Source: Acidovorax sp. Leaf191 (GTDB taxonomy: Bacteria > Pseudomonadota > Gammaproteobacteria > Burkholderiales > Burkholderiaceae_C). Taken from it: a stretch of DNA of 64,000 nt. Location: positions 310,001-374,000 of the forward strand of contig NZ_LMPT01000018.1 of the NCBI RefSeq assembly GCF_001424425.1, given 5' to 3'. Made by a program: the position numbers and the translations under genes. Under the pieces are notes generated by a model, which was given only the letters and a program-made list of their open reading frames with translations, made no database searches and was not told where the DNA came from. Shown one piece after another: positions 1-64,000 of this stretch (positions are counted from its first letter, which is position 1; the number at the start of each line of letters is the position of its first letter).

Positions 1-881
1 AAATGGCCGAGCTGACCGAGTCCGGCTGCGTGGGCTTCGGCCAGGCCGAGGTGCCGCTGGCCAGCACGCAGGTGCTGCAGCGCGCGCTGCAGTACGCGGC
101 CACCTACGGCTACACCGTGTGGCTGCGCCCGCAGGAGATGCATCTGGGCAAGGGCGTGGCCGCCAGCGGCCCGCTGGCTACCCGCCTGGGCCTCTCGGGC
201 GTGCCCGTGGCGGCCGAGACGATCGCGCTGCACACCATCTTCGAACTGCTCAAGACCACCGGCGCGCATGTGCACCTGTGCCGCATCAGCAGCGCGGCCG
301 GCGTGGAGCTGCTGCGCCGCGCCAAGGCCGACGGCCTGAAGGTCACGGCCGACGTCAGCATCAACTCGCTGCACCTCACCGACGCCGACATCGGCTTCTT
401 CGACAGCCGCGCGCGCCTGTCGCCGCCGCTGCGCCAGCAGCGCGACCGCGATGCACTGAACGCCGCCCTGCTGGACGGCACCATCGATGCGCTGGTGTCC
501 GACCACACACCGGTGGACGAAGACGCCAAGACCCTGCCGTTCGCCGAAGCCGAGCCCGGCGCCACCGGCCTGGAGCTGCTGCTGTCGCTGGCGCTCAAGT
601 GGTCGCAGGACAGCGGCGTGCCGCTCGCGCGCGCGCTGGCCGTGGTCACCTCTGAGCCCGCCCGCGTGCTGGGTTCTGCCCTGGGCACGCTGCAGGCCAG
701 CGTGGGCCAGATCGTGGAGGGCGGCGTGGGCGACCTGTGCATCCTGGACCCCGGCGCCGCCTGGGTCGTGCAGGGCAACGCGCTGCGCAGCCAGGGCAAG
801 CACACGCCGTTCTCCGGCTACGAGCTGCCGGGCCGCGTGCGCATGACGCTCGTGGGCGGACAAGTCGCGTTTGATCGGTAG
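1..881 (+). CDS. pyrX: Dihydroorotase-like protein of the PyrX/PyrC' type, 5' end missing
   Basis: The reading frame is open from the left edge, so this is the C-terminal ~290 residues of an amidohydrolase-fold protein. Type I dihydroorotase landmarks are recognisable: a LSPPLR segment, DGTIDALVSDHTP and a C-terminal GDLCILDP strand. Two segments that normally supply metal ligands are altered: the usual CHVS reads CRISS, and the usual TPHHL reads VSINSL. In Pseudomonas, PyrC' homologues that lack these histidines are inactive as dihydroorotases and serve as structural partners of aspartate transcarbamoylase. I infer the same here, with pyrB expected just upstream outside the window. The first ATG in the window (position 3) is internal, not the start. 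A catalytically active enzyme cannot be excluded without the N-terminal HxH region. Confidence 0.8.
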   Translation, partial: MAELTESGCVGFGQAEVPLASTQVLQRALQYAATYGYTVWLRPQEMHLGKGVAASGPLATRLGLSGVPVAAETIALHTIFELLKTTGAHVHLCRISSAAGVELLRRAKADGLKVTADVSINSLHLTDADIGFFDSRARLSPPLRQQRDRDALNAALLDGTIDALVSDHTPVDEDAKTLPFAEAEPGATGLELLLSLALKWSQDSGVPLARALAVVTSEPARVLGSALGTLQASVGQIVEGGVGDLCILDPGAAWVVQGNALRSQGKHTPFSGYELPGRVRMTLVGGQVAFDR

Positions 882-1058
882 CCCCCCTGTGCCGCTTCAC
901 GCCATGCACCCAAGGGGACGCCACCCTTGGCCCGGGAAAGCCGGTTCCATGGTGGAACGGTCGTCGGCCGCGCCAGTCGTGCCTGGCGTGCCGGGCATGC
1001 TGATTGGGCGACCGCTGCAGGGCCGGTCCGTACGGATGGATCGATACGGACCATTGGC

Positions 1059-1799
1059 ATGAGGCATCTGCGCGCCGGCTGGCGCTTGCTGCGTCTGCTG
1101 GGCCACATTGCCAAGGGGCTGTGGATCGTGGCGCTGCGCTTTCCGGCACTGTCCGAGGACCAGCAGCACGCGCATGTGCAGGCGTGGTCGCTGCAGCTGC
1201 TGGCCCGGCTGGGCATCCGCCTGCGCGTCGTGGGCCAGCCGCCGGTGGCGGGGCCGGTGCTGCTGGTGGCCAACCACATCTCGTGGCTCGACATTCCGGT
1301 GATGCACGCCGGGCGGCACTGCCGCTTCGTCTCCAAGTCCGACGTGCAGGGTTGGCCGCTGATCGGCACCCTGGCCACCGCGGCCGGCACCCTGTACATC
1401 GAGCGCGGCTCGCGCCGCGACGCGCTGCGCATGGTCAAGTCCATGCAGGACGCACTTGGGCGCGGCGAGGTGCTGGCCGTGTTCCCCGAAGGCACCACGG
1501 GCGATGGCCGCGACATGCTGCCCTTCCACGCCAACCTCATCCAGGCCGCCGTCGCCGCCCAGGCGCCGGTGCAGCCCGTGGGCCTGCGCTTTGCCGACAA
1601 GGCGACGGGCGCAACAAGTTTTGCGCCCAGCTATATCGGCGACGAGACCCTGGTCGGCTCCATCTGGCGCACGCTCAGCGCACCGCCGATCGAAGCGGTG
1701 GTGCACTACGGCGAGATCCAGCAGCCCGAGGGGCGCGACCGCCATGTGTGGACGCAGCATTTGCACGATACGGTGGATACGCTGCGGCAGACGGGGTGA
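1059..1799 (+). CDS. 1-acyl-sn-glycerol-3-phosphate acyltransferase family protein
   Basis: The 246-residue product has the PlsC-family motifs. NHISWLD (the catalytic HX4D box) lies near residue 70, and FPEGTTG, the acyl-acceptor phosphate-binding motif, near residue 145. A hydrophobic stretch near the N-terminus would anchor it to the inner membrane. The family adds the second acyl chain to lysophosphatidic acid in phospholipid synthesis, although paralogues can acylate other lipids. The frame is open further upstream to 927, but the ATG at 1059 gives the usual ~245-residue length and begins with the basic-hydrophobic stretch MRHLRAGWRLLRLL, so I chose it. It follows the dihydroorotase-like gene by about 180 bp in the same direction and may be co-transcribed. 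Confidence 0.85.
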   Translation: MRHLRAGWRLLRLLGHIAKGLWIVALRFPALSEDQQHAHVQAWSLQLLARLGIRLRVVGQPPVAGPVLLVANHISWLDIPVMHAGRHCRFVSKSDVQGWPLIGTLATAAGTLYIERGSRRDALRMVKSMQDALGRGEVLAVFPEGTTGDGRDMLPFHANLIQAAVAAQAPVQPVGLRFADKATGATSFAPSYIGDETLVGSIWRTLSAPPIEAVVHYGEIQQPEGRDRHVWTQHLHDTVDTLRQTG

Positions 1800-2023
1800 G
1801 AATTTCGGGACTTGAATGGGTTGTGTTTTGACTCTCCTGCGCTGCGCGGGAGTACAGGCTGAATGGTTTGGACAAGCGGCCTGAACCGATGACTGGGATC
1901 GGCCAGGAGCCGCCGATGGCGCTTATCGAAAGCGGACATTCAATGCCAAATTTGCCCGAAGGAGTGCACCCCTCGTGGACTTTAGCAATCGGGCGTCAGC
2001 GTCAAACGACTCGGTAGATCTCA

Positions 2024-2407
2024 CTACCACCCCCGCGTTGCAACAGCACCCATACGCTCCCACACGGACTCGGCGATCTCGCTCCGCCACACACCACCAA
2101 GCAGCAGCGCAAACCGAGGATCGAGTTGTGCCTGTCCGACAGCTCGGTCAATGAACGCTTCGCCGTGAAGATTCATCAGTTCTTCCAAAGGATCCGCAGC
2201 CAGAACTGAAAAGCGCCGGTCTTCGTCTGGACGACCGATTTGCTCCAGTATCAGGAGGATGCAGGTCCATGCAAGCTCGGGGAAGTCGCGCGGCAACTCC
2301 CAGTCCAAACTGGAGTCGCCAACGCCGGGGCCACTTGCTGGCGTGTTTGATTCGCGCCAGGCATGGAGCCATTCTTCAGCAATCTCGGATGGGGGGCGGT
2401 CGATCAT
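2024..2407 (-). CDS. Small acidic protein, DUF6869-like
   Basis: The 127-residue product has no signal peptide or membrane segment. It is acidic and has a Trp/Leu-rich N-terminal helix region followed by an LHGE-x-FIDR-x4-A-x2-DP-x-F-x3-LGGVW pattern. I associate this with the DUF6869 family, whose members are small proteins often found in polyimmunity-like or cassette regions. The assignment is from memory of the pattern and is not verified. Its ATG is immediately preceded on the minus strand by ACGTTAGCC, the end of an integron attC-like sequence. Gene and upstream half site together look like a gene cassette. GC content is visibly lower than in the neighbouring core genes. Confidence 0.6.
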   Translation of the reverse strand: MIDRPPSEIAEEWLHAWRESNTPASGPGVGDSSLDWELPRDFPELAWTCILLILEQIGRPDEDRRFSVLAADPLEELMNLHGEAFIDRAVGQAQLDPRFALLLGGVWRSEIAESVWERMGAVATRGW

Positions 2408-2408
2408 G

Positions 2409-2432
2409 GGCTAACGTTGGGGTTAAGTGGCA
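2409..2432 (-). repeat. attC-like 3' half site upstream of the DUF6869-like gene
   Basis: Read on the minus strand this ends TGCCACTTAACCCCAACG then TTAGCC, directly before the ATG of the small gene. It closely resembles the right half of classical integron attC sites (GCTTAACTCAA..CGTTAGRC). I could not identify a convincing left half, so it may be a remnant. No integron integrase gene is in the window. Confidence 0.45.
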
Positions 2433-2560
2433 CGCAGCGGGAACGCGTCTCTATCGTTTCTCTGAGGGGTAATTGCGCCGAAAATCTCCCGTGCAATAGG
2501 CCTGGACGCGCCCGCGGTGGTGCCTGATTACAGTTCGTGCTCGTGGTCAGCTACTGATGC

Positions 2561-2986
2561 TCAGGGGTCCCGCGCCGCACGGCAGATCTCTTCGCGAAGT
2601 AGTTCAAACTGGCGCAAGTAGTAGGAGCGTGGGAGCTCTCGCGAGGTATCAAAGTCTGGTGAAGTGAGACGTTGCTCGGCTTCTTGAAGCACGCTCTCCG
2701 CCAAATTTGACATTTCAAATGCACTAATCAAACTCTGCGCATAGAACAGCAGAGGTTGCGGACTTAGCGGATCAATCAAAGCCGCTTCCCGATACAGCTC
2801 GTGCGCTTTGTCATAGCACCCAGCACGAGCCTCCATTTCACCAAGGTTGTGTAGAAAGAAGCCCAAAGACTCGTTGTCGCCTGCCTCTCGCGATTGAGCA
2901 ATCAGCTTGTTGAAACCTGCTCTGGCAGCGGTGTAATCCTTGGCAGTTGCTGCGAAGACAGCTGCGCGGTACTCAGGGTTGGTCAT
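2561..2986 (-). CDS. Small tetratricopeptide-repeat protein
   Basis: The 141-residue product is all-helical and contains TPR-like units: about residues 4-37 (YRAAVFAATAKDYTAARAGFNKLI), 43-76 (SLGFFLHNLGEMEARAGCYDKAHELYREAALIDP) and a less regular third unit. The conserved TPR small/large residue spacing (G-Y-x2-A-x3-Y-x2-A) is clear in the second. There is no signal peptide, so it is probably a cytoplasmic protein-interaction scaffold. The partner is unknown. It lies behind the DUF6869-like gene on the same strand in a lower-GC stretch and probably belongs to the same accessory insert. Confidence 0.7.
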   Translation of the reverse strand: MTNPEYRAAVFAATAKDYTAARAGFNKLIAQSREAGDNESLGFFLHNLGEMEARAGCYDKAHELYREAALIDPLSPQPLLFYAQSLISAFEMSNLAESVLQEAEQRLTSPDFDTSRELPRSYYLRQFELLREEICRAARDP

Positions 2987-3238
2987 GGAAGCGACTGTAG
3001 AGTGAATGTATGGCCGCTCTGGGGAGTTAGACCCACGGGCTGCTCAGGGCCCTGAGTCGACAGTGGGCACCCTTCCCGAAAGCAGCCACTGGCCTCGCTC
3101 GCTAAAACCGTGCATATTCCACGGTTATAGCCGCGGGGGCTGCTACACACCGGCCCCATCCACGCGTTTTTTCCGTATCGTCCGCATCTTTCGCCGGCCT
3201 GCAGCCTTCTGCAGGCCTTTCACTGCCGGGAGGGCACC

Positions 3239-4471
3239 ATGAACCTGATCGAACGCGCCAAGAGCATTCTTTTGCAACCCAAGGAGACCTGGGTCGCCAT
3301 CGACACGGAGTCCACCGACGTCGCCACGCTGTTCACCCGCTACGCGATGATCCTGGCGGCCATTCCGGCGGTCTGCGGGTTCATCGGTATGTCGCTGATC
3401 GGGTTCGGTGGGTTCGGCGTCACCATCCGCGTGCCGTTTCTCGCCGGGCTGGCGAACATGGTGGTGTCGTACGTGCTCAGCCTCGTGGGCATTTTCGTGC
3501 TGGGCCTCATCATCGATGCGCTGGCCCCCACGTTCGGCGGGCAGAAGAACCCCATCCAGGCCCAGAAAGTGGCGGTGTACGCCAGCACCGCCGCGCTGCT
3601 GGGCGGCATCTTCAGCCTGCTGCCGTCGCTGTCCGTGTTGATGCTGGTGGCTTCGCTGTATTCCATCTACCTGCTCTACACCGGCCTGCCGGTGCTGATG
3701 AAGAACCTGCCCGAAAAATCGGTGGTCTACACCGTGGTGGTCATCGTGGCGGCGATCGTGGTGGGCGTGATCATCGGTGCGGTCAGCTCGATCTTCATGC
3801 CGCGTGGCGGGGCGTTGATGGGGGGTGCGGCAGGCTCTGCCATCACCATGGAGACCGCGGGCGGCAAGGTGTCCATCGATACAGCCGGGCTGGAGGCCGC
3901 GGGCAAGAAGATGGAAGAGGCCGCGCGCAAGATGGAAGAAGCGCAAAAGAGCCAGGACCCGGCCGCCATCGCTGCCGCGGGCCAACAGGCTGCTGCGGCG
4001 GCTGCGGGCGCCCTGGGCGGCGGCCAGGTGGTGGCCGCGCAGTCGCTCAAGGCCGCGCTGCCCGAGAAGCTGGCGGGCCTGCCCCGCACGGGTTTCGACG
4101 TGCAGGACGGCGCAGCGCTGGGCCTGCCCACCAGCCAGGCCCGTGCGCAGTACGGCAGCGACGAAAAGCAGGTGCGCCTGGAGATCGTGGACGTGGGCGG
4201 CCTGGGCCAGATGGCCGCGATGGCGATGGGCATGGCCCAGGGCGAAAAGGAAGACCCGTCCAGCGCTGAAAAGACCTGGCAGGAAGGCGGCCGCACGCTG
4301 CACACGCGCTACCAGAAGGACGGCAGCCATGCGGAGTTCAAGGCCATCCTGAAGAACGGCCTGGTGGTCAGCCTCGAAGGCGACAAGGTGGGCGTGAAGG
4401 AACTGCAGGGCTACATGTCGCAAGTGGACTTGAATGCCCTGGAAGGCCTGCAGCGCAAGGGCAAGTCCTGA
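3239..4471 (+). CDS. Yip1-family integral membrane protein with a C-terminal soluble domain
   Basis: This is a 410-residue protein. The N-terminal half has the Yip1/YesK-like arrangement: a short amphipathic start (MNLIERAKSILLQPKETW) and about five hydrophobic segments between residues 35 and 185. It is followed by an Ala/Gly/Lys-rich helical linker at about residues 205-265 with possible coiled coil (MEEAARKMEEAQ), then a ~140-residue soluble domain of unknown function. The N-terminal W-x2-I-D/E motif after 'PKETW' is typical of bacterial Yip1 proteins. A good ribosome binding site (GGGAGG) precedes the ATG. It appears to be monocistronic. Its substrate or role is not known. Confidence 0.8.
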   Translation: MNLIERAKSILLQPKETWVAIDTESTDVATLFTRYAMILAAIPAVCGFIGMSLIGFGGFGVTIRVPFLAGLANMVVSYVLSLVGIFVLGLIIDALAPTFGGQKNPIQAQKVAVYASTAALLGGIFSLLPSLSVLMLVASLYSIYLLYTGLPVLMKNLPEKSVVYTVVVIVAAIVVGVIIGAVSSIFMPRGGALMGGAAGSAITMETAGGKVSIDTAGLEAAGKKMEEAARKMEEAQKSQDPAAIAAAGQQAAAAAAGALGGGQVVAAQSLKAALPEKLAGLPRTGFDVQDGAALGLPTSQARAQYGSDEKQVRLEIVDVGGLGQMAAMAMGMAQGEKEDPSSAEKTWQEGGRTLHTRYQKDGSHAEFKAILKNGLVVSLEGDKVGVKELQGYMSQVDLNALEGLQRKGKS

Positions 4472-4482
4472 AGCGCAATAGC

Positions 4483-4640
4483 ACCCTCTGAAGCGCTGCG
4501 CGCGTCTCCCGCCTCTCTAGATTCGCTGCGCGATTCTGGAGGGGGATGTTCAGAGCACACCAGCGAAGCGCCGCATCCGCGCTCGCGCCCGCGCCCGGGG
4601 CGGCCCTTGCGCGGGGGGCACTGGCTTTGGCCGCGCCAGT
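4483..4640. repeat. Dispersed intergenic repeat, copy 1
   Basis: The 330-bp gap between the Yip1-like gene and the DUF4166 gene is largely occupied by a ~150-bp element. It starts with CCTCTGAAGCGCTGCGCGCG, has an internal GCGCTTCG/CGAAGC-type hairpin ending in GGAGGGGGA, and continues with GCGCCGCAT ... GCGGCCCTTGC ... GGCACTGG ... CGCGCCAG. The same order of blocks occurs at about 36595-36760. I see no coding sequence in it. Confidence 0.6.
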
Positions 4641-4803
4641 GGCATGCGCTGCGGGTGGTGCGGGTGGCGCGTTGCACCGGTATGCATGCCGGCTTTTGAG
4701 CGTGGGGCACTGGCAGGGTCGGTAGACTGGTCGGCATCGGCAGCGTGGCCGTCCGTCCGTTGGCGACGGTGGTCTTCGCTGGACTGATACCCTCACTTTG
4801 CCC

Positions 4804-5394
4804 ATGCCCGACACGTCCGCACCCTCCCACCCCTTGCCTATGTACCAGCGCGCCATGGGCCCGGCCTTCGCGCGCCTGGCACCGGCGCTGGCGCGTTTTC
4901 ACAGCCTGTCGGGCCAGCACCGGCTGGAAGGGCAGGTCGCGGTAGAGGCCCCCGCGGGCGTCGTGGGCCGTGTGCTGGCCTGGGCGCTGGGGGCGCCGCA
5001 GGCATCGGTGCGCGGCAGCATCGTCTTCGAGCTTCAGGCCACGCCGCTCGCCGAGGTGTGGACCCGCCACTTTCCCGCGCGCACCATGCGCTCGACGCTG
5101 CGCGCATCGGGCGGCCAGGTGGTCGAGCACCTGGGTGCGGCGCGCCTGGGCTTCACCTTGGTCGAGGCACAGGGCCGCCTGGTCATGCGCCTGGAGAGCC
5201 TTCACTTTCTGGGCGTTCCGTGCCCCGCATGGCTGCGCCCGCAGATCGTGGCCGAGGAGACGGGGCAGGGCGACACGCTGCACTTTCATGTGCAGGCCAC
5301 CGTGCCCTGGGTGGGGCGGGTGGTGCACTACCGGGGCCACCTGGTCGTGCCGATCGCGCCGGCCGTGCCGGCTGGGCAGGAGGCGTCCGCATGA
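4804..5394 (+). CDS. DUF4166 domain-containing protein
   Basis: The 196-residue product has no signal peptide. It fits the DUF4166 family: an N-terminal helix (MYQRAMGPAFARLAPALARFHSL), a GxxxVxRVLAWALGAP segment and a later W-x-RHFP motif around residue 85. The family is uncharacterised and is often fused or adjacent to oxidoreductases or SDR proteins. I chose the ATG at 4804 over a TTG six bases earlier. A further ATG at 4840 is also possible and would better match the usual start of the domain. Its stop codon overlaps the start of the following DCC-family gene (ATGA), so the two are translationally coupled. Confidence 0.75.
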   Translation: MPDTSAPSHPLPMYQRAMGPAFARLAPALARFHSLSGQHRLEGQVAVEAPAGVVGRVLAWALGAPQASVRGSIVFELQATPLAEVWTRHFPARTMRSTLRASGGQVVEHLGAARLGFTLVEAQGRLVMRLESLHFLGVPCPAWLRPQIVAEETGQGDTLHFHVQATVPWVGRVVHYRGHLVVPIAPAVPAGQEASA

Positions 5395-5780
5395 TCGTGG
5401 TATTCGACGCGCAGTGCCTGCTGTGCAATGGCTGGGTGCAATTCATCTTGCGGCACGACCGCGCCGGGCGCATTCGGTTCGCGTCCATGCAGGGGGCCAC
5501 GGGCCGGCAGCTGCTGGCCGACGCCGGCCTGCGGGTGGACTCGTTGCAGACCCTGCTCGTCATCGATGGCGCCCGGAGCTGGCAGCACACCGCCGCCATC
5601 CTGCGCGTGTTGCACGCGCTGGGCTGGCCGTGGCGGCTGGCGTGGGTGGGGTGGCTGGTGCCCGCACCGCTGCGCGATGCGCTCTACCGCTGGGTGGCGC
5701 GCAACCGCTACCGGATCTGGGGGCGGTCAGAGGTGTGCATGGTGCCTTCGCCCGAGACCGCTGCACGCTTTCTGGACTGA
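5391..5780 (+). CDS. DCC1-like thiol-disulfide oxidoreductase family protein (DUF393)
   Basis: The 129-residue protein begins IVVFDAQCLLCNGWVQFIL. This is the family's D-x-x-C-x-x-C hallmark, a thioredoxin-like CxxC at about residues 8-11. A downstream R-F-A-S-x-Q-x-x-x-G block and a C-terminal R-Y-R-I-W-G-R motif complete the DUF393/YuxK signature. Members are presumed cytoplasmic thiol-disulfide oxidoreductases of unknown substrate. The start overlaps the DUF4166 stop by 4 bp, so the pair is an operon. Confidence 0.85.
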   Translation: MIVVFDAQCLLCNGWVQFILRHDRAGRIRFASMQGATGRQLLADAGLRVDSLQTLLVIDGARSWQHTAAILRVLHALGWPWRLAWVGWLVPAPLRDALYRWVARNRYRIWGRSEVCMVPSPETAARFLD

Positions 5781-5802
5781 AAAATCGCAGCGCTGTTTCA
5801 TC

Positions 5803-5845
5803 AAAAATGATAGCTGCTTGCGCTTGATGGACAAGCGGTAGAGCC
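5803..5845. repeat. Short palindromic intergenic repeat (ATGATAGCTGC family), copy A
   Basis: The sequence AAAAATGATAGCTGCTTGCG continues with CTTGATGGACAAGCGGTAGAGCCC. The inner part CGCTTG..CAAGCG forms a hairpin. Related copies lie at about 13986, 34683 (inverted) and 40732. All are intergenic. Confidence 0.65.
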
Positions 5846-5868
5846 CGTTCTGGCTCACATACGGGCCA

Positions 5869-6933
5869 TCATGCACGCGGGAAGGTCACCACATGGTCCA
5901 CCTGCGCGCGAATGCCGATCCACTCGCCCAGCGCATGGTTGTGGTGGCTGGGCACATGGGCCAGCACGGTGTGGCCGCTGGCCAGGCGCAGCGTGTACAA
6001 GAACTCCGACCCGCGGAACGACTTGCGCAGGATCTGCGCCTGCACCGGGGCGGCGTCGTCGTGCACCACGTCGTCGGCGCGCAGCAGCACGTCGCACTCG
6101 CCGCCCGCGTAGCTGCCGGGCAGCGGGCATTCCTCCAGGTCGGTCAGCTCGCCCAGCGGCGTCTGCGCGATCACGTTGTCACCGCGCTGCACCAGCGTGG
6201 CGGGCGCGAACACGCCGTGCCCGATGAAGTCGGCCACGAAGCGGGTGGCCGGGCGGTGGTACAGGGTGTACGCGTCGTCCCACTGGTGCAGATGGCCTTC
6301 GTGCATCACGCCGATCACATCGCCGATGGCAAAGGCTTCAAGCTGGTCGTGCGTCACGAACAGCGCCGTGGCGCCCGCGGCCTTCAGGATGCCGCGCACC
6401 TCGTGCGCGAGCCGCTCGCGCAGGTCCACGTCGAGGTTGGAAAACGGCTCGTCCAGCAGCATGAGCTGGGGGCGCGGTGCCAGGGCCCGGGCCAGCGCCA
6501 CGCGCTGCTGCTGGCCGCCCGACAGTTCGTGCGGAAAGCGGTTCTCGCTGCCTGCCAGGCCCACCAGCTCCAGCACCTCGGCCACGCGCGCAGCCTGCTC
6601 GGCCTTGGACAACCGGTGGATGCCGAACGCCACGTTGCGGCCCACGGACAGATGCGGGAACAGCGCGTAGTCCTGGAACACCATGCCGATGCGCCGCTCT
6701 TCGGGCGGCACGCTCACGGTGGCGCTGCTCACCACCTGCTGGGTCAGGCGGATCTGGCCGCCGGCCACGGGCTCCAGCCCGGCCACCGCGCGCAGCAGCG
6801 TGGTCTTGCCGCAGCCCGACGGGCCGATCAGCACGCCGATATCGCCTGCATTGAGGCTGAGATTGACGCCTTGCACGGCGGCCTGCGCGCGGCCGGCATA
6901 GCGCACGTCGAGTTGGGAGACCTCAAGAAACAT
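5869..6933 (-). CDS. ABC transporter ATP-binding protein, ferric-iron (FbpC/FutC) type
   Basis: The 354-residue ATPase has Walker A GPSGCGKT at residues 37-44, the signature LSGGQQQR near residue 140 and Walker B LMLLDEP near residue 160 followed by FSNLD. The H-loop is THDQLEA. A C-terminal TOBE-like region occupies the last ~110 residues. Order and length match FbpC/PotA-like importers. Together with the divergent two-domain permease this suggests periplasmic ferric iron uptake, although thiamine or polyamine transporters share the architecture. No periplasmic binding protein gene is adjacent. A candidate Fur box lies 25 bp upstream of its start and supports the iron assignment. Confidence 0.8.
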
Positions 6934-6957
6934 GCCCCAATTCTAGGCGTACGCACG

Positions 6958-6976
6958 AATGCTTAAAATTCGCATT
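6958..6976. promoter_or_regulatory. Candidate Fur box in the divergent iron-transporter promoter
   Basis: The 19-bp sequence AATGCTTAAAATTCGCATT has AATGC/GCATT inverted ends. It agrees with an AATGCGAATNATTCGCATT-type Fur operator at 15 of 18 scored positions. A further GCATT half site follows within 6 bp (ending at 6982). It lies between the ATPase and permease genes, so one site could repress both. This is from sequence inspection only. Confidence 0.5.
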
Positions 6977-7063
6977 TGCATTCCCGAACCATGCCTGGCC
7001 CCGCCACGCCGGGCGTGCGTCCCTGGTCCCTGATTCCCTGACTCCTTCGCCGAGCCCCCTGCC

Positions 7064-8689
7064 TTGCGCCGCATCTCCTTCGCCCTTCGCTCCATCCCGC
7101 TGATCCTGTTTGCCGGTTTCCTGTCGCTGCCCGTGCTGGCGGTGCTGGCGTCGTGGCTGCCGTTCGGCCAGGGCGACGCGCAGGCGGGCAGCATCCTGCG
7201 CGAGATGGCGTCCACCGTGCTGCCCGGCTATGTGTGGACCACGCTGTGGCTCAGCCTGCTGGTGGCGGTGGGGGCGGCCATCGTCGGCACGGGCACGGCG
7301 GCGATGGTGACGCTGTTCGACTTTCCGGGCCGGCGCACGTTCGAATGGCTGCTGCTGCTGCCGCTGGCCATGCCGGCGTATGTCACCGCGTATGCGTACA
7401 CCGACTTCTTGCAGTTCAGCGGGCCGCTGCAGGTGGGGCTGCGCAACACCTTCGGCCTGGAAGGCCGCCTGCTGCCCGAAGTGCGCAGCCTGGGTGGCGC
7501 GGTCTGGGTGTTTATCTTCTCGTTGTACCCGTACGTCTACCTGCTGGCCCGCACCGCGCTGGGCGAGCGCGCAGCGCACCTCATGGAAGCCGCGCGGCTG
7601 CTGGGCGCGCCGCTGTCCCGCCGCATCCGTACCGTGGCCCTGCCGCTGGCGCGCCCCGCCGTGGCGGCCGGGGTGGCGCTGGTGCTCATGGAGACGCTGG
7701 CCGACTTCGGGGTCACCAGCTACTTCGGCATCCAGACCTTCACCACCGGCATCTACAAGGCCTGGCTGTCCATGGACAACCGGCTGGCCGCCGCGCAGCT
7801 GGCCACCATCCTCCTGGTGCTGGTGCTGCTGCTGCTGCACATGGAGCACCGCGCGCAAAAGCGCATGCGCTTTGCGGCCGGCGGTGGCCGCGCGGGCTCG
7901 GCCGAGGCGCAGCCTGTGCGGCTGCGCGGTGCGCGCTGCGCGGCCGCCTGGGCCATCTGCCTGGTCCCGGTCGCCATGGGCTTCGTGGCGCCGGTGTTCT
8001 TCATGCTGCGCCCGCTGGCAGCCGACTGGTCGGTGCTGCCGTGGGAGCGCTTCGTGGGCTGGGCCTGGAACAGCGTGCGCCTGGGCGGCATCACCGCCGG
8101 CCTGGCCGTGGTCGTGGCGCTGGGCCTGGCGTTTGCGCTGCGCCGCCAGCCCGACCGCATCACCCGCGGCGTGGTGCAACTGGCCAGCGTGGGCTACGCC
8201 GTGCCGGGCGCGGTGATCGTGGTGGGCCTGCTGCTGCCCGTGGGCTGGCTGCAGGCCGCCGTGCCGCAGTGGGGCGTGGGCGCGCTGGTCACGGCCACGG
8301 CGTTCGGCATCGTGTGGGCGTACCTGGTGCGCTTTTGCGCGGTGGCACTGCAGTCGATGCAAAGCGGCTATGCGCGCATCCCGCCCAACCTCGATGCCTC
8401 GGCCCGCATGCTGGGCGCGGGCAGCGCGCGGCTGTTGGCGCGGGTGCACTGGCCGCTGCTCAAGCGCTCCACCGCCGCGGCGGCGCTGCTGGTGTTCGTG
8501 GACGTGATGAAGGAGCTGCCCGCCACCATGGTGCTGCGGCCCTTCAACAGCGACACGCTGGCCGTGGTGGCCTACCAGTTGGCGCGCGACGAGCGCCTGG
8601 GCGAGGCGGCGCTGCCGTCGCTGGCGCTGGTGGCTGTGGGGCTGGTGCCGGTGATTTTGCTGAGCCGCACGCTGCGCAGCAGGAGCTGA
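7064..8689 (+). CDS. Iron(III) ABC transporter permease, FbpB type
   Basis: The 541-residue protein has about twelve transmembrane segments in two homologous halves. Each half has a binding-protein-dependent permease EAA-type loop: EAARLLGAPLSRRIRTVALPLARP near residue 180 and DASARMLGAGSARLLARVHWPLL near residue 450. A two-domain permease of this length is typical of FbpB-type ferric iron importers. The likely start is TTG at 7064, giving RRISFALRSIPLILF. The frame has no earlier ATG that fits. It is divergent from the ATPase gene, with the candidate Fur box between them. The solute-binding protein must be encoded elsewhere. Confidence 0.85.
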   Translation: MRRISFALRSIPLILFAGFLSLPVLAVLASWLPFGQGDAQAGSILREMASTVLPGYVWTTLWLSLLVAVGAAIVGTGTAAMVTLFDFPGRRTFEWLLLLPLAMPAYVTAYAYTDFLQFSGPLQVGLRNTFGLEGRLLPEVRSLGGAVWVFIFSLYPYVYLLARTALGERAAHLMEAARLLGAPLSRRIRTVALPLARPAVAAGVALVLMETLADFGVTSYFGIQTFTTGIYKAWLSMDNRLAAAQLATILLVLVLLLLHMEHRAQKRMRFAAGGGRAGSAEAQPVRLRGARCAAAWAICLVPVAMGFVAPVFFMLRPLAADWSVLPWERFVGWAWNSVRLGGITAGLAVVVALGLAFALRRQPDRITRGVVQLASVGYAVPGAVIVVGLLLPVGWLQAAVPQWGVGALVTATAFGIVWAYLVRFCAVALQSMQSGYARIPPNLDASARMLGAGSARLLARVHWPLLKRSTAAAALLVFVDVMKELPATMVLRPFNSDTLAVVAYQLARDERLGEAALPSLALVAVGLVPVILLSRTLRSRS

Positions 8690-8728
8690 CGCTGACGCAG
8701 GCGGTGCGCGCCCGGCCGGCCTGAGGGC

Positions 8729-9454
8729 CTAGGGCCGCGGATAGACGGCGGCGGTGTAGAGCCCCGCGGACGACGGGATCGGCGGGTGCACGATCAAGGT
8801 GCTGTACGACCGGTAGTTGCCGTCTTTCCTTTCATCCGTCACCCAGACGATCCATTCGACAGGGCGAGGTTTTGCCGCCCCCTTCGTGGCGGGCCGTCGC
8901 ACCACTGCGACCACTTGAAGCGCGAAGAACTGATCGCCGGTGTCGACCTCCAGCGTGCTGCCGGTCGACGTCACCTTGCCAGAGGCCAGCAAGGTCTTCA
9001 GCGTGTGGGCTCGCTCATCCGTGCGGTTGTGCAGCGATGACGGAAAGGAGCGCAGATCCAGGCGCTCGAACAGCGCCTGGGCACGGCCGGCCGTGCGCGC
9101 GCGCGGCGGGGTTAGCTCCACGGTGAACGGGTCACTCGCGATATAGCTGACCGCGTCGCACACGAGATATTCGGACTGGATGCTCGCGTTGTTCACGGAC
9201 TCTTGCGGCGCACTGGTGAGCACCAGGTTTGAATATTCTGCGCAGTTGTTGGCAGACGTGCCGTTGTCGAATTCCAGGGGCGTGCGAGCCCGGAACAAGC
9301 TGGTCTTCAGGTCTTGCAGGGCCACCGCCAGGTCGGGGTGGGTGACGACCACCTGGGTGAGGTGGATGGGACCGGGCAGTGGGCGATCCGCCGAGTGCGC
9401 TGCGGTGTGAAATGCAGCTGCAGCAGCCAGCGCGATGTACCAAGGGCTTGTCAC
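8729..9454 (-). CDS. Secreted protein of unknown function
   Basis: The 241-residue product has an N-terminal signal peptide (MTSPWYIALAAAAAFHTAAHSA, cleavage after about residue 22). The rest is soluble, with few cysteines (two, near residues 69 and 98) and a mixed alpha/beta composition. I do not recognise a family. A frame on the other strand covers part of it but has no recognisable protein. It lies convergent with the iron permease gene and upstream of nothing on its own strand, so it is probably transcribed alone. Envelope or periplasmic location is inferred from the signal sequence. Confidence 0.65.
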   Translation of the reverse strand: MTSPWYIALAAAAAFHTAAHSADRPLPGPIHLTQVVVTHPDLAVALQDLKTSLFRARTPLEFDNGTSANNCAEYSNLVLTSAPQESVNNASIQSEYLVCDAVSYIASDPFTVELTPPRARTAGRAQALFERLDLRSFPSSLHNRTDERAHTLKTLLASGKVTSTGSTLEVDTGDQFFALQVVAVVRRPATKGAAKPRPVEWIVWVTDERKDGNYRSYSTLIVHPPIPSSAGLYTAAVYPRP

Positions 9455-9598
9455 TCGATGTCTCCAAAAAAGGCGGGGCTGTGGTTCAGCGATGGCGTGG
9501 ATTGCAGACCGGACCAGGAGAGTACGTCAGAAATCCTCCGCGAAGTCTCTCGCAAAAAAAGGCCCAGCCATCGTTCAGCGTTCAGCGCTTGTGCGCTG

Positions 9599-11158
9599 TC
9601 ATGTCTTTACCCGCAGCTTCAACCCCAGCCTCCGCCACCCGATCACCACCCCCGTCACGCTCATCACCACACCGCCCAGGCTCAGCACGATCAGCACCAC
9701 ATCCCACACGGGCCTGCGCTCCAGCAGGGGCAGCCAGTCCCAGCTGTGCAGCATGGCAAACAGCCAGCGACTGGTGCGGCGGTGGGTATCGGTGCGGCCC
9801 AGCACCGCGCCGGTGTGCGGGTCGATGTGGACCCAGGTGGCCTGTGGGTCGTCGAACACCACGCGAAGCACGGGCAGTGGCTTGTCGCCGCCGCCGGTCA
9901 TGGTGTGGGCGGCGCGGTCGTAGTAGTGCAGGTCGTAGGCCTGCAGGGTGTCGGTGCGCACTACCGGGTAGGGCAGCAGTTGGGCGGCGGCGTGGGCCAG
10001 TGCGCCGGGCTGCCAGGCGTGGGGGGCGCCTGTGCCCGCGTGCAGTACCAGGGGCGCGCCGGAGGGGCTGTGTGCCTGTACCAGGGCGTGGCCGGCGGTC
10101 TGCGTCCAGCGCAGCTCGCGGGTGTTGGGCGATGCGGCGGCCAAGAGCGCGGGCACGCTGGCGGCGGGCGCGGGCAGCACCAGCGGGCCGCCGTGCATCG
10201 CTTCGGTGCGCAGCGGGGCGGCGCCGCTGTCGAAGATCTTCCAGGGGTTCATGGACATGAGGCCGCTGAAGATCCAGGTGAAGGTGACCAGCGCAAACAC
10301 CAGGCCGAACACATGGTGCCAGCGCATCATGAAGCCGCGGTACGGCGTGCGTGCACCGGTCTTGTAGCGGCCCGCAAAGCGCCAGCGCATCACGCCCACC
10401 ACGGTGCCCGTCACTGTCAGCACGATGCCTGCGATGGACAGCCAGTTGACGATGTCCGTCCAGTAGGGGTTGAACACGTTGCCCCGCAACGGGTACAGCC
10501 AGTGGATCCAGGCGCCCGCGTAGTTCCACACGCGCTCCTGCAGCGTGGCGTCGCGCACCACCTCGCCGGTGGCGCCCGATACGTAGACGACGGTGCCGGC
10601 CGCGTCGCCCAGGTGCAGGCGGTGCAGCGGGCGGTGCACGTCCAGGGCGCGGGAGTGGGTGAACGCATCTTCGTCCACCGTGCCCAGGTGCTGGATGGAG
10701 CCTGCAGCGCCCTGTGCAAAGGCGCTCGCGGAAGCGACGGCGTGCTGTGCATCCACCTGCTGCAGCACGGCGCCGGTGATGGCGTCGATGACAGCCGGGG
10801 CCGGCGGCCTGCGCGGGGATGCGGCCTTTGACGCGGGGGCTGTTGGCGATGCCTGCGCCGTCGCCGGCACCACCAGGTACACGGCGCGGCCTGCGCTGGC
10901 CACGGCCAGGCGCAGGTCCTGCAACGGGCCGGTGATGCCGGCGCGCTGCAGCGCCTCGGCAGGCTCCAGCACGCGGTCGGGCCCCTGCGTGGCAGGGCGC
11001 AGCGGCGGCAGGTGCGCCAGCCGCTCGGCCTGCGTGAGCTTGGGGTAGCCCACGTACATCATCACCACGCCCGAGACGAACCACATGGCGAAGAAGGCGC
11101 ACAGCAGCACGCCCAGCCACCGGTGAACCAGGTACAGCCAACGCTTGGCATGCAGCAT
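9599..11158 (-). CDS. PepSY-associated transmembrane protein
   Basis: The 519-residue protein starts with the PepSY_TM signature: basic residues, then HRWLGVLLCAFFAMWFVSGVVMMYV at about residues 12-36. Further membrane segments lie near residues 215-240 (GIVLTVTGTVVGVMRW), 265-285 (FGLVFALVTFTWIFSGLM) and at the C-terminus (VVLIVLSLGGVVMSVTGVVIGW). PepSY repeats lie in the periplasmic loops. Such proteins commonly sit beside TonB-dependent siderophore receptors and are thought to act as inner-membrane ferric-siderophore reductases or uptake partners. Here it follows the receptor gene by 18 bp on the same strand, which fits that role. Confidence 0.85.
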   Translation of the reverse strand: MLHAKRWLYLVHRWLGVLLCAFFAMWFVSGVVMMYVGYPKLTQAERLAHLPPLRPATQGPDRVLEPAEALQRAGITGPLQDLRLAVASAGRAVYLVVPATAQASPTAPASKAASPRRPPAPAVIDAITGAVLQQVDAQHAVASASAFAQGAAGSIQHLGTVDEDAFTHSRALDVHRPLHRLHLGDAAGTVVYVSGATGEVVRDATLQERVWNYAGAWIHWLYPLRGNVFNPYWTDIVNWLSIAGIVLTVTGTVVGVMRWRFAGRYKTGARTPYRGFMMRWHHVFGLVFALVTFTWIFSGLMSMNPWKIFDSGAAPLRTEAMHGGPLVLPAPAASVPALLAAASPNTRELRWTQTAGHALVQAHSPSGAPLVLHAGTGAPHAWQPGALAHAAAQLLPYPVVRTDTLQAYDLHYYDRAAHTMTGGGDKPLPVLRVVFDDPQATWVHIDPHTGAVLGRTDTHRRTSRWLFAMLHSWDWLPLLERRPVWDVVLIVLSLGGVVMSVTGVVIGWRRLGLKLRVKT

Positions 11159-11176
11159 GTGCGTGGGCTCCCTGCG

Positions 11177-13447
11177 TCAGAAGGCGGTGTGCAGCGTCAC
11201 GTCCAGCGTGCGGGGCGCGCCCAGGTACACCTGGTCGCGCGTTTCGGCGGCGTAGATGCGGTCGGTGGCGTTGCGGATGCGGCCGGTGAGGGTGGTGGTG
11301 GGGCTGACCTTCCACGCCAGGCCCAGGTCCAGCAGCGTGTAAGACGGCCAGAACTTGGTGTTGGCGGCGTTGCCATACACCTTGCCCACATGGCGCACCC
11401 CGGCGCTGGCCGTGATGGCGGGCGTGACGGCATACGACGCCCACAGGTTGGCCACGGCCTGCGGCACCAGGGCCGGCACGTTGCCCGCGCGCGAGACGCC
11501 GCCCTGCACGAAGTGCTCGTAGCGTGCGCGGGTGAGCGACAGGTTGCCCTGCAGCTGCCACTGCGCGCTGGGGCGCACGCTGGCCGCCAGCTCGATGCCT
11601 TTGGACGATTGCTCGCCCACCAGCACCGTGAGGTTGGGGTTGGCCGTGTCTTGCGTGGCGATGTTCTTGCGGCGGATCTCGAAGGCCGCCACCGTGGCGC
11701 TGCCCTTGCCGTCCCAGAAGTCCCACTTGCTGCCCACCTCGACCTGGCGGCCGGTGGTCAGCTCGCTGTTGTTGCGCACGTCGGCGAACGAGGCCGATGC
11801 CAGCGAGCCCGAGGGCGGGTCGGCCGCGTTGGAGGCCTGGGCGTACAGGTTGGCCCCCGGGGCGATGTCCCACACCACGCCCAGGCGGCCGGTGGTGGGG
11901 CTGTAGCTGCGGCTGAACGTGGCGGGCGCGGCGGCCGTGACGGCGCGGCGGTTGACCAGGTCGAGCCCGATGCGCTCGTGCCGCAGCGCGGTGACGAGGT
12001 TCACGCCCGGCACCACGGCCGTGCGGTTCTCCAGGTACAGCGCGGTGGTGGTGGCCTTGTTGTCCTTGTCGGCGCTCAGTACCGGCGACATGCCGGGGAT
12101 GTCGAAGAAGTTCTCGGTCGAGAACTGGTAGGGGTTGACCGTGCTCACCGTGACCGAAGGGCCCAGCGGAAAGCGCGTCTGCTTGTTCACGCTCACGTCG
12201 AGGCCAAAGGCCCAGTCGCTTCGGCGGCCCGCGAGCTGGCCCTGGTAGGTGCCCTCCAGCCGGTTGCCCACCAGTTGCTGGTCGTGGCGCTGCAGGTAGG
12301 GCGAGGTGCGCACGACGGCCGTGTTGGCCGCGTTGAAGGTGTAGATCTCCACGTTACGGTAGTCGCGCAGCGCGTCGTACGCGTACAGCGTATTCGTGAA
12401 CTGCAGCGCGTCCGACACGCGCCACTGTGACACCGAGCGCAGCCACTGCACGCGGTGCCCGTACATGCCGTCGGCGCTGTTGTAGTTCGCAAAGCGCGTG
12501 GCCCGGTCGATGCGCAGCGCGCCCACGGCGGGGTTGAGCACCGGCGTGCCCCAGTAGGGGCGGTCCACGTGGTCCTTCTGGTACTCGTAGGCCAGCGTGT
12601 GGGTGAAGCCGCCACCCAGGTCCGACAGCAGCGACGCAGCCAGTTGCGTGGCCTGGGTTTGGGTGCCGTGGGTCCAGCTGCCGGCGTCGCGGTGGTTCAG
12701 GTCGATGCGTGCGAAGTGGGCCGGGCCGGTGCCATCGGTGCTTGCGGCGATGCGCCGGTTCAGGCCCACCGACACCTCCTTGTGCCCGTAGGAGCCCAGG
12801 CGCACCTGGCCTTCGGCGAAGTCGCTGCGCTCGGCCGTCTTGGTGATGTAGTTGATCGAGCCGCCCACGCCGCCCGCGCCGAACAGAAAGCTCGACGCCC
12901 CGCCGATGGCCTCCACCCGGTCGTAGATCCAGCTGTCCACCGCGCGCGTGGCGCTGCCGTACTGCGGGTTGATGCCGTTGTACAGCTGCGCCACCGAGTT
13001 GGCCGTGAAGCCCCGGTAGTTGGCGGCCATGGAGCCGGGTGCGTTGTGGGCGGTGACGCCCGGGATGCCCCGCAGGATCTCTTGCGTGTCCTGCGCGCCG
13101 CGCGCGTCGATGGTGGCGCGGTCCACCACGGTGACGGCGGCCGGGGTCTCGCGCGCCGTGAGGCCCAGGCGGCTGCCGGTCTCGGTGGGGGTGTCGAGCT
13201 GCAGCTTGCCGCCAGCCGATGCAGCGGGCTCGGCCACGGTCACGCTCTGCAGCGTGGGTGTCGGGGTGGCGTCTTGCGCCTGGGCTGCTGCCAGCGGGCC
13301 CAGTGCCAGCAGGGCCAGGACGCCGCTGCAGATGGGCGAGGGCGACAGGGCGAAGCAACGGCCCACGGGCTGCAGGCAGGCGCTGTCAGCGAAACGGGGC
13401 GCGCAGGCGCGGGTGGCCGCAGTGCGGCGGGGGGAAGTACGGGACAT
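11177..13447 (-). CDS. TonB-dependent siderophore receptor
   Basis: The 756-residue outer-membrane receptor has a signal-like hydrophobic stretch at about residues 33-58 ending AAAQAQ. An N-terminal TonB-box/plug region follows (TLQSVTVAEPA, then RETPAAVTVVDRATIDARGAQDTQEILRGIPGV, the plug motif). A long beta-barrel ends in DVTLHTAF with a terminal aromatic residue. It matches FhuA/FoxA-type siderophore receptors. The frame is open 67 codons further upstream, but the ATG at 13447 places the signal sequence near the N-terminus and I chose it. It sits between a DUF2946 gene and the PepSY gene on the same strand. No Fur box was obvious upstream. The ligand cannot be deduced from sequence by eye. 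Confidence 0.9.
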   Translation of the reverse strand: MSRTSPRRTAATRACAPRFADSACLQPVGRCFALSPSPICSGVLALLALGPLAAAQAQDATPTPTLQSVTVAEPAASAGGKLQLDTPTETGSRLGLTARETPAAVTVVDRATIDARGAQDTQEILRGIPGVTAHNAPGSMAANYRGFTANSVAQLYNGINPQYGSATRAVDSWIYDRVEAIGGASSFLFGAGGVGGSINYITKTAERSDFAEGQVRLGSYGHKEVSVGLNRRIAASTDGTGPAHFARIDLNHRDAGSWTHGTQTQATQLAASLLSDLGGGFTHTLAYEYQKDHVDRPYWGTPVLNPAVGALRIDRATRFANYNSADGMYGHRVQWLRSVSQWRVSDALQFTNTLYAYDALRDYRNVEIYTFNAANTAVVRTSPYLQRHDQQLVGNRLEGTYQGQLAGRRSDWAFGLDVSVNKQTRFPLGPSVTVSTVNPYQFSTENFFDIPGMSPVLSADKDNKATTTALYLENRTAVVPGVNLVTALRHERIGLDLVNRRAVTAAAPATFSRSYSPTTGRLGVVWDIAPGANLYAQASNAADPPSGSLASASFADVRNNSELTTGRQVEVGSKWDFWDGKGSATVAAFEIRRKNIATQDTANPNLTVLVGEQSSKGIELAASVRPSAQWQLQGNLSLTRARYEHFVQGGVSRAGNVPALVPQAVANLWASYAVTPAITASAGVRHVGKVYGNAANTKFWPSYTLLDLGLAWKVSPTTTLTGRIRNATDRIYAAETRDQVYLGAPRTLDVTLHTAF

Positions 13448-13562
13448 GGAAACGCTCGGAATGAACCGCGCAGCCCACCCCACAGGATGCGCTGGCGCGT
13501 TGGTACGGACAGGGATGCAGCGCCGTCCCACCAGGAACGCGGCGCTGCGAAGGCGTGTCAGC

Positions 13563-13922
13563 TCACGAGCGTGCGGGCGGGCCGCGGGCCGGCAGCGGCG
13601 CTGCCGTGGCCGCCGCAATGCGGGCGGCCTCCACCGGCTGCAGCGCATGGGCCAGCGGGTGGTGGGGGAGCGGAAGGGTCACCGCAGCCGGCGGTGGTGC
13701 AGCCGGCGTGGCGCACAGGGGGCAGTCCATGGGGGTGGCGGCCATCTCCACCGTGCCGTCGTCGGTCTGCACCAAAAGCTTGATGGTGCCGGCGCCCGAG
13801 CAGATCACTTCGATGGTCTGCGGGTTGACGAACGGGGTCGCCACGGCCATGCCCATCGACGCCACGAACCATGCGAGCACCCACAGGCGCAGCGCAGAGA
13901 AGGTTCGTCGGGTGGCGGTCAT
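13563..13922 (-). CDS. DUF2946-family small membrane/periplasmic protein
   Basis: The 119-residue product has an N-terminal hydrophobic segment (LRLWVLAWFVASMGMAVATPF). A DCPLC motif around residues 67-71, preceded by an E-V-I-C-S-G block, is the cysteine pattern of DUF2946. The tail is Pro/Ala/His-rich. Family members are often next to TonB-dependent receptors and metal-related genes, with the cysteines suspected of metal binding. It lies 115 bp upstream of the receptor gene on the same strand and likely heads the operon. Confidence 0.75.
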   Translation of the reverse strand: MTATRRTFSALRLWVLAWFVASMGMAVATPFVNPQTIEVICSGAGTIKLLVQTDDGTVEMAATPMDCPLCATPAAPPPAAVTLPLPHHPLAHALQPVEAARIAAATAAPLPARGPPARS

Positions 13923-13985
13923 GGGGCGCGATGATACCGCGCCGCGTGCTGGAACGTGCCAGCACGCCTGGCAGGTCTGATGCTC

Positions 13986-14032
13986 CCAAAATGATAGCTG
14001 CTACCGCTTGCTGGATGAGCGGTAGAGGGCTC
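13986..14032. repeat. Short palindromic intergenic repeat (ATGATAGCTGC family), copy B
   Basis: The sequence CCAAAATGATAGCTGCTACC is followed by GCTTGCTGGATGAGCGGTAGAGGGCTC. The arms CTACCGCT..AGCGGTAG are inverted and could form a hairpin between the orphan gene at 14063 and the DUF2946 gene. Confidence 0.65.
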
Positions 14033-14062
14033 TGGGGCCTATAAAAATCCCGCTGTTCGGCC

Positions 14063-15001
14063 TCAGAGCCCCGTAAACCGGGCGGGGTCGTAGCTCTCCA
14101 ACACCGGGTTGCAGTGGTAGCTCGCCACATACGAGCCCGTGTCTTGGTCGAAGCTGATGCTGGTGTCGTAGATGATTCCGCCGATGGCATCCTTCTTGGG
14201 GCAGAACACCGCGCCGTCCTTCGTGACCGAACCATCCGCCACGGCCTGCCGGACCTGATCGCGCACCACTGCGGCTGTGTTTGCGGTGTGCCAGGCCAGA
14301 CCGCAACTGGCGGGGAATTCGGTACCCCGGCCGCCCGAATACGGGTCCAGGCCGGTGATCTCGGGCGACTGGTGCTTGTTCTGGTGGGGCTCCAGGATGA
14401 CGTCGATGTGCTCGTCCCCGAAGTCTTCCGACAGCAGGCCCAGATGCCCCTCAGGCACTTCGAACTTCGCAGCGTACTTGCCGCCGGATTCCCACAGCCT
14501 CTCGAGTGCCGGCCCGTCATCGTGCGTGAAGATGCCGCCCTTGAGCTCCAGCAGCCACTTCAACGACGAACTGTCGAAATCGCCGGATTTGCCGTATTCG
14601 TTGCGCAGCGTGTCCACCACTGCGGCCTGGAAGTCCTCGCTGGCGGGCAGCTCGCCCCCCAGGGCGTTCGATACGAGCACGGGCAGCGCTTCGGCGCGCA
14701 GCTCGTTCTTCTTTTCGCGGATGTACGCCTGCACGTCCTGGAGCGTCACGTCGCCATTGCCGGTCGCAGCGCTGTTCGATTTGCCGAAAACGAAGTCGGA
14801 CTCGTTGCGGGTGACCAGCTCCAGCAATTGCGACTCCATGCCGCCCATGTCGGCGCAGGTGAACAACTCCGTCGGTGTGGCAAAGATCGCCTCGAAATTT
14901 TCCTCGATGCTCGCCTTGGACTTTGGGGGAATGGTGTGCTCTGGCGGGGCGCTCCGAAGCGCGGCAAGACTGGTGTGCGGTGTTCCCTGTACATACGACA
15001 T
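14063..15001 (-). CDS. Orphan protein of unknown function
   Basis: The 312-residue protein has no signal peptide or membrane segment. It is acidic, with scattered cysteines and a C-terminal GGIIYDTSISFDQDTGSYVASYHC block resembling a beta-rich fold. I do not recognise a family. A very strong ribosome binding site (AAGGAGGTC, 7 bp before the ATG) supports the start. It stands alone on the minus strand, 100 bp downstream of the VWA gene. Its base composition is slightly lower in GC than the neighbouring MoxR cassette, which may indicate acquisition. No secretion signal or promoter box was identified. Confidence 0.7.
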   Translation of the reverse strand: MSYVQGTPHTSLAALRSAPPEHTIPPKSKASIEENFEAIFATPTELFTCADMGGMESQLLELVTRNESDFVFGKSNSAATGNGDVTLQDVQAYIREKKNELRAEALPVLVSNALGGELPASEDFQAAVVDTLRNEYGKSGDFDSSSLKWLLELKGGIFTHDDGPALERLWESGGKYAAKFEVPEGHLGLLSEDFGDEHIDVILEPHQNKHQSPEITGLDPYSGGRGTEFPASCGLAWHTANTAAVVRDQVRQAVADGSVTKDGAVFCPKKDAIGGIIYDTSISFDQDTGSYVASYHCNPVLESYDPARFTGL

Positions 15002-15100
15002 GCTGGACCTCCTTGAATGTGGAGCGACATGCTCGATGGGAAGCTTTGGGGCGTCAAATTCTTTTTGGCGCCCGCCACCACCTCCTCATCATCATCAGCA

Positions 15101-16360
15101 TTACCGCGCCTTGGCGCTGGTCACCATGCCCTGGGTCGCCGCCCACGCGTTGATGTCGTCGCGCCGGATGGCCGCCGCCATCAACTGCGGGAAGGCGTCG
15201 GGCGTGCACGCGAACGAGGGCACGCCCAGGGCGGCCAGCTTGGCCGCCAGCGCGTGGTCGTAGGCGGGCGCGCCTTCATCGCTGAGCGCCAGCAGGGTGA
15301 TGAACTGCACGCCGCTGTCCACCAGCTCCGCGGCGCGGCGCAGCAGGTTGGCCTCGACGCCGCCTTCGTACAAATCGGAGATCAGCACGAAGATGCTGTT
15401 GCGCGGCTCCTTGATGAGGGACTGGCAGTACGCCACAGCGCCGTTGATGTCGGTGCCGCCGCCCAATTGCACGCCGAACAGCACGTCCACCGGGTCGTCG
15501 AGCTTTTCGGTCAGGTCCACCACCGCGGTGTCGAACACCACGAGCTTGGTGGATACGGCGGGCAGGCTGGCCAGCACCGCGCCGAATATGCTGGAGTACA
15601 CCACCGAGTTGGCCATGGAGCCGCTCTGGTCGATGCACAGCACCACCTCGCGCTGCGGGCGCCGGGCCTTGCGGCCGTAGCCGATCAGCGTCTCGGGCAC
15701 CACGGTGCGGTAGTCGGGCTGCCAGTGCCTGAGGTTGGCGCGGATGGTGCGCTGCCAGTCGATCTCCGAGTGGCGCGGGCGGCGGTTGCGCTGGCTGCGG
15801 TCCAGCGCGCCGCTCACGGCCGAGCGCATGGGGTCTTCCAGCCGCTTCATCAGGTCGTCCACCACGCGGCGCACCACCATGCGCGCGGTGTCCTTGGTGC
15901 CCGCAGGAATCACGTGCGACAACGCCAGCAGGTTGGCCACCAGGTGCACGTCGGGCTGCACGGTCTCCAGCATCTCGGGCTGCAGCAGCATGTCGCGCAT
16001 GTTCAGGCGCTCCATGGCATCGCGCTGCATCACCTGCACCACCGAACTCGGAAAGTACTTGCGGATGTCGCCCAGCCAGCGCGCCACGCTGGGCGACGAG
16101 GCGCCCCGGCCCCCACGCCGCTCGCGCGACTGCAGGCCGCCCGGGCCGTCGGCCTCGTACAGTGCGGCCAGGGCCTGGTCGATCTCCACCGCAGGGCCCG
16201 TCAGGGGGCCGCAGCTTTGCGCCGCCTCGCTGCCCAGCACCAGGCGCCAGCGGCGCAGGCGCTCTTCATGGGAGAGCGGGGTGGGCTGGGTGTCCGCCTC
16301 AAGTTCCGGTGCCGATGGCGTTGCGTGGGCGGCCGGCGCGGGGTTCGGGGTTGTCGTCAT
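15101..16360 (-). CDS. VWA domain-containing protein of a MoxR-type cassette
   Basis: The 419-residue product begins with a Pro/Ala-rich tail. A helical region follows (about residues 50-230), then a C-terminal von Willebrand A domain with the metal-ion MIDAS motif CIDQSGSM near residue 258 and a later GGGTDINGAV threonine loop. MoxR-class AAA+ ATPases typically act with such VWA proteins to remodel or insert metal into partner proteins. The start at 16360 was chosen because it overlaps the DUF5682 stop as ATGA. A longer frame exists upstream. It is the last gene of the five-gene minus-strand cassette. Confidence 0.85.
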   Translation of the reverse strand: MTTTPNPAPAAHATPSAPELEADTQPTPLSHEERLRRWRLVLGSEAAQSCGPLTGPAVEIDQALAALYEADGPGGLQSRERRGGRGASSPSVARWLGDIRKYFPSSVVQVMQRDAMERLNMRDMLLQPEMLETVQPDVHLVANLLALSHVIPAGTKDTARMVVRRVVDDLMKRLEDPMRSAVSGALDRSQRNRRPRHSEIDWQRTIRANLRHWQPDYRTVVPETLIGYGRKARRPQREVVLCIDQSGSMANSVVYSSIFGAVLASLPAVSTKLVVFDTAVVDLTEKLDDPVDVLFGVQLGGGTDINGAVAYCQSLIKEPRNSIFVLISDLYEGGVEANLLRRAAELVDSGVQFITLLALSDEGAPAYDHALAAKLAALGVPSFACTPDAFPQLMAAAIRRDDINAWAATQGMVTSAKAR

Positions 16361-18777
16361 GCCGTCAGTCCCATCAGTTCGCGCAGCAGCGGAAGCGGCA
16401 GGGCCGCGCGGGTTTCGTCCCATGCGGGGGCGGCCAGCGGTGCGGCGGCGGTGCGCGCGCCCTGGCTCGCTCGCTGCCCCAGGTCGCGCCGCTCGCTCGG
16501 GCCGAACGCCGAGAACGTGCGGCGCACCAGCGGCAGCACCCGCACGAAGTGTTCTTCATTCAGGCTGGAGAGCCACTGGTCCACCAGCTGCCACACATTG
16601 GCATCGTGCAGCAGCACCACGGCGTTGCGGTTGAGGAAGCCGTCCAGCCACGCCGCCGCCTTGCCGGGCTCCGCGCCCGCCGACAGGTGCAGCGACAGCG
16701 CGGGTCCGACCTGGTCTGCCGACCAGACGCCATCGTCGAGCAGCAGCCGCACCGCCACGCCCTGCAGCAGCTCGTGCGCGCTCTGGTGCTGCTGAGCCAC
16801 CTGGGCCAGCGCACGCTGCCACTGCTCGGTCTGCTCAGGCGACTGCCGCAGTGCGATGGCAGCGTGGGCGCCCAGGAACTTTTCGCGCAGCTGGTCGGCG
16901 GCGTCGTCGTCGATGGCGCTGCAGGCCAGCGGCAGGCTGATGGCCGCACGCACGATGAGGCTGTCCAGCACATGGCTGACCAGGGTGGCGTCGGTCTGCC
17001 GCACATTGCCGTAGCGGAACACGTTGGACAGCGGCGGCAGCGCGGCCAGCAGCTGCAGCGCATCGCCGGTGAGCGCCGCGCGGTTTTCCAGCGCGCGCGT
17101 GGCGGCGGCCACGGCCGTGTCCAGGTCGGCCAGCAGCACGCGGTCCACCAGGGACGACAGCTCGCCCAGGCTCTCGGCGCGTGCGGACTCGTCGGTCACG
17201 CGCGCCGTGGCGGCCTGCGCCAGCGTCTGCCCCCACTGGCTGGCCTCGATGAGGCGCAGCACGAACTCGGGCTGCCACTGCAGGTTCCACACCTCGTGGA
17301 AGGTGCCGCGCGACGAGCGCCCCACACGGGCCAGCGTGCCCCAGGGCACGTCCAGCAGGTTCAGGCGGTGCAGCAGGTGGCTGCGCGCCAGGTCGTTGGC
17401 GTTGCGCAGGTCCAGGTCCAGCGTCTTGTGCGTGGCCTCGGGCTTCAGGCGCAGGCTCTTCTGGGCCTGCTCCACATCGCGCTGCAGCGGCACCATGGGC
17501 ACGTCGGGCGGCACCGCGCCCAGGCGGTCGCCCACCACCAGCGCATCGTGGATGAAGTGCAGCACCGACTCGTCGCCCAGCGTGAGCACGGTGCGGCTGG
17601 CCTCGTGCAACTCTTCCAGCCCCGGGGCGGGCCGCTCGCGCAGCGCGGCCAGGGAATCGGCCAGCCGTGCGGCCTCGATCAGGTGGGCGGACGAGCAGTC
17701 CAGGTCGCGCTCGCGCATCAGCCGCGCCACACGGGCCAGCCAGCCGACGGCGCGCGGCTGCGTGCTCTGGTGGCTGGTCCACAGGTGCTCGTACCAGCCG
17801 GGCGCGTGGATGCCGGCGCCATAGCCGCTGGCGCGGGCCAGGTGGCGGTAGGTCCAAGGCACCCAGGTGCTCTGCACCTTGACCTTGGGCAGGCCCTTGA
17901 GCAGCGCCTGGTCCGCCTTGGCCGTGGCCTTGGCCTGCAGGCCCCCCAGGTGCCAGGCGCCGCAGACCACGGCGATGCGCTCGAAGCCTTCCTTCTGCGC
18001 CGCGCGGATGCACTGGCGCATGTGCGCCTCGCGCAGGGCTTCACGCTGCGCTTCCTCGGGGCTGCGGTGGCGCTCGCCCCACTCGCTGCGCAGCGCCAGC
18101 ATGGCTTCGGAGATGGCGGCAAACAGCTCTTCGCCGTCACCGCGCTCCTCGACCATGTGGTTCCACCAGGCTTCGCCGTCGGCATAGCCTGCGGCCTGTG
18201 CCAGCCAGGTCAGCGGGTCGCCGCGTGCGCCCTCTGCGTCGGCTCGCGGGTCCAGGTCAGCATCGGCGTCGCCGGGGTGGGTGGGGGTGGCTGCAGCGGC
18301 GGGCTCTTCGGTGGAGCCTGTGGCGGGAGCGTCGGCCGACTCGCCGGGCGTGTCGGGCGCTGCAGGCCCGGCCCGCGGAGTGTCTGCATCGCTCCCGGCC
18401 GCTGGTTCCGCCTGGTCGGCTTGTTCTGCCTTTTCGGCGTCCGCACGTGCCTTCTCGATGCCCAGGCTGTGCGCCACCGGCAGGTCGATGAAGCGCACCG
18501 GCACCTGGGCCTGCACCGCCCACAGGGCGGCCTGCCACTCCGGCGAGAACACGGCGAAGGGGTGGTACACCGCCAGGCCTTTTTCATCGGGAGCGTGGCT
18601 GAGCAGGGCCACCGGCGGCTTCATGTCGGCATGCACCATCAGCGGCAGCAGCGCGTCGCCCTCCGGCGGGCCTTCGATCAGCACGCAGTCGGGGCGCAGC
18701 GCCTCGAACGCGCGCACCAGGCTGCGCGCACAGCCGGGGCCGTGGTGGCGCACGCCGAAGTAGTGGGGTTCGCTCAT
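16357..18777 (-). CDS. DUF5682 family protein
   Basis: The 806-residue protein starts MSEPHYFGVRHHGPGCARSL, the very conserved N-terminus of DUF5682 (FGVRHHGPG). An EGPPE motif follows near residue 35. There is a low-complexity Ala/Glu/Pro-rich insert at about residues 120-190 and a large helical C-terminal part. I infer a soluble, cytoplasmic partner of the MoxR/VWA pair; its biochemical activity is unknown. The frame continues upstream through six 9-bp repeats (TTG-CGC-CAC codons) with possible TTG starts. I chose the ATG at 18777 because FGVRHHGPG should be N-terminal. Its stop overlaps the VWA start. Confidence 0.85.
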   Translation of the reverse strand: MSEPHYFGVRHHGPGCARSLVRAFEALRPDCVLIEGPPEGDALLPLMVHADMKPPVALLSHAPDEKGLAVYHPFAVFSPEWQAALWAVQAQVPVRFIDLPVAHSLGIEKARADAEKAEQADQAEPAAGSDADTPRAGPAAPDTPGESADAPATGSTEEPAAAATPTHPGDADADLDPRADAEGARGDPLTWLAQAAGYADGEAWWNHMVEERGDGEELFAAISEAMLALRSEWGERHRSPEEAQREALREAHMRQCIRAAQKEGFERIAVVCGAWHLGGLQAKATAKADQALLKGLPKVKVQSTWVPWTYRHLARASGYGAGIHAPGWYEHLWTSHQSTQPRAVGWLARVARLMRERDLDCSSAHLIEAARLADSLAALRERPAPGLEELHEASRTVLTLGDESVLHFIHDALVVGDRLGAVPPDVPMVPLQRDVEQAQKSLRLKPEATHKTLDLDLRNANDLARSHLLHRLNLLDVPWGTLARVGRSSRGTFHEVWNLQWQPEFVLRLIEASQWGQTLAQAATARVTDESARAESLGELSSLVDRVLLADLDTAVAAATRALENRAALTGDALQLLAALPPLSNVFRYGNVRQTDATLVSHVLDSLIVRAAISLPLACSAIDDDAADQLREKFLGAHAAIALRQSPEQTEQWQRALAQVAQQHQSAHELLQGVAVRLLLDDGVWSADQVGPALSLHLSAGAEPGKAAAWLDGFLNRNAVVLLHDANVWQLVDQWLSSLNEEHFVRVLPLVRRTFSAFGPSERRDLGQRASQGARTAAAPLAAPAWDETRAALPLPLLRELMGLTA

Positions 18778-18828
18778 GTCAGGGGTCCACGGTGCACGGC
18801 ACCGGCGCGCAACCCGCCGGCACGGGGG

Positions 18829-18891
18829 GCGCAAGTGGCGCAAGTGGCGCAAGTGGCGCAAGTGGCGCAAGTGGCGCAAGTGGCGCAGGTT
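18829..18891. repeat. 9-bp minisatellite upstream of the DUF5682 gene
   Basis: Six perfect tandem copies of GCGCAAGTG (18829-18882) and one degenerate copy (18883-18891) fill part of the 148-bp gap between the AAA gene stop and the DUF5682 ATG. On the minus strand each unit reads TTG CGC CAC (Leu-Arg-His), in frame with DUF5682. Copy-number change would therefore never shift the frame, but it would alter spacing or an N-terminal extension. Confidence 0.9.
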
Positions 18892-18925
18892 GCGCCAATG
18901 GAACCGGTGTCACAAGGGGCCTGCG

Positions 18926-20017
18926 TCATGCCATTTCGCGGAAGGCGCGGTACAGGTCCTTCCAGTCGGCGCGTTCCTTCACCACGGTTTCCAGGTATTC
19001 GTTCCAGACCACCTGGTCCTGCACCGGGTCCTTGACCACGGCGCCGATCAGGCCCGAGGCCACGTCCAGCGAGCTCAGCGTGCCGTCGCCGAAATGGCCG
19101 GCCAGCGCCATGCCGTTGTTGATCACCGAGATGGCCTCGGCGGTGGACAGCGTGGACGAGGGCGACTTGATCTGCGTCTTGCCGTCCTCGGTCTTGCCGT
19201 TGCGCAGCTCGCGGAAGATCTGCACGATGCGCCGCACTTCCTTCAGCGCCGGGGGCTCGGCGGGCAGCTGCAGCGCGCGGCCCATCTCGGCCACGCGCTT
19301 GACCACGATGGCGACCTCGTCGTTCTCGTTGCCGGGCACAGGCAGCACCACGGTGTTGAAGCGGCGCTTGAGCGCGGCCGACAGCTCGTTCACGCCCTTG
19401 TCACGGTTGTTGGCGGTGGCGATGATGCTGAAGCCACGCACGGCCTGCACCTCGCTGCCCAGCTCCGGGATGGGCAGGGTCTTTTCGGACAGCACGGTGA
19501 TGAGGCTGTCCTGCACGTCGGCCGGGATGCGCGTGAGCTCTTCGATGCGCGCGATCTTGCCCGCGCGCATGGCCTGCATCAGCGGGCTGGGCACCAGGGC
19601 CTTTTCCGACGGGCCATGGGCCAGCAGTTGGGCGTAGTTCCAGCCGTAGCGCAACTGCTCTTCGCTGGTGCCGGCCGTGCCCTGGATGAGCAGGGTGGAG
19701 TCACCGCTAATGGCGGCCGACAAATGCTCGGACACCCAGGACTTGGCCGTGCCCGGCACGCCGTACAGCAGCAGGCCCCGGTCCGTGGCCAGCGTGGCCA
19801 CGGCGACCTCCATCAGGCGCGCATTGCCGATGTACTTGGCGCTCACCTGAAAGCCATTGGCGAGCGTGGCGCCCATGAGGTACTGCACCACGGCCCAAGG
19901 CGACAGGGCCCAGTTGTCCGGGCGCTGGCGCTGGTCGTGCTTTTTCAGTTCCGCCAGTTCTTCGGCGAACTGGTGCTCGGCGTGCTGGCGCATGACGGAA
20001 GAAGGTGTGGAGCTCAT
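18926..20017 (-). CDS. MoxR-like AAA+ ATPase
   Basis: The 363-residue ATPase has Walker A GVPGTAKS near residue 89 and sensor/Walker-B-like segments (GKIARIEELTRIPADVQDSLITVLSEK) that are typical of MoxR proteins acting on a 'gate' partner. A second-region motif FSIIATANNRDKGVNELSAALKRRFN (sensor 1 and arginine finger) follows around residue 210. It is cytoplasmic. Its start overlaps the DUF5691 stop by 4 bp (ATGA). It lies in the middle of the SWIM-DUF5691-AAA-DUF5682-VWA cassette and is the presumed motor of the system. Confidence 0.9.
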   Translation of the reverse strand: MSSTPSSVMRQHAEHQFAEELAELKKHDQRQRPDNWALSPWAVVQYLMGATLANGFQVSAKYIGNARLMEVAVATLATDRGLLLYGVPGTAKSWVSEHLSAAISGDSTLLIQGTAGTSEEQLRYGWNYAQLLAHGPSEKALVPSPLMQAMRAGKIARIEELTRIPADVQDSLITVLSEKTLPIPELGSEVQAVRGFSIIATANNRDKGVNELSAALKRRFNTVVLPVPGNENDEVAIVVKRVAEMGRALQLPAEPPALKEVRRIVQIFRELRNGKTEDGKTQIKSPSSTLSTAEAISVINNGMALAGHFGDGTLSSLDVASGLIGAVVKDPVQDQVVWNEYLETVVKERADWKDLYRAFREMA

Positions 20018-21591
20018 GGCGTGGCGTGGGTGGTGGGTGTCGTGGACAGGGGTTGAAGGGCGCGGCGTGTGGCGATGACCTGCATCACGTCATGCACCAC
20101 GGTGGCAAAGGATGGGGTCTCGTCGGCATGGCGCGGCCACTGGGCCAGCGCGGGCAATACATCGGGGTGCAGCGCGCAGGCCAGCTCCGCCAGGTCCGAG
20201 CGCAGCCCGTAGTCGTCCCTCAGCGTGCCCTGGCGGGCCCGCTGCAGCAGGATGTCTGCCAGCGCCGCGGACAGCGGGGCCGACAAGGTGTCCGCAGGCG
20301 GGCAGGCCGCCAGCATCTGCGGCGCAAGGGTGTACAGCTGCACCGTCACGCCCTCCTTGTCCAGCCGCTGCTGCCAGATCTTTTCACGTGCGGCGCGGGG
20401 CAGCAGCGCCAGAATGGCCGCCACATCGGTGCGCAGCTGGTGGGCAGCGCCGGTGTCGATGAAGGCCTGGGCCCAGTCGGTCTGCGGCGCTGCCAGCAGC
20501 ACGTCGCGCCAGCCGCGCAGCAGCGACTGCGCCCAGTCGGTGCCCCGGGCCCACTCGATCAGCTCGCTGGCCGACAGGCTGGTGTGCATGGTCCACCAGC
20601 CCAGCGGCACCTGGCGCACCAGCTGGTACAGCCACCAGGCACGTTCGCCGAGCGCCTCGTGCTGGGGGCGGGGCGTGTCCAGGTTGTCGGCTTTCCAGTC
20701 GGCGCCCACGGCCTCGGGCGCATCGATGACCCAGCGCTTGCGCAGCAGCGCGCGTTCGTGGCGCACCAGCGGGGCCATGCGGTCTGCGGCGCGCCGGGGA
20801 TGGGCGGCGTCGGGCAGGCGCAGCAGCAACTCCAGCGCGCTGGCGCGCACCTCGCGGCTGCGGTCGGTGCGCAGGCCGTCGAGCAGCGGCTCGTCCTGCA
20901 GCGAGAGCTGGTCGGCCAGCACGCCCACCAGGTCGGCGCGCTCCTTGGCGCCCAGCTCGGCCAGCGCCTGCGCGAGCCGCTGCCGGGCCTGCTCGGGCTG
21001 CGTGGCGCGCTCGGCCGCCAGGAAGGCGCGCCGCTGTTCCAGGCTGCCGTCGGTCCACCGTGTTTCTTCGGGGGCCGACGCGCTCACGCCCACGGCGTAG
21101 CGCCAGTCCTCGCGCTGGCTGGCCAGCCACCGGCCCCGCTCGCCCAGCACCGGCGCCAGCACGGGCCGCAGCGCGACCGAGCGGCGCCCCAGGTCCAGGG
21201 CTGCGGGCAACAGGCGCGGCGGCAGCCGGTACCCCGCCCCGGCCAGCGCCAGGCAGATCTGGTGGTGCAGCCGGGGCGGCCCCTCTTGCAGCGCCCAGGT
21301 GATCAGGTGCGGCAGCTGGCCGTCAGGCCAGGCCTGCAGCGCGGGCCGCGTGTCGGGCTCTGCCTGGGTGGCCGATGCGGGCAGGGGGCTGGGCACGCCC
21401 TGCAGGCCCGCCAGGCTGCAGGCCGCGAGCATGCCCGAGGCGCGCAGCAGGGCCGTGGGTGCATCCGCCGCCTGCGCCATCGCGTCGTCGATGGCCTGGC
21501 CGATGGCGCCGGGCCAGTGCGGCTGCGCGCTGCTCTGGCGCTCGGTGCCCACCATCGCGGTGGCCAGCAGCGGGGTCCATGCGGCGCTCAT
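20014..21591 (-). CDS. DUF5691 family helical-repeat protein
   Basis: The 525-residue product starts MSAAWTPLLATAMVGTER. The ATAMVGTERQ stretch is the conserved N-terminal motif of DUF5691. The remainder is almost all helical, with HEAT-like units (for example the regions around residues 215-290), suggesting a scaffold. Length and neighbours match DUF5691 proteins of MoxR/VWA cassettes. It overlaps both neighbours by ATGA: its start with the SWIM-gene stop, and its stop with the AAA start. Reading further upstream in the same frame is possible but would overlap the SWIM gene. Confidence 0.8.
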   Translation of the reverse strand: MSAAWTPLLATAMVGTERQSSAQPHWPGAIGQAIDDAMAQAADAPTALLRASGMLAACSLAGLQGVPSPLPASATQAEPDTRPALQAWPDGQLPHLITWALQEGPPRLHHQICLALAGAGYRLPPRLLPAALDLGRRSVALRPVLAPVLGERGRWLASQREDWRYAVGVSASAPEETRWTDGSLEQRRAFLAAERATQPEQARQRLAQALAELGAKERADLVGVLADQLSLQDEPLLDGLRTDRSREVRASALELLLRLPDAAHPRRAADRMAPLVRHERALLRKRWVIDAPEAVGADWKADNLDTPRPQHEALGERAWWLYQLVRQVPLGWWTMHTSLSASELIEWARGTDWAQSLLRGWRDVLLAAPQTDWAQAFIDTGAAHQLRTDVAAILALLPRAAREKIWQQRLDKEGVTVQLYTLAPQMLAACPPADTLSAPLSAALADILLQRARQGTLRDDYGLRSDLAELACALHPDVLPALAQWPRHADETPSFATVVHDVMQVIATRRALQPLSTTPTTHATP

Positions 21592-22946
21592 GCGGCACTC
21601 CTTTGCCACAGGGGCGACGGCGCCGGGGCTTCGGCCTGGTGTTGGGGCGGAGCGCTCTCCCACGCGGTCATCGGCACCAGGTTGCTGCCGTCCCATTCGC
21701 AGGCCAGGTGCACCGCGTGCCCACCGGTCGCGGCCAGCAGGGTCCACAGGTCGGCGTCGCCCACGGCCAGGGGCAGCAGGTGCCCGTCGGCATGCAGGTA
21801 CGGCTGGCCGTCGCGCAGCAACGGCACGGCGTGGTGCATCACCACCGGATGGCTGAACACCCAGGGGCTGGCGGCGATGCGGCGCGCCACGCCGTCCCAT
21901 TCGTGCGCCGTGCCGGCATCGGGCCACTGCGGGGCGGCCGGAGGGCCCGCCTGGTCCACCACCTGCGCGCGCAGGCCCGCCGTGCCGGGGAAGAAGGCCA
22001 GCGTGGCGCTGACACCCGTCCCGGCGAAGAAGGATTGCTCGAAACCCCGGCCGCCGAAGGCGTGGTCCCACAGCAGCGCCCGGCGCTGGCTGCGGGCGCC
22101 GTGCAGCCATACGCGGCGTTCGGTGAGCTTGTCATCGCGGTCCTGGGCCACCACGCCCAGCACGGTCCAGTGGTCGTCCACGCGCTCGCCGTGCTCCAGC
22201 ACCCCGGCCTTGTCGTGCGGCCAGCCCAGCATGGCGCGCAGCTCGGCCTGCAGGGCCGGCGGCAGGCTGGCGCGGCGCTGCAGGGCTTCGCAGGCCAGCT
22301 GCATGAGGCCCAGGCGCGCCAGCGTGCGCTCGGGCCAGTCCTCGCCGTCACGGATGCCTGCGGCGGCTTCGCGGATGCGCACGCCCAGGCCCGGGGCCTG
22401 CGCATCCACCATGCGCGCGGCCATGGTCTGCCAGGTCTGCAGCACCTCGGCGTTCAGCGAACCGAGCCCGCGGCTCACCTGGTCGCACAGCCAGCGCTGC
22501 AGTTCCTGCGCGGCGGTTTCCATGCGCTGCCAGCGCTGGGCTTCGCGTTTGGCCTGCGCCTGTTCGTCCACCGGGGCGGCGGCCTTCTCGGCCTGGCGCA
22601 CTTCCTTTTGCTGCGCCTTGTCGGCGCGCGAGCCGAGCCATTCGCTCACCCACGCGGGCGGTGTCGTGGCCTGAAAGAGTTGGGGGTTCTGCGCCTGGAT
22701 CATGAGCAGCGCCAGGCCGTGCTTGCACGGAAACTTGCGGCTCGGGCAGCTGCAGCGGAAGGCGGGGCCGTTCAAGTCCACCTGCGTCTGGTAGGGCTTG
22801 GAGCCGCTGCCCTGGCACTCGCCCCAGACGGCGTGGTCGTCGGCGCCCAGCAGGGGCCATTTGGCGGGGGATACCAGGCCCTTGGCGGCCTTGGCCGAAG
22901 CGTCGTCGGGCGCCAGCGCCACCACGCCTTCCATCGTGAATGCCAT
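21588..22946 (-). CDS. SWIM zinc finger family protein
   Basis: The 452-residue protein has an N-terminal SWIM zinc-binding motif C-x-C-x(n)-C-x-H, seen as FRCSCPSRKFPCKHGLAL at about residues 63-80. SWIM fingers are predicted to bind DNA or protein. After a short charged segment there is a mostly helical region and a C-terminal beta-rich part. The start at 22946 has an in-frame alternative four codons later. It is the first gene of the cassette. Its relationship to E. coli YehQ (SWIM protein beside the YehL AAA and YehP VWA proteins) supports a common MoxR-linked system. Confidence 0.85.
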   Translation of the reverse strand: MAFTMEGVVALAPDDASAKAAKGLVSPAKWPLLGADDHAVWGECQGSGSKPYQTQVDLNGPAFRCSCPSRKFPCKHGLALLMIQAQNPQLFQATTPPAWVSEWLGSRADKAQQKEVRQAEKAAAPVDEQAQAKREAQRWQRMETAAQELQRWLCDQVSRGLGSLNAEVLQTWQTMAARMVDAQAPGLGVRIREAAAGIRDGEDWPERTLARLGLMQLACEALQRRASLPPALQAELRAMLGWPHDKAGVLEHGERVDDHWTVLGVVAQDRDDKLTERRVWLHGARSQRRALLWDHAFGGRGFEQSFFAGTGVSATLAFFPGTAGLRAQVVDQAGPPAAPQWPDAGTAHEWDGVARRIAASPWVFSHPVVMHHAVPLLRDGQPYLHADGHLLPLAVGDADLWTLLAATGGHAVHLACEWDGSNLVPMTAWESAPPQHQAEAPAPSPLWQRSAA

Positions 22947-23083
22947 ACGGATCCCGCGCCCCCTCGCCCTGTTGGTTGTGTGAATCTGGTCCGGGCAGGA
23001 TCATACGGGCGGCCTGCGGCCCATTCGGGGCCCACGGCCCACCGTTGCAATGCGTAACGATTGGGGCTGTCATCGCCCCCGCC

Positions 23084-23124
23084 CAAAAAGAAACCTCGCC
23101 ATGGCGGGGCGCCGTGGCGAGGTT
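23084..23124 (-). terminator. Rho-independent terminator of the aldehyde dehydrogenase gene
   Basis: The stem AACCTCGCCA..TGGCGAGGTT has a GC-rich loop region. On the minus strand it is followed by TTTCTTTTT. It lies 58 bp downstream of the ALDH stop and separates that gene from the SWIM cassette. Confidence 0.8.
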
Positions 23125-23181
23125 GCGGGTGGCAGGCTGCCCAGCCCGTACGGGTGGGCGGCCTGGCGCGGTGCGGACGGG

Positions 23182-24621
23182 TCAGGCCTGGGTGTAGGCC
23201 GTCTTCACGGTGGTGTAGAACTCGGCGGCGTAGCGGCCTTGCTCGCGCGGGCCGTAGCTGCTGCTCTTGCGGCCGCCGAACGGCACGTGGTAGTCCACGC
23301 CGGCCGTGGGCAGGTTCACCATCACCATGCCGGCCTGGGCGTGGCGCTTGAAGTGCGTGGCGTGCTTGAGGCTGGTGGTGGCGATGCCGCTGGCCAGGCC
23401 GAACTGCGTGTCGTTGGCCAGGGCCAGCGCTTCGTCGTAGTTCTTCACGCGCTGCACGCTCACCACGGGGCCGAAGATTTCTTCGCGGTTGATGCGCATG
23501 CCGGGCGTGGTCTCGGTGAACAGGGCGGGGCGCAGGTAGAAGCCGGGCGCGCCGTCCGCGTTCTTCTCCAGGGCCTCGCCGCCGAAGGCGAGCTTGGCGC
23601 CTTCCTGCTGGCCGATGCCGATGTATTCCAGGTCCTGCGCCAGCTGGCGGTCGTCCACCACGGGGCCGATGTCGGTGCCGGCCTTGCGGGCGTCGTCCAC
23701 CTTCAGGGTCTTCATCTTGTCGATCATGGCGGCCACGAAGCGGTCATGGATGCCTTCGGTCACGATCACGCGGCTGCTGGCGGTGCAGCGCTGGCCAGTG
23801 GAGAAGAAGCCGCTGTTCACGGCAGCGCCCACGGCCACGGCCAGGTCGGCGTCGTCCAGCACCACGAAGGGGTTCTTGCCGCCCATCTCCAGCTGCACCT
23901 TGGCGCCGCGCGGCACGCAGGCGGCGGCCACGCGCTGGCCCGTGCCCACCGATCCGGTGAAGCTCACGCCCGCGATGCGCTCGTCTTCCAGCAGCACCTG
24001 GCCCACGTCCGAGCCGCGGCCCATCACCAGGTTGAACACGCCGGCCGGCAGGCCCGCGCGGTGCAGGATGTCGGCCAGCGCCCAGGCGGAGCCGGGCACC
24101 ACTTCGGCGGGCTTGAACACCACGCAGTTGCCGTAGGCCAGGGCCGGGGCGATCTTCCAGGCCGGGATGGCGATGGGGAAGTTCCACGGCGTGATGATGC
24201 CGATCACGCCCAGGGGTTCGCGCGTGATCTCGATGCCCACGCCGGGGCGCACCGAAGGCACCAGCTCGCCGCCAGGGCGCAGCGCCTCGCCGGCGAAGAA
24301 CTTGAAGATGGCGGCCGCGCGGCCCACTTCGCCGATCGCCTCGGGCAGTGTCTTGCCTTCTTCGCGGGCCAGCAGGTCGCCGAGCTCGGCCTTGCGGGCG
24401 ATGATCTCGTTGCCCACCGCGTCCAGGATGTCAAAGCGCTGCTGGGGCGTGGACAGGCTCCATGCCGGGAAGGCCGCGTGGGCTGCCGACACGGCCTCCA
24501 GCGCCTGCTCGCGGCTGGCCACGGCGTAGTCGCCGATCACGTCGCGCGTGTCGGACGGGTTGGTGTTGCGGTAGTTGCGGGCGCCTTCGGTCCAGGTGCC
24601 GCCAATCAGGTTTGCATGCAT
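23182..24621 (-). CDS. NAD(P)-dependent aldehyde dehydrogenase, probable 2,5-dioxovalerate (alpha-ketoglutaric semialdehyde) dehydrogenase
   Basis: The 479-residue enzyme has ALDH-family motifs: LEMGGKNP with the general-base Glu near residue 245, the catalytic cysteine in GQRCTAS near residue 280, and a C-terminal NLPTAGVDYHVPFGG block. It resembles YcbD/KgsaDH-type enzymes that oxidise 2,5-dioxopentanoate to 2-oxoglutarate, the last step of oxidative hexuronate and pentose pathways. Context supports this: uronate dehydrogenase, lactonase, galactarate dehydratase, TRAP genes and a GntR regulator lie beside it. A regulator-like palindrome sits upstream at 24777. Succinate-semialdehyde dehydrogenase activity is an alternative. 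Confidence 0.8.
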   Translation of the reverse strand: MHANLIGGTWTEGARNYRNTNPSDTRDVIGDYAVASREQALEAVSAAHAAFPAWSLSTPQQRFDILDAVGNEIIARKAELGDLLAREEGKTLPEAIGEVGRAAAIFKFFAGEALRPGGELVPSVRPGVGIEITREPLGVIGIITPWNFPIAIPAWKIAPALAYGNCVVFKPAEVVPGSAWALADILHRAGLPAGVFNLVMGRGSDVGQVLLEDERIAGVSFTGSVGTGQRVAAACVPRGAKVQLEMGGKNPFVVLDDADLAVAVGAAVNSGFFSTGQRCTASSRVIVTEGIHDRFVAAMIDKMKTLKVDDARKAGTDIGPVVDDRQLAQDLEYIGIGQQEGAKLAFGGEALEKNADGAPGFYLRPALFTETTPGMRINREEIFGPVVSVQRVKNYDEALALANDTQFGLASGIATTSLKHATHFKRHAQAGMVMVNLPTAGVDYHVPFGGRKSSSYGPREQGRYAAEFYTTVKTAYTQA

Positions 24622-24776
24622 GGCTGTGGTGGGAGTGAGTGAGGTGGATGGATGGGGGTCGACAAGTCTTCAAGCCCTCCGGGCTGTGGACGTCGTGGCG
24701 CTGTGATACGGCGCCGTGCCGCAAGCGCCGTGGTGGTGCGGCGGCCCAAGGACGACGCACCCAGGCAAAAGAATAT

Positions 24777-24796
24777 GTTGTATGTCATCGTACAAC
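24777..24796. promoter_or_regulatory. Candidate GntR/FadR-type operator, ALDH promoter
   Basis: The sequence GTTGTATGTCATCGTACAAC has inverted GTTGTA/TACAAC ends. Its right part TCGTACAACAA also occurs (reverse complement) in the palindrome at 25655. It lies in the 245-bp gap between the regulator stop and the ALDH start, so it may control ALDH. Confidence 0.55.
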
Positions 24797-24866
24797 AATG
24801 TGCACATACTTTTGCCAGGGTAACTACTTAGGCGCCGAGACTGTGGCCTGCCAGTGGCGGGGGCGT

Positions 24867-25595
24867 TCAGCTGGCCTCGGCCTGTGCGCGCCGGCGGCGT
24901 TCACGGCTGTTGGCCAGGTGGGTGCGCATGGCGGCGCGGGCGGCGTCCGGGTCCTGCGCCACGATGGCGTCGTAGATGCTTTCGTGCTCGCCGTTCACGC
25001 GCCGCAGGTACTGGCTGCGCTCGTTGCTCGCGCCGTCCACCGAGTCCAGGCGCGCGCGTGGAATGATCATGCTGCCCAGCGTGCCCATGAGTTCCGCGAA
25101 GTGGCTGTTGTGCGTGGCGCGTGCGATCTCCAGGTGGAACTGGAAGTCCGACGCCACCGCGTCGCGGCCTGCCTCTACAGCGGCGGCCACGGCATCAAGC
25201 GCTTCGCGCATGGCCTTGAGGTTGCCCTCGGAGCGCCGCTGGGCGGCCAGGGCCGCCGCCTCGGTCTCCACGCCGATGCGCAGCTCCAGCACGGCGATCA
25301 CGTCGCGCAGCGTGCTGAACTGGTCGGGCGTGATCTTGAAGCCGGGCGCCTGGCCCAGCCCCAGAACGAAGGTGCCGATACCGTGGCGCGTCTCCACCAG
25401 GCCCGAAGCCTGGAGCTTGGAAATCGCCTCGCGCACCACGGTGCGGCTCACGCTGAACTCCGTCATGATCGCGGCTTCGGTCGGCAGCTTGTCGCCCAGG
25501 GCCAGGCGGCCGTCGCGGATGCGGTCGCCCAGGGATTCGACCAGCTCCAGGGCCAGGGTGCGGGGCTTGCGGCGAAGCTCGGTAACGGTGTTCAT
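24867..25595 (-). CDS. FadR/GntR family transcriptional regulator (FCD type)
   Basis: The 242-residue regulator has an N-terminal GntR winged helix at about residues 14-80 (GDKLPTEAAIMTEFSVSRTVVREAISKLQASGLVETRHGIGTFV). A C-terminal FCD effector domain at about residues 95-225 contains FHLEIARATHNSHF, part of the metal/ligand pocket. Members near uronate genes typically bind a pathway sugar acid and derepress. Two related palindromes flank the gene. The one at 25655, in the gap to the divergent uronate dehydrogenase, would allow autoregulation and control of the main operon. Confidence 0.9.
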   Translation of the reverse strand: MNTVTELRRKPRTLALELVESLGDRIRDGRLALGDKLPTEAAIMTEFSVSRTVVREAISKLQASGLVETRHGIGTFVLGLGQAPGFKITPDQFSTLRDVIAVLELRIGVETEAAALAAQRRSEGNLKAMREALDAVAAAVEAGRDAVASDFQFHLEIARATHNSHFAELMGTLGSMIIPRARLDSVDGASNERSQYLRRVNGEHESIYDAIVAQDPDAARAAMRTHLANSRERRRRAQAEAS

Positions 25596-25654
25596 TTCTT
25601 GGTGTTATCCCTATGTGGCCTCGTGGGGCAGAAGCGGTACATTGCTCTTTCTTT

Positions 25655-25667
25655 GTTGTACGACAAC
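25655..25667. promoter_or_regulatory. Candidate operator in the divergent regulator/uronate dehydrogenase promoter
   Basis: The palindrome GTTGTACGACAAC (5-bp arms, 3-bp centre) lies 60 bp upstream of each gene's approximate start. Its reverse complement shares TCGTACAACAA with the site at 24786-24798, suggesting the same regulator binds both. Confidence 0.6.
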
Positions 25668-25726
25668 TGATGACGTATAGCAAGAGTGTTGTCACTGTAC
25701 CAAGAACCTCTGCCTTTGTAACCGCC

Positions 25727-26545
25727 ATGCCTTGCCATCCGACGCCGATCCGTTTTCAACGCTTGCTTCTGACGGGCGCCGCCGGGGGGCTGGGCAAAGA
25801 GCTGCGCACGCGGCTGCCGGCGTATTGCACCACGCTGCGCCTGTCGGACATCGCGGACCTGGGCGCAGAGGCCGAGGGCGAGGAAGTGCGCCCCGCACGG
25901 CTGGAAGATGCCGGCGCCGTGCTCAGCCTGCTGGAAGGCGTGGATGCCGTGATCCACCTGGGCGGCGTGTCCACCGAACAGCCCTGGGACCTGATCCTGC
26001 AGGCCAACATCGTCGGCGCATACAACCTGTACGAAGCCGCGCGCAAGCAGGGCGTCAAGCGCGTGGTGTTCGCCAGCTCCAACCACGTCACCGGCTTCTA
26101 TCGCCAGGACGAAGTCGTGGGCCTGGCAGACCCGGCCCGCCCGGACGGCCTGTACGGCCTGTCCAAGGCGTTTGGCGAAGACCTCTCGCGTTTCTATTTC
26201 GACCGCTACGGCATCGAGACCGTGTGCCTGCGCATCGGCTCCTCGTTCCCCGAGCCACGCAACCGCCGCATGCTGGCCACCTGGATGAGCTACGACGACC
26301 TGGAGCGCCTGGTGGTCGCCAGCCTCACCGCGCCGGTCGTGGGCCACAGCACCATCTACGGCATGGGCGACAACACCACCACCTGGTGGGACAACACCCT
26401 GGCGCGCCACATCGGCTACCGCCCGCAGGACAGCTCCGAGCCCTTCCGCGCCAAGGTCGAGGCGGCCGACCCCCACCCCGACCTGACCGACCCCGCCGTG
26501 ATCTACCAGGGCGGCCCCTTCGTGCGCACCGGCCCTTTCGAATGA
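25727..26545 (+). CDS. udh: Uronate dehydrogenase (NAD-dependent)
   Basis: The 272-residue SDR-fold enzyme has an N-terminal Rossmann motif TGAAGGLG at about residues 16-23, an HLGGVST motif near residue 78, and YGLSK (YxxxK) near residue 142 following the SSNHVTGFY segment. This pattern matches uronate dehydrogenases, which oxidise D-galacturonate or D-glucuronate to the aldaro-lactone. I chose the ATG at 25727; the frame is open upstream to 25613, but that would include the operator. Its stop overlaps the start of the lactonase gene (ATGA), so this is the first gene of the uronate operon. Confidence 0.85.
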   Translation: MPCHPTPIRFQRLLLTGAAGGLGKELRTRLPAYCTTLRLSDIADLGAEAEGEEVRPARLEDAGAVLSLLEGVDAVIHLGGVSTEQPWDLILQANIVGAYNLYEAARKQGVKRVVFASSNHVTGFYRQDEVVGLADPARPDGLYGLSKAFGEDLSRFYFDRYGIETVCLRIGSSFPEPRNRRMLATWMSYDDLERLVVASLTAPVVGHSTIYGMGDNTTTWWDNTLARHIGYRPQDSSEPFRAKVEAADPHPDLTDPAVIYQGGPFVRTGPFE

Positions 26546-27450
26546 GCGCCCCAATGACGCCGTCCGTGGACCTTCTGCTGCCCGACCACCGCGACCAGGT
26601 GGGCGAAAGCCCGGTGTGGAGCGCTGCCGAGCAGGCGCTCTGGTGGGTGGACATCGAAGGCCGCCAGCTGCACCGCTGGACCTATGCGGACCAGCACCTG
26701 CAAAGCTGGGACACCGCCGAGCGCCCCGCCTGCATCGCGCTGCACGCAGCCGGCGGGCTGATCGCCGGCATGGACACGGGCGTCTTTCACCTGCAGCCCC
26801 AAGTGGGGGGTACGCTGGCCGCCACGCTTCTGGCCGGCGTGGACCACCCCCAGCCCGGCATGCGCTTCAACGACGGCCGCTGCGATCGCCAGGGCCGCTT
26901 CTGGGCGGGCACCATGGTGCGCGACATGTCGCTGGCGCAGGCCGCGGGCAGCCTGTACCGCATGGATGGAGAGCGCGGCCTGTCGGCACCGCAGGTGCAG
27001 GGCCTGGTCACGCAAAACGGCCTGGGCTTCAGCCCCGACGGCAAGACCATGTACCTGAGCGACAGCCACCCGAGCGTGCAGCAGATCTGGCAGTTGCCAT
27101 TGCACGACGATGGGTCCCTGGGCGAGCGCTCGCTGTTCGTCGACATGCGCGATCTGCCCGGCCGGCCCGACGGCGGCGCGGTGGATGCCGACGGCTGCTA
27201 CTGGATCTGCGGCAACGACGCCGGCGTGGTGCACCGCTTCACGCCCGACGGCCGCCTGGACCGGTCCATCGCCGTGCCCACCAGCAAGCCCTCGATGTGC
27301 AGCTTCGGCGGCCCGGGGCTGGACGTGCTGTTCATCACCTCCATCCGCCCGGGGCAGCCCCAGGGCGACGACGTGGCGCTGGGCGGCGCCATCTTTGCCA
27401 CCCGGCCCGGCGTGGCGGGGTTGCCGGAAACACCCTATCGGAGCGCCTGA
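26542..27450 (+). CDS. SMP-30/gluconolactonase family protein, probable aldarolactonase
   Basis: The 302-residue beta-propeller protein has the metal-ligand motifs of the family: GESPVW (Glu near residue 18), MRFNDGR (Asn near residue 110), [18 protein letters not shown] (Asn and Asp ligands around residues 159-175), and [15 protein letters not shown] further on. SMP-30 lactonases hydrolyse gluconolactone or related sugar lactones. Downstream of uronate dehydrogenase it most likely opens galactaro- or glucaro-lactone to the free aldarate. It overlaps the udh stop by 4 bp and precedes the TRAP genes. Confidence 0.85.
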
Positions 27451-27508
27451 GGACAACAGGCCCCGGAACTCTCCCCCAATTCACAACATTTCAACCCAGG
27501 AGACAACC

Positions 27509-28486
27509 ATGAAAATCCCCCATCTGTTTGGCCGCGTCGCACTGGCTGCCAGCGTCCTGTTCGGCAGCCTGGCCGCGCAGGCCACGGAATTCCGCTCGTC
27601 GGACATCCACCCCGAGGACTACCCCACCGTGCTGGCCGTGCGCCACATGGGCGAGACGCTGTCCAAGGCCACGGGCGGCAAGCACAGCATCAAGGTGTAT
27701 GCCAAGGGGTCGCTCGGCATCGAGAAGGACACCATCGAGCAGACCAAGCTGGGTGCGATCGCCATGACGCGCGTGAACGTCGCGCCCATGAACAACATCT
27801 GCCCCGCCACCATGGTGCCCACCATGCCCTTCCTGTTCCGCGACAAGGAACACATGCGCAAGGTGCTCGACGGCGCCATCGGCGACGAGATCCTGAAGGA
27901 CTGCGAATCGCAAGGGTTCGTGGGTCTGGCGTTCTACGACTCCGGCGCCCGCTCGATCTACACCGTCAAGAAGCCCATCAAGACCCTGGCCGACGTCAAG
28001 GGCCTGAAGGTACGCGTGCAGCAGAGCGACCTGTGGGTGTCCCTGCTCGAAGCCATGGGCGCCAACGCCACCCCCATGCCCTTCGGCGAGGTCTACACCG
28101 CGCTCAAGACCGGCCTGGTGGACGCTGCCGAAAACAACTACCCCAGCTACGAAAGCTCGCGCCACTTCGAAGTGGCCAAGTACTTCAACAAGACCGAGCA
28201 CTCGATGGCGCCCGAGATCCTGTTGTTCAGCAAGCGCGTGTGGGACACCCTGAGCGCCGACGAGCAAAAGGCCATCCGCGCTGCCGCCAAGGAATCGGTG
28301 GGCTTCATGCGCAAGATCTGGGACGAGCGTGAAGAAAAGTCCCTGGGCACGGTGAAGGCCGGCGGCGCACAGATCGTGGAGATCGACAAGGTCGCGTTCA
28401 AGAACGCGATGAAGCCGGTGTACGACAAGTTCCTGAAGGACCCCAAGCTCCAGGACATGGTCAAGCGCATCGACGCGGTGCAGTAA
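27509..28486 (+). CDS. TRAP transporter substrate-binding protein, DctP family
   Basis: The 325-residue periplasmic protein has a signal peptide ([25 protein letters not shown], about residues 1-25). The DctP family core follows: [16 protein letters not shown], then [19 protein letters not shown] and [22 protein letters not shown] motifs around residues 185-215, where the conserved Arg binds a substrate carboxylate. It captures sugar acids, here probably galacturonate or glucuronate by context. A strong ribosome binding site (AGGAGA) precedes the ATG. It is followed by the small and large TRAP membrane subunits. Confidence 0.9.
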
Positions 28487-28559
28487 GAAAAAGCCAGCGT
28501 CTTCAGGGCAGGTGGCACACAGAGCAGTGCGCCGCCTGCCCACTTCCAGTTGTTTTTGA

Positions 28560-29057
28560 ATGTCCACTATGTACACGCGACTCTGCGCTTTCATTGCGCG
28601 CACCTGCCTTCAACTCGGGGTAGGAGGGCTCGTCCTGCTGGTTTGCGCCGTGCTCTACCAGGTCATCGGCCGCTACGTGTTCAATGACACCCCCACCTGG
28701 GCCGAGAGCGGCGCCGTGCTGCTCGTGCTCTACGTGACCATGCTCGGCATGGCAGTCGGCGTGCGCGATGCCGGCCACATCGGTCTCGAATCCTTTCTGG
28801 TGCTGGCGCCCGACTGGCTGCGCACCAAGCTCGAGTTGCTGATCCACGCGCTGGTGCTGGTGTTCGGCGCCGTCATGGCCTGGAACTGCGGCGTGCTGGC
28901 CGAATCGGTGGCTCCTTACAAGATCCCCACGCTCGGTATCTCCGAAGCCTTCAAGTACGTGCCGCCCGCCATGGCCGGCGTGCTGGTGGCCATGTTCTCG
29001 CTGGAGCACATCATCGCCATCCTGCGCGGCGTCGAGGTCGAGCCCGCCTGGCATTGA
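28560..29057 (+). CDS. TRAP transporter small permease, DctQ family
   Basis: The 165-residue inner-membrane protein has four hydrophobic segments (about residues 17-38, 47-66, 95-115 and 133-150) and the DctQ hallmark RYVFNDTPTWAE near residues 37-48. It partners the DctM permease and the DctP receptor in secondary, sodium-gradient-driven uptake of organic acids. It lies 73 bp after dctP and 60 bp before dctM in the same direction. Confidence 0.9.
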   Translation: MSTMYTRLCAFIARTCLQLGVGGLVLLVCAVLYQVIGRYVFNDTPTWAESGAVLLVLYVTMLGMAVGVRDAGHIGLESFLVLAPDWLRTKLELLIHALVLVFGAVMAWNCGVLAESVAPYKIPTLGISEAFKYVPPAMAGVLVAMFSLEHIIAILRGVEVEPAWH

Positions 29058-29117
29058 GCGGCCGTTCCTGCGCGCTCACACCGTCTTCTCACCGATTTCC
29101 ACCGAGATTCCACCACC

Positions 29118-30407
29118 ATGGCGTTGACCATCCTCTGCGTGACCTTCACGCTCCTGCTGCTGCTGGGCGTGCCCGTGGCCTTTTCCATCGGCCTTTCGTC
29201 GCTGGCCACCATCCTGTATGAAGGCCTGCCGCTGGCGGTGGGCTTCCAGCAGATGATTTCGGGCATGAACCCGTTCTCGTTCCTGGCGATTCCGTTCTTC
29301 ATCTTCGCCGGCGAAATCATGATGTACGGCGGCATCGCCGACAAGATCGTGGACTTCGCCAAGAGCGTGGCCGGCCATGTGCGCGGCGGCCTGGGCATGA
29401 GCAACGTGCTCGCCTGCACGCTGTTCGGCGGCGTCTCGGGCTCGCCCGTGGCCGACGTGTCCGCCATGGGTGCCGTGCTCATCCCGCAGATGAAGAAAGA
29501 GGGCTACCACGCCGACTACGCCGTCAACGTGACCACCCACGCATCGCTGGTGGGCGCGCTCATGCCCACGTCGCACAACCTCATCATCTTCACGCTGGCG
29601 GCCGGCGGCAAGGTGAGCATCGCGGCGCTGATCCTCGCGGGCATCGTGCCCGCCCTGCTGCTGACCATCTGCAACCTGGCGGCCGCGTACTTCGTGGCCG
29701 TCAAGCGCGGCTACCCCGCGGGCACCTTCCCCGGCTGGGAGATCGTGTGGATCTCGTTCCGCGCATCGCTGCCGGGACTGGCCGTGGTGGTGATCATCAT
29801 TGCGGGCATTCTGTCGGGGGCCTTCACGGCGACCGAGTCCGCGTCGGTCGCGGTGCTGTGGGCGCTGATCCTGTCGGTGTTCGTCTACAAGCGCCTCACC
29901 CGCGAGCAGTTCCTCAAGGCCGCGTCCAAGGCCGTCAAGACCACCGGCACGGTGCTGCTGCTCATCGGCATCTCGTCGATGTTCGGCTACCTCATCGGTT
30001 TGTACGGCGTGGCCGAACTCACGGGCGATGCGCTCAAGTCCATGACCTCGTCGCCGTGGGTCATCTTCCTGTGCGTGAACATCATCCTGTTCGTTCTGGG
30101 CACGTTCCTCGACATGGCGGCGACCATCCTCATCTGCACGCCGATCTTCCTGCCCATCTGCCAGCAGTTCGGCATGTCCACCGAGCAGTTCGGCATCGTG
30201 ATGCTGATCAACTGCGCGCTGGGCCTGAACACGCCGCCCGTGGGCACCACGCAGTTCATCGGGTGCACCATCGGGGGCGTTTCGGTGGGCGAGGTGATGA
30301 AAACCATCTGGCCGTTCTACGGTGCGCTCATCGTGGCGCTGATGCTGGTGACCTATGTGCCGCAGTTCTCGATGTGGCTGCCGGACCTGGTGCTCAAAGG
30401 CGGCTGA
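29118..30407 (+). CDS. TRAP transporter large permease, DctM family
   Basis: The 429-residue protein has about twelve transmembrane segments and DctM motifs: FSFLAIPFFIFAGEIM near residue 55, LACTLFGGVSGSPVADVSAMG near residue 96, and NLHTPPVG-type LNTPPVGTTQF near residue 370. It forms the translocation path of the TRAP importer together with the DctQ and DctP proteins encoded just upstream. A start at 29118 with a short leader is supported by the GACCATC context and homologous length. Confidence 0.92.
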   Translation: MALTILCVTFTLLLLLGVPVAFSIGLSSLATILYEGLPLAVGFQQMISGMNPFSFLAIPFFIFAGEIMMYGGIADKIVDFAKSVAGHVRGGLGMSNVLACTLFGGVSGSPVADVSAMGAVLIPQMKKEGYHADYAVNVTTHASLVGALMPTSHNLIIFTLAAGGKVSIAALILAGIVPALLLTICNLAAAYFVAVKRGYPAGTFPGWEIVWISFRASLPGLAVVVIIIAGILSGAFTATESASVAVLWALILSVFVYKRLTREQFLKAASKAVKTTGTVLLLIGISSMFGYLIGLYGVAELTGDALKSMTSSPWVIFLCVNIILFVLGTFLDMAATILICTPIFLPICQQFGMSTEQFGIVMLINCALGLNTPPVGTTQFIGCTIGGVSVGEVMKTIWPFYGALIVALMLVTYVPQFSMWLPDLVLKGG

Positions 30408-30596
30408 AGCGACGTGATGTGACCTGAAGCACAGGGGGCGTGGCTGCAAGCCTGCCCCCTGACTGCATTTGAGCCGTGCGGCGTGATGGTGGATGAAGTG
30501 CCATGCGCGCTGCCGGTGGTGACCCTGGCGGCGCAGGGCGCATGTTTTGTGCACGCTGTGCAGCGCCAGCAAGAAGTGAAAGAAGTGACAGACCCG

Positions 30597-32171
30597 ATGC
30601 GAGAAGCCCTCACCATCCGCATGCATGCGGAAGACAACGTCGCCATCGTCGCCAACGACGGTGGCCTGCCCGCCGGCACCGTGCTGCCGCCCGGCGTGCC
30701 CGGCGCCGGCATCGCGCTGCGCGACAAGGTGCCCCAGGGCCACAAGGTGGCGCTGGCGGACATCCCCGAAGGCGGCGTGGTGCGCCGCTACAACGTGCCC
30801 ATCGGCTACGCGCTCAAGGACATCGCGGCCGGCAGCTGGGTGCACGAGCGGCTGCTGCAGATGCCCTCGGCCCGTGCGCTGGAAGGCCTGCCCATGGCCA
30901 CGGTGAAGCCCCCGGTGCTGGAGCCGTTGACGGGCTACACCTTCGAGGGCTACCGCAACGCGGACGGCTCGGTGGGCACGCGCAACATCCTGGCGATCAC
31001 CACCACGGTGCAGTGCGTGGCCGGCGTGGTCGCGCAGGCCGTGCACCGCATCAAGACCGAGCTGCTGCCGTTGTTTCCGAACGTCGACGACGTGATCGGC
31101 CTGGAACACACCTACGGCTGCGGCGTGGCCATCGACGCGCCCGACGCGGTCGTCCCCATCCGCACGCTCAAGCACATCAGCCTGAACCCCAACTTCGGCG
31201 GCGAGATCATGGTGGTGAGCCTGGGTTGCGAGAAACTGCAGCCCGATCGCCTGCTGCCCCCGGGCAGCTTCCCCATCACCGACGAGCGCGATGCGGCCCT
31301 GGGCCCCGAGACGGTGTGCCTGCAGGCCGACCACCACGTGGGCTTCATGTCGATGCTCGACGACATCGTGCAAAGCGCCAGGCCGCATCTGGAACGCCTG
31401 AACGCCCGCCGCCGCGAGACCATCCCGGCCAGCGAGCTGGTGCTGGGCGTGCAGTGCGGCGGCAGCGACGCGTTCTCGGGCGTCACCGCCAACCCGGCCG
31501 TGGGTTTCTGCGCCGACCTGCTGGTGCGTGCCGGCGCCACGGTGATGTTCAGCGAGAACACCGAGGTGCGCGACGCGGTCGAGCAGCTCACCAGCCGCGC
31601 CGCCACGCCGGAGGTGGCCGAAGCCATCGTGCGCGAACTGGGCTGGTACGACCGCTACCTGGACCGCGGCCGCGTGGACCGCGCGGCCAACACCACGCCG
31701 GGCAACAAGGCGGGCGGCCTGTCCAACATCGCCGAGAAGGCCATGGGCTCCATCATCAAGAGCGGCACCGCGCCCATCTCGCACGTGCTGGCCCCGGGCG
31801 AAAAACTGCGCCGCGACCAGCGCGGCCTGGTGTACGCCGCCACGCCGGCCAGCGACTTCATCTGCGGCACGCTGCAGCTGGCCGCCGGCATGAACCTGCA
31901 CGTGTTCACCACCGGCCGGGGCACGCCCTACGGCCTGGCCGAATGCCCCGTGGTCAAGGTGGCCACGCGCAGCGACCTGGCGCGCCGCTGGCACGACCTG
32001 ATGGACATCAACGCCGGCAAGATCGCCGACGGCGAGGCCACCATCGAAGATCTGGGCTGGGAGATGTTCCACCTGCTGCTCGACGTGGCCAGCGGCCGCA
32101 AGAAGACCTGGGCGGAGCAGTGGAAGCTGCACAACGCACTGGTGCTGTTCAATCCGGCGCCGGTGACTTGA
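30597..32171 (+). CDS. garD: Galactarate dehydratase (L-threo-forming), UxaA/GarD family
   Basis: The 524-residue enzyme closely follows the GarD pattern: [15 protein letters not shown] at the N-terminus, [18 protein letters not shown] near residue 110, [10 protein letters not shown] with the metal-ligand cysteine, [18 protein letters not shown] near residue 290, and the C-terminal NPAPVT. It removes water from galactarate (or glucarate in some homologues) to give 5-keto-4-deoxyglucarate. The frame is open upstream to 30483, but the start at 30597 ([10 protein letters not shown]) matches family length. It is the catabolic core between the TRAP genes and the transporter/epimerase pair. The next enzyme, KdgD, is absent here. 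Confidence 0.9.
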
Positions 32172-32195
32172 CGAGGCTCGCGTGTATTAGCCAAC

Positions 32196-32441
32196 CGTTC
32201 GGGCTGAGCCTGTCGAAGCCTCGCGCCGCGCTTCAACAGGCCTGTCCTGAGTCCGTCGAAAGGCTTGGCGTGAACGGTATGGGTTGTTGAAAGGGTTCGC
32301 AGGAGTCTTTTGAAGCGTACGTTGTGAGGGACCTCACCCATCTGTCCCGCATCCGCTCCCATCCTTCAAACCCACCAAATACCCGGTCGGGCTGAGCTTG
32401 TCGAAGCCCTGCGCGGCGCTTCGACAAGCTCAGCGTGAACG
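32196..32441. repeat. Cluster of REP-like palindromes (GGGCTGAGCCTGTCGAAGCC family)
   Basis: The 380-bp gap after garD holds a copy at 32196-32220 (CGTTCGGGCTGAGCCTGTCG followed by AAGCC), a degraded inverted copy at about 32236-32275, and a hairpin pair at 32387-32441 (GTCGGGCTGAGCTTGTCGAA against TTCGACAAGCTCAGCGTGAAC). Another copy is at 38491. No gene is apparent in the gap. Confidence 0.75.
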
Positions 32442-32551
32442 GGTTTTAAGTTTTTTTGCGAGACAGATCCATGAGACACGATCTGCCGAAATCCCATCCC
32501 CACAGCCCGTCACTGCACGGGCTGTGTCACTAGAGAGAAAGACGAACTCCC

Positions 32552-33502
32552 ATGCCCCACACCCGATTTTCCGACCGCAAGGTCGTGGTGGCGCTGGCGC
32601 TGCTGTGTTGCCTGCTTTGGGGCAGTTCCTACCCCGCCATCAAGACCGGCTACGCCTGGTTCGGCATTGCCCGCACCGACATCCCTTCGCAGCTGGTGTT
32701 CGCGGGCTGGCGCTTTCTGGGCGCGGGGCTCATCCTGCTGGCCTGGGCGCTGAGCCAGCGCAAGTCCATCGTGAACCTGGGGGCGGGCAGTGCGCGCCAG
32801 CTGGTGGTGCTGGGCCTGTCGCAGACCACGCTGCAGTACGTGTTCTTCTACGTGGGGCTGGCCTACACGACGGGCGTCAAGGGCTCCATCATGAACGCCA
32901 CCGGCACCTTCTTCAGCGTGCTGCTGGCGCACTGGGTCTATCACAACGACCGGCTGAGCCACGCCAAGCTCTGGGGCTGCCTGGTGGGCTTTGTGGGGGT
33001 GATGGTGGTCAACCTGGGGCGCGGCACGCTGGACATGGACTTCACGCTACTGGGCGAAGGCTTCGTGGTGATCGCCGCCTTCGTGCTGGCCGCGGCCAGC
33101 ATCTACGGCAAGCAGGTGTCGCAGCGCATGGACTCGGTGGTCATGACCGGCTGGCAACTGGGCATTGGCGGCGCGGCGCTGCTGGCCGTCGGCGGGGTGC
33201 TGGGCGGCTCGCTCACGGGCTTTACCTGGGGCTCGGCTGCGCTGCTGGTGTACCTGGCGCTGCTGTCGTCGGCCGCGTTCTCGCTGTGGAGCATCTTGCT
33301 CAAGCACAACCGGGTGAGCCAGATCACGGTGTTCAACTTCACGGTACCGATCTTCGGCGCGGCGCTGTCGGCGCTGTTCCTGGGCGAGGCGCTGCTGGAG
33401 TGGAAGAACCTGCTGGCCCTGGTGCTGGTGTGCGCCGGCATCTGGCTGGTCACGCGCGATGCGCCTGCGGCCACGCCGGCCACGCCCCCTGCCAAGCCCT
33501 AG
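32552..33502 (+). CDS. EamA/DMT-superfamily transporter
   Basis: The 316-residue membrane protein has about ten transmembrane segments in two EamA repeats. The first repeat begins LLCCLLWGSSYPAIKTGYAW, and the second begins near residue 175 (FVVIAAFVLAAASIYGKQVSQRM). EamA transporters move small metabolites, often as exporters. It lies after the galactarate dehydratase and before an aldose 1-epimerase, so a sugar or sugar-acid substrate is plausible but unproven. A 50-bp leader with a GAGAGAAAGACG region precedes the ATG. Confidence 0.85.
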   Translation: MPHTRFSDRKVVVALALLCCLLWGSSYPAIKTGYAWFGIARTDIPSQLVFAGWRFLGAGLILLAWALSQRKSIVNLGAGSARQLVVLGLSQTTLQYVFFYVGLAYTTGVKGSIMNATGTFFSVLLAHWVYHNDRLSHAKLWGCLVGFVGVMVVNLGRGTLDMDFTLLGEGFVVIAAFVLAAASIYGKQVSQRMDSVVMTGWQLGIGGAALLAVGGVLGGSLTGFTWGSAALLVYLALLSSAAFSLWSILLKHNRVSQITVFNFTVPIFGAALSALFLGEALLEWKNLLALVLVCAGIWLVTRDAPAATPATPPAKP

Positions 33503-33513
33503 ACTCGCTGCCC

Positions 33514-34656
33514 ATGGCCCATACCCTCCATCGCGACGCTTTCACGCACACCCTCCACGGTCAACCCACCGACCTGTACACCCTGCGCGGCGCGGGCGGG
33601 CTGCAGGTGGCGGTCAGCAACTACGGCGCCCGCCTGGTGCAGGTGGCGGTGCCGGACGGGCAGGGCGGCCTGGCCGACGTGGCGCTGGGCTACGACAGCC
33701 TGCAGGGCTACCTGGATGGGCAACTCTCCATGGGCGCCATCATCGGCCGCTGGGCCGGGCGGCTGCGCCACGGACAACTGAAGTTGCCCGATGGCACCAC
33801 GCTGCAGCTGCCCACCAACAGCGGTCCGCACCACCACCACGGCGGCCCGCTGGGCAGCCGGTTCCAGGTGTTCACGGTGGCCGAGGCGCGGCCCGATGCA
33901 CTGCGCCTGCAACACGTGTTTCGCACGCAGGACGACGGCGTGCCCGGCACCGTGCGGCTGACGCTGGACCTGGCCATCGCACCCGACAACGCGCTGCACA
34001 TGGCCTGGACGGCCGAGGTGGCCGATGCGCCCACGGTGGTCAACATCACCGGCCATGCGTTCTTCAACCTGGCCGGTGCGGGCAGCACGCACGGCCATGT
34101 GCTGCAGGTGCCCGCCAGCTACTATGTGCCGCTGGCGGCGGATGTGTGCCCCGTCGGCACGGTGGAGCCGGTGCAGGGCACGCCGTTCGACTTTCGTGCG
34201 CCCCGCCGTGTGGGCGATGCCGTGGCGCACCCGCACGGGCAACTGGCGCGCGCAGGCGGGCTGGACCACTACCTGGCCTGGGGCGACGCTCCCGGCGCCG
34301 CGCTGCCCGCCTGGGCTCTGCAAGCACCCGCGCTGGCCTCGCCGATCACGCCGGGGGGCCTGCGGCCCGCAGCCCTGCTCAGCGACCCTGCCAGCGGGCG
34401 CGCAATGCAGGTGTGGACCACTGCTCCGGGCGTGCAGGTGTATGCGGGCCACGGCCTCAAGGCCGACCCGATGCGCGACAGCGGGCGCAGCGCTACCGAT
34501 GCCCCTGGCACGCCCTGGCTGTGGCAGCCCGGCGACGGCATTTGCCTGGAGCCCATGGAGTACCCCGACGCGCCCAACCACCCCGGCTTCGGCGCGCGCT
34601 GGTGGCAGCCGGGCGAGGTGGTGCGCGGGGCCATCGTCTACCGGTTCACAGGCTGA
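33514..34656 (+). CDS. galM: Aldose 1-epimerase
   Basis: The 380-residue mutarotase has the family motifs: NYGARLVQVAVPD near residue 33, GAIIGRWAGRL near residue 80, the catalytic His in NITGHAFFNL near residue 176, and the catalytic Glu in LEPMEYPDAPNHPGF near residue 346. It interconverts alpha and beta anomers of hexoses (or hexuronates), feeding the correct anomer to the dehydrogenase. It starts 11 bp after the EamA transporter gene and is probably its operon partner at the end of the uronate cluster. Confidence 0.9.
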   Translation: MAHTLHRDAFTHTLHGQPTDLYTLRGAGGLQVAVSNYGARLVQVAVPDGQGGLADVALGYDSLQGYLDGQLSMGAIIGRWAGRLRHGQLKLPDGTTLQLPTNSGPHHHHGGPLGSRFQVFTVAEARPDALRLQHVFRTQDDGVPGTVRLTLDLAIAPDNALHMAWTAEVADAPTVVNITGHAFFNLAGAGSTHGHVLQVPASYYVPLAADVCPVGTVEPVQGTPFDFRAPRRVGDAVAHPHGQLARAGGLDHYLAWGDAPGAALPAWALQAPALASPITPGGLRPAALLSDPASGRAMQVWTTAPGVQVYAGHGLKADPMRDSGRSATDAPGTPWLWQPGDGICLEPMEYPDAPNHPGFGARWWQPGEVVRGAIVYRFTG

Positions 34657-34682
34657 TGCGTCCGACTGCCTTCATGGGTTAT

Positions 34683-34741
34683 CAAGCTTTTCAGGCCTCT
34701 ACCGCTTGTCTGGCAAGCGCTGTCGGCTATTGAATTGATAG
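34683..34741. repeat. Short palindromic intergenic repeat (ATGATAGCTGC family), copy C, inverted
   Basis: Read on the minus strand it contains GCTATCAATTCAATAGCC then GACAAGCGGTAGAGGCCTGAA, an inverted relative of the copies at 5803 and 13986. It overlaps the 3' end (stop codon) of the LysR gene. Confidence 0.55.
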
Positions 34742-35674
34742 CGATGCCTGCTGGGCTGCTGCGGCCGCCTCGCGCTGCAGGTGCTTCTGCACCACCGCCG
34801 CCAGCCAGTCCATCACCACCCGCACGCGCTGGGGCAGGTGGCGCCGGTGGGCATACAGCAGCGTCACGGGCATGGGCGGGGCAGGGTGGTCCTGCAGCAC
34901 TTCCACCAGCAGCCCCTTGTCGATCAGCTCGCGCACGCCCAGCAGCGGCGCCTGGATCAGGCCCAGCCCGGCGGCGCAGGCGCCCAGGTAGGCCTCGGCA
35001 CTGTTCACGGTGACGCGCCCGTCCATGGGGTGGAACTGCGGGCTGTCGCCGTCCTGCACCTCGAAGCCCGCCGAGCGTGTGCCCAGCGTACTCACGTAGT
35101 GCACCAGGTCGTGCTGCGCCAGGTCGGCCAGCGTGCGGGGCGTGCCCTTGCTGGCCAGGTAGCCGGGGCTGGCGCAGGTGGCCACGCGCACCACGCCCAG
35201 CGGGCGCGCCACCAGGCCGGGCTCTGCCACCGGGCCCACGCGGATCACGCAGTCAAAACCCTCGCGCACCAGGTCCACGCGCCGGTCGGTGCTGCTCAGC
35301 TCCACCTGCAGCAGGGCGTGGCGCTGCAGCAGCTCGGGCAGGCGCGGCAGCACCAGCTGGCGCGCGATGCCGGTGGACATGTCGATGCGCACCCGGCCCT
35401 GCAGGTCGGCGCCCTCGGGGTGGGTGAACAGGGTTTGCAGCTCTTCCACGTCGGCCAGCAGGTCCTTGCAGCGCTCGTAGTAGACCTGCCCATCCTGCGT
35501 CAGTTGCACGCGGCGCGTCGTGCGGTGCAGCAGGCGCGTGCCCAGCTGCGCCTCCAGTTGCTGCACGGCCAGCGAGGCGTTGGCCTTGGGGATGCCCAGC
35601 ACCTGCGCGGCCTGCGTGAAGCTGGCCAGCTCGGCCACGCGGGCGAAGATCTGCATGCGGTCAAAGGGGTTCAT
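34727..35674 (-). CDS. LysR family transcriptional regulator
   Basis: The 315-residue regulator has an N-terminal winged helix-turn-helix at about residues 1-62 (FARVAELASFTQAAQVLGIPKANASLAVQQLEAQLGTRLLHRTTRRVQLT). A periplasmic-binding-like effector domain follows, including RVRIDMSTGIARQLVLPRLPELL. It is of the CrgA/AaeR-like subgroup. It is divergent from an SDR oxidoreductase gene with a 128-bp AT-rich intergenic region, so it probably regulates that gene. The inducer is unknown. Confidence 0.9.
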   Translation of the reverse strand: MNPFDRMQIFARVAELASFTQAAQVLGIPKANASLAVQQLEAQLGTRLLHRTTRRVQLTQDGQVYYERCKDLLADVEELQTLFTHPEGADLQGRVRIDMSTGIARQLVLPRLPELLQRHALLQVELSSTDRRVDLVREGFDCVIRVGPVAEPGLVARPLGVVRVATCASPGYLASKGTPRTLADLAQHDLVHYVSTLGTRSAGFEVQDGDSPQFHPMDGRVTVNSAEAYLGACAAGLGLIQAPLLGVRELIDKGLLVEVLQDHPAPPMPVTLLYAHRRHLPQRVRVVMDWLAAVVQKHLQREAAAAAQQASLSIQ

Positions 35675-35802
35675 TGGCTATTTATTTTTGAACAATCAAT
35701 TCAATTTTGCCTGGTTTATGTATCCATGGGGAATCAATAAAGTTCTCTTCATGCCCGCTGCACCCCGTGGCAGGCACCCCACCCCTACCCGAGGACCTTC
35801 CC

Positions 35803-36591
35803 ATGACCGCACCGGCACACACTTCATCGTCTTCCTCCACCCCCATCGTTCTCATCACCGGCGGCAGCCGGGGCCTGGGCCGCAGCGCCGCGCTGGCGGC
35901 TGCGAAGAGCGGCATCGACGTGGTGCTGACCTACCGCCAGCAGGCCGCCGAAGCCCAGGCCGTGGTGGCCGAGATCGAGGCCCTGGGCCGGCGCGCCGTG
36001 GCGCTGCCGCTGGATGTGGGCGACGTCGGCAGCTTCGAGGCCTTTGCCGGCCAGCTGTCGCAGGCCCTGCAGTCCGGCTGGGAGCGCGAGCGCATCGACT
36101 TTCTGGTCAACAACGCCGGCATGGGCGTGCACGCACCGTTTGCCGAGACCACCGAGGCGCAGTTCGATGCGCTGGTCAACGTGCACCTCAAGGGCGTGTT
36201 CTTTCTCACGCAGCGCCTGCTGCCGCTGATGAACGACGGCGGCCGCATCCTGAACCTGTCGTCGGGCCTGGCCCGCTTTGCCTTGCCCGGCTATGCGGCC
36301 TATGCGGCGATGAAGGGCGCCATCGAGGTGCTCAGCCGCTACCTCGCCAAGGAGCTGGGCCCGCGCGGCATCGCCGTGAACGTGGTAGCCCCGGGTGCCA
36401 TCGAGACGGATTTTGGCGGCGGCGCCGTGCGCGACAACGCACAGCTCAACGCCTTTGTCGCCGGCCAGACCGCGCTGGGCCGCGTGGGCGTGGCGGAGGA
36501 CATCGGTCCGCTGGTCGCAGCCCTGCTGCAGCCCGCCACGCGCTGGGTGAACGCGCAGCGCATCGAGGCCTCGGGCGGCATGTTTTTGTAG
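35803..36591 (+). CDS. SDR family NAD(P)-dependent oxidoreductase
   Basis: The 262-residue classical short-chain dehydrogenase has TGGSRGLG at about residues 19-26 (cofactor binding), NNAG near residue 104, LNLSSG (catalytic Ser) near residue 153 and YAAMK (YxxxK) near residue 167. The C-terminal tail ends GGMFL. Substrate cannot be deduced; the family includes 3-oxoacyl-ACP reductase-like enzymes. I chose the ATG at 35803 so that the Rossmann motif lies near the N-terminus. It is divergent from and probably controlled by the LysR gene. Confidence 0.88.
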   Translation: MTAPAHTSSSSSTPIVLITGGSRGLGRSAALAAAKSGIDVVLTYRQQAAEAQAVVAEIEALGRRAVALPLDVGDVGSFEAFAGQLSQALQSGWERERIDFLVNNAGMGVHAPFAETTEAQFDALVNVHLKGVFFLTQRLLPLMNDGGRILNLSSGLARFALPGYAAYAAMKGAIEVLSRYLAKELGPRGIAVNVVAPGAIETDFGGGAVRDNAQLNAFVAGQTALGRVGVAEDIGPLVAALLQPATRWVNAQRIEASGGMFL

Positions 36592-36594
36592 AGT

Positions 36595-36760
36595 GCACCC
36601 CCTGAGGCGCTACGCGCCTTCCCCCTCTCTCTACGCGCTTCGCGCTGGGGAGGGGGACGCCACCGGTGCACGCAAGCGCAGCGCCGCATACGCAGCATGG
36701 CGGCCCTTGCACGGTGGCACTGGCCTGGGGTCGCGCCAGCATCGAAGGCCCTTGGGCGGC
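36595..36760. repeat. Dispersed intergenic repeat, copy 2
   Basis: After the SDR stop comes CCCCCTGAGGCGCTACGCGC followed by a GCGCTTCGCGC hairpin, GGGAGGGGGACGCCACCGG, then GCGCCGCATACGC and GGCGGCCCTTGC ... GGCACTGG ... CGCGCCAG. The order of blocks matches the element at 4483. The 280-bp gap before the protease gene holds no gene. Confidence 0.6.
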
Positions 36761-36870
36761 AAAAGAATGCTCCAAAAGCACCCACATGCACATCCCGCAG
36801 CCTAAGTTTCGTCTAAGTGTCGCTGCCCACACTGCCTTCCATCGCAACCCCGATTGAAAAGGCAGACACC

Positions 36871-38397
36871 ATGAGCAACACGCTTGCATCCACTCCCCGC
36901 CGCCTGATCCTGGCCCTGGTGGCCGCGGGCGCTCTGGGCGCCACCGGCGCCGGGCTGATCAGCGGCCACCAGGCCCGCGCGGTCACGCCGGCTACCCCCA
37001 TCGTGGCGCAGACCCCTGCGGCACCCTCGGGCGGCGCACTGCCCAGCTTTGCGCAGATCACCGCGCAAAATGGCGCGGCCGTGGTCAACATCAGCGTCAC
37101 CGGCAGCACCAAGGCCGCCATGGCCAACGACGACGATGACGACGACGAGAGCCAGCCCACCGCCCGCCAGGGCCGGGGCCCGCAGATCGATCCGAACGAT
37201 CCGTTCTACGAATTCTTCCGCCAGTTCGGCATGCCCGGCGCCGGTGCGCAGGGCCGGCCCAACGTGCCCACCCATGGCCTGGGCTCGGGCTTCATCGTCA
37301 GCCCCGACGGGCTGGTGCTGACCAACGCGCACGTGGTCAAGGGCGCGAGCGACGTCACCGTCAAGCTCACCGACCGGCGCGAGTTCCGCGCCAAGGTGCT
37401 GGGCTCGGACCCCAAGACCGATGTGGCCGTGCTCAAGATCGACGCCAAGGACCTGCCCGTGGTGCGCCTGGGCAGCACGCGCGACCTGCAGGTGGGCGAA
37501 TGGGTGCTGGCCATCGGCTCGCCCTTCGGCTTCGAGAACAGCGTGACCGCCGGTGTGGTCAGCGCCAAGGGCCGCTCGCTGCCCGACGACAGCCTGGTGC
37601 CCTTCATCCAGACCGACGTGGCGGTGAACCCCGGCAACTCGGGCGGGCCGCTGTTCAATGCGCGCGGCGAGGTCGTGGGCATCAACTCGCAGATCTACAG
37701 CCGCTCGGGCGGCTACCAGGGCGTGTCGTTCGCCATCCCCATCGAGCTGGCCGCCAAGATCAAGGACCAGATCGTCGCCACCGGCAAGGTGCGCCATGCG
37801 CAGCTCGGCGTGGCAGTGCAGGAGGTGAACCAGGCGTTTGCCGAATCCTTCCAGCTCGACAAGCCCGAAGGCGCGCTGGTGGCCAGCGTGAGCAAGGGCA
37901 GCCCCGCCGAGAAGGCGGGCCTGCAGCCCGGCGACGTGATCCGCCAGGTGGACGGCCATGCCATCGTCGCCTCGGGCGACCTGCCCGCCTGGGTGGGCCA
38001 GGCCCAGCCCGGCCAGCAGGCCAAGCTGTCGGTGTGGCGCCGCGGCCAGCCGGTGGAGCTGACCGCCACCCTGGGCGACGCCAGCGACAAGGCGGGCAGC
38101 AAGCAGGCGCGCGCCGAAGAAGCCGTGGGCAAGGCGCAGCTGGGCCTGTCGCTGCGCCCCCTCGATGCTGACGAACGCCGCGAGGTGGGTGTGAGCGAAG
38201 GCCTCGTGATTGAGCAGGCCCGCGGCCCCGCCGCTGCCGCGGGCGTGCAGCCCGGCGACGTGCTGCTGGCCATCAACGGCGCACCAGCCAAGAACATCGA
38301 CCAGGTGCGCACGGCGATGGCCAAGGCCGGCAAGTCGGTGGCGCTGCTGATCGAGCGCGACGGCAACAAGATCTTTGTGCCGGTGCGTTTGGGCTGA
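36871..38397 (+). CDS. Do/HtrA family periplasmic serine protease
   Basis: The 508-residue protease has an N-terminal signal or anchor (LILALVAAGALGATGAGLISG), an acidic stretch at about residues 85-91 (seven Asp/Glu), and the trypsin-like catalytic triad: His in TNAHVV near residue 154, Asp in DPKTDVAVL near residue 184, Ser in GNSGGPL near residue 258. Two PDZ domains follow at about residues 310-400 and 415-505. It degrades or refolds damaged envelope proteins. It is followed at 160 bp by a two-component system that may control it, as in other proteobacteria. Confidence 0.93.
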   Translation: MSNTLASTPRRLILALVAAGALGATGAGLISGHQARAVTPATPIVAQTPAAPSGGALPSFAQITAQNGAAVVNISVTGSTKAAMANDDDDDDESQPTARQGRGPQIDPNDPFYEFFRQFGMPGAGAQGRPNVPTHGLGSGFIVSPDGLVLTNAHVVKGASDVTVKLTDRREFRAKVLGSDPKTDVAVLKIDAKDLPVVRLGSTRDLQVGEWVLAIGSPFGFENSVTAGVVSAKGRSLPDDSLVPFIQTDVAVNPGNSGGPLFNARGEVVGINSQIYSRSGGYQGVSFAIPIELAAKIKDQIVATGKVRHAQLGVAVQEVNQAFAESFQLDKPEGALVASVSKGSPAEKAGLQPGDVIRQVDGHAIVASGDLPAWVGQAQPGQQAKLSVWRRGQPVELTATLGDASDKAGSKQARAEEAVGKAQLGLSLRPLDADERREVGVSEGLVIEQARGPAAAAGVQPGDVLLAINGAPAKNIDQVRTAMAKAGKSVALLIERDGNKIFVPVRLG

Positions 38398-38490
38398 TGG
38401 GCTGATGGGGGGATGGGGGTGAGGTGGGTGGGGTGGGAGGAGCGGGGCGGGGTGCCCCAACCTCCACACCTCAGCCCGACCCGACCCCAC

Positions 38491-38516
38491 CCGTTCGGGC
38501 TGAGCCTGTCGAAGCC
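38491..38516. repeat. REP-like palindrome, single copy
   Basis: The sequence CCGTTCGGGCTGAGCCTGTC continues with GAAGCC. It belongs to the same family as the elements at 32196-32441, and lies between the HtrA gene and the response-regulator gene. Confidence 0.7.
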
Positions 38517-38559
38517 AGGGCGCAACCCCACTCCCGCCATTCGCTATGCTCGCCCCACC

Positions 38560-39219
38560 ATGCGATTGCTCCTCGTAGAAGACGACACCATGATCGGCGA
38601 AGCCGTGCAGGACCTGCTGCGCGCCGAGCACTACGCGGTGGACTGGGCCCGCGACGGCAACGCGGCCGACACGGCCTTGCGCACGCAGGCCTACGACCTG
38701 GTGCTGCTCGACCTGGGCCTGCCCCAGCGCGACGGGCTCTCGGTGCTGCGCGACCTGCGCACGCGCAAGGACCGCACCCCAGTGCTGGTGGCCACGGCCC
38801 GCGACTCGGTCACGCAGCGCATCGAAGGGCTCGACGCCGGCGCCGACGACTACGTGCTCAAGCCCTATGACCTGGACGAACTGCTCGCCCGCATCCGTGC
38901 CCTGCTGCGCCGTGCCGCCGGCCGGGCCGAGCCGGTGTACGAACACAAGGGCGTGTGCATCAACCCCGCCACGCGCGAGGCCTCGGTGCAGGGCGTGCCG
39001 GTCGTGCTCTCGGCGCGTGAATGGGCCGTGCTCGAGCCGCTGATCGCCCGGCCGGGCATGGTGCTGTCGCGCCAGCAGCTCGAAGACAAGCTCTACGGCT
39101 GGGGCGACGAAGTCAGCAGCAACGCGGTGGAGGTGTACATCCACGGGCTGCGCAAGAAGCTGGGCGCCGAGGTGCTGCTGAATGTGCGCGGCGTGGGCTA
39201 CCTGGTGCCCAAGGCATGA
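38560..39219 (+). CDS. OmpR/PhoB family response regulator (QseB/TctD-like)
   Basis: The 219-residue regulator has a receiver domain at about residues 1-115: acidic pocket EDD at 7-9, phospho-acceptor Asp in LVLLDLGLP near residue 51, and K in LKPYD near residue 101. A C-terminal winged-helix DNA-binding domain follows (EWAVLEPLIARPGMVLSRQQLEDKLYG ... VEVYIHGLRKKLG). It pairs with the kinase whose start overlaps its stop (ATGA-type overlap at 39216). The target genes are unknown; the adjacent HtrA gene is a candidate. Confidence 0.9.
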   Translation: MRLLLVEDDTMIGEAVQDLLRAEHYAVDWARDGNAADTALRTQAYDLVLLDLGLPQRDGLSVLRDLRTRKDRTPVLVATARDSVTQRIEGLDAGADDYVLKPYDLDELLARIRALLRRAAGRAEPVYEHKGVCINPATREASVQGVPVVLSAREWAVLEPLIARPGMVLSRQQLEDKLYGWGDEVSSNAVEVYIHGLRKKLGAEVLLNVRGVGYLVPKA

Positions 39220-40592
39220 TGGAAAAAATCACCCCAGCCCTGCAATCCGTGCGCGCGGTGCTGCCGCGCTCGCTGCGCACGCGGCTCTTGATCTTCATCC
39301 TGGCCGCCATCGTGCTGGCCGGCGCCGTGCAGGGCGCGCTGGCCTACCGGGGCGCGCTGGCCGAGGCCGACACGCTGTTCGACTACCACATGCAGCAGAC
39401 CGCGCTGGCGCTGCGCTCGGGCCTGCCGGTGGACGCGCAAGGCCTGGGCCCGGGGCTGGACCCGGAGGACGAGAACCACGAATTCATCGTGCAGGTGTGG
39501 ACCAACGAAGGCCTGCGCATTTTTGAATCCGCCGTGGGCGCGGCGCTGCCGCAGATCGCGGTGCTGGGCTTCACCGACGTGCAGGCACGGGGCGGCACCT
39601 ACCGCGTGTTCTCGATGCAGACGCGCTCGCAGGTCATCCAGGTGGCGCAGAACATGGCGGCCCGCCGGGGCATGGCGCGCGCCCTGGCGCTGCGCACGCT
39701 GGCGCCGCTGGCCTTCATGGCGCCGCTCTTGGTGCTGGCCGTGTGGTGGGGCGTGAGCCGGTCGCTCGCGCCGGTGGAGCGCGTGCGCCGCCAACTGGCC
39801 CAGCGCCAGGCCGACGACCTTTCGCCCGTCAGCGACGCGCAGTTGCCCGACGAGGTACAGCCCCTGGTGAGCGAGCTCAACCTGCTGTTCGAGCGCGTGC
39901 AGCGCGCGTTCGACGCGCAGCAGCACTTCGTGGCCGACGCCGCGCACGAGCTGCGGTCCCCGTTGGCCGCGCTGCGCCTGCAACTGCAGGGCCTGCAGCG
40001 CGCGGGCGACGACGCTGCGCGGGCCGCCGCCATCGAGCGCCTGTCCTCGGGCATCGACCGCGCCACGCGGCTGGTGGAGCAATTGTTGACCCTGGCCCGC
40101 CAGGAGGCGGGTGCGGCGGCCCCCGGCGCACACACCGAGCCGGTGGATCTGCAGGCCGTGGCGCAGCTGGCGCTGGCCGACGTGGCCCCGGCGGCGCAGG
40201 CGCGGTCCATCGACCTGGGCCTGCTCGACTCCGATGCGGCCACCGTACCCGGCAACGCCGAGGCGCTGCGCATGCTGGTGCGCAACCTGCTCGACAACGC
40301 CGTCAAGTACACGCCCGCGGGCGGCCGGGTGGACCTGCAGGTCCGGCGTGCGGCCGACGGCCAGGCTGTTGAACTGACGGTGGAAGACAGCGGCCCCGGC
40401 ATTGCCGAGGAACACCGCGCCCGCGTGATGCAGCGCTTCGTGCGCGAGACCAGCGACGGCGCACCGGGCAGCGGCCTGGGCCTGGCCATCGTGCAGGCCA
40501 TTGCGCAGGCCCACAGCGCCGTGGTCGCGCTGGACGCATCGCCCCGGCTGGGCGGGCTGCGGGCCACGGTGCGGTGGCCGGGCGTGGCGTAG
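39216..40592 (+). CDS. Two-component sensor histidine kinase
   Basis: The 458-residue kinase has two transmembrane segments (about residues 24-47 and 165-185) enclosing a ~120-residue periplasmic sensor. A HAMP-like linker follows. The H-box is ADAAHELRSPLAAL near residue 245, the N-box NLLDNAVKYTP near residue 358, G1 DSGPGI near residue 390 and G2 GSGLGLAIV near residue 422. It phosphorylates the response regulator encoded just upstream and overlaps its stop codon. The periplasmic signal is unknown. Confidence 0.9.
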   Translation: MMEKITPALQSVRAVLPRSLRTRLLIFILAAIVLAGAVQGALAYRGALAEADTLFDYHMQQTALALRSGLPVDAQGLGPGLDPEDENHEFIVQVWTNEGLRIFESAVGAALPQIAVLGFTDVQARGGTYRVFSMQTRSQVIQVAQNMAARRGMARALALRTLAPLAFMAPLLVLAVWWGVSRSLAPVERVRRQLAQRQADDLSPVSDAQLPDEVQPLVSELNLLFERVQRAFDAQQHFVADAAHELRSPLAALRLQLQGLQRAGDDAARAAAIERLSSGIDRATRLVEQLLTLARQEAGAAAPGAHTEPVDLQAVAQLALADVAPAAQARSIDLGLLDSDAATVPGNAEALRMLVRNLLDNAVKYTPAGGRVDLQVRRAADGQAVELTVEDSGPGIAEEHRARVMQRFVRETSDGAPGSGLGLAIVQAIAQAHSAVVALDASPRLGGLRATVRWPGVA

Positions 40593-40731
40593 GCGGCTCC
40601 CGCGCGTGGGCACGGCTGCCTGCGCGCAAGCCCGACCGGGTGAGATGCCCGTGGCACTGGCCCCGCACTGACGCCGCACGGAGGCAGCACGGAGGCAGCA
40701 CTCATGGGGCGCTGGTCAGTGCGTTGTGTGG

Positions 40732-40785
40732 ATGCTATAGTTTTGGTAGCTATTTGCGCTTGTCCATCCAGCGGAAGGTGCCAAA
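40732..40785. repeat. Short palindromic intergenic repeat (ATGATAGCTGC family), diverged copy D
   Basis: The 383-bp gap between the kinase and the ketopantoate reductase gene contains TTGGTAGCTATTTGCGCTTG followed by TCCATCCAGCGGAAGGTGCC, a diverged member of the family seen at 5803. I see no gene in this gap. Confidence 0.45.
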
Positions 40786-40975
40786 AAAGGTCAAACTCTG
40801 GCGTGCGGCGTGGCGCTGGGTGGAGAGCGGTAGCGCTGCTGCGTCGCCCGGGTGCCAGGGCACGCGCCGGCATCGCCGCACAATGCGCACGCTGCGGGCC
40901 GCCGTGTCGCACGGGGGGCCGTGCGAGCCTGGCCTGCCGTGCGTTTCCTCAGGGCTTCAACGGGATCGTCATCAC

Positions 40976-41971
40976 ATGAATTTCATCGTTCTGGGCGCGG
41001 GTGCCATCGGCTGCTACGTGGGCGGGCGGCTGGCTTCGCAGGGCCATACGGTATGCCTGGTGGGCCGTCCCCACGCGCTGGAGCCCATCGCGCTGCAGGG
41101 CCTGCGGGTGACGGACCTCGACGGCCTGGACCAGCAGGTGCCGCCCACCGCGCTGCGCATGGCCACCACCCTGGTCGACGCGGTGCCCCGCGCGCAGAGC
41201 GTGGTGCTGCTGTGCGTCAAGAGCGGCGCCACCGAAGCCGCCGCGCGCGAGCTGGCTGCTGCCTGCCCGCCCGGCACCCCCGTCATCTCGCTGCAGAACG
41301 GCGTGGACAACGTGGCCCGGCTGGCCGCGCTGGCCCCCGGCCTGAAAGTGCTGGCCGGCATGGTGCCCTACAACGTGGTGCTGCGCGGCGCCCATGTGCA
41401 CCGCGCCACGGCGGGGCACCTGCAGCTGCAGCGCGACGAGGTCACCGAAGGCCTGGCGCCCCTGTTCAACGCCGCGGGCCTGGCCACCGTGCTGCCGTAC
41501 GACATCCGGTCGGTGCAGTGGGGCAAGCTGCTGCTCAACCTCAACAACCCGGTGAATGCGCTGTCCAACCTGCCGCTGCGCGAAGAGCTGCTCGACCGCG
41601 ACTGCCGCTTCGTCTTTGCCGCGCTGCAGTCCGAGGCACTGGTGGCGATGGCGCGCGCCGGCATCTCCCCGGCCAAGGTCACCGCGGTGTCGCCGCGCCT
41701 GCTGCCCCATGTGCTGCGCCTGCCCAACTGGCTGTTCACGCGGCTGGCCCGGCGCATGCTGCAGATCGACGAAAAGGCGCGCTCGTCCATGTGGGACGAC
41801 CTCGAAGCGGGCCGCGTGACCGAGATCGACGCCATCTGCGGAGCGGTGGTGCGTCTGGCTGCGCAGCACGGTGGGCAGGCGCCGCGCAGTGCGCGCATGT
41901 GCGAGTTGCTCGGTGGCCCGCGGCTGCGGTTGACGGGCAGAGAGATGCGCAACGCGTTGGGTCTGGCGTGA
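40976..41971 (+). CDS. panE: 2-dehydropantoate 2-reductase family protein
   Basis: The 331-residue enzyme has an N-terminal Rossmann motif GAGAIGCYVGG (residues 7-17) and a C-terminal helical domain with WGKLLLNLNNPVNAL near residue 182 (catalytic Lys) and SSMWDDLEAGRVTEID near residue 265. The family reduces ketopantoate to pantoate for coenzyme A synthesis, though several paralogues act on other 2-keto acids. The frame is open far upstream, but the ATG at 40976 places the nucleotide-binding motif at the N-terminus. Confidence 0.85.
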   Translation: MNFIVLGAGAIGCYVGGRLASQGHTVCLVGRPHALEPIALQGLRVTDLDGLDQQVPPTALRMATTLVDAVPRAQSVVLLCVKSGATEAAARELAAACPPGTPVISLQNGVDNVARLAALAPGLKVLAGMVPYNVVLRGAHVHRATAGHLQLQRDEVTEGLAPLFNAAGLATVLPYDIRSVQWGKLLLNLNNPVNALSNLPLREELLDRDCRFVFAALQSEALVAMARAGISPAKVTAVSPRLLPHVLRLPNWLFTRLARRMLQIDEKARSSMWDDLEAGRVTEIDAICGAVVRLAAQHGGQAPRSARMCELLGGPRLRLTGREMRNALGLA

Positions 41972-42139
41972 GACCGGATGTGCCGTGAAGAAGCTTGGTG
42001 CCTTGCCGTCGAACCCAGGTCGGTGGCTTGCCAAGGCGCATGCGCTCCCTGTCCCAACCTTCCATCCCTGCGTTGCGCAGACCCTGCCGCCAAGCTGCGT
42101 TCACGTCAACGCTGCGTTGGGGCCGCTAAGCTTTTGATC

Positions 42140-42943
42140 ATGCGAAAATTCGTTCTCCTTGCAGCCGCTGCGCTCGTGGCATCGGCCCCCTCCCTCGCCG
42201 CACCACCGCGCACGGATACGCTGGTCATCAGCCCATCCGAAGGATGGGCCGCGGTCGGTTGTACGCCAGACCAACTCTGCGTGGAAATCGCTCCCTCCGA
42301 GCCTGGCTGCGAAGGCCAGGCATGCCCCAACGGCGCAGCCGATGGCACGGACGTGAGCCTGCAGTTGCCTGGCGGTCAGGGCGATCCGGCGCACACGCTC
42401 TATCGGATAGCAGGGCTGCCATCCGCAGATGCTTATGCCCGGCTGTGGCCCAAGCTCATCCGCTTCCAGGGCGGCATCCTTGTGGGTGTGCAAATGGAGG
42501 AGCGCGCCATGTATTCGGGCGGCGGGGCCAGTGCAACCACCCTGCACCTCATCGCCTTTGTGCCCGACCAACTACCGTCCGAGGTCCTGCGTGTTCCACA
42601 GAGCTCCAGCGCGACGATCCGGGCGTGTTTCAGCGAGCGCCACATGAAGCAGCGCGCCGGGGCCTGCCACGATCAATACAGCTTCGACGCGAGCCTCGCC
42701 CTGATGCAAGCATCCGCTGCAGGATGGCCGGTGCTGCGCTATCGCAGCAAGGCGACATCGTTTCCGGGGCGCGTGTCGCGGTCCAAAGACTCGCTGGCGG
42801 CGCGGCCACTTCGCCAACGCGACCTGGTGACCGTGACCGATCCCCGATGCAGCTACCAGCGGTTGTATCGCTTCACCCCGCAGGCCCGCACTTACGTGCC
42901 CGACACCCCAGCGCCCGATTGCACGGATTACACCGTGCCCTGA
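42140..42943 (+). CDS. Secreted protein of unknown function
   Basis: The 267-residue product starts MRKFVLLAAAALVASAPSLAAPP, a clear signal peptide with cleavage near residue 21. Mature protein contains about eight cysteines (for example CTPDQLCVE and CEGQACPN, and later RACFSE and DCTDY), suggesting disulfides in the periplasm. I do not recognise a family. The frame is open for 54 codons upstream, but only the 42140 start yields a proper signal sequence. No neighbour clarifies its role. Confidence 0.7.
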   Translation: MRKFVLLAAAALVASAPSLAAPPRTDTLVISPSEGWAAVGCTPDQLCVEIAPSEPGCEGQACPNGAADGTDVSLQLPGGQGDPAHTLYRIAGLPSADAYARLWPKLIRFQGGILVGVQMEERAMYSGGGASATTLHLIAFVPDQLPSEVLRVPQSSSATIRACFSERHMKQRAGACHDQYSFDASLALMQASAAGWPVLRYRSKATSFPGRVSRSKDSLAARPLRQRDLVTVTDPRCSYQRLYRFTPQARTYVPDTPAPDCTDYTVP

Positions 42944-42955
42944 TGGGCTGCACGC

Positions 42956-43432
42956 TCACCGGTGGTTGCCGGGCCTGACGGCCAGTGCGACGATGGCGAT
43001 ACCGCCAGCGATGATCAACGCGTCTTCAATGAGGCCGCTGCGCGTCTGGCCGATGCGTTTCATGGCGCTTTTTCTGGCGTTCAAGGTGACGTAAGCCAGA
43101 GGCACCGCGGTGGCCACCGCTGCCAGCGCTCCGGCTTGCTCACGCCCGCGCGGGGCCAGGGCCGCACCGGCGATCCCGGCGCTCATGGTCCGCGCCAGCA
43201 GGCCCAGGGCCACCGTCCTGTCGGGAGCTGTCTTCATCTTGTCGCCGGCCAGTTCCCCGGCGCCCATGGCGAGAGCGCCATACTTGAACAAGGGGCGGTC
43301 CAGCAATGCGAGCCTGCCGGGCGTGGAGCGCCCCAGCAGCCTCGCTGCCGACAGCGTGGCCATCGGTGTCATCGAGCGGGCACTGGCAACCGCGCCAATG
43401 AGCACGGACCAAAGGAGACCAGGCGTTTTCAT
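42956..43432 (-). CDS. DUF4126-like small membrane protein
   Basis: The 158-residue product has hydrophobic segments near residues 5-20, 73-96 (VALGLLARTMSAGIAGAAL), 98-116 and 133-152, with a GELAGDKMKTAPDRT loop. This resembles the DUF4126 pattern (GE..xDK.P..P.R). The family is uncharacterised, and some members sit near membrane or metal genes. A 7-bp tandem repeat tract lies about 155 bp upstream of its start. Confidence 0.65.
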   Translation of the reverse strand: MKTPGLLWSVLIGAVASARSMTPMATLSAARLLGRSTPGRLALLDRPLFKYGALAMGAGELAGDKMKTAPDRTVALGLLARTMSAGIAGAALAPRGREQAGALAAVATAVPLAYVTLNARKSAMKRIGQTRSGLIEDALIIAGGIAIVALAVRPGNHR

Positions 43433-43585
43433 GTGTTGTTCCCATCGGTGATGTTGATGGGAAATCGTCGGCGCCAGCTGGCGATCCAGCTAGGGCCCGA
43501 ATTCGCTGGCAGCCGTAGGACGTTGGGCCGTGGGGTCATTGAGGGGCTCATTTCGTTCGGACCCCTTGCGCCCCCAAGCTCCTCA

Positions 43586-43634
43586 ACCAAAGACCAAAGA
43601 CCAAAGACCAAAGACCAAAGACCAAAGACCAAAG
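43586..43634. repeat. Heptanucleotide tandem repeat (ACCAAAG)7
   Basis: Seven perfect ACCAAAG units lie between the 3' end of the Lrp gene and the 5' end of the DUF4126-like gene. Seven is not a multiple of three, so any translation through it would shift frame with copy number, but no gene crosses it. Confidence 0.9.
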
Positions 43635-43688
43635 ACCCACGATGACAGAGCCAAGCACCAACATCACCCCTGCAGCCGGGGTCGCCAT

Positions 43689-44237
43689 TCAGGCCGCACC
43701 ACCCTCACGCATGCCCATTCCCAGCGGCACCTTGAGCCCCGCTTTCAAACACCCCAGCGATACCGACGTGCGAAAGCGCCGCACGTTGTCGTCCCCGTCG
43801 AACAGCCGCCGCGTCAGTGCCTCGTAGTCCGCCATCGACGCCACGTTGACCACCAGAAGGTAGTCCGCCTCGCCGGTCACGCTGTAGCACTGTTGCACCG
43901 CGTCTTCGGCGGCGATGCGCGCGCGCAGCGGGGCCGTGCGGTCGGGGCGCTCGTTCTCTAGATGGATCTCGAGCACGATGGTCAGCGGCATGCCCACCTT
44001 CACCGGGTCGATCACGGCCACGTTGGCGCGGATCACGCCGCTGTCCTGCAGCCGCTTGATGCGCCGCTGCACCGCGGGCGCCGACAGATTGACTGCCCTG
44101 GCGATCAGGCGCTGCGGCGTGGTGTTGTCCGTCTGCAGGATGTCGAGGATGGCCAGGTCGAAGCGGTCCAGGCCCGGGTGCGGCAGGGGCGCGGTGGCGG
44201 AGGCAGAGGCGGAGGCGGCAATGGGCGTGGTGGGCAT
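43689..44237 (-). CDS. Lrp/AsnC family transcriptional regulator
   Basis: The 182-residue regulator has an N-terminal Ala/Ser-rich tail, then an AsnC helix-turn-helix at about residues 24-80 (DRFDLAILDILQTDNTTPQRLIARAVNLSAPAVQRRIKRLQDSGVI). The C-terminal RAM/effector domain contains VTGEADYLLVVNVASM. I chose the ATG at 44237; earlier in-frame starts give a less likely N-terminus. It is divergent from an EamA-type exporter gene (104-bp gap), the common arrangement for an amino-acid-responsive regulator and its exporter. Confidence 0.88.
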   Translation of the reverse strand: MPTTPIAASASASATAPLPHPGLDRFDLAILDILQTDNTTPQRLIARAVNLSAPAVQRRIKRLQDSGVIRANVAVIDPVKVGMPLTIVLEIHLENERPDRTAPLRARIAAEDAVQQCYSVTGEADYLLVVNVASMADYEALTRRLFDGDDNVRRFRTSVSLGCLKAGLKVPLGMGMREGGAA

Positions 44238-44341
44238 GTCGGCAAGCCTTCCAGTGCAGGGCAGGGGGAGTGAGCGAAAGTTGCGTGAAGGGCTTCGAAA
44301 CAGAGCCAAAAACACGCCGCGGTCGAACTATATTTTTACCC

Positions 44342-45229
44342 ATGACCGCGTCCCCCTTTCAACGATTCATTCCCTTCCTGGCCGTGCTGGGCTCCGTCAC
44401 GGCCCTCGGGTTCGGCACATCGTGGGCCAAGCAGATCCTGTTTCCGGCGGTGGGCGCGCAGGGCACCACCGCCGTGCGCGTGGGCCTGTCGGCCGTGCTG
44501 ATGCTGCTGCTGTGGCGCCCCTGGCGCTGGCGTCTGTCACGCGCCGATGCCGTGGCGATTGCCTGCTACGGCGCCGCGCTGGGCGCCATGAACCTGATGT
44601 TCTACATGTCGCTGCGCACGCTGCCGTTCGGCCTGGCCGTGGCCATCGAGTTTTCGGGGCCGCTGGCGGTCGCCATCTGGTCGTCGCGCCGCGCGGTGGA
44701 CTTCGTGTGGGTGGCCCTGGCGATGGCAGGCCTGGGCATGCTGCTGCCGCTGGGCCTGAACGGCAGCGCGCTCGACCCGATGGGCGTTTTCTACGCGCTG
44801 GCTGCCGCCGTGTTCTGGGCGCTGTACATCGTGTTCGGCAAGCGCGCCGGCCACCTGCACGCGGGGCACACGGTATCGCTGGGGCTGCTGGTGGCCGCGC
44901 TGGTGGTGGTGCCCGTGGGCGTGGTGCATGCGGGCGCCGCGCTGCTCACGCCCACCGTGCTGCTGGTGGGGCTGGCCGTGGCGGCCATCTCCAGCGCCAT
45001 CCCGATCTCGCTGGAAATGATGGCCTTGAAACGCCTGCCCAAGGAGGCCTTCGGCATCATGATCAGCATGGAGCCCGCCGTGGCCGCCGTGCTGGCCATG
45101 GGCCTGCTGGGCGAGCATCTCAACTTCAATCAGTGGCTCGCCATCGGTCTCATCGTGTCGGCATCGATGGGCACGGCCATGACGGCCGGGCGGAGCAAGC
45201 CCGCGCTGCGCGAACCCGCCGTCGCCTAG
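44342..45229 (+). CDS. EamA family exporter, RhtA-like
   Basis: The 295-residue membrane protein has about ten transmembrane segments in two EamA halves. FGTSWAKQILFPAVGAQGTTAVRVGLSA at the N-terminus and the SAIPISLEMMALKRLPKEAFGIMISMEPAVAA block near residue 220 are characteristic of the threonine/homoserine exporter RhtA group. It probably exports amino acids or related toxic metabolites. The divergent Lrp-type regulator probably controls it. Confidence 0.85.
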   Translation: MTASPFQRFIPFLAVLGSVTALGFGTSWAKQILFPAVGAQGTTAVRVGLSAVLMLLLWRPWRWRLSRADAVAIACYGAALGAMNLMFYMSLRTLPFGLAVAIEFSGPLAVAIWSSRRAVDFVWVALAMAGLGMLLPLGLNGSALDPMGVFYALAAAVFWALYIVFGKRAGHLHAGHTVSLGLLVAALVVVPVGVVHAGAALLTPTVLLVGLAVAAISSAIPISLEMMALKRLPKEAFGIMISMEPAVAAVLAMGLLGEHLNFNQWLAIGLIVSASMGTAMTAGRSKPALREPAVA

Positions 45230-45335
45230 GGGTGGAGGGCGCTGGCGCTCCGGGCTCGCCATGGCGAAACAGAACCCGGTGGTTGCGGGTTCGTGCCCGC
45301 GATGGCAGACCCGTGGTTCGGTCCACCTGCGGCGG

Positions 45336-45818
45336 CTACTTGGCCCGCCATGCCTTTTCGATGGTGGTGATGTCGATCTTGCGCATGGTCATCATCGCCT
45401 CGAACACCCGCTTGGCCGCTGCGCGGTCGGGGTCGGCCATGGCGGTGGTCAGCACGCGCGGGGTGATCTGCCACGACACGCCCCAGCGGTCCTTGCACCA
45501 GCCGCATGCGCTCTCCTGGCCGCCGTTGCCTACCACCGCGTTCCACAGCCGGTCGGTCTCGGCCTGGTCGTCGGTGGCGATCTGGAAGGAGAAGGACTCG
45601 TTGTGCTTGAAGTGCGGGCCACCGTTGAGCCCCACGCAGGGAATGCCCGCCACGGTGAACTCCACAGTCAGCACATCGCCCTGCTGTCCATCCGGGTAGT
45701 CGCCCGGCGCCAGCATCACCCCGCCGACGGAACTGTCGGGAAAGGTGGCCGCGTAGAAGTTGGCGGCGCTCAAGGCATCGTGCTCGTACCACAGGCAAAT
45801 CGTGTTCTTGCTGATCAT
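45336..45818 (-). CDS. VOC family (PhnB/glyoxalase-like) protein
   Basis: The 160-residue protein belongs to the vicinal-oxygen-chelate group of the 3-demethylubiquinone methyltransferase-like/PhnB type. Markers are ICLWYEHDALSAANFYAATFPDSSVG at the N-terminus, then LTVEFTVAGIPCVGLNGG, FSFQIATDDQAETDRLWNAVVGNGGQESACGWCKDRWGVSWQ, and a C-terminal helix. Specific substrate is unknown. An AGGAG ribosome binding site precedes the ATG at 45818. Confidence 0.82.
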   Translation of the reverse strand: MISKNTICLWYEHDALSAANFYAATFPDSSVGGVMLAPGDYPDGQQGDVLTVEFTVAGIPCVGLNGGPHFKHNESFSFQIATDDQAETDRLWNAVVGNGGQESACGWCKDRWGVSWQITPRVLTTAMADPDRAAAKRVFEAMMTMRKIDITTIEKAWRAK

Positions 45819-46143
45819 GGGTTGGCTCCTGGAAAAGGTGGATCCGCCGTGCATCCGGGTGGTCGTCATCGTAGTCATGTCCGGCGCAGTGTCCAAGGGT
45901 TTGTCGCACGTGACGGGAGTGGCCCCGTGCGTCGGTCATGGCCGGTTCGCCTTGGCTCGCAGGCCCGTGCGCCGTGCCGCGGGTGTGCAACGTTTATGGC
46001 GTGAATGTGCACATCTGTATCGCAGCCACAGCACTACAGACGCGTAAGGAATGGCCTACAGAAATGGGCCCTGTGTTTTTTCAACATGGGTTTTCGCATG
46101 AGGAATAGGCCCATGCGCTTTTCATTGAAACGAGGAGATTGCA

Positions 46144-46863
46144 ATGGCATACCGTGACGACGAAGAACGCAACCGCAACCACGCACGCGAGTACGACAGC
46201 GACGGCGGTCGGCATCAACAGCATCAGCAGCAGGAATACCGCAGCGGCAGCGGCTATGGCAGCCACGACGGCCAGCACGACAGGCAATACCAGGCACAGA
46301 GCGACGGCGGCCGGTACGGCTCCGACAGAGACTTTGGCGCCCCGCAGTCCCAGTACCAGGGCGGCCGCAGCGATGAGTCGCAATACGGCGGCTACGGCCA
46401 CAACGGGCCGGGCAGTCGTTACGGCGGCGGCAGCTTCGGCCCCCGGGGTGGCCAGCAGGTTCAGCAAAACCGCTACCCGCAAGGTGACCAGCAACAACAA
46501 GCCTACGACTGGGGCGGTGCACGCCAGCCAGGCGGCAGCTATGGCGGGCGTGAGCAGTTCTCCGAAGGCTATGGGGGTGGCGGCCAGTACGGCAGCCAGC
46601 AGGACCGCTTCGGCGGCGGGTTCTACGGAGATTCAGACCGTTTCAGTGCCGGGCGCCACCAAAGCCAGCAAGGCCACGATCCGGACTACCTGCAATGGCG
46701 CAACGAGCAGATCCGCAGCCTGGACAAGGACTATGAAACCTTCCGCGGCGAGCGCTACCAGAAATTTTCGGACGACTTCAGCACCTGGCGCAGCAACCGC
46801 ACCAAGAGCACCGACCAGAACCAGCAGACCGCCAGCGCGAAGAACAAGGACCAGAGCAAGTGA
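46144..46863 (+). CDS. Gly/Gln/Tyr-rich disordered protein with a C-terminal charged helical motif
   Basis: The 239-residue protein has a low-complexity Gly/Gln/Tyr/Arg/Asp tract over residues ~1-180 (many GGYG, QQQ and RYG units). A compact C-terminal segment at about residues 180-219 follows, in which DYLQWRNEQIRSLDKDYETF continues into RGERYQKFSDDFSTWRSNR. This motif, W-R-x-E-Q-x2-x-L-D-x-D-Y ... W-R, recurs in small Burkholderiales proteins of unknown function that I recall beside stress genes. It has no signal peptide and no cysteine. A strong ribosome binding site (GAGGAGA) supports expression. The composition suggests phase separation or nucleic-acid/surface interaction, but this is speculation. 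Confidence 0.65.
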   Translation: MAYRDDEERNRNHAREYDSDGGRHQQHQQQEYRSGSGYGSHDGQHDRQYQAQSDGGRYGSDRDFGAPQSQYQGGRSDESQYGGYGHNGPGSRYGGGSFGPRGGQQVQQNRYPQGDQQQQAYDWGGARQPGGSYGGREQFSEGYGGGGQYGSQQDRFGGGFYGDSDRFSAGRHQSQQGHDPDYLQWRNEQIRSLDKDYETFRGERYQKFSDDFSTWRSNRTKSTDQNQQTASAKNKDQSK

Positions 46864-46902
46864 CCGTGCTGCAGCGCAGTTTTGTTAGCGCTGTGCATCG
46901 CG

Positions 46903-46934
46903 AGGCCTCGGCAGCCCTGCCGGGGCCTTTTTTT
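46903..46934 (+). terminator. Rho-independent terminator
   Basis: The stem AGGCC-CGGCAG / CTGCCG-GGCCT is followed by seven Ts, 40 bp downstream of the Gly/Gln/Tyr-rich gene's stop. It ends that transcript. Confidence 0.85.
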
Positions 46935-47058
46935 GCGCCTTGGCCGCGCATGCAAGGGTTGGGTGAACCTCTCGCAGCGCACCCCGTTCTGGGCCCGCCT
47001 CCTACGCCGAGCGCGTGCGCCACCGGGCCCAATTCAATTTTTGTCCCAGGAGAACGCC

Positions 47059-47259
47059 ATGGCCACCGACCCCGCAGAACACCCCATCCACAAAGTCCCC
47101 GATACGTTTCCCTTGCCGCCCGGCGACCTGCCGCCCAGCACGGAGCCGCTCACGGTGCCGCCACAGCCGCAGTTGCCGCAGTCGTCTGCTCCGGATCCGT
47201 ATGAGGGAGAGCAAGAGGATGAAAGCGGCGATCCCGTGGGCCAGCCACCCCGGATGTGA
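47059..47259 (+). CDS. Small proline-rich acidic protein
   Basis: The 66-residue product is rich in Pro, Glu, Ser and Gln (IHKVPDTFPLPPGDLPPSTE), with no signal or membrane segment. Expression is supported by a strong AGGAGA ribosome binding site 6 bp before the ATG and a position behind a terminator. The family and function are unknown; it is predicted to be disordered. Confidence 0.6.
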   Translation: MATDPAEHPIHKVPDTFPLPPGDLPPSTEPLTVPPQPQLPQSSAPDPYEGEQEDESGDPVGQPPRM

Positions 47260-47452
47260 CGAGGGTGAGGGTGATGCCGACGGCATCACCGTGCGGCAGT
47301 GAGGCCTGCGCTTCGATGGCCTGATGGGGAAAGCCCGGGCCGCTGCGAGCGATCTTCAAACAGGCTTTTGCCGCATCTTGCGCAGGCACCGCCTGCCGCC
47401 GCCAGCCCCCGCAATTGGATGCGCGTGTGGCTGGTGGTCGGCGTGGCGTGGT

Positions 47453-47941
47453 TCATGCGGCAGCGCCTGTCAGCTGTCCTTGCGCCAGCAGTTCGCGGGT
47501 GCGCTGCAGCGTCGACAGCAGCGCGCTCCGATAGCCCTTGTCGCCGTCCGTCCAGGCCTGCTCTGCCTGCTCCTCGGGCCCACCGGGCGCCTTGCCCCGC
47601 AGGCCCAGATAGCCGTAAAAGCGCAGTTGCAGGTTCCCTTGCTCGTCCTCGAACAGCTCGTTGACGATGGCGCCTTCGCGCGGGCCGGTGGCCTGGAAGA
47701 AGGTCACCTTGTTGTGCAGCTCCAAGGTGATGATCTCGCGCAGTGCCTGGCCGGCGATGGTGGCCTCGCGCACGAAGTGGGTATCGCTCTCTTGCACCAC
47801 CTCGCAGTGGGTGCACAGGTTCGGCGGCAGAAACAGCCTTGCATCGCGGGCCTTGAGCACCAGACCCGCCCACGCCTGGGCGCGGGTGAGCGGGACTGGG
47901 CCGGCAGGGTTCACGGGGACGGTGGCGGTGGAGTAGATCAT
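47453..47941 (-). CDS. DUF1857 (AtaL-like, SRPBCC-fold) family protein
   Basis: The 162-residue protein has NPAGPVPLTRAQAWAGLVLKARD near the N-terminus. It then shows the DUF1857 pattern of a conserved R-E-I, V-T-F-F-Q, I-V-N-E-L-F-E-D-E-Q-G-N-L-Q-L-R-F and a C-terminal helix (ALLSTLQRTREL). SRPBCC-fold proteins bind hydrophobic small molecules. It lies 60 bp downstream of the NmrA-like gene on the same strand and the two are likely an operon. Function is otherwise unknown. Confidence 0.75.
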   Translation of the reverse strand: MIYSTATVPVNPAGPVPLTRAQAWAGLVLKARDARLFLPPNLCTHCEVVQESDTHFVREATIAGQALREIITLELHNKVTFFQATGPREGAIVNELFEDEQGNLQLRFYGYLGLRGKAPGGPEEQAEQAWTDGDKGYRSALLSTLQRTRELLAQGQLTGAAA

Positions 47942-48001
47942 GGTGGTGTCCTCTGGGGCAGATTGGATCTGGGGTGGGGGCGAACGTTGTGCGTGCAGCA
48001 C

Positions 48002-48871
48002 TCAGGCCGCCGAGGCGACGGCGTGCGCAAAGTCGCGGTACGCATGCAGCGGGCGCCCGAGCAACTGCACCAGGCGCTGCACGTCGCCAGCCTCCGGCAC
48101 CATCCCGTCGGTCAGAAAGCGCTCGCTCATGAGACGCATGTCATACGCCATCCAGTGCGGCATGGCGTGGCGCAAGTTGGCCTCGAAGCCGGCGGTGTCG
48201 TCGCCGCCGTAGGCAACGGGGCGGCCCAGTACCGACGACCAGATGCCGGCCACCGCTTCGCCGGTGAGCGTGTCGGGGCCCACCAGGTTGATGCGTGCCA
48301 GCGGCAGCTGCCCGCTGGCCTGCTCGCGGCGCAGCAGTTCGATGGCAGCGACCTCGGCAATGTCCCGCACATCCACCATGGCCAGGCCCTTGTTCCCGAT
48401 GGGCATGGGGTAGATGCCATGGTTGCGCACGACATCCTTGATGCTGTGGTCGTTGTCCATGAAATAGGCCGGCCGCAGGATGGTGGCGCCGAATCCCATC
48501 TGCTCCAGCATGCGCTCCACGCCGAACTTGCCCGCGAAGTGCGGAACGTTCAGGTAGCGGTCGCTGTGGATCACCGACAGGTAGACCACGCGCTCGATGC
48601 CCGCTTCGCGTGCAAGGTTCAGCGCCACCAGCGCTTGCGTGAACTCGTCGGGCACCACCGCATTGAGCAGGAACAGCGTGGAGACACCGTCGAAGGCGCG
48701 GCGCAGGGCGTCGATGTCGAGCAGATCGCCCTGCACGGTGTGCACGCCCGCCGGGAGGTTCGCCTGGGCCGGCTTGCGCACCAGCGCGCGCACATCGGCG
48801 CCCCGGTTCACCAATTGCTGAACGACTTGGCGGCCGACGTTGCCCGTGGCGCCGGTGATGAGAATGGTCAT
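48002..48871 (-). CDS. NmrA-like / atypical SDR NAD(P)H-binding protein
   Basis: The 289-residue protein starts with the Rossmann motif ILITGATGNVGRQVV (residues 3-17). LSVIHSDRYLNVPHFAGKFGVERMLEQ (an SDR a5-like substrate region) and ATILRPAYFMDN near residue 145 follow. The family includes redox sensors and quinone reductases (NmrA, QOR2-like). It is transcribed with the DUF1857 gene and divergent from a LysR gene 99 bp away, which likely controls it. I chose the ATG at 48871 so the Rossmann fold is N-terminal. Confidence 0.85.
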   Translation of the reverse strand: MTILITGATGNVGRQVVQQLVNRGADVRALVRKPAQANLPAGVHTVQGDLLDIDALRRAFDGVSTLFLLNAVVPDEFTQALVALNLAREAGIERVVYLSVIHSDRYLNVPHFAGKFGVERMLEQMGFGATILRPAYFMDNDHSIKDVVRNHGIYPMPIGNKGLAMVDVRDIAEVAAIELLRREQASGQLPLARINLVGPDTLTGEAVAGIWSSVLGRPVAYGGDDTAGFEANLRHAMPHWMAYDMRLMSERFLTDGMVPEAGDVQRLVQLLGRPLHAYRDFAHAVASAA

Positions 48872-48970
48872 GAAATTGCTCCGTTGCGTTGAAGAAGCCC
48901 GAATCTTCATCGTTTCATTCCATGTGCGATAGACGTTATATTTGGACTTTGCGTCTCACTGGTGGAACAC

Positions 48971-49882
48971 ATGGACTTGCTTGCTCTGGCGGACTTCACG
49001 CTGGTGGCCCGGCACGGAGGCTTCGGCCGGGCTGCCCGCGCATCGGGCCGCCCGAAGGCCACCCTCTCGCGCCGGGTGGCGGACCTGGAGAGCGGTCTGA
49101 ACCTGCGGCTTTTCGAGCGCGGGCCGCGGGTGCTCAAGCTCACCGAAGAGGGGCGGGCGCTGTTCGAGAAAACCTCGGTGCTGCTGGCCGAGCTGGACGA
49201 AACCACCGCCGCCATCGCCTCCGGTGGCGATGCGCCCCGAGGCCGGTTGCGGGTCAGTGCCCCGCTGCTGTTCTCGCAGGCTGCCATGGGCAAGCTGGCA
49301 GCCCGCTTCGCCTTGAAGCACCCGGAGGTGCGGCTGGAGGTCACGACCGAAGACCGGGCGGTGGACATGGTGGAGGAGGGCTACGACCTCGTGATCCGCG
49401 TCGACCCCGACCCGGACGAACGCCTGGTCGGCCGCATCTTCCTGCGCGACCGGATCGTGGTCGTTGCAAGCCCCCAACTCCGCAAGCCGCGCGCTGGCGC
49501 GACCACTGCGGCGGTGGTGCGGGGAAGCGCGGGTGCGGACGTCAGCGCCGTTCCTGCCGCCATCTGGAACCTCACCAACGCGAAAGGTGCGCCGCAGCGC
49601 CTGGCGGTGCAACCCGTGCTTCATCTCTCCTCGCTGTTCATGGTGCGCGACGCGGTGCGTGCGCAGGTGGGCGCTGCGCGGCTGCCCCTGTCACTGGTGC
49701 TGCACGACCTGGTAGCCGGAACCTTGGTGAAGTGGGGGGATGTTCCAGGGCCTGAAATAGCGCTGTGGGCGCTCTACCCCTCGCGCCGCCTGCTCAGCCC
49801 CCGTGTGTCGGCGTTTCTGGATCTGCTCAAGGAGGCCTTTCCAGAGGGGACGCCGCAAGAGTTGGCGGCTTACGTCGCTTGA
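48971..49882 (+). CDS. LysR family transcriptional regulator
   Basis: The 303-residue regulator has an N-terminal helix-turn-helix at about residues 3-60 (LALADFTLVARHGGFGRAARASGRPKATLSRRVADLESGLNLRLFER) and a LysR substrate-binding domain. A GTG nine bases upstream (48962) is an alternative start; the ATG at 48971 is more usual. It is divergent from the NmrA/DUF1857 pair and probably controls that operon. The C-terminal half has an unusual Arg/Ala-rich stretch (KPRAGATTAAVVRGSAGAD) around residue 178. Confidence 0.88.
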   Translation: MDLLALADFTLVARHGGFGRAARASGRPKATLSRRVADLESGLNLRLFERGPRVLKLTEEGRALFEKTSVLLAELDETTAAIASGGDAPRGRLRVSAPLLFSQAAMGKLAARFALKHPEVRLEVTTEDRAVDMVEEGYDLVIRVDPDPDERLVGRIFLRDRIVVVASPQLRKPRAGATTAAVVRGSAGADVSAVPAAIWNLTNAKGAPQRLAVQPVLHLSSLFMVRDAVRAQVGAARLPLSLVLHDLVAGTLVKWGDVPGPEIALWALYPSRRLLSPRVSAFLDLLKEAFPEGTPQELAAYVA

Positions 49883-50143
49883 CCCTCGTGCAGCGGCGAA
49901 CTGGCTGGAGCGTCGCTGCGCATGGCGTGGCCGCGATGCGCTACAACGCGAGTGTTTGGCAATGCGGGGAAAGCCAGGCTGCCGTTTCTTGAGTGTCCGT
50001 ACGGTGATCTCGGTTCAGTTGACTTTTCCAGGACGCCGTTTGAACACCAAGCGGCTACCGTCCGATGTGTGCAACGTCAACCGCGGCAAGCCATCTTCAT
50101 CTGCATCGACGTGGGCCCGATTCTGGCCGATGGCAACCACGGT
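49883..50143. other. Left flank of the decayed island: no intact gene
   Basis: I see no convincing gene in this 260-bp stretch. A minus-strand open frame ending at 50015 encodes DEDGLPRLTLHTSDGSRLVF and runs through the terminator-like hairpin at 50144. It may be a fragment of a former gene. The junction with the LysR gene at 49882 marks where recognisable core synteny stops. Confidence 0.4.
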
Positions 50144-50175
50144 AAAAGGCCCCGACATCACTGCGGGGGCCTTTT
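50144..50175 (-). terminator. Terminator-like hairpin, diverged copy of that at 57045
   Basis: AAAAGGCCCCGACATCACTG followed by CGGGGGCCTTTT forms a GC stem with flanking A/T tracts. It is almost identical to the sequence downstream of the 57123 gene, which shows that gene and terminator were duplicated together. Confidence 0.7.
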
Positions 50176-50220
50176 GCATTTCAGCGCCCAGTGCGAGCCT
50201 GGCTGTCATCATCGCGAGGC

Positions 50221-50640
50221 TCAGGCCGCCGCAGCGTCCTCCGCGCGCTTGAGCTGCAGCGGCTGCACTGGCGTGAGGTAAGCAAGCCCCGCAAACGCCC
50301 CCAGTTTCAGAATGCCCTGCGCCTCCACCTCAGGCCGCTCCAACGCCGCAGCCGTGAGGCGATCCCCGGCGAACTTCCTTCGGTAGGCCCGCATATCCGC
50401 TGCGTGCCGATTAAAGCCCACGGGTGGGATGCGTGCGCCAGCAGCGCCATGGCCTTCGAGAAGGCCTCTTCGCACTCTGCCATGGCCTTGTATACCTGCA
50501 GACAGTCATAGGCCGCAGGGGCCTCATTGTGGGCGTTTGCGACTGCTCCGCAGCCCGTGATGCGCTTGCGCGGAGTGGCAGCGCAGTGCGCTGCGAATCG
50601 GCCACCGCCTAGGGCAGCCCTTCTGCGAGGTTGACGGAGG
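50221..50640 (-). pseudogene. Frameshifted second copy of the 57123 gene
   Basis: Three minus-strand frames carry consecutive pieces related to the intact protein at 57123-57770. They are ADSQRTALPLRASASRA (near 50600; intact copy ADSERTALPL...), then ANAHNEAPAAYDCLQVYKAM in a second frame, then RPEVEAQGILKLGAFAGLAY and LTPVQPLQLKRAED in a third, ending at 50221. A stop precedes the first piece, so at least two frameshifts and a stop inactivate it. It ends in the terminator-like hairpin at 50144, as the intact copy does. Confidence 0.8.
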
Positions 50641-50789
50641 ACTGGGCTCGGTCTTGGCACGTTCAGCGCTTGCAAAGGGGCGCCAATGAAACCGCACTCC
50701 TTGGGACATAGCTCCCAGATATGCCCTCAATTTTGCTGGGAGGAGCGTGGAAGGAGCTGAAGGGCCCCCCAGCCCTTTTTGGTGCCCCC

Positions 50790-51961
50790 TTGCAACTCAC
50801 CGACACGAAGCTCCGCACCCTCACAGAACCCGGCAAACACTCAGACGGCCTGGGCCTCTACCTCGAAATCACCAAGGCAGGCGGGCGCTACTAGCGCATG
50901 AAGTACCGCTTCGCCGGAAAAGAAAAGCGTCTGGCTTTCGGCGTGTACCCCGACATCAGTTTGAAGATGGCCAGGGAGTCCGCTACCAAAGCCCGCAAGC
51001 TGCTGCAAGACAACCAAGACCCCGGCGAGGCCCGCAAGGAGCAAAAGGCCCGTGTCATCCACGAAAATCGCAACACCCTCGAAGCCGTGGCCCGCGACTG
51101 GATCGAACACCAGTCGGCCCGCTGGGAGCCCGTCACCATGGGCCGTATTCAAGTCTCACTCGAAAACGACATCTTCCCCACTCTGGGCTCGCGCCCCATG
51201 GCCAGCCTCAAAGCCCGCGATGTGATGGAAGCCGTCAAGCAGGTCGAAGCAAGGGGGCCGCCGACCAGGCCGGCCGCTTGCTGCAGCGCGTGAAAGCCAT
51301 CTATCGATGGGCCGTCACGCACCAGCGCATCGACACCAACCCCATGCTCGACCTGGTGCCCTCGGAAATCTTGAAGCCGCGCACCGTCCAACACCGGGCC
51401 GCCCTGGCAGAGAAAGAGCTACCCGAGTTCATGCGCAAGCTCGCAGCCTATGACGGTGCCCCCAGCATCGTGTTGGGCCTGCGCATGCTCATGCTCACAG
51501 CCTGCAGGCCCGGGGAAGTGCGCGGCGCGCGCTGGGTGGAGTTCGACCGCAAGGCGGCCCTGTGGACCATCCCAGCAGAGCGCATGAAGATGCGCGAGGA
51601 ACACCGCGTGCCCCTGTCCAAACAGGCTCTCGAAGTGCTGGGCAAGATCGAAGCCATCAGCGGTGGCCGCGAGCTGGTGTTCCCCAGCCCGTACTACCCC
51701 AGCAAGCCACTGAGCGAGAACACCTTCAACTCAGCACTCGCGCGCATGGGATACAAGACCATCGCCACGGCCCACGGGTTCCGGGCCTTGTTCTCGACCG
51801 TGGCCAACGAGCACGGGTGGAACCCGGATGTGATCGAGCGACAGCTTGCGCACCGGGAGCAGAACGAGATTCGGGCCGCGTATCACCGCACTACGTACAT
51901 GGCCGACCGGATCAAGCTGATGCAGTGGTGGGCGGACCACTTGGGAGGCGGAGTTCGCTAA
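50790..51961 (+). pseudogene. Tyrosine recombinase (P4-type phage integrase), disrupted
   Basis: The pieces belong to a ~390-residue DUF4102-type integrase. The N-terminal part (frame from a possible TTG at 50790) reads LTDTKLRTLTEPGKHSDGLG and then GGRY-stop-RMKYRF; a TAG at 50892-50894 replaces the expected Trp codon. The frame continues to about 51290 (KARDVMEAVKQVEARG) and then shifts by one base at a run of five Gs near 51255. The C-terminal catalytic domain is intact in the new frame: TACRPGEVRGARW, HGFRALFST (HxxR), QLAHREQNE and the nucleophile Tyr in AAYHRTTYMADR. Two lesions make a functional protein unlikely. Confidence 0.85.
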
Positions 51962-52607
51962 GTCTGGTCTTAGTGTCGCTTCGACCGCAAGCAGTCGGTC
52001 AAACCGCCCGCTTGGTTTACTGCTTCAGGCTGATCTGAGCCATTGGTGTCGCCCGCCTGGGTGGCAGTCGGTCGCCACGGCCTTAGTCAACAAGGGCATC
52101 ATCCAAGGCCGACTGAAGCCACCACGAAGCTAGTACAGCCCCGCGCGGCCCCGGTGTCCTCGCAGCATCCCCAGGCTCGTGCCATTCACCCCTTGGCGGC
52201 CTCGCCAGCGCCCTCAGCAGTACCCCCGCCCCAAACCCTGGCGCGCTATCGAGACCCCGCCTCGTCTGAACTTTTGATCGACCGTTTCTGCCTACTCTGC
52301 CGAGTTGCTGCAACTCAAAATCGGCCCAGCTGTCTCTGTTGGCAGTTAGTGCCGCGCGCCAAACGGCCAGACTGGCTATCTGTATTCTCCGAAGGCCTCG
52401 AGAACCCCGGCGCGCAGTGTGCCCCGCGCCTGCCCTCTCGCTAGACAACACGCTTTTGACGTGCTGATCGGAACGGCTAAAACGCCAGCTGGCTTGAGAG
52501 TTGGGGGGGCGCCATAGCCTTTGGCTGACGTGTTTTGACGGCTTTTGTCGCCCATAGATAGGCGAGATAGAAAGCCCGGTTACGTTACGGACTTATGATG
52601 AGTGTGA
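51962..52607. other. Non-coding stretch downstream of the integrase
   Basis: About 650 bp with no convincing gene. Two overlapping open frames (52043-52444 plus, 52083-52451 minus) have no recognisable composition or start site, and I regard them as chance. GC falls toward the right end, where the cassette-like genes begin. Confidence 0.5.
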
Positions 52608-52629
52608 GACGGAATTCGGCCAGAAGCGG
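52608..52629 (-). repeat. Cassette-boundary repeat, copy 1 (partial)
   Basis: GACGGAATTCGGCCAGAAGC is the inverted core of the family GGCTGCTtnTGGCCGGATTCTGCC. It lies just upstream of the 52646 gene. Confidence 0.6.
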
Positions 52630-52645
52630 ACTTTTCAATACTGCT

Positions 52646-53089
52646 ATGACATCAGGTTCCATAGACACTGCACATTGCAAAACGTCGGACCGCGTTCTCG
52701 AACTTCTGCTATCGCTTGACCACGGTGCTGATCTGGATCTACTGGACGACCGTGAGGTTCTGGCAAAGCTTTTGGCCAGTCCCGAGCAGCAAGAGGTCGC
52801 CGCAAAAATTCGGCTTCTTTTGGAGGCGTATGTTTATGAGCAATCCCTCGAATTCAATGAAGCGGCGAGTGGCAAATCGGCCGTGTATAAAGCCTATCTC
52901 ACTAAACAAGCTGCTCAGCCGCTTCGGCGGAACGAGAACTCCAAGAGATTTCGGGATGCCTTGCGAGACCTCCTCGAATCAGATCGCATCTTTCAGCTTC
53001 TTCCCAATGAAGCAAACCCCGACGTCGTGGAGGTGCGCCGCCAGCTCAACATGTTGAACTTGAATTCGGCCAAACGCCAAACGAATTGA
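52646..53089 (+). CDS. Small protein of unknown function
   Basis: The 147-residue product is largely helical and acidic-to-neutral (DRVLELLLSLDHGADLDLLD at the N-terminus; DALRDLLESDRIFQLLPNEA near the C-terminus), with no signal peptide. It has lower GC and different codon choice from core genes. The frame opens upstream to 52595, but the ATG at 52646 lies after the boundary repeat. It could be an accessory cassette gene; the family is unknown. Confidence 0.5.
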   Translation: MTSGSIDTAHCKTSDRVLELLLSLDHGADLDLLDDREVLAKLLASPEQQEVAAKIRLLLEAYVYEQSLEFNEAASGKSAVYKAYLTKQAAQPLRRNENSKRFRDALRDLLESDRIFQLLPNEANPDVVEVRRQLNMLNLNSAKRQTN

Positions 53090-53128
53090 ATTCGATGTTT
53101 GCTGTAGGGCTGAACACGGGACCGCTTT

Positions 53129-53179
53129 GGGCCCGCTAGCGTCCCTCGGCGTGGGGCAGAATCCGGCCAAGAGCAGACT
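53129..53179 (-). repeat. Cassette-boundary repeat, copy 2
   Basis: Minus-strand reading gives TTGGCCGGATTCTGCCCCAC followed by GCCGAGGGACGCTAGCGGGCCC, a full copy of the family also seen at 55785 and 56326. It separates the 52646 gene from the next one. Confidence 0.75.
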
Positions 53180-53226
53180 CCGGTAGAGCGCATAAGCGGT
53201 CATTTCAATTCACCGGCGGAACTACC

Positions 53227-53433
53227 CTAGTAGCGCACATGTGTTCCGAGATTCCAGACCTGTGAGAGGCGCAGGCTATTTCTCGCATGGCATCTTGGAC
53301 ACTGTTGGTCGTCCAGGAGAGGTAGGAATTCAGCTTCCAAGCGAAACAGCCCCTTTTCTGATGCCTCGACCACCATATCGCGGAAGCCTGGATGTTGTTG
53401 CAGCGCATTCGCCAGCGGCAGGGTCTCAGGCAC
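53227..53433 (-). CDS. Small CxxC protein of unknown function
   Basis: The 68-residue product, starting at GTG 53433, has GFRDMVVEASEKGLFRLEAE and a later QQCPRCHARN zinc-binding-like CPRC motif. The second half of the site is not obvious (no second CxxC). The start follows directly on the boundary repeat (GACGTTAGCGGGCAAGTGCC), as in a gene cassette. A longer in-frame start at 53484 would run through the repeat and is less likely. Confidence 0.45.
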   Translation of the reverse strand: MPETLPLANALQQHPGFRDMVVEASEKGLFRLEAEFLPLLDDQQCPRCHARNSLRLSQVWNLGTHVRY

Positions 53434-53435
53434 TT

Positions 53436-53482
53436 GCCCGCTAACGTCCATTCCGTGCGGCAGAATCCGGCCATAAGCCGAC
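53436..53482 (-). repeat. Cassette-boundary repeat, copy 3
   Basis: Minus-strand reading gives GGCTTATGGCCGGATTCTGC then CGCACGGAATGGACGTTAGCGGGC. It ends in an attC-like GTTAGCG and lies between divergent genes at 53433 and 53502. Confidence 0.7.
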
Positions 53483-53501
53483 ATTCATACACGCGTTGAA
53501 G

Positions 53502-53834
53502 ATGACACCTGAATTTGCTGAAGCTCTGAAAGCCAAGATGGACGCATTTCTATCTTGGTCCTCCCACCGTCCTGCAGCGGATGGCCGCCTTGTGAAGTAC
53601 GAGGGCGTTCTGTTTGTTGGTGCTATGGACGTGCCTTTTGACGAGTTGTCAGAAGAGGTTGAAGGCTTGTTCTGCGAGGGGTACGCCCTCGATTGGAGCG
53701 AGCACCTCGGCAGAATTTATCTCGTCGCATGGGAAGCTACTGACCCGGTGGTGCCATGGGAACTTATCTACCAAGAGAAAGACTTGGTGGACATCAAGGT
53801 GCTTATGGCCGCAGAACAGAACGGTCAAGAATAG
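53502..53834 (+). CDS. Small acidic protein of unknown function
   Basis: The 110-residue acidic protein (MTPEFAEALKAKMDAFLSWS start) has a central GYALDWSEHLGRIYLVAWEA and a helical C-terminus. Its size and acidity resemble small immunity-type or antitoxin-like proteins, but this is composition only. A TTG six bases upstream is an alternative start. Copies of the boundary repeat lie just before and after it. Confidence 0.5.
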   Translation: MTPEFAEALKAKMDAFLSWSSHRPAADGRLVKYEGVLFVGAMDVPFDELSEEVEGLFCEGYALDWSEHLGRIYLVAWEATDPVVPWELIYQEKDLVDIKVLMAAEQNGQE

Positions 53835-53857
53835 GTCTTGGTGAGCCAGCTACAACC

Positions 53858-53893
53858 TTCGGCTGTGGGGCAGAATCCGGCCAGGAGCAGCCT
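53858..53893 (-). repeat. Cassette-boundary repeat, copy 4
   Basis: TTCGGCTGTGGGGCAGAATC followed by CGGCCAGGAGCAGCC (reverse complement of the family core) lies 24 bp downstream of the 53502 gene. Confidence 0.65.
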
Positions 53894-53964
53894 GTGGAAG
53901 CGAATGGAAGCAGACGCTCAACGCCCAGTTAGGCTGGTGGCTGGCGCGAGTGAGCTGAGCATTT

Positions 53965-54342
53965 TCACTCTGCCTCGATGGATGCGTCAGCAACCGAACC
54001 GCTGGGCTTGAATCTTACGACCAATGTGCTGTGCCGCCAGTCCCAGTGGCACTGGCCGAGGCCATAGCGGAGTTGGGTGGCGTGTCCGGCCTCAGCTTGC
54101 CCCAGTTGCTCAAGTATTTTCTCTTTGGATAGACCTGGAAGTCCGCCGCTCTGAACGAGTGTCAGCGCCATGCCACCACGGACGCAGCCTGGGTCGTTTA
54201 GAAGAGTCTGGTCCGAGCGCTCTTGCCATTGATGTGCGTTGAATGGTTCGGGCTCTGCGTGAACGGCGCTAATGTGCCTGTAGCCAATAGCTGCGATGGC
54301 GAGTACGACCACGATGGCTGCGAGCGAGAGATATCTACGCAT
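53965..54342 (-). CDS. Small membrane-anchored or secreted protein
   Basis: The 125-residue protein starts MRRYLSLAAIVVVLAIAAIG, a signal peptide or N-terminal anchor. A ~100-residue periplasmic domain follows, containing PGCVRGGMALTLVQSGGLPG and a tryptophan-rich C-terminus (CHWDWRHSTLVVRFKP). It has a BamE/SmpA-like feel but I cannot support that. The ATG is 6 bp after GTTAGGC, the right end of an attC-like site (54348-54437) shared with the gene upstream. Confidence 0.55.
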   Translation of the reverse strand: MRRYLSLAAIVVVLAIAAIGYRHISAVHAEPEPFNAHQWQERSDQTLLNDPGCVRGGMALTLVQSGGLPGLSKEKILEQLGQAEAGHATQLRYGLGQCHWDWRHSTLVVRFKPSGSVADASIEAE

Positions 54343-54347
54343 AGGGG

Positions 54348-54437
54348 GCCTAACGTCGGGCGTAACCGGCGACCAATGAACGGCGCCGCATTGCGGCGGG
54401 ACGACTTTGGGCGTCCGCGTTGACGGACCTGTTAAAT
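54348..54437 (-). repeat. Integron attC-like recombination site
   Basis: Read on the minus strand this 90-bp interval starts ATTTAAC (RYYYAAC, overlapping the TAA stop of the upstream gene) and ends GACGTTAGGC (GTTRRRY core). The middle has partly complementary arms (GCCGCAATGCGGC, GCGGACGC..). Gene-attC-gene order on one strand is the hallmark of integron cassettes. No integrase is nearby. Confidence 0.65.
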
Positions 54438-54935
54438 CTGCGGCGCCAACCCAGTTGGAACGCGTGCGCAACTCTTCGCGAATTCAATATGCCACCCCAG
54501 AAAGAGCCCAAACACGCCGACCCCCGCTGCGACTGAAGACCATATTGCAATCTCGCGACGCGCTCTGGGCGAGATGTGCGACGAGACATATTTCCTTGAA
54601 CCCAGGACTGCCCCAACAACTATCGTCGAAGACTTGCCGCTGGTCAGGGCGCACGCTCGGGCAATGGCCTCCTCCGCTTCCTCGCGGGTCCGAAAGACAT
54701 TGTCAGAATGCCACGGAAAGACCTCAATTCGCTGTTCTCGGCCATCCTTGGTTTGAACCGAAGCCGTCAATTCGAAGAGAGGCTCCAATGACTCAGCGGT
54801 GGAACTGCGGCCAATCTGAAACTGAACAGGCTCACTGACGTGCTCGAAAGACGAGCGCATCACCTTCCAATACGGATACAAATAGTGCAGCCCGCCTACC
54901 GACAGCGCGAGGAGGAGCAAGCATTCAGACCACAT
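54432..54935 (-). CDS. Small membrane protein of unknown function
   Basis: The 167-residue product has two hydrophobic segments, near residues 1-20 (MWSECLLLLALSVGGLHYLY) and about 135-156 (AIWSSVAAGVGVFGLFLGW). A soluble stretch between them contains SLEPLFELTASVQTKDGREQ. I do not recognise a family. The ATG at 54935 was chosen; a longer frame exists upstream to 55067. Its TAA stop is part of the attC-like site at 54348-54437. A strong inverted repeat lies just upstream of its start. Confidence 0.55.
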   Translation of the reverse strand: MWSECLLLLALSVGGLHYLYPYWKVMRSSFEHVSEPVQFQIGRSSTAESLEPLFELTASVQTKDGREQRIEVFPWHSDNVFRTREEAEEAIARACALTSGKSSTIVVGAVLGSRKYVSSHISPRARREIAIWSSVAAGVGVFGLFLGWHIEFAKSCARVPTGLAPQI

Positions 54936-54958
54936 CGCGTTTCCGCAATTTAACGTGA

Positions 54959-55002
54959 TGTATCCCGCAAAACCTGCGGGATACACTGGACCGTGCGGGA
55001 TA
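54959..55002. promoter_or_regulatory. Inverted repeat plus third half site, candidate operator
   Basis: TGTATCCCGCA (54959-54969) and TGCGGGATACA (54975-54985) are perfect 11-bp inverted arms with a 5-bp spacer. A third TGCGGGATA follows at 54994-55002. The site lies between the gene at 54432 (minus) and a plus-strand gene remnant at 55067. It could be the operator of a toxin-antitoxin or XRE-type regulator, but none is intact. Confidence 0.55.
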
Positions 55003-55066
55003 TTCTGGACACTGATTTCTCCTGGAAGCGGCTTGCAGCATAGGTTTGCAAGGAGTGCCCTGCTCA

Positions 55067-55231
55067 AATGTCCAGGTATAAAGACTCCATGAAACCCGGC
55101 ACGCCTTAAGTCAGCAAACTATAGCTTGCAGTTGTCAGACAGCGGGATTTCCAACAGCAGCGTGCAGCGGGTCAAAGGCAGCTTCCGGGTGGTGCCTCGC
55201 AACGGCGGCTCAGGGCCCAAAGCCGCCTAAC
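55067..55231 (+). pseudogene. Remnant of a small gene ending in an attC-like site
   Basis: A ribosome-binding-site-like AAGGAG precedes ATG 55067, which encodes only MSRYKDSMKPGTP before a stop. A second frame then carries ANYSLQLSDSGISNSSVQRV and further KGSFRVVPRNGGSGPKAA, ending TAA inside GCCTAAC (55225-55231), an attC-like left end. I read this as one small gene interrupted by a frameshift. The family is unknown. Confidence 0.45.
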
Positions 55232-55262
55232 GTTCGTCGCCAAAGCAGACGCTCAACAGCTA

Positions 55263-55316
55263 ATCTACGCCATCTACGCCATCTACGCCATCTACGCCAT
55301 CTACGCCATCTACGCC
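55263..55316. repeat. 9-bp tandem repeat (ATCTACGCC)6
   Basis: Six perfect units lie at the 3' end of the minus-strand gene 55310-55780, whose TAG stop is formed by the first unit it meets. Slippage would change the downstream spacer, not the protein. Confidence 0.9.
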
Positions 55317-55780
55317 ATTGGTCCGTTCCGGTGATAGCCCACCGTCAAATTGAGTCGTTCATGCTGCTGCCCAACTGCCTTCCTCGATAGCAACAAAATG
55401 ACAAAGCCCGGACGCAAGAATTGCGTCCAGCAATCCCCGTTTCTAATGTTGGACGCGAGAAACGGCCCGCAGGCAGCCTCGATTCTTTCTACGGCATTGG
55501 GCACCCCGCCCAACGGAACTCGAAGCCAGCAGGAAAGTGCTTTCAGCGGCTGCTTTCCGTCTATGTCAAAGATGAACCTCAAGGGCAGATGCCCGACCAA
55601 CTCAGTGCCGAAGAGCTTGCCCGGACTCTTCACGCTGTATTCGAGACAAGCAGTGCCGGCTTCAGTCCGTCGATTCCACTTGCCACCGGGGTGGGCTAGT
55701 TCGAGGTCTTCATGGGAGACGTCCCAGGAGACACCAAGCAGTCCCTGTTCAAGTTTTGGGTCGGACATAGAGTTGTTCAT
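55310..55780 (-). CDS. Protein of unknown function
   Basis: The 156-residue product has no signal peptide or membrane segment. It contains KLEQGLLGVSWDVSHEDLEL and a later FIFDIDGKQPLKALSCWLRV, with a beta-rich feel. I do not recognise a family. It lies between the 9-bp repeat and a boundary repeat. The start at 55780 follows GCAGCCCTTAG, which resembles a cassette boundary. Confidence 0.5.
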   Translation of the reverse strand: MNNSMSDPKLEQGLLGVSWDVSHEDLELAHPGGKWNRRTEAGTACLEYSVKSPGKLFGTELVGHLPLRFIFDIDGKQPLKALSCWLRVPLGGVPNAVERIEAACGPFLASNIRNGDCWTQFLRPGFVILLLSRKAVGQQHERLNLTVGYHRNGPMA

Positions 55781-55784
55781 CTAA

Positions 55785-55834
55785 GGGCTGCTTCTGGCCG
55801 GAGTCTGCCCCACAGCGAGGGACGCTAGCGGGCC
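55785..55834 (+). repeat. Cassette-boundary repeat, copy 5
   Basis: GGGCTGCTTCTGGCCGGAGT followed by CTGCCCCACAGCGAGGGACGCTAGCGGGCC is the clearest full copy. It lies between the 55310 and 55866 genes. Confidence 0.8.
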
Positions 55835-55865
55835 AATGCAGTCTTTAGCTCTATCTGCAAGTGCT

Positions 55866-56291
55866 TTAGTTGGGCACTTTCACTCTACCAACCTCTCGAC
55901 CGTCAACGCGCACGATTAGGTGTGTTCCAGACCAGATAGCAGTCGGTTTACTTTTCATCGACTTGATTTCCCCAAGGTGGACGACAGTAAGCAATTGGCA
56001 GTCATCGTTGAGAGGCCCGCATGCGTAGTACCAGCCAACAGCTCTGATAATTCCCGACCCTTGCATACCGTAGAACGCGACGATTCGTCCCGCCTCACCC
56101 TTTCGGACTGGCTTACTTTCAACTTCATAGTGCGGATATGCCTGAGCAAACCATTTTTTTGCCGCTTCAAGATTTGAAAATTCAGCGGGCTCCGTTTGCG
56201 CGAAACCAGCGGATGCAGATAGCGCAAAAGCCGACACGATGACGCTCCGAAGCCAACGCTGCTTTTTGCCTCCATAGGCCAACTTGGTCAT
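55866..56291 (-). CDS. Secreted protein of unknown function
   Basis: The 141-residue protein has a basic N-terminus then SVIVSAFALSASAGFA, a signal peptide cleaved near residue 31. The mature part contains EAAKKWFAQAYPHYEVESKP and two cysteines (CGPLNDDC) that could form a disulfide. The short C-terminus is VDGREVGRVKVPN. The family is unknown. It is flanked by boundary repeats on both sides. Confidence 0.55.
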   Translation of the reverse strand: MTKLAYGGKKQRWLRSVIVSAFALSASAGFAQTEPAEFSNLEAAKKWFAQAYPHYEVESKPVRKGEAGRIVAFYGMQGSGIIRAVGWYYACGPLNDDCQLLTVVHLGEIKSMKSKPTAIWSGTHLIVRVDGREVGRVKVPN

Positions 56292-56325
56292 ATACAGTGC
56301 TAAGCGAAGTTGATGTCACGGTCGT

Positions 56326-56377
56326 GGGGCTGCTGTTGGCCGAATTCTGACCCACAGCGAGGGGCGCTAGCGGGGCC
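56326..56377 (+). repeat. Cassette-boundary repeat, copy 6
   Basis: GGGGCTGCTGTTGGCCGAAT followed by TCTGACCCACAGCGAGGGGCGCTAGCGGGGCC. It lies between the 55866 gene (minus) and the 56531 gene (plus). Confidence 0.8.
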
Positions 56378-56530
56378 CGCAGCAGACGCTGGGCGCCCAG
56401 AACAAAACCTATCATGGCATTCGCACACCGGCCTATTCCTAGTCCGATACGTGCAGCCAGAGAACCCGGGCCTTGCGATGTTGAAGCGATACTTGTCTAG
56501 GCTGAGTTTCCAAATTGCCGAGCGTTTTAC

Positions 56531-56929
56531 ATGCTGTCTATCAAATCTACCTCGTCAAATCGTGAGTTGCAAATCCGCAGGGGCCAGGGCGGCTACTTCA
56601 TCGTTGAGATATTGGGACATCGCGTAGCCGCCCAAACAGAAGTTTGGATTGACGACGACGCCCCTAGTTTGGGGCGCTTTTTTACTGATCTTGGCGCGAA
56701 AAAAGCACCTTGGAATAGCGCTCTCGAATGGGGGTCACTTGAAGGCGATCTTTACTTCTCTGTCACTTGCACATCGCTTGGGAGTGTGACATTCGACATC
56801 CGCCTCGAGGGCATGCCTGGAGCGCCGGAGAAGTGGAGTGTGCACGCCGGACTTGAGACCGAGTTCGGGCAACTCACAAGAATCGCTAGCGAAGCGCAGG
56901 AACTGGTGGAAGCCAATAGCGCCTACTAA
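56531..56929 (+). CDS. DUF6228-like small protein
   Basis: The 132-residue product has GLGRFFTDLG-type (SLGRFFTDLGAKKAPWNSALEWGSLEGDLYFSV) and TFDIRLEGMPG segments. I associate these with the DUF6228 family, small proteins often beside polymorphic toxin loci. The assignment is from memory and unverified. It has low GC, with no signal peptide or membrane segment. The start follows a 150-bp spacer behind copy 6 of the boundary repeat. Confidence 0.55.
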   Translation: MLSIKSTSSNRELQIRRGQGGYFIVEILGHRVAAQTEVWIDDDAPSLGRFFTDLGAKKAPWNSALEWGSLEGDLYFSVTCTSLGSVTFDIRLEGMPGAPEKWSVHAGLETEFGQLTRIASEAQELVEANSAY

Positions 56930-57014
56930 CTGGATCTCGTCTGGAAGCTACATAAGCTTCGCAAACTAACCGCTGAAATACCAGTTGCTCGCCCGCTATT
57001 AGGCACCCGCAAAC

Positions 57015-57040
57015 GGCTGCTTTTGGCCGAATTCTGCCCC
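57015..57040 (+). repeat. Cassette-boundary repeat, copy 7 (partial)
   Basis: GGCTGCTTTTGGCCGAATTC followed by TGCCCC lies just before the terminator of the 57123 gene, where the island's repeated sequence ends. Confidence 0.7.
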
Positions 57041-57044
57041 AAGC

Positions 57045-57084
57045 AAAAAGGCCCCGACATCACTGCCGGGGCCTTTTGTTTTTC
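57045..57084 (-). terminator. Rho-independent terminator of the 57123 gene
   Basis: The stem AAAGGCCCCG / CGGGGCCTTT is followed on the minus strand by TTTTTGC and lies 40 bp after the stop at 57123. A near copy is at 50144. Confidence 0.85.
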
Positions 57085-57122
57085 AGAGCCAGGCGCACAC
57101 CTGGCTCGCTTCATCGTGACGC

Positions 57123-57770
57123 TCAGGCCGCCGCAGCCGCCTCAGCCTCCGCACGCTGCAGCCGCATCGCCTGCACCGGTGTGAGGTACGCCCGCCCCGC
57201 GAACGGCCCCAACTGCAGCGGTCCCAGCGCTTCGACCTCAGGCTGCTCTTGGGCTTCAGGCAACTGCTTGGCCACCGCCACCAGCCGGTTCCACACGAAC
57301 TTCATGCGATGCTCCCGCGCGTCCTGCACATGGCGTTCGACCTCGACAGCATCCGATACATGCGCCAGCAGCGCCAAGGCCCGAGAAAGCCTGTCTTCGG
57401 ACGCTGCCAGGGCCTTGAACACCTCCAGCCGTGCATAGGCCGCATAGGCCATGTCATGGGCGTTGGCATAGGACTGCGCAGCACGCGAAGCACTGGCCCG
57501 CAGGGGCAGCGCAGTGCGCTCCGAATCAGCCAGCGCCTCGCGCAGTTCTTCGGCAATGGCCACTGCGTCGTTCTTCTTAAACAGAGCGTCTTTCACGGCC
57601 TTGGTCTTCTCGTAGTTCGCAGCCGCGAGCAACTGCTTGAACTCCACGGTGGCGGCCTCTGCCGTGGCCTCATGGGTGGCGATCTTGCTGCGCAGGTCCG
57701 CATGGCGCTGCATCAGCTCCGCGTACTCCTTGCCCGCGCCTTCATTGAACTCCGCGCAGGCCTTGAGCAA
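57123..57770 (-). CDS. Coiled-coil protein of unknown function, intact copy of the 50221 pseudogene
   Basis: The 215-residue, mostly helical protein (AYDSALEKLLKACAEFNEGA region, then QRHADLRSKIATHEATAEAA) has a central heptad-like stretch and an Ala-rich C-terminus LTPVQAMRLQRAEAEAAAAA. No ATG is in frame before a TAG stop upstream, so the start is uncertain. TTG 57770 is used here. An ATG in another frame (near 57870, MHSSTDN) would read into it after a one-base shift at a C run near 57823. I infer a mobile-element gene, because a decayed paralogue lies beside the broken integrase. Confidence 0.6.
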   Translation of the reverse strand: MLKACAEFNEGAGKEYAELMQRHADLRSKIATHEATAEAATVEFKQLLAAANYEKTKAVKDALFKKNDAVAIAEELREALADSERTALPLRASASRAAQSYANAHDMAYAAYARLEVFKALAASEDRLSRALALLAHVSDAVEVERHVQDAREHRMKFVWNRLVAVAKQLPEAQEQPEVEALGPLQLGPFAGRAYLTPVQAMRLQRAEAEAAAAA

Positions 57771-58387
57771 CTTCTCCAGCGCGCTGTCGTAGGCCGCCTG
57801 GGCTTGGGCCAGCTCGTCGTGAATCGGGGGTGATGTTGTGGGATGTGGTTGTCTGTGGATGAGTGCATGCCTCTATGGTCATGGACGGACGGCCGTGGAC
57901 AAACGAGTGCTGCATGTGCGTGCGCTCTAAACATGCTGAAGTTGGGCGAAGTGGGCGGGTCGGACGCCGAAAGGCGGACTTTGGGGCCGGTGGTCAGCTC
58001 GCCGCTTGGTGGGTTTGGTGGGTTTGGGGGGGGTTGTGGACGGCTAATCGCACGCACAAAAAATTGGCTCAGGGGCCGGAGAGGTTAGGGCGTCCGGTCA
58101 GGTTTGGGGGCACAAACCGGAGTGGCGGGGGGGCACATCCGGGCCGAACTGGGGGCACAACCGGCGGGCGGGTGGTGGGTTCGGTGGGTTTCAGGGGCTT
58201 GTTTTGGCCTGCTGGCGCGAAAAAGAACGCCCTCTGCCATGGGGCATCTGCGCCTCTGGTGGGAGCATAAAAGAAATGTGCCCCGCTTTTGAAAAATGTG
58301 CCCACAAATGTGCCCCCAAGTTGCGCGGATGGGGGTGGATGGGGCTGGACGGGTGCGGACAGCTAAGTTGCTGATTTCAAAAGGGAA
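57771..58387. other. Island right flank, no intact gene
   Basis: About 600 bp of low-complexity G/T-rich sequence with no convincing gene. It includes the GGGGGCACA motif cluster at 58106-58317. Open frames here lack starts or composition typical of protein. The sequence ends at the tRNA-Arg terminator. Confidence 0.5.
58106..58317. repeat. Cluster of GGGGGCACA / TGTGCCCCC motifs
   Basis: Three direct GGGGGCACA copies start at 58106, 58129 and 58151, and three inverted copies follow at 58277 (TGTGCCCC), 58297 (TGTGCCC) and 58309 (TGTGCCCCC). The arrangement, direct then inverted, beside a tRNA gene resembles arm-type recombinase or regulator sites. Confidence 0.6.
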
Positions 58388-58423
58388 ATAAAAAAGTCCG
58401 GAAGAGTTTGGACTCTTGCGGAC
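58388..58423 (-). terminator. Rho-independent terminator of tRNA-Arg
   Basis: The stem GTCCGCAAGAGT / ACTCTTCCGGAC has a short loop and is followed by TTTTTTA on the minus strand. It begins 8 bp after the tRNA 3' end. Confidence 0.85.
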
Positions 58424-58430
58424 TGGCCAC

Positions 58431-58505
58431 TGGTCCCTTCGACAGGAATCGAACCTGTATCTAGCGCTTAGGAGGCACTCGTTCTATCCATTGAACTACG
58501 AAGAG
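58431..58505 (-). tRNA. tRNA-Arg, anticodon CCU
   Basis: On the minus strand the sequence folds as a cloverleaf. The acceptor stem CUCUUCG pairs with CGAAGGG. The D arm is present, the anticodon loop CUCCUAA gives anticodon CCU, the T arm CAGGTTCGATTCCTG is intact, and the 3' end is ACCA. tRNA-Arg(CCU) is a common integration target for P4-type integrases. Its 3' end faces the decayed island. Confidence 0.93.
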
Positions 58506-58563
58506 ACAGCCGCGCATTGTAGGGGCTGCGCGGGGCAGTTCCTGGCGGCCTGGTACGCCCGCC

Positions 58564-61500
58564 TCAGTCGTACTTCACGGTATAGATCAGATCCACCGCG
58601 CTCTTCTCCCCCGTCTGCCCGCGCAGCGTCAGGCGGCGCGACAGGTCGTAGAAGATATACAGCGTGCCCAGCGTGCCCGACAGGCTGCGTTCGTACGTCA
58701 CGTACAGATCCTTGGACAAGCGCTTGCCAAAAGTGAGTGCAGCGCCCGTGGCGTCTTCGCCGGAGCCGGGGCCCTTGAAGCCGATTTCGTCCAGGCCCAC
58801 GCGGTTGGCGATGTTGGCGGCGGTGTTGTTGCCGCCGCCGCCTCGGCCCAGCAGGGCCAGGGCGGCTTGTTGCAGCACGGCGGCTTCGGCGCCGCCGGCG
58901 GCGGCGTTGCGGCCCAGGACCACCCACGACAGCTTTTCGGCGTCGGGCAGTTCGGGGTCCGAATACAGGCGCACGCGCGGGGCCTGGGCGCTGCCAGTGA
59001 CCTGCACGCCCGCGCGCACGCTGATGTTGGGGCGCAGGGCCAGGATGTCGAGCGACGGGTTGTTGTACGGGCCGTTGAAGCGGATGAGGCCGGTCTCCAC
59101 GTCCAGCATCTGGCCCCAGGCGCGGTAGCGGCCCTCTTCGGTGCGCACCTCGCCGGTCACGCGCGGCGGGGCGCCGGCCACGGCGCTGCTGCGGATGTCC
59201 ACTTCGCCGGTCAGGCGCGTGGTGATGCCGTGGCCATGCAGCGCGAAGTCGCGGCCCAGGTTGAGGGTGATGGCGATGTCGGGGGGCTTGGCGGTTTCGG
59301 CCTGCGCGGCCACCTGGTTGGCGCGGGCGGCGGCCTGGGCCTTGGCCTGGTCTTCCTTGTCCTTGGCGGCAGACCGCACGACCACGTCCGAGCCCAGGCT
59401 GGGCGCGCTTTCGTCGGGCAGGATGATGGTGGCGCGGTCGGTGGTCAGCTTGCCGCGCAGGCTGATCTGGCCTTGCTGCAGCTGGGCCTTCAGCTCGCCC
59501 GACACGCTGATCTGGCGGTCGGCGCGTACCAGCACCTGCAGGGCCTTGGCCTCGGCCTGCATGGCCATGGCGATGCCCGACATGCCGTTGCCCGCCTGGC
59601 CCCAGGTGATGCGGCCAGAGCCCGTGAGGGTGCCGCCGTCCTGCGGCGCGGCGGTGCGGTTGCCGCTGAAACCTGCGATGCGTGCGCCGCTGCCGCGCCC
59701 GCCCTGCAGGCGGAACTCGGTGATGTCCAGTTGGTTGCCGCTCAAATTGGCGCGCAGGCGGCCGCCTTGCAGGTCCACGCCGTCGACCACGGAGCGCACG
59801 GCCAGTTCGTCGGCACCCAGCGTGCCGGCCCAGCGGGGTGCGTCGCGCGTGCCGGACAAGGTGGCGCTGGCGTCCAGCGTGCCGCGCACGCGCCAGCCGG
59901 GCGGTGCCAGGGCAGACCACACACCCACGTCCGGCAGGCGGGCGCGCAGCGTGCCGGCCAGGGGGGCGTCGGCCGCCCAGGTGATGGCGGCCAGGTCGGT
60001 GCCCGCGCTGCCACCGGCCAGGGTGAGCCGGGTGCTGGCGCTGGCATCGATCTCGCCGGCGCGGTCGCTGGCCCAGGCCAGACGTGCGCGCAGCGCGTCG
60101 CCTTCCACATCGATCGACACCTCGGCCTGGCGCACACCGGCGGGCGTGCCCGCGGCTGGGGTGGACGTGGCCTCGGTGGCGATCACGGTGGTGGCGCCGG
60201 CACCCGCGCCCTGGCCGCTGCTTTGTACGGCAGTGACGGCAGTTGGGTCGCCCGCCAGGATGCGCAGGTCGCCGCTGGCGCGCCGCAGGCTGGCGCTGGC
60301 ACGCAGCGCACTGGTGGTGTCCAGGTTCCATTGGCCATCCAGCACCAGGGTGCTGCCCAGGCCCATGCGGGCCAGCAGCGGCTGCGTGGGGCGGCCCGCT
60401 GCTGCGGGTGTGCCGCCCATGCCCAGCGCATCCACCCAGGCCATGGGCAGGCCCTGCAGGGTGCCCTGTGTCTGCAGCTGGAATGCGGGGCCGGTGGTGA
60501 CTCGCACGGGCTGCCAGCGCAGTACCACGGTGCCAGGCTGCGGGCCGGTCAGGCGGGCCTGGCCTGCGGATGTCTGGATGGTCAGTGCGGGCGCGGGCTG
60601 GGGCGCGGGGGCGGTGCCACCTTTGGTGTCGTTGTTGTCGTTCCTGTTGCGCCGGCTTGCCGTGCCGGCGGCGGGGGCCGTGCTGGCCGTGGTGTTCACG
60701 GTAATGGACAGCGGTTCGGCCAGCTGCACGGCCCAGGGGCCGGGGCGCTGAGCGTCCTGCGCCTGCAGGCGCAGTTCGTTGATCTGTGCTCGCCATTGCG
60801 AGGGGGCGGCCAGGCCACCGGACAGTCGGGCCTGCAGGGTGGCGCGCTGCATCTGCTGTGCCTGGCTGGCGTTCAGGCGGGCTTCGCCGTCCACCGACAG
60901 GGCGGCCTGCAGTACGTTGCCCGACAGCTCGGCCTTCACGCCGCGCAGTTGCACGGCGGTGGGCCTGCTGCCGGCTTCCTTGGTTGGGGGCAGCGTCAGG
61001 TCGAGCTGCGATGTGGCCAGCGTGGCCTGCAGCTCGAAGGCGTCCTTGGTTGCTGGCAAGGCTGCGCCGGTTGGGGCGGCCTGCAGTTGGCGCGCCAGTG
61101 TCTGCCAGCCGCCCTTCCAGCGCGCGGTGACCGACGCTGCGCCCTTGGCCGTGGCACCCTGCAGCGCGTCCTGTGCTGCGCTGCCGGCGAACGGCAGGCT
61201 GGTGAGCCAGCGCTGCGTGGCATCCAGGTCGGCCCATTGCACCTGCAGGTCGCCAGCGCCGGTGGTGGGTGCGATGCTGCCTTGCGCCCGGGCCGTGGCG
61301 CCCGGCACGGTGATGGCAAGCTGGCCCTGCACGGCGGGGCCGGCCAGGGCGATGCGCACACCGGTGCCTTCGGCGCGCGCCTGCAGTGCATCCACCAGCA
61401 GGCGGTCGAGCTGCACCGTGCCGCCACCGGTCTGGGCCCCGTGTTGCCAACTTCCCTGCGCCGCCAGGGTCTGGATGCTGAGCAGGGCAGGGCGGCCCTT

Positions 61501-63093
61501 GGTGGCCCGTGCAGACGCTGCAGCGGGGCCCGACGCACGGATGTCTGCGCTGAAGCGCACCTGGTCGCCCTGCGTCTGTGCGCTGGCGCGGCCTGCCAGC
61601 GGCACGGCAGCCATGGCGGTGTGCAGCAGGTCGGGGCGCAGGTTGCGCAGTTCGGCCTGGCCCTCCAGCGCCTGGGTGGATGGCGTGTAGTGACCTTGCA
61701 GCGTGGCCGTGCCGGTGCCTGCGCTGGCAACGGCGCTGGGCACGGTCCAGCGGGTGCCATCGTAGCTGGCGTCTGCCTGCAGCGCGGACAGAGGCAGGCG
61801 GCCCTGGTCCCACGGGCCCGCCAGGTCGTTGCGCAACTGGGCTTGCAGCGTCCATCCGGTGGTCGGTGCCGGCGACACTGGGGCAGGCACGGGTGGGGCA
61901 CTGCCCTGCGTGCTGGTGGGTGGATGGGGTGCGGGTGGCTGCTGCGTGGTGTTTGCTGCGGGGGTGATCGCCACCGGACCGGCCGTCACCGTGCCATGCA
62001 ACTGTGTGCTGGGTGCCTGGGGCCAGAGTGCGGCCAGGTCCACGGCGCGCAGCGCTGCGGTGGCGGCCTGCAGGGGCTGGGCGGTCCATGGGGTGACTGT
62101 GGCCGTCAGGTCGGCCTGCATGGGCTCAGCAGGCGGTGGCGTTGGCGTGCGCTGGCCTGCGCGTGGTGTGCGGGTACCGTTGGATGCGGGTTTGGCTGGC
62201 TTTGCTGCAGAGGCGGATGATGCAGCCGATGCTGGTGGCGCCACCTCTGCGGCCACCGGGCTGATGCGCGCCTTCAGTTCCAGCTGCGCCGCAGCCGTGG
62301 CCAGCGTGCCCTGCAGCGTGGCGTGTGCGCCCAACTGCAGCGCTGCGCCGCCACCGGGCACGGCGGTGTGCACCGCGCCGTCCACCGTGGCGTCCAGCGC
62401 CATGGGCGCATCGGCCTGCAGCGTGGCGCTGGCGCTGTAGCGGCCCTGGGCCAGCTCCACGTTGTCGATCTTCAGACGGTGATCGCGCCCGTCGTAGCGG
62501 TACGTGCCCTGCAGGCCCAGCACCTGCACGGCCGGCGTGCCTGCCCACTGGATCTCGTCCACCCGAAACGGCACGCCGATCTGCAGCGGCAGCTTGAGCT
62601 GCGTGAGGGGTTGTGGTGGCTCGGTGCTGCGCGGTGCGTCCGCGGCCGGTGTGATCTGCACCCGGGCGGCGTGCACCTCGCCCAGCTCCAGGCGCCGTTG
62701 CAGCAGGGGCATGAGCTGCCAGCCCAGGGCGATGTCGTTCACCTCCACGGACAGCGCCGGGCTGCTCCAGCGCAGCCAGCCGATGTGCCCGCCGCCGCGC
62801 AGTGACCCGCTGACGTCGCGGCTTTCCAGTTGCTGGTCGGCGGGCAGGTACTGCGCGGCGCGTGCCAGTGCCGCCGCCAGCGAGCTGTTGCTGCCGGCCC
62901 ACCACCACAGGGCTGCGGCGGTGGCGATGAGCAGGGCCACCACGGTGGCCAGCAACCAGCCCAGGCCCCGCAGCGCGCGGCGTACGCGCCGCCGTGGGGG
63001 CTTCTTGCGGCCGGACGCGCCAGCGCTGAAATCCGAATACCTGGCGCGTGGCGGAGCGGGGGCTGGAACGGGCGTGGGGTCCTGGTTTGCCAT
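58564..63093 (-). CDS. tamB: Translocation and assembly module subunit TamB
   Basis: The 1509-residue protein has a short cytoplasmic N-terminus, one membrane anchor at about residues 44-66 (LGWLLATVVALLIATAAALWWWAG), a very long beta-helix-type periplasmic region rich in Ala, Gln and Thr, and the conserved C-terminal TamB domain ending YTVKYD. TamB spans the periplasm and works with TamA to insert some outer-membrane proteins and autotransporters; related proteins move lipids. Its start overlaps the stop of the tamA gene upstream (TGATG), so the pair is translationally coupled. Length is typical for betaproteobacteria. The start is at the ATG at 63093. Confidence 0.9.
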   Translation of the reverse strand: MANQDPTPVPAPAPPRARYSDFSAGASGRKKPPRRRVRRALRGLGWLLATVVALLIATAAALWWWAGSNSSLAAALARAAQYLPADQQLESRDVSGSLRGGGHIGWLRWSSPALSVEVNDIALGWQLMPLLQRRLELGEVHAARVQITPAADAPRSTEPPQPLTQLKLPLQIGVPFRVDEIQWAGTPAVQVLGLQGTYRYDGRDHRLKIDNVELAQGRYSASATLQADAPMALDATVDGAVHTAVPGGGAALQLGAHATLQGTLATAAAQLELKARISPVAAEVAPPASAASSASAAKPAKPASNGTRTPRAGQRTPTPPPAEPMQADLTATVTPWTAQPLQAATAALRAVDLAALWPQAPSTQLHGTVTAGPVAITPAANTTQQPPAPHPPTSTQGSAPPVPAPVSPAPTTGWTLQAQLRNDLAGPWDQGRLPLSALQADASYDGTRWTVPSAVASAGTGTATLQGHYTPSTQALEGQAELRNLRPDLLHTAMAAVPLAGRASAQTQGDQVRFSADIRASGPAAASARATKGRPALLSIQTLAAQGSWQHGAQTGGGTVQLDRLLVDALQARAEGTGVRIALAGPAVQGQLAITVPGATARAQGSIAPTTGAGDLQVQWADLDATQRWLTSLPFAGSAAQDALQGATAKGAASVTARWKGGWQTLARQLQAAPTGAALPATKDAFELQATLATSQLDLTLPPTKEAGSRPTAVQLRGVKAELSGNVLQAALSVDGEARLNASQAQQMQRATLQARLSGGLAAPSQWRAQINELRLQAQDAQRPGPWAVQLAEPLSITVNTTASTAPAAGTASRRNRNDNNDTKGGTAPAPQPAPALTIQTSAGQARLTGPQPGTVVLRWQPVRVTTGPAFQLQTQGTLQGLPMAWVDALGMGGTPAAAGRPTQPLLARMGLGSTLVLDGQWNLDTTSALRASASLRRASGDLRILAGDPTAVTAVQSSGQGAGAGATTVIATEATSTPAAGTPAGVRQAEVSIDVEGDALRARLAWASDRAGEIDASASTRLTLAGGSAGTDLAAITWAADAPLAGTLRARLPDVGVWSALAPPGWRVRGTLDASATLSGTRDAPRWAGTLGADELAVRSVVDGVDLQGGRLRANLSGNQLDITEFRLQGGRGSGARIAGFSGNRTAAPQDGGTLTGSGRITWGQAGNGMSGIAMAMQAEAKALQVLVRADRQISVSGELKAQLQQGQISLRGKLTTDRATIILPDESAPSLGSDVVVRSAAKDKEDQAKAQAAARANQVAAQAETAKPPDIAITLNLGRDFALHGHGITTRLTGEVDIRSSAVAGAPPRVTGEVRTEEGRYRAWGQMLDVETGLIRFNGPYNNPSLDILALRPNISVRAGVQVTGSAQAPRVRLYSDPELPDAEKLSWVVLGRNAAAGGAEAAVLQQAALALLGRGGGGNNTAANIANRVGLDEIGFKGPGSGEDATGAALTFGKRLSKDLYVTYERSLSGTLGTLYIFYDLSRRLTLRGQTGEKSAVDLIYTVKYD

Positions 63094-64000
63094 CAGAAGC
63101 TGAACCCCAGACGCAGGTGCACCCGCACTTCCTTGGTCTTCACACCGTAGGCCAGGTCGGCCTGCAGCGGGCCCACCGGGCTGCGCCAGCGCACACCCGC
63201 GCCCACGCCGACGCGCGGGTCCAGGTCGCCTGCGCGGTCGGCCACCGCGCCTGCGTCCACGAACAGTGTGCTTTCCCAGTCGGTCATCTCACCCTTGTAG
63301 ACGATGGGGCGCTGCCATTCGACGCTGCCCACGGCCATGTAGCGGCCGCCGTACAGCATGCCGTTGTCGGTGCGGGCGCCGATGCTGCGGTAGCCGTAGC
63401 CCCGCACCGTGGTGTCGCCACCGGTCAGAAAGAGCTGCGTCACCGGCACCTGGGCACTGTCGCGCGCCAGCACGGCCCCAGCCTCGGTGCGCACGGCGAT
63501 GCGGGCATTGCGGCCCTGGCCGGCGTCGTCCTGCACGCGGCCTGCGGGGATGAAGGTCTGCCAGCGCACCAGGGTGCGCACGAAGGGGTCGCGCTCGGGC
63601 CGCAGCGTGGTGCCCACGCCCAACTCCACGGCGATGCCGTGGCCGCGCGTGGGTGCGGTCATGTTGTTGAAGTAGCGGCCCGTCCAGCCGTAGTTGAGGC
63701 TGACGGCGGTGCCCGACGGCGGTGCGCCCACACCCTGGCTGTTGGCGTAGTCGTACTGCAGGAAGTAGCTGCGGTCGATGGCTTTGGTGCTCTTGCTGCG
63801 GCCCGATCGCAGGCGGCCGCTGTTGGTGTCGAAGTCGCCCGTGTCCTCGCGCTGCAATTGGCCGCCGGCGAACCAGCGCCAGCCGTTGGTGTCGGGCAGT
63901 GCGGTCCATTCGGTGCTGGCCAGTTTCGTCTCGCGGTCCAGCGACAGCTTGCTCACCGCGCGCCAGCCGATGCCGGGCAGCTTGTTGTGGATGTGCTCCA
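63093..64000 (-). CDS. tamA: Autotransporter assembly complex protein TamA, C-terminal part
   Basis: The frame is open to the right edge, so only the C-terminal ~300 residues are visible. They form an Omp85-family beta-barrel with alternating strands and the LTGGDTTVRGYGYRSIGAR motif (the RGY/IRGF-like loop near residue 195 of the visible part). The last strand ends RVHLRLGFSF with the terminal Phe needed by the BAM complex. TamA is the outer-membrane half of the translocation and assembly module. POTRA domains lie outside the window. It overlaps tamB at its stop codon by one base. Confidence 0.88.
   Translation of the reverse strand, partial: EHIHNKLPGIGWRAVSKLSLDRETKLASTEWTALPDTNGWRWFAGGQLQREDTGDFDTNSGRLRSGRSKSTKAIDRSYFLQYDYANSQGVGAPPSGTAVSLNYGWTGRYFNNMTAPTRGHGIAVELGVGTTLRPERDPFVRTLVRWQTFIPAGRVQDDAGQGRNARIAVRTEAGAVLARDSAQVPVTQLFLTGGDTTVRGYGYRSIGARTDNGMLYGGRYMAVGSVEWQRPIVYKGEMTDWESTLFVDAGAVADRAGDLDPRVGVGAGVRWRSPVGPLQADLAYGVKTKEVRVHLRLGFSF

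Follow-up and report, generated by a model that had tools for sequence, protein, structure and literature searches.

The motor pairs CoxD–CoxE, NorQ–NorD, CbbQ–CbbO, and RavA–ViaA serve an enzyme or a respiratory complex; nitric oxide reductase, CO dehydrogenase, and Rubisco are targets of MoxR–VWA pairs. Such pairs contain a MoxR-type motor, and PMC3893208 describes MoxR proteins as assisting the maturation or activation of specific protein complexes, including metal enzymes. A further group, the MoxR–vWA ternary systems of PMC7159879, joins the MoxR–vWA couple to a third conserved protein (VMAP, iSTAND, FtsH, or β-propeller); there, VMAP-type systems are described as having strict gene order, variable effectors fused to the vWA, and a fast-evolving vWA. 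The cassette analyzed here shares the MoxR-type motor with the first group, and its VWA protein belongs to the Pfam family VWA_CoxE; its third protein is DUF5682, different from VMAP, iSTAND, FtsH, and the propeller of the ternary systems by Pfam.

The cassette lies in a 64-kb stretch of DNA, the whole of which we call the window, and consists of five minus-strand genes whose reading frames are all uninterrupted in an ORF check of the window (Table 1). The first-pass annotation had listed them as SWIM, DUF5691, MoxR AAA+, DUF5682, and VWA genes, and both the coordinates and the Pfam assignments agree with this. Three of the four junctions are ATGA stop/start overlaps (21588–21591, 20014–20017, and 16357–16360), the sole nonoverlapping one being a 148-bp gap between MoxR and DUF5682 that contains a 9-bp tandem repeat. 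We place the DUF5682 start at the ATG at 18777; a longer ORF opens upstream at a TTG within the repeat-bearing gap. The Pfam profile of DUF5682 matched over its positions 3–726 of 727, corresponding to protein residues 22–801. GC content around the cassette (65–75%) resembles that of most of the window, and the cassette is thus not an obvious recent import.

Table 1. Positions in the window of the cassette genes and of the DUF5682 features discussed in the text
Feature	Position	Strand	Details
SWIM zinc-finger protein	21588–22946	−	452 aa; Pfam SWIM 24.1 bits, cut-off 19.6
DUF5691 protein	20014–21591	−	525 aa; Pfam DUF5691 (PF18944) 396 bits, cut-off 27
MoxR AAA+ ATPase, YehL type	18926–20017	−	363 aa; Pfam AAA_5 132 bits
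DUF5682 protein, family of E. coli YehM	16357–18777	−	806 aa; Pfam DUF5682 (PF18934) 880 bits, cut-off 26
CoxE-type VWA protein	15101–16360	−	419 aa; Pfam VWA_CoxE 180 bits
DUF5682 N-terminal domain, residues 1–345, proposed TIKI/TraB/ChaN-like	17743–18777	−	profile similarity and residues
DUF5682 H11	18745–18747	−	
DUF5682 E35	18673–18675	−	
DUF5682 R249	18031–18033	−	
DUF5682 M253	18019–18021	−	
DUF5682 G273–H276	17950–17961	−	
9-bp tandem repeat, 7.6 copies	18828–18895	.	inside the MoxR–DUF5682 junction

The comparison of gene order covers the 80 best of the 584 relatives that a search of genome contigs with DUF5682 brought up; these were retained as named loci, a selection that favors the window's form. 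A locus was judged if its DNA reached 4.2 kb ahead of DUF5682 and 1.5 kb beyond it, leaving 68 of the 80 (12 set aside for short flanks), and partner genes were called with iterated HMMs. Among these 68 loci, drawn from the best 80 of 584, all five genes were found in 65, the exact order on a single strand in 63, and consecutive MoxR–DUF5682–VWA in 65. The titles of the kept records name Pseudomonadota, Verrucomicrobiaceae, cyanobacteria, Chloroflexi, Bacteroidota, Planctomycetota, Acidobacteria, and Streptomyces. Across the order, DUF5691 occurred in 6 of 150 genomes and DUF5682 in the identical six, the window's own genome among them (numbers not corrected for kinship); in all six, the two genes lie approximately 1.2–2.0 kb apart, which is space for the MoxR gene, and in two of these genomes there is an additional DUF5682 locus of lower score. 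The five-gene set is conserved, and its arrangement is not due to chance. Furthermore, SWIM and DUF5691 form one ORF in three loci, a Hydrogenophaga MAG (L038) and two Planctomycetota MAGs (L056 and L076), hinting at contact between the two proteins. The conserved order and these fusions support the claim that the five genes are one functional unit, whose products probably form one complex.

The exceptions are informative about the internal structure of the cassette. In two Streptomyces loci (L099 and L106), SWIM and DUF5691 are on the opposite strand, adjoining MoxR–DUF5682–VWA, and in three of the judged loci (L046, L051, and L094), some or all partners are absent nearby. Among the 12 short-flank loci, two (L044 and L090) have no VWA in the available downstream DNA and one (L098) has the VWA gene placed ahead of SWIM; altogether, five of the 80 loci (L044, L046, L051, L090, and L094) lack partners where the DNA ought to carry them. 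In two of the three genomes checked (those of L094, L051, and L046), DUF5691 is found elsewhere, in one case beside a MoxR. The Streptomyces arrangement, the partner-poor loci, and the DUF5691 genes located elsewhere indicate that the cassette is made of two modules, SWIM–DUF5691 and MoxR–DUF5682–VWA.

DUF5682 has a patchy distribution, being present in 12 of the 299 genomes that represent the phylum, and matches were seen in 30 records of a plasmid collection, some of them chromosome sized. Two MAG loci of other groups (L041 and L045) have each other and Burkholderiales loci as their closest kin for four of the five genes, the top match of their DUF5682 being a cyanobacterial locus; block transfer is a possible cause of this kinship and MAG contamination an alternative. 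A phage lead consisting of one unverified faecal contig, with MoxR at 52% and no annotation, was dropped.

E. coli YehM belongs to DUF5682 (331 bits, Pfam), making the window's set a variant of yehLMPQ. The first-pass annotation had noted kinship to YehL, YehP, and YehQ; sequence similarity agrees with that, and YehM has to be added to the E. coli set it gave. Identity between the window and E. coli is 41.5% for MoxR (E 6e-77 to YehL), 25% and 43% for two segments of DUF5682, and 38% for VWA. MoxR, DUF5682, and VWA are in identical order in the two and both have a SWIM protein, and by similarity and gene order, yehL–yehM–yehP–yehQ is a divergent sister form of the cassette. The differences are that DUF5691 was not found in the E. 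coli operon, that the SWIM protein is encoded downstream of VWA and has no BLAST match to the window's SWIM, and that WGR and DUF4132 genes are located upstream.

We call the window's form A-type and group eight loci, the lower-scoring DUF5682 loci L020–L026 and E. coli, as B-type. The two types have MoxR–DUF5682–VWA in common but not the upstream SWIM–DUF5691 pair. The trio is complete in six of the eight B-type loci, including E. coli; L024 stops near a contig end without VWA, and L026 has no VWA match. By pattern, five of the eight (L021, L022, L023, L025, and E. coli) have an ORF with a SWIM motif that either overlaps the end of VWA or comes after it; in Pfam, YehQ scores above the SWIM cut-off of 19.6, L025 falls short of it at 17.6, and L022 has no match. 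The similarity of B-type and A-type SWIM proteins is confined to the zinc finger region. A large DUF4132-like neighbor was present in 15 of 93 loci (L015–L107), namely all eight B-type and seven Bacteroidota A-type loci; all six of these neighbors that were scanned matched DUF4132, and HEAT_2 was also present in three of them and WGR in one. The E. coli operon itself is covered at at least 80% in 5,162 of 5,426 genomes.

In agreement with the remark that no published function of this exact gene set is known, we found none in our searches of an open-licence library of papers, nor a client or function of any YehL-branch MoxR–VWA system or a mention of DUF5682 or DUF5691; YehQ, YehP, and YehM appeared there, among the matches listed, in gene lists, screens, and unrelated words. 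Mutations of yehM described in E. coli after evolution with copper (PMC12409786) and the appearance of yehQ in a butanol-tolerance study (PMC6442406) are, as presented in those articles, too thin to build on.

MoxR contains a Walker A motif (GVPGTAKS, residues 86–93), sensor-1 (ATAN, 200–203), and arginines R218 and R219; P-loop residues G86, P88, G89, T90, and K92 are each conserved in all 87 sequences, the window's among them, as are R218 and R219. The Walker B position, where the usual residues are DE, reads E159–E160 in all 87. The MIDAS of the VWA protein is complete (D244-x-S246-x-S248, T303, and D329), with D244, S246, S248, and D329 conserved in 86 of 86 sequences and T303 in 84 of 86. 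Because the motor and MIDAS residues are intact, both proteins are expected to be active. MoxR has no BLAST match to RavA at E 10, placing it, by this comparison, in the YehL subfamily; it is closer to YehL than to RavA, and the assignment sets it apart from RavA only. Its nearest solved kin in a PDB sequence search were midasin (E 3e-18), an AAA+ chain that itself bears a MIDAS domain, and NorQ (E 2e-5); the corresponding search found no kin of VWA at 0.01. The SWIM motif CxCx6CxH is at residues 65–76 (about 22719–22754) and present in 73 of 74 sequences, including the window, with C65, C67, C74, and H76 invariant in a 64-row alignment; the PDB sequence search with this protein gave a single match at E 0.94. 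The description of DUF5691 as HEAT-like is weakly supported: hhalign aligns it with HEAT-bearing DUF4132 proteins at E 0.0056, and a Pfam scan finds no HEAT match in it.

TIKI/TraB/PrgY, ChaN, and erythromycin esterase belong to one superfamily, some members of which are metal-dependent hydrolases. The superfamily is a subject of PMC12329661, where Bazan 2013 is cited. We compared the N-terminal part of DUF5682 with these families using a 202-row set, consisting of 82 rows (the window and 81 candidate loci, after removal of L027, L058, L047, and E. coli from the original 85 as redundant, out of range, or not admissible) and 120 B-type proteins, and sets of 27 TraB/GumN sequences (30 loci less three that were weak or incomplete), 18 ChaN, and 3 EreA. 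The first 345 residues matched TraB at hhalign E 2.2e-4 (probability 45%) and ChaN at 9.5e-4 (22%), and a smaller DUF5682 alignment gave 2.1e-3 and 4.2e-3; the score is carried by only about 30 columns, and it is the second motif that supplies it. As yardsticks, TraB versus ChaN scored 7e-5, ChaN versus EreA 8e-6, and TraB versus EreA 0.29. Controls with the C-terminal half of DUF5682, with MoxR, VWA, SWIM, and DUF5691, and with five shuffles all gave E 0.049 or worse, none of 80 column- or block-shuffled decoys per family did as well as the true profile, the best of them reaching E 0.015, and the reversed profile gave 0.15 and 0.39 against the two families. In a comparison made without decoys, the first motif alone aligned to the GTxH motif of TraB at E 0.019, with no like match to ChaN. 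Several searches were negative within their scope: the three EreA sequences showed no similarity to DUF5682 (E 0.68), TraB and ChaN HMMs run against 5,760 ORFs gave no significant DUF5682 match (best E 1.3 and 0.35, respectively), and a PDB sequence search found no kin of DUF5682 at E 1, a second one giving four matches at E 0.44 or worse. Among the matches listed, 11 of 37 with the TraB HMM and 26 of 113 with the ChaN HMM were DUF5682 ORFs, the top ChaN-HMM match being a DUF5691 (E 0.055).

The aligned residues are collinear. DUF5682 H11, E35, R249-E-x-x-M253, and G273..H276 correspond in order to TraB H49, E75, R248 (RNxxM-like), and G272..H275 and to ChaN H70, E98, D222 (DxxM), and G246..H249, so that two His motifs, a Glu after the first, and an R/N/D/E-x-x-M before the second appear in the same order in all three. 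Within DUF5682, E35, R249, E250, M253, G273, and H276 are present in 202 of 202 sequences, the R-E-x-x-M pattern likewise, and H11 in 195 of 202; the first GxxH glycine is G in 77 and P in 117 of the 202 and is missing from most B-type rows. TraB has the R in 27 of 27 sequences, N or D next to it in 27 of 27, and M at the equivalent place in 22 of 27, and 15 of the 18 ChaN sequences show D-x-x-M; with Met as the anchor, the ChaN D corresponds to DUF5682 E250, not R249. E. coli YehM shows RHH, IEGP, REAFM, and CGGWH in the DUF5682 motif order. Spacings between the shared residues are similar but vary inside each family: the H-to-E distance is 24 in 196 of 196 DUF5682, 26 in 20 of 27 TraB (24–27 overall), and 28 in 18 of 18 ChaN, and the distance from R/D to the last H is 24–28 in 197 of 202 DUF5682 (mode 27), 25–28 in 26 of 27 TraB (mode 25), and 22–27 in the 18 ChaN (mode 27). 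Three reference sequences share a distance of 27 residues between R/D and the final His; this was discarded as an argument, as whole-family spacings show no such rule, and the match of RExxM with RNxxM in that family-wide comparison makes up for its loss.

The profile similarity is weak but specific, and together with these residues, it makes membership of the DUF5682 N-terminal domain in the TIKI/TraB/ChaN superfamily probable, an assignment that is new in this analysis. The domain would be a likely metal-dependent hydrolase or peptidase, or a metal- or haem-binding relative. DUF5682 differs from the superfamily in its long extra C-terminal part, its further invariant W, E, and Y residues, and its AAA–VWA partners. 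Tiki/TraB peptidases near ATP-grasp genes, as described in PMC8939145, are too thin a lead to build on.

The joint retention of the five genes and the resemblance of DUF5682 to metal-using hydrolases suggest that the set is probably an ATP-driven machine controlling DUF5682. In both forms, the DUF5682 gene sits between the motor and VWA genes, making its product the best candidate for the motor's target, and from gene order alone, we infer that MoxR–VWA would act on it. In the explanation that we favor, though tentatively, the cassette would encode a single machine in which the MoxR ring, docked by way of the MIDAS in the CoxE-type VWA protein, remodels DUF5682 so that the site of this TIKI-like hydrolase is loaded or activated or its substrate access is gated, in the manner of the MoxR–VWA pairs of nitric oxide reductase, CO dehydrogenase, and Rubisco; SWIM and DUF5691 would form a second subcomplex, which recruits a protein or nucleic acid as substrate. 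In E. coli, yehLMPQ would encode another version of this machine, accompanied by DUF4132 and WGR proteins and having a SWIM protein of its own. A more specific version, in which MoxR–VWA would feed or metallate DUF5682/YehM, SWIM–DUF5691 would pick substrates, and the whole would in effect be an AAA+ protease-like assembly with a TIKI active site at its core, we regard as rather unlikely.

Other roles for the same parts have to be weighed against control of DUF5682. The protein could instead be a fixed structural part or adaptor, with MoxR–VWA–DUF5682 remodeling an unlinked client in the manner of NorQ–NorD or RavA–ViaA and the TIKI-like residues being a relic or binding a cofactor (haem, ChaN-like). 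The genes for the clients of the known pairs are no constant neighbor of the cassette and neither is any metabolic enzyme family, the DUF4132-like proteins being the widest recurring ones, and Pfam family PF04187 bears the name Cofac_haem_bdg; however, polar, catalytic-type residues invariant in all 202 DUF5682 sequences go beyond what a scaffold would seem to need, and we consider this account possible but doubtful. Less likely still is a DNA- or RNA-linked stress machine that SWIM, with WGR and DUF4132 in the E. coli form, would bring to nucleic acid, leaving the TIKI-like site secondary. The SWIM fingers and the WGR or DUF4132 neighbors at B-type loci speak for it, as does the rise of Deinococcus DR2173 (WGR) and of the operon of DRA0166 (DUF4132) upon DdrO depletion reported in PMC8533742, but that account does not set the two Deinococcus genes beside this cassette, and a Pfam scan of the cassette's five proteins found no nuclease or helicase family.

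The first-pass annotation had also pointed to a role in conflict or defence. A system of this kind, directed against phage or akin to the MoxR–vWA ternary systems, with DUF5682 as the third component, would fit the combination of MoxR–VWA with a third conserved protein, the patchy spread, the plasmid-collection matches, and the kinship of the two MAG loci described above. However, a C-terminal tail of more than 60 aa was found on the VWA in 0 of 85 loci, so the effector fusions of the ternary systems were not seen; the VWA is 64–75% identical to its nearest kin in the three loci compared, versus 31–38% for DUF5691, the least conserved of the five proteins there; and the E. coli operon recurs in 5,162 of the 5,426 genomes. 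PADLOC matches within the cassette were marginal, falling on the motor with a best E of 0.006. Among 137 flanking ORFs (138 picked) of 17 loci, considered without a background set, matches at 1e-10 were obtained with 19 PADLOC models, 17 hitting one protein and two hitting two proteins; these matches are scattered, several look generic (DndA-type cysteine desulfurase and helicases), and no clear defence neighborhood was seen among these ORFs. The bpMoxR family scored 22 bits on the window's MoxR, under its Pfam cut-off of 27; the terms YehL, SWIM, WGR, DUF4132, and DUF56 have no occurrence in the main text of PMC7159879; and the relevant passages of PMC10910872 tie vWA–MoxR–VMAP to type III CRISPR without DUF5682. 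We consider the conflict system very unlikely and do not retain that proposal.

Returning to the ATP-driven machine acting on DUF5682, two domains of unknown function would be tied to a single machine, relatives of which occur in E. coli, Streptomyces, Bacteroidota, and cyanobacteria. The candidate active-site residues of E. coli YehM are H11, E35, R175, and H202, and a prediction at the level of residues makes the orphan E. coli operon a testable enzyme system. If the more specific, protease-like version is true, a proteolytic or hydrolytic machine that the papers searched here do not describe, and in which a TIKI site replaces the known peptidase folds, would be widespread in bacteria, with a related form present in most E. 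coli.

The MoxR–DUF5682 junction, the only one in the cassette without gene overlap, is the site of a 9-bp tandem repeat that could affect the relative expression of the cassette's two halves. Within MoxR, the Walker B position, usually Asp-Glu, is occupied by Glu-Glu (residues 159–160; window 19538-19543), as it is in 87 of the 87 aligned motors. A MoxR 52% identical to that of the window was found on an unverified 14-kb faecal 'phage' contig (locus L161; MT835988.1), which may be bacterial DNA.

Features within and beside the five-gene cassette
Feature	Position	Strand	Location
312-aa ORF	14063-15001	minus	directly downstream of VWA
9-bp tandem repeat GGCGCAAGT, 7.6 copies	18828-18895		between MoxR and DUF5682
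Aldehyde dehydrogenase, GntR/FCD regulator, NAD epimerase-family gene	23182-26545		upstream of cassette

For the 312-aa ORF, we obtained zero Pfam matches at E 0.001. The upstream genes look like a sugar-acid catabolic cluster and are probably unrelated to the cassette. Elsewhere, GC drops to about 57–59% at 52001-58000, most of the window lying at roughly 64–73%, and this stretch is possibly acquired DNA.

One genome (G196) carries both a high-scoring and a lower-scoring DUF5682 locus (loci L004 and L013), and the same combination was seen in a second genome (G326). As a single genome can hold both, the two DUF5682 forms, that of the window and the one related to E. coli yehLMPQ, are not mutually exclusive.
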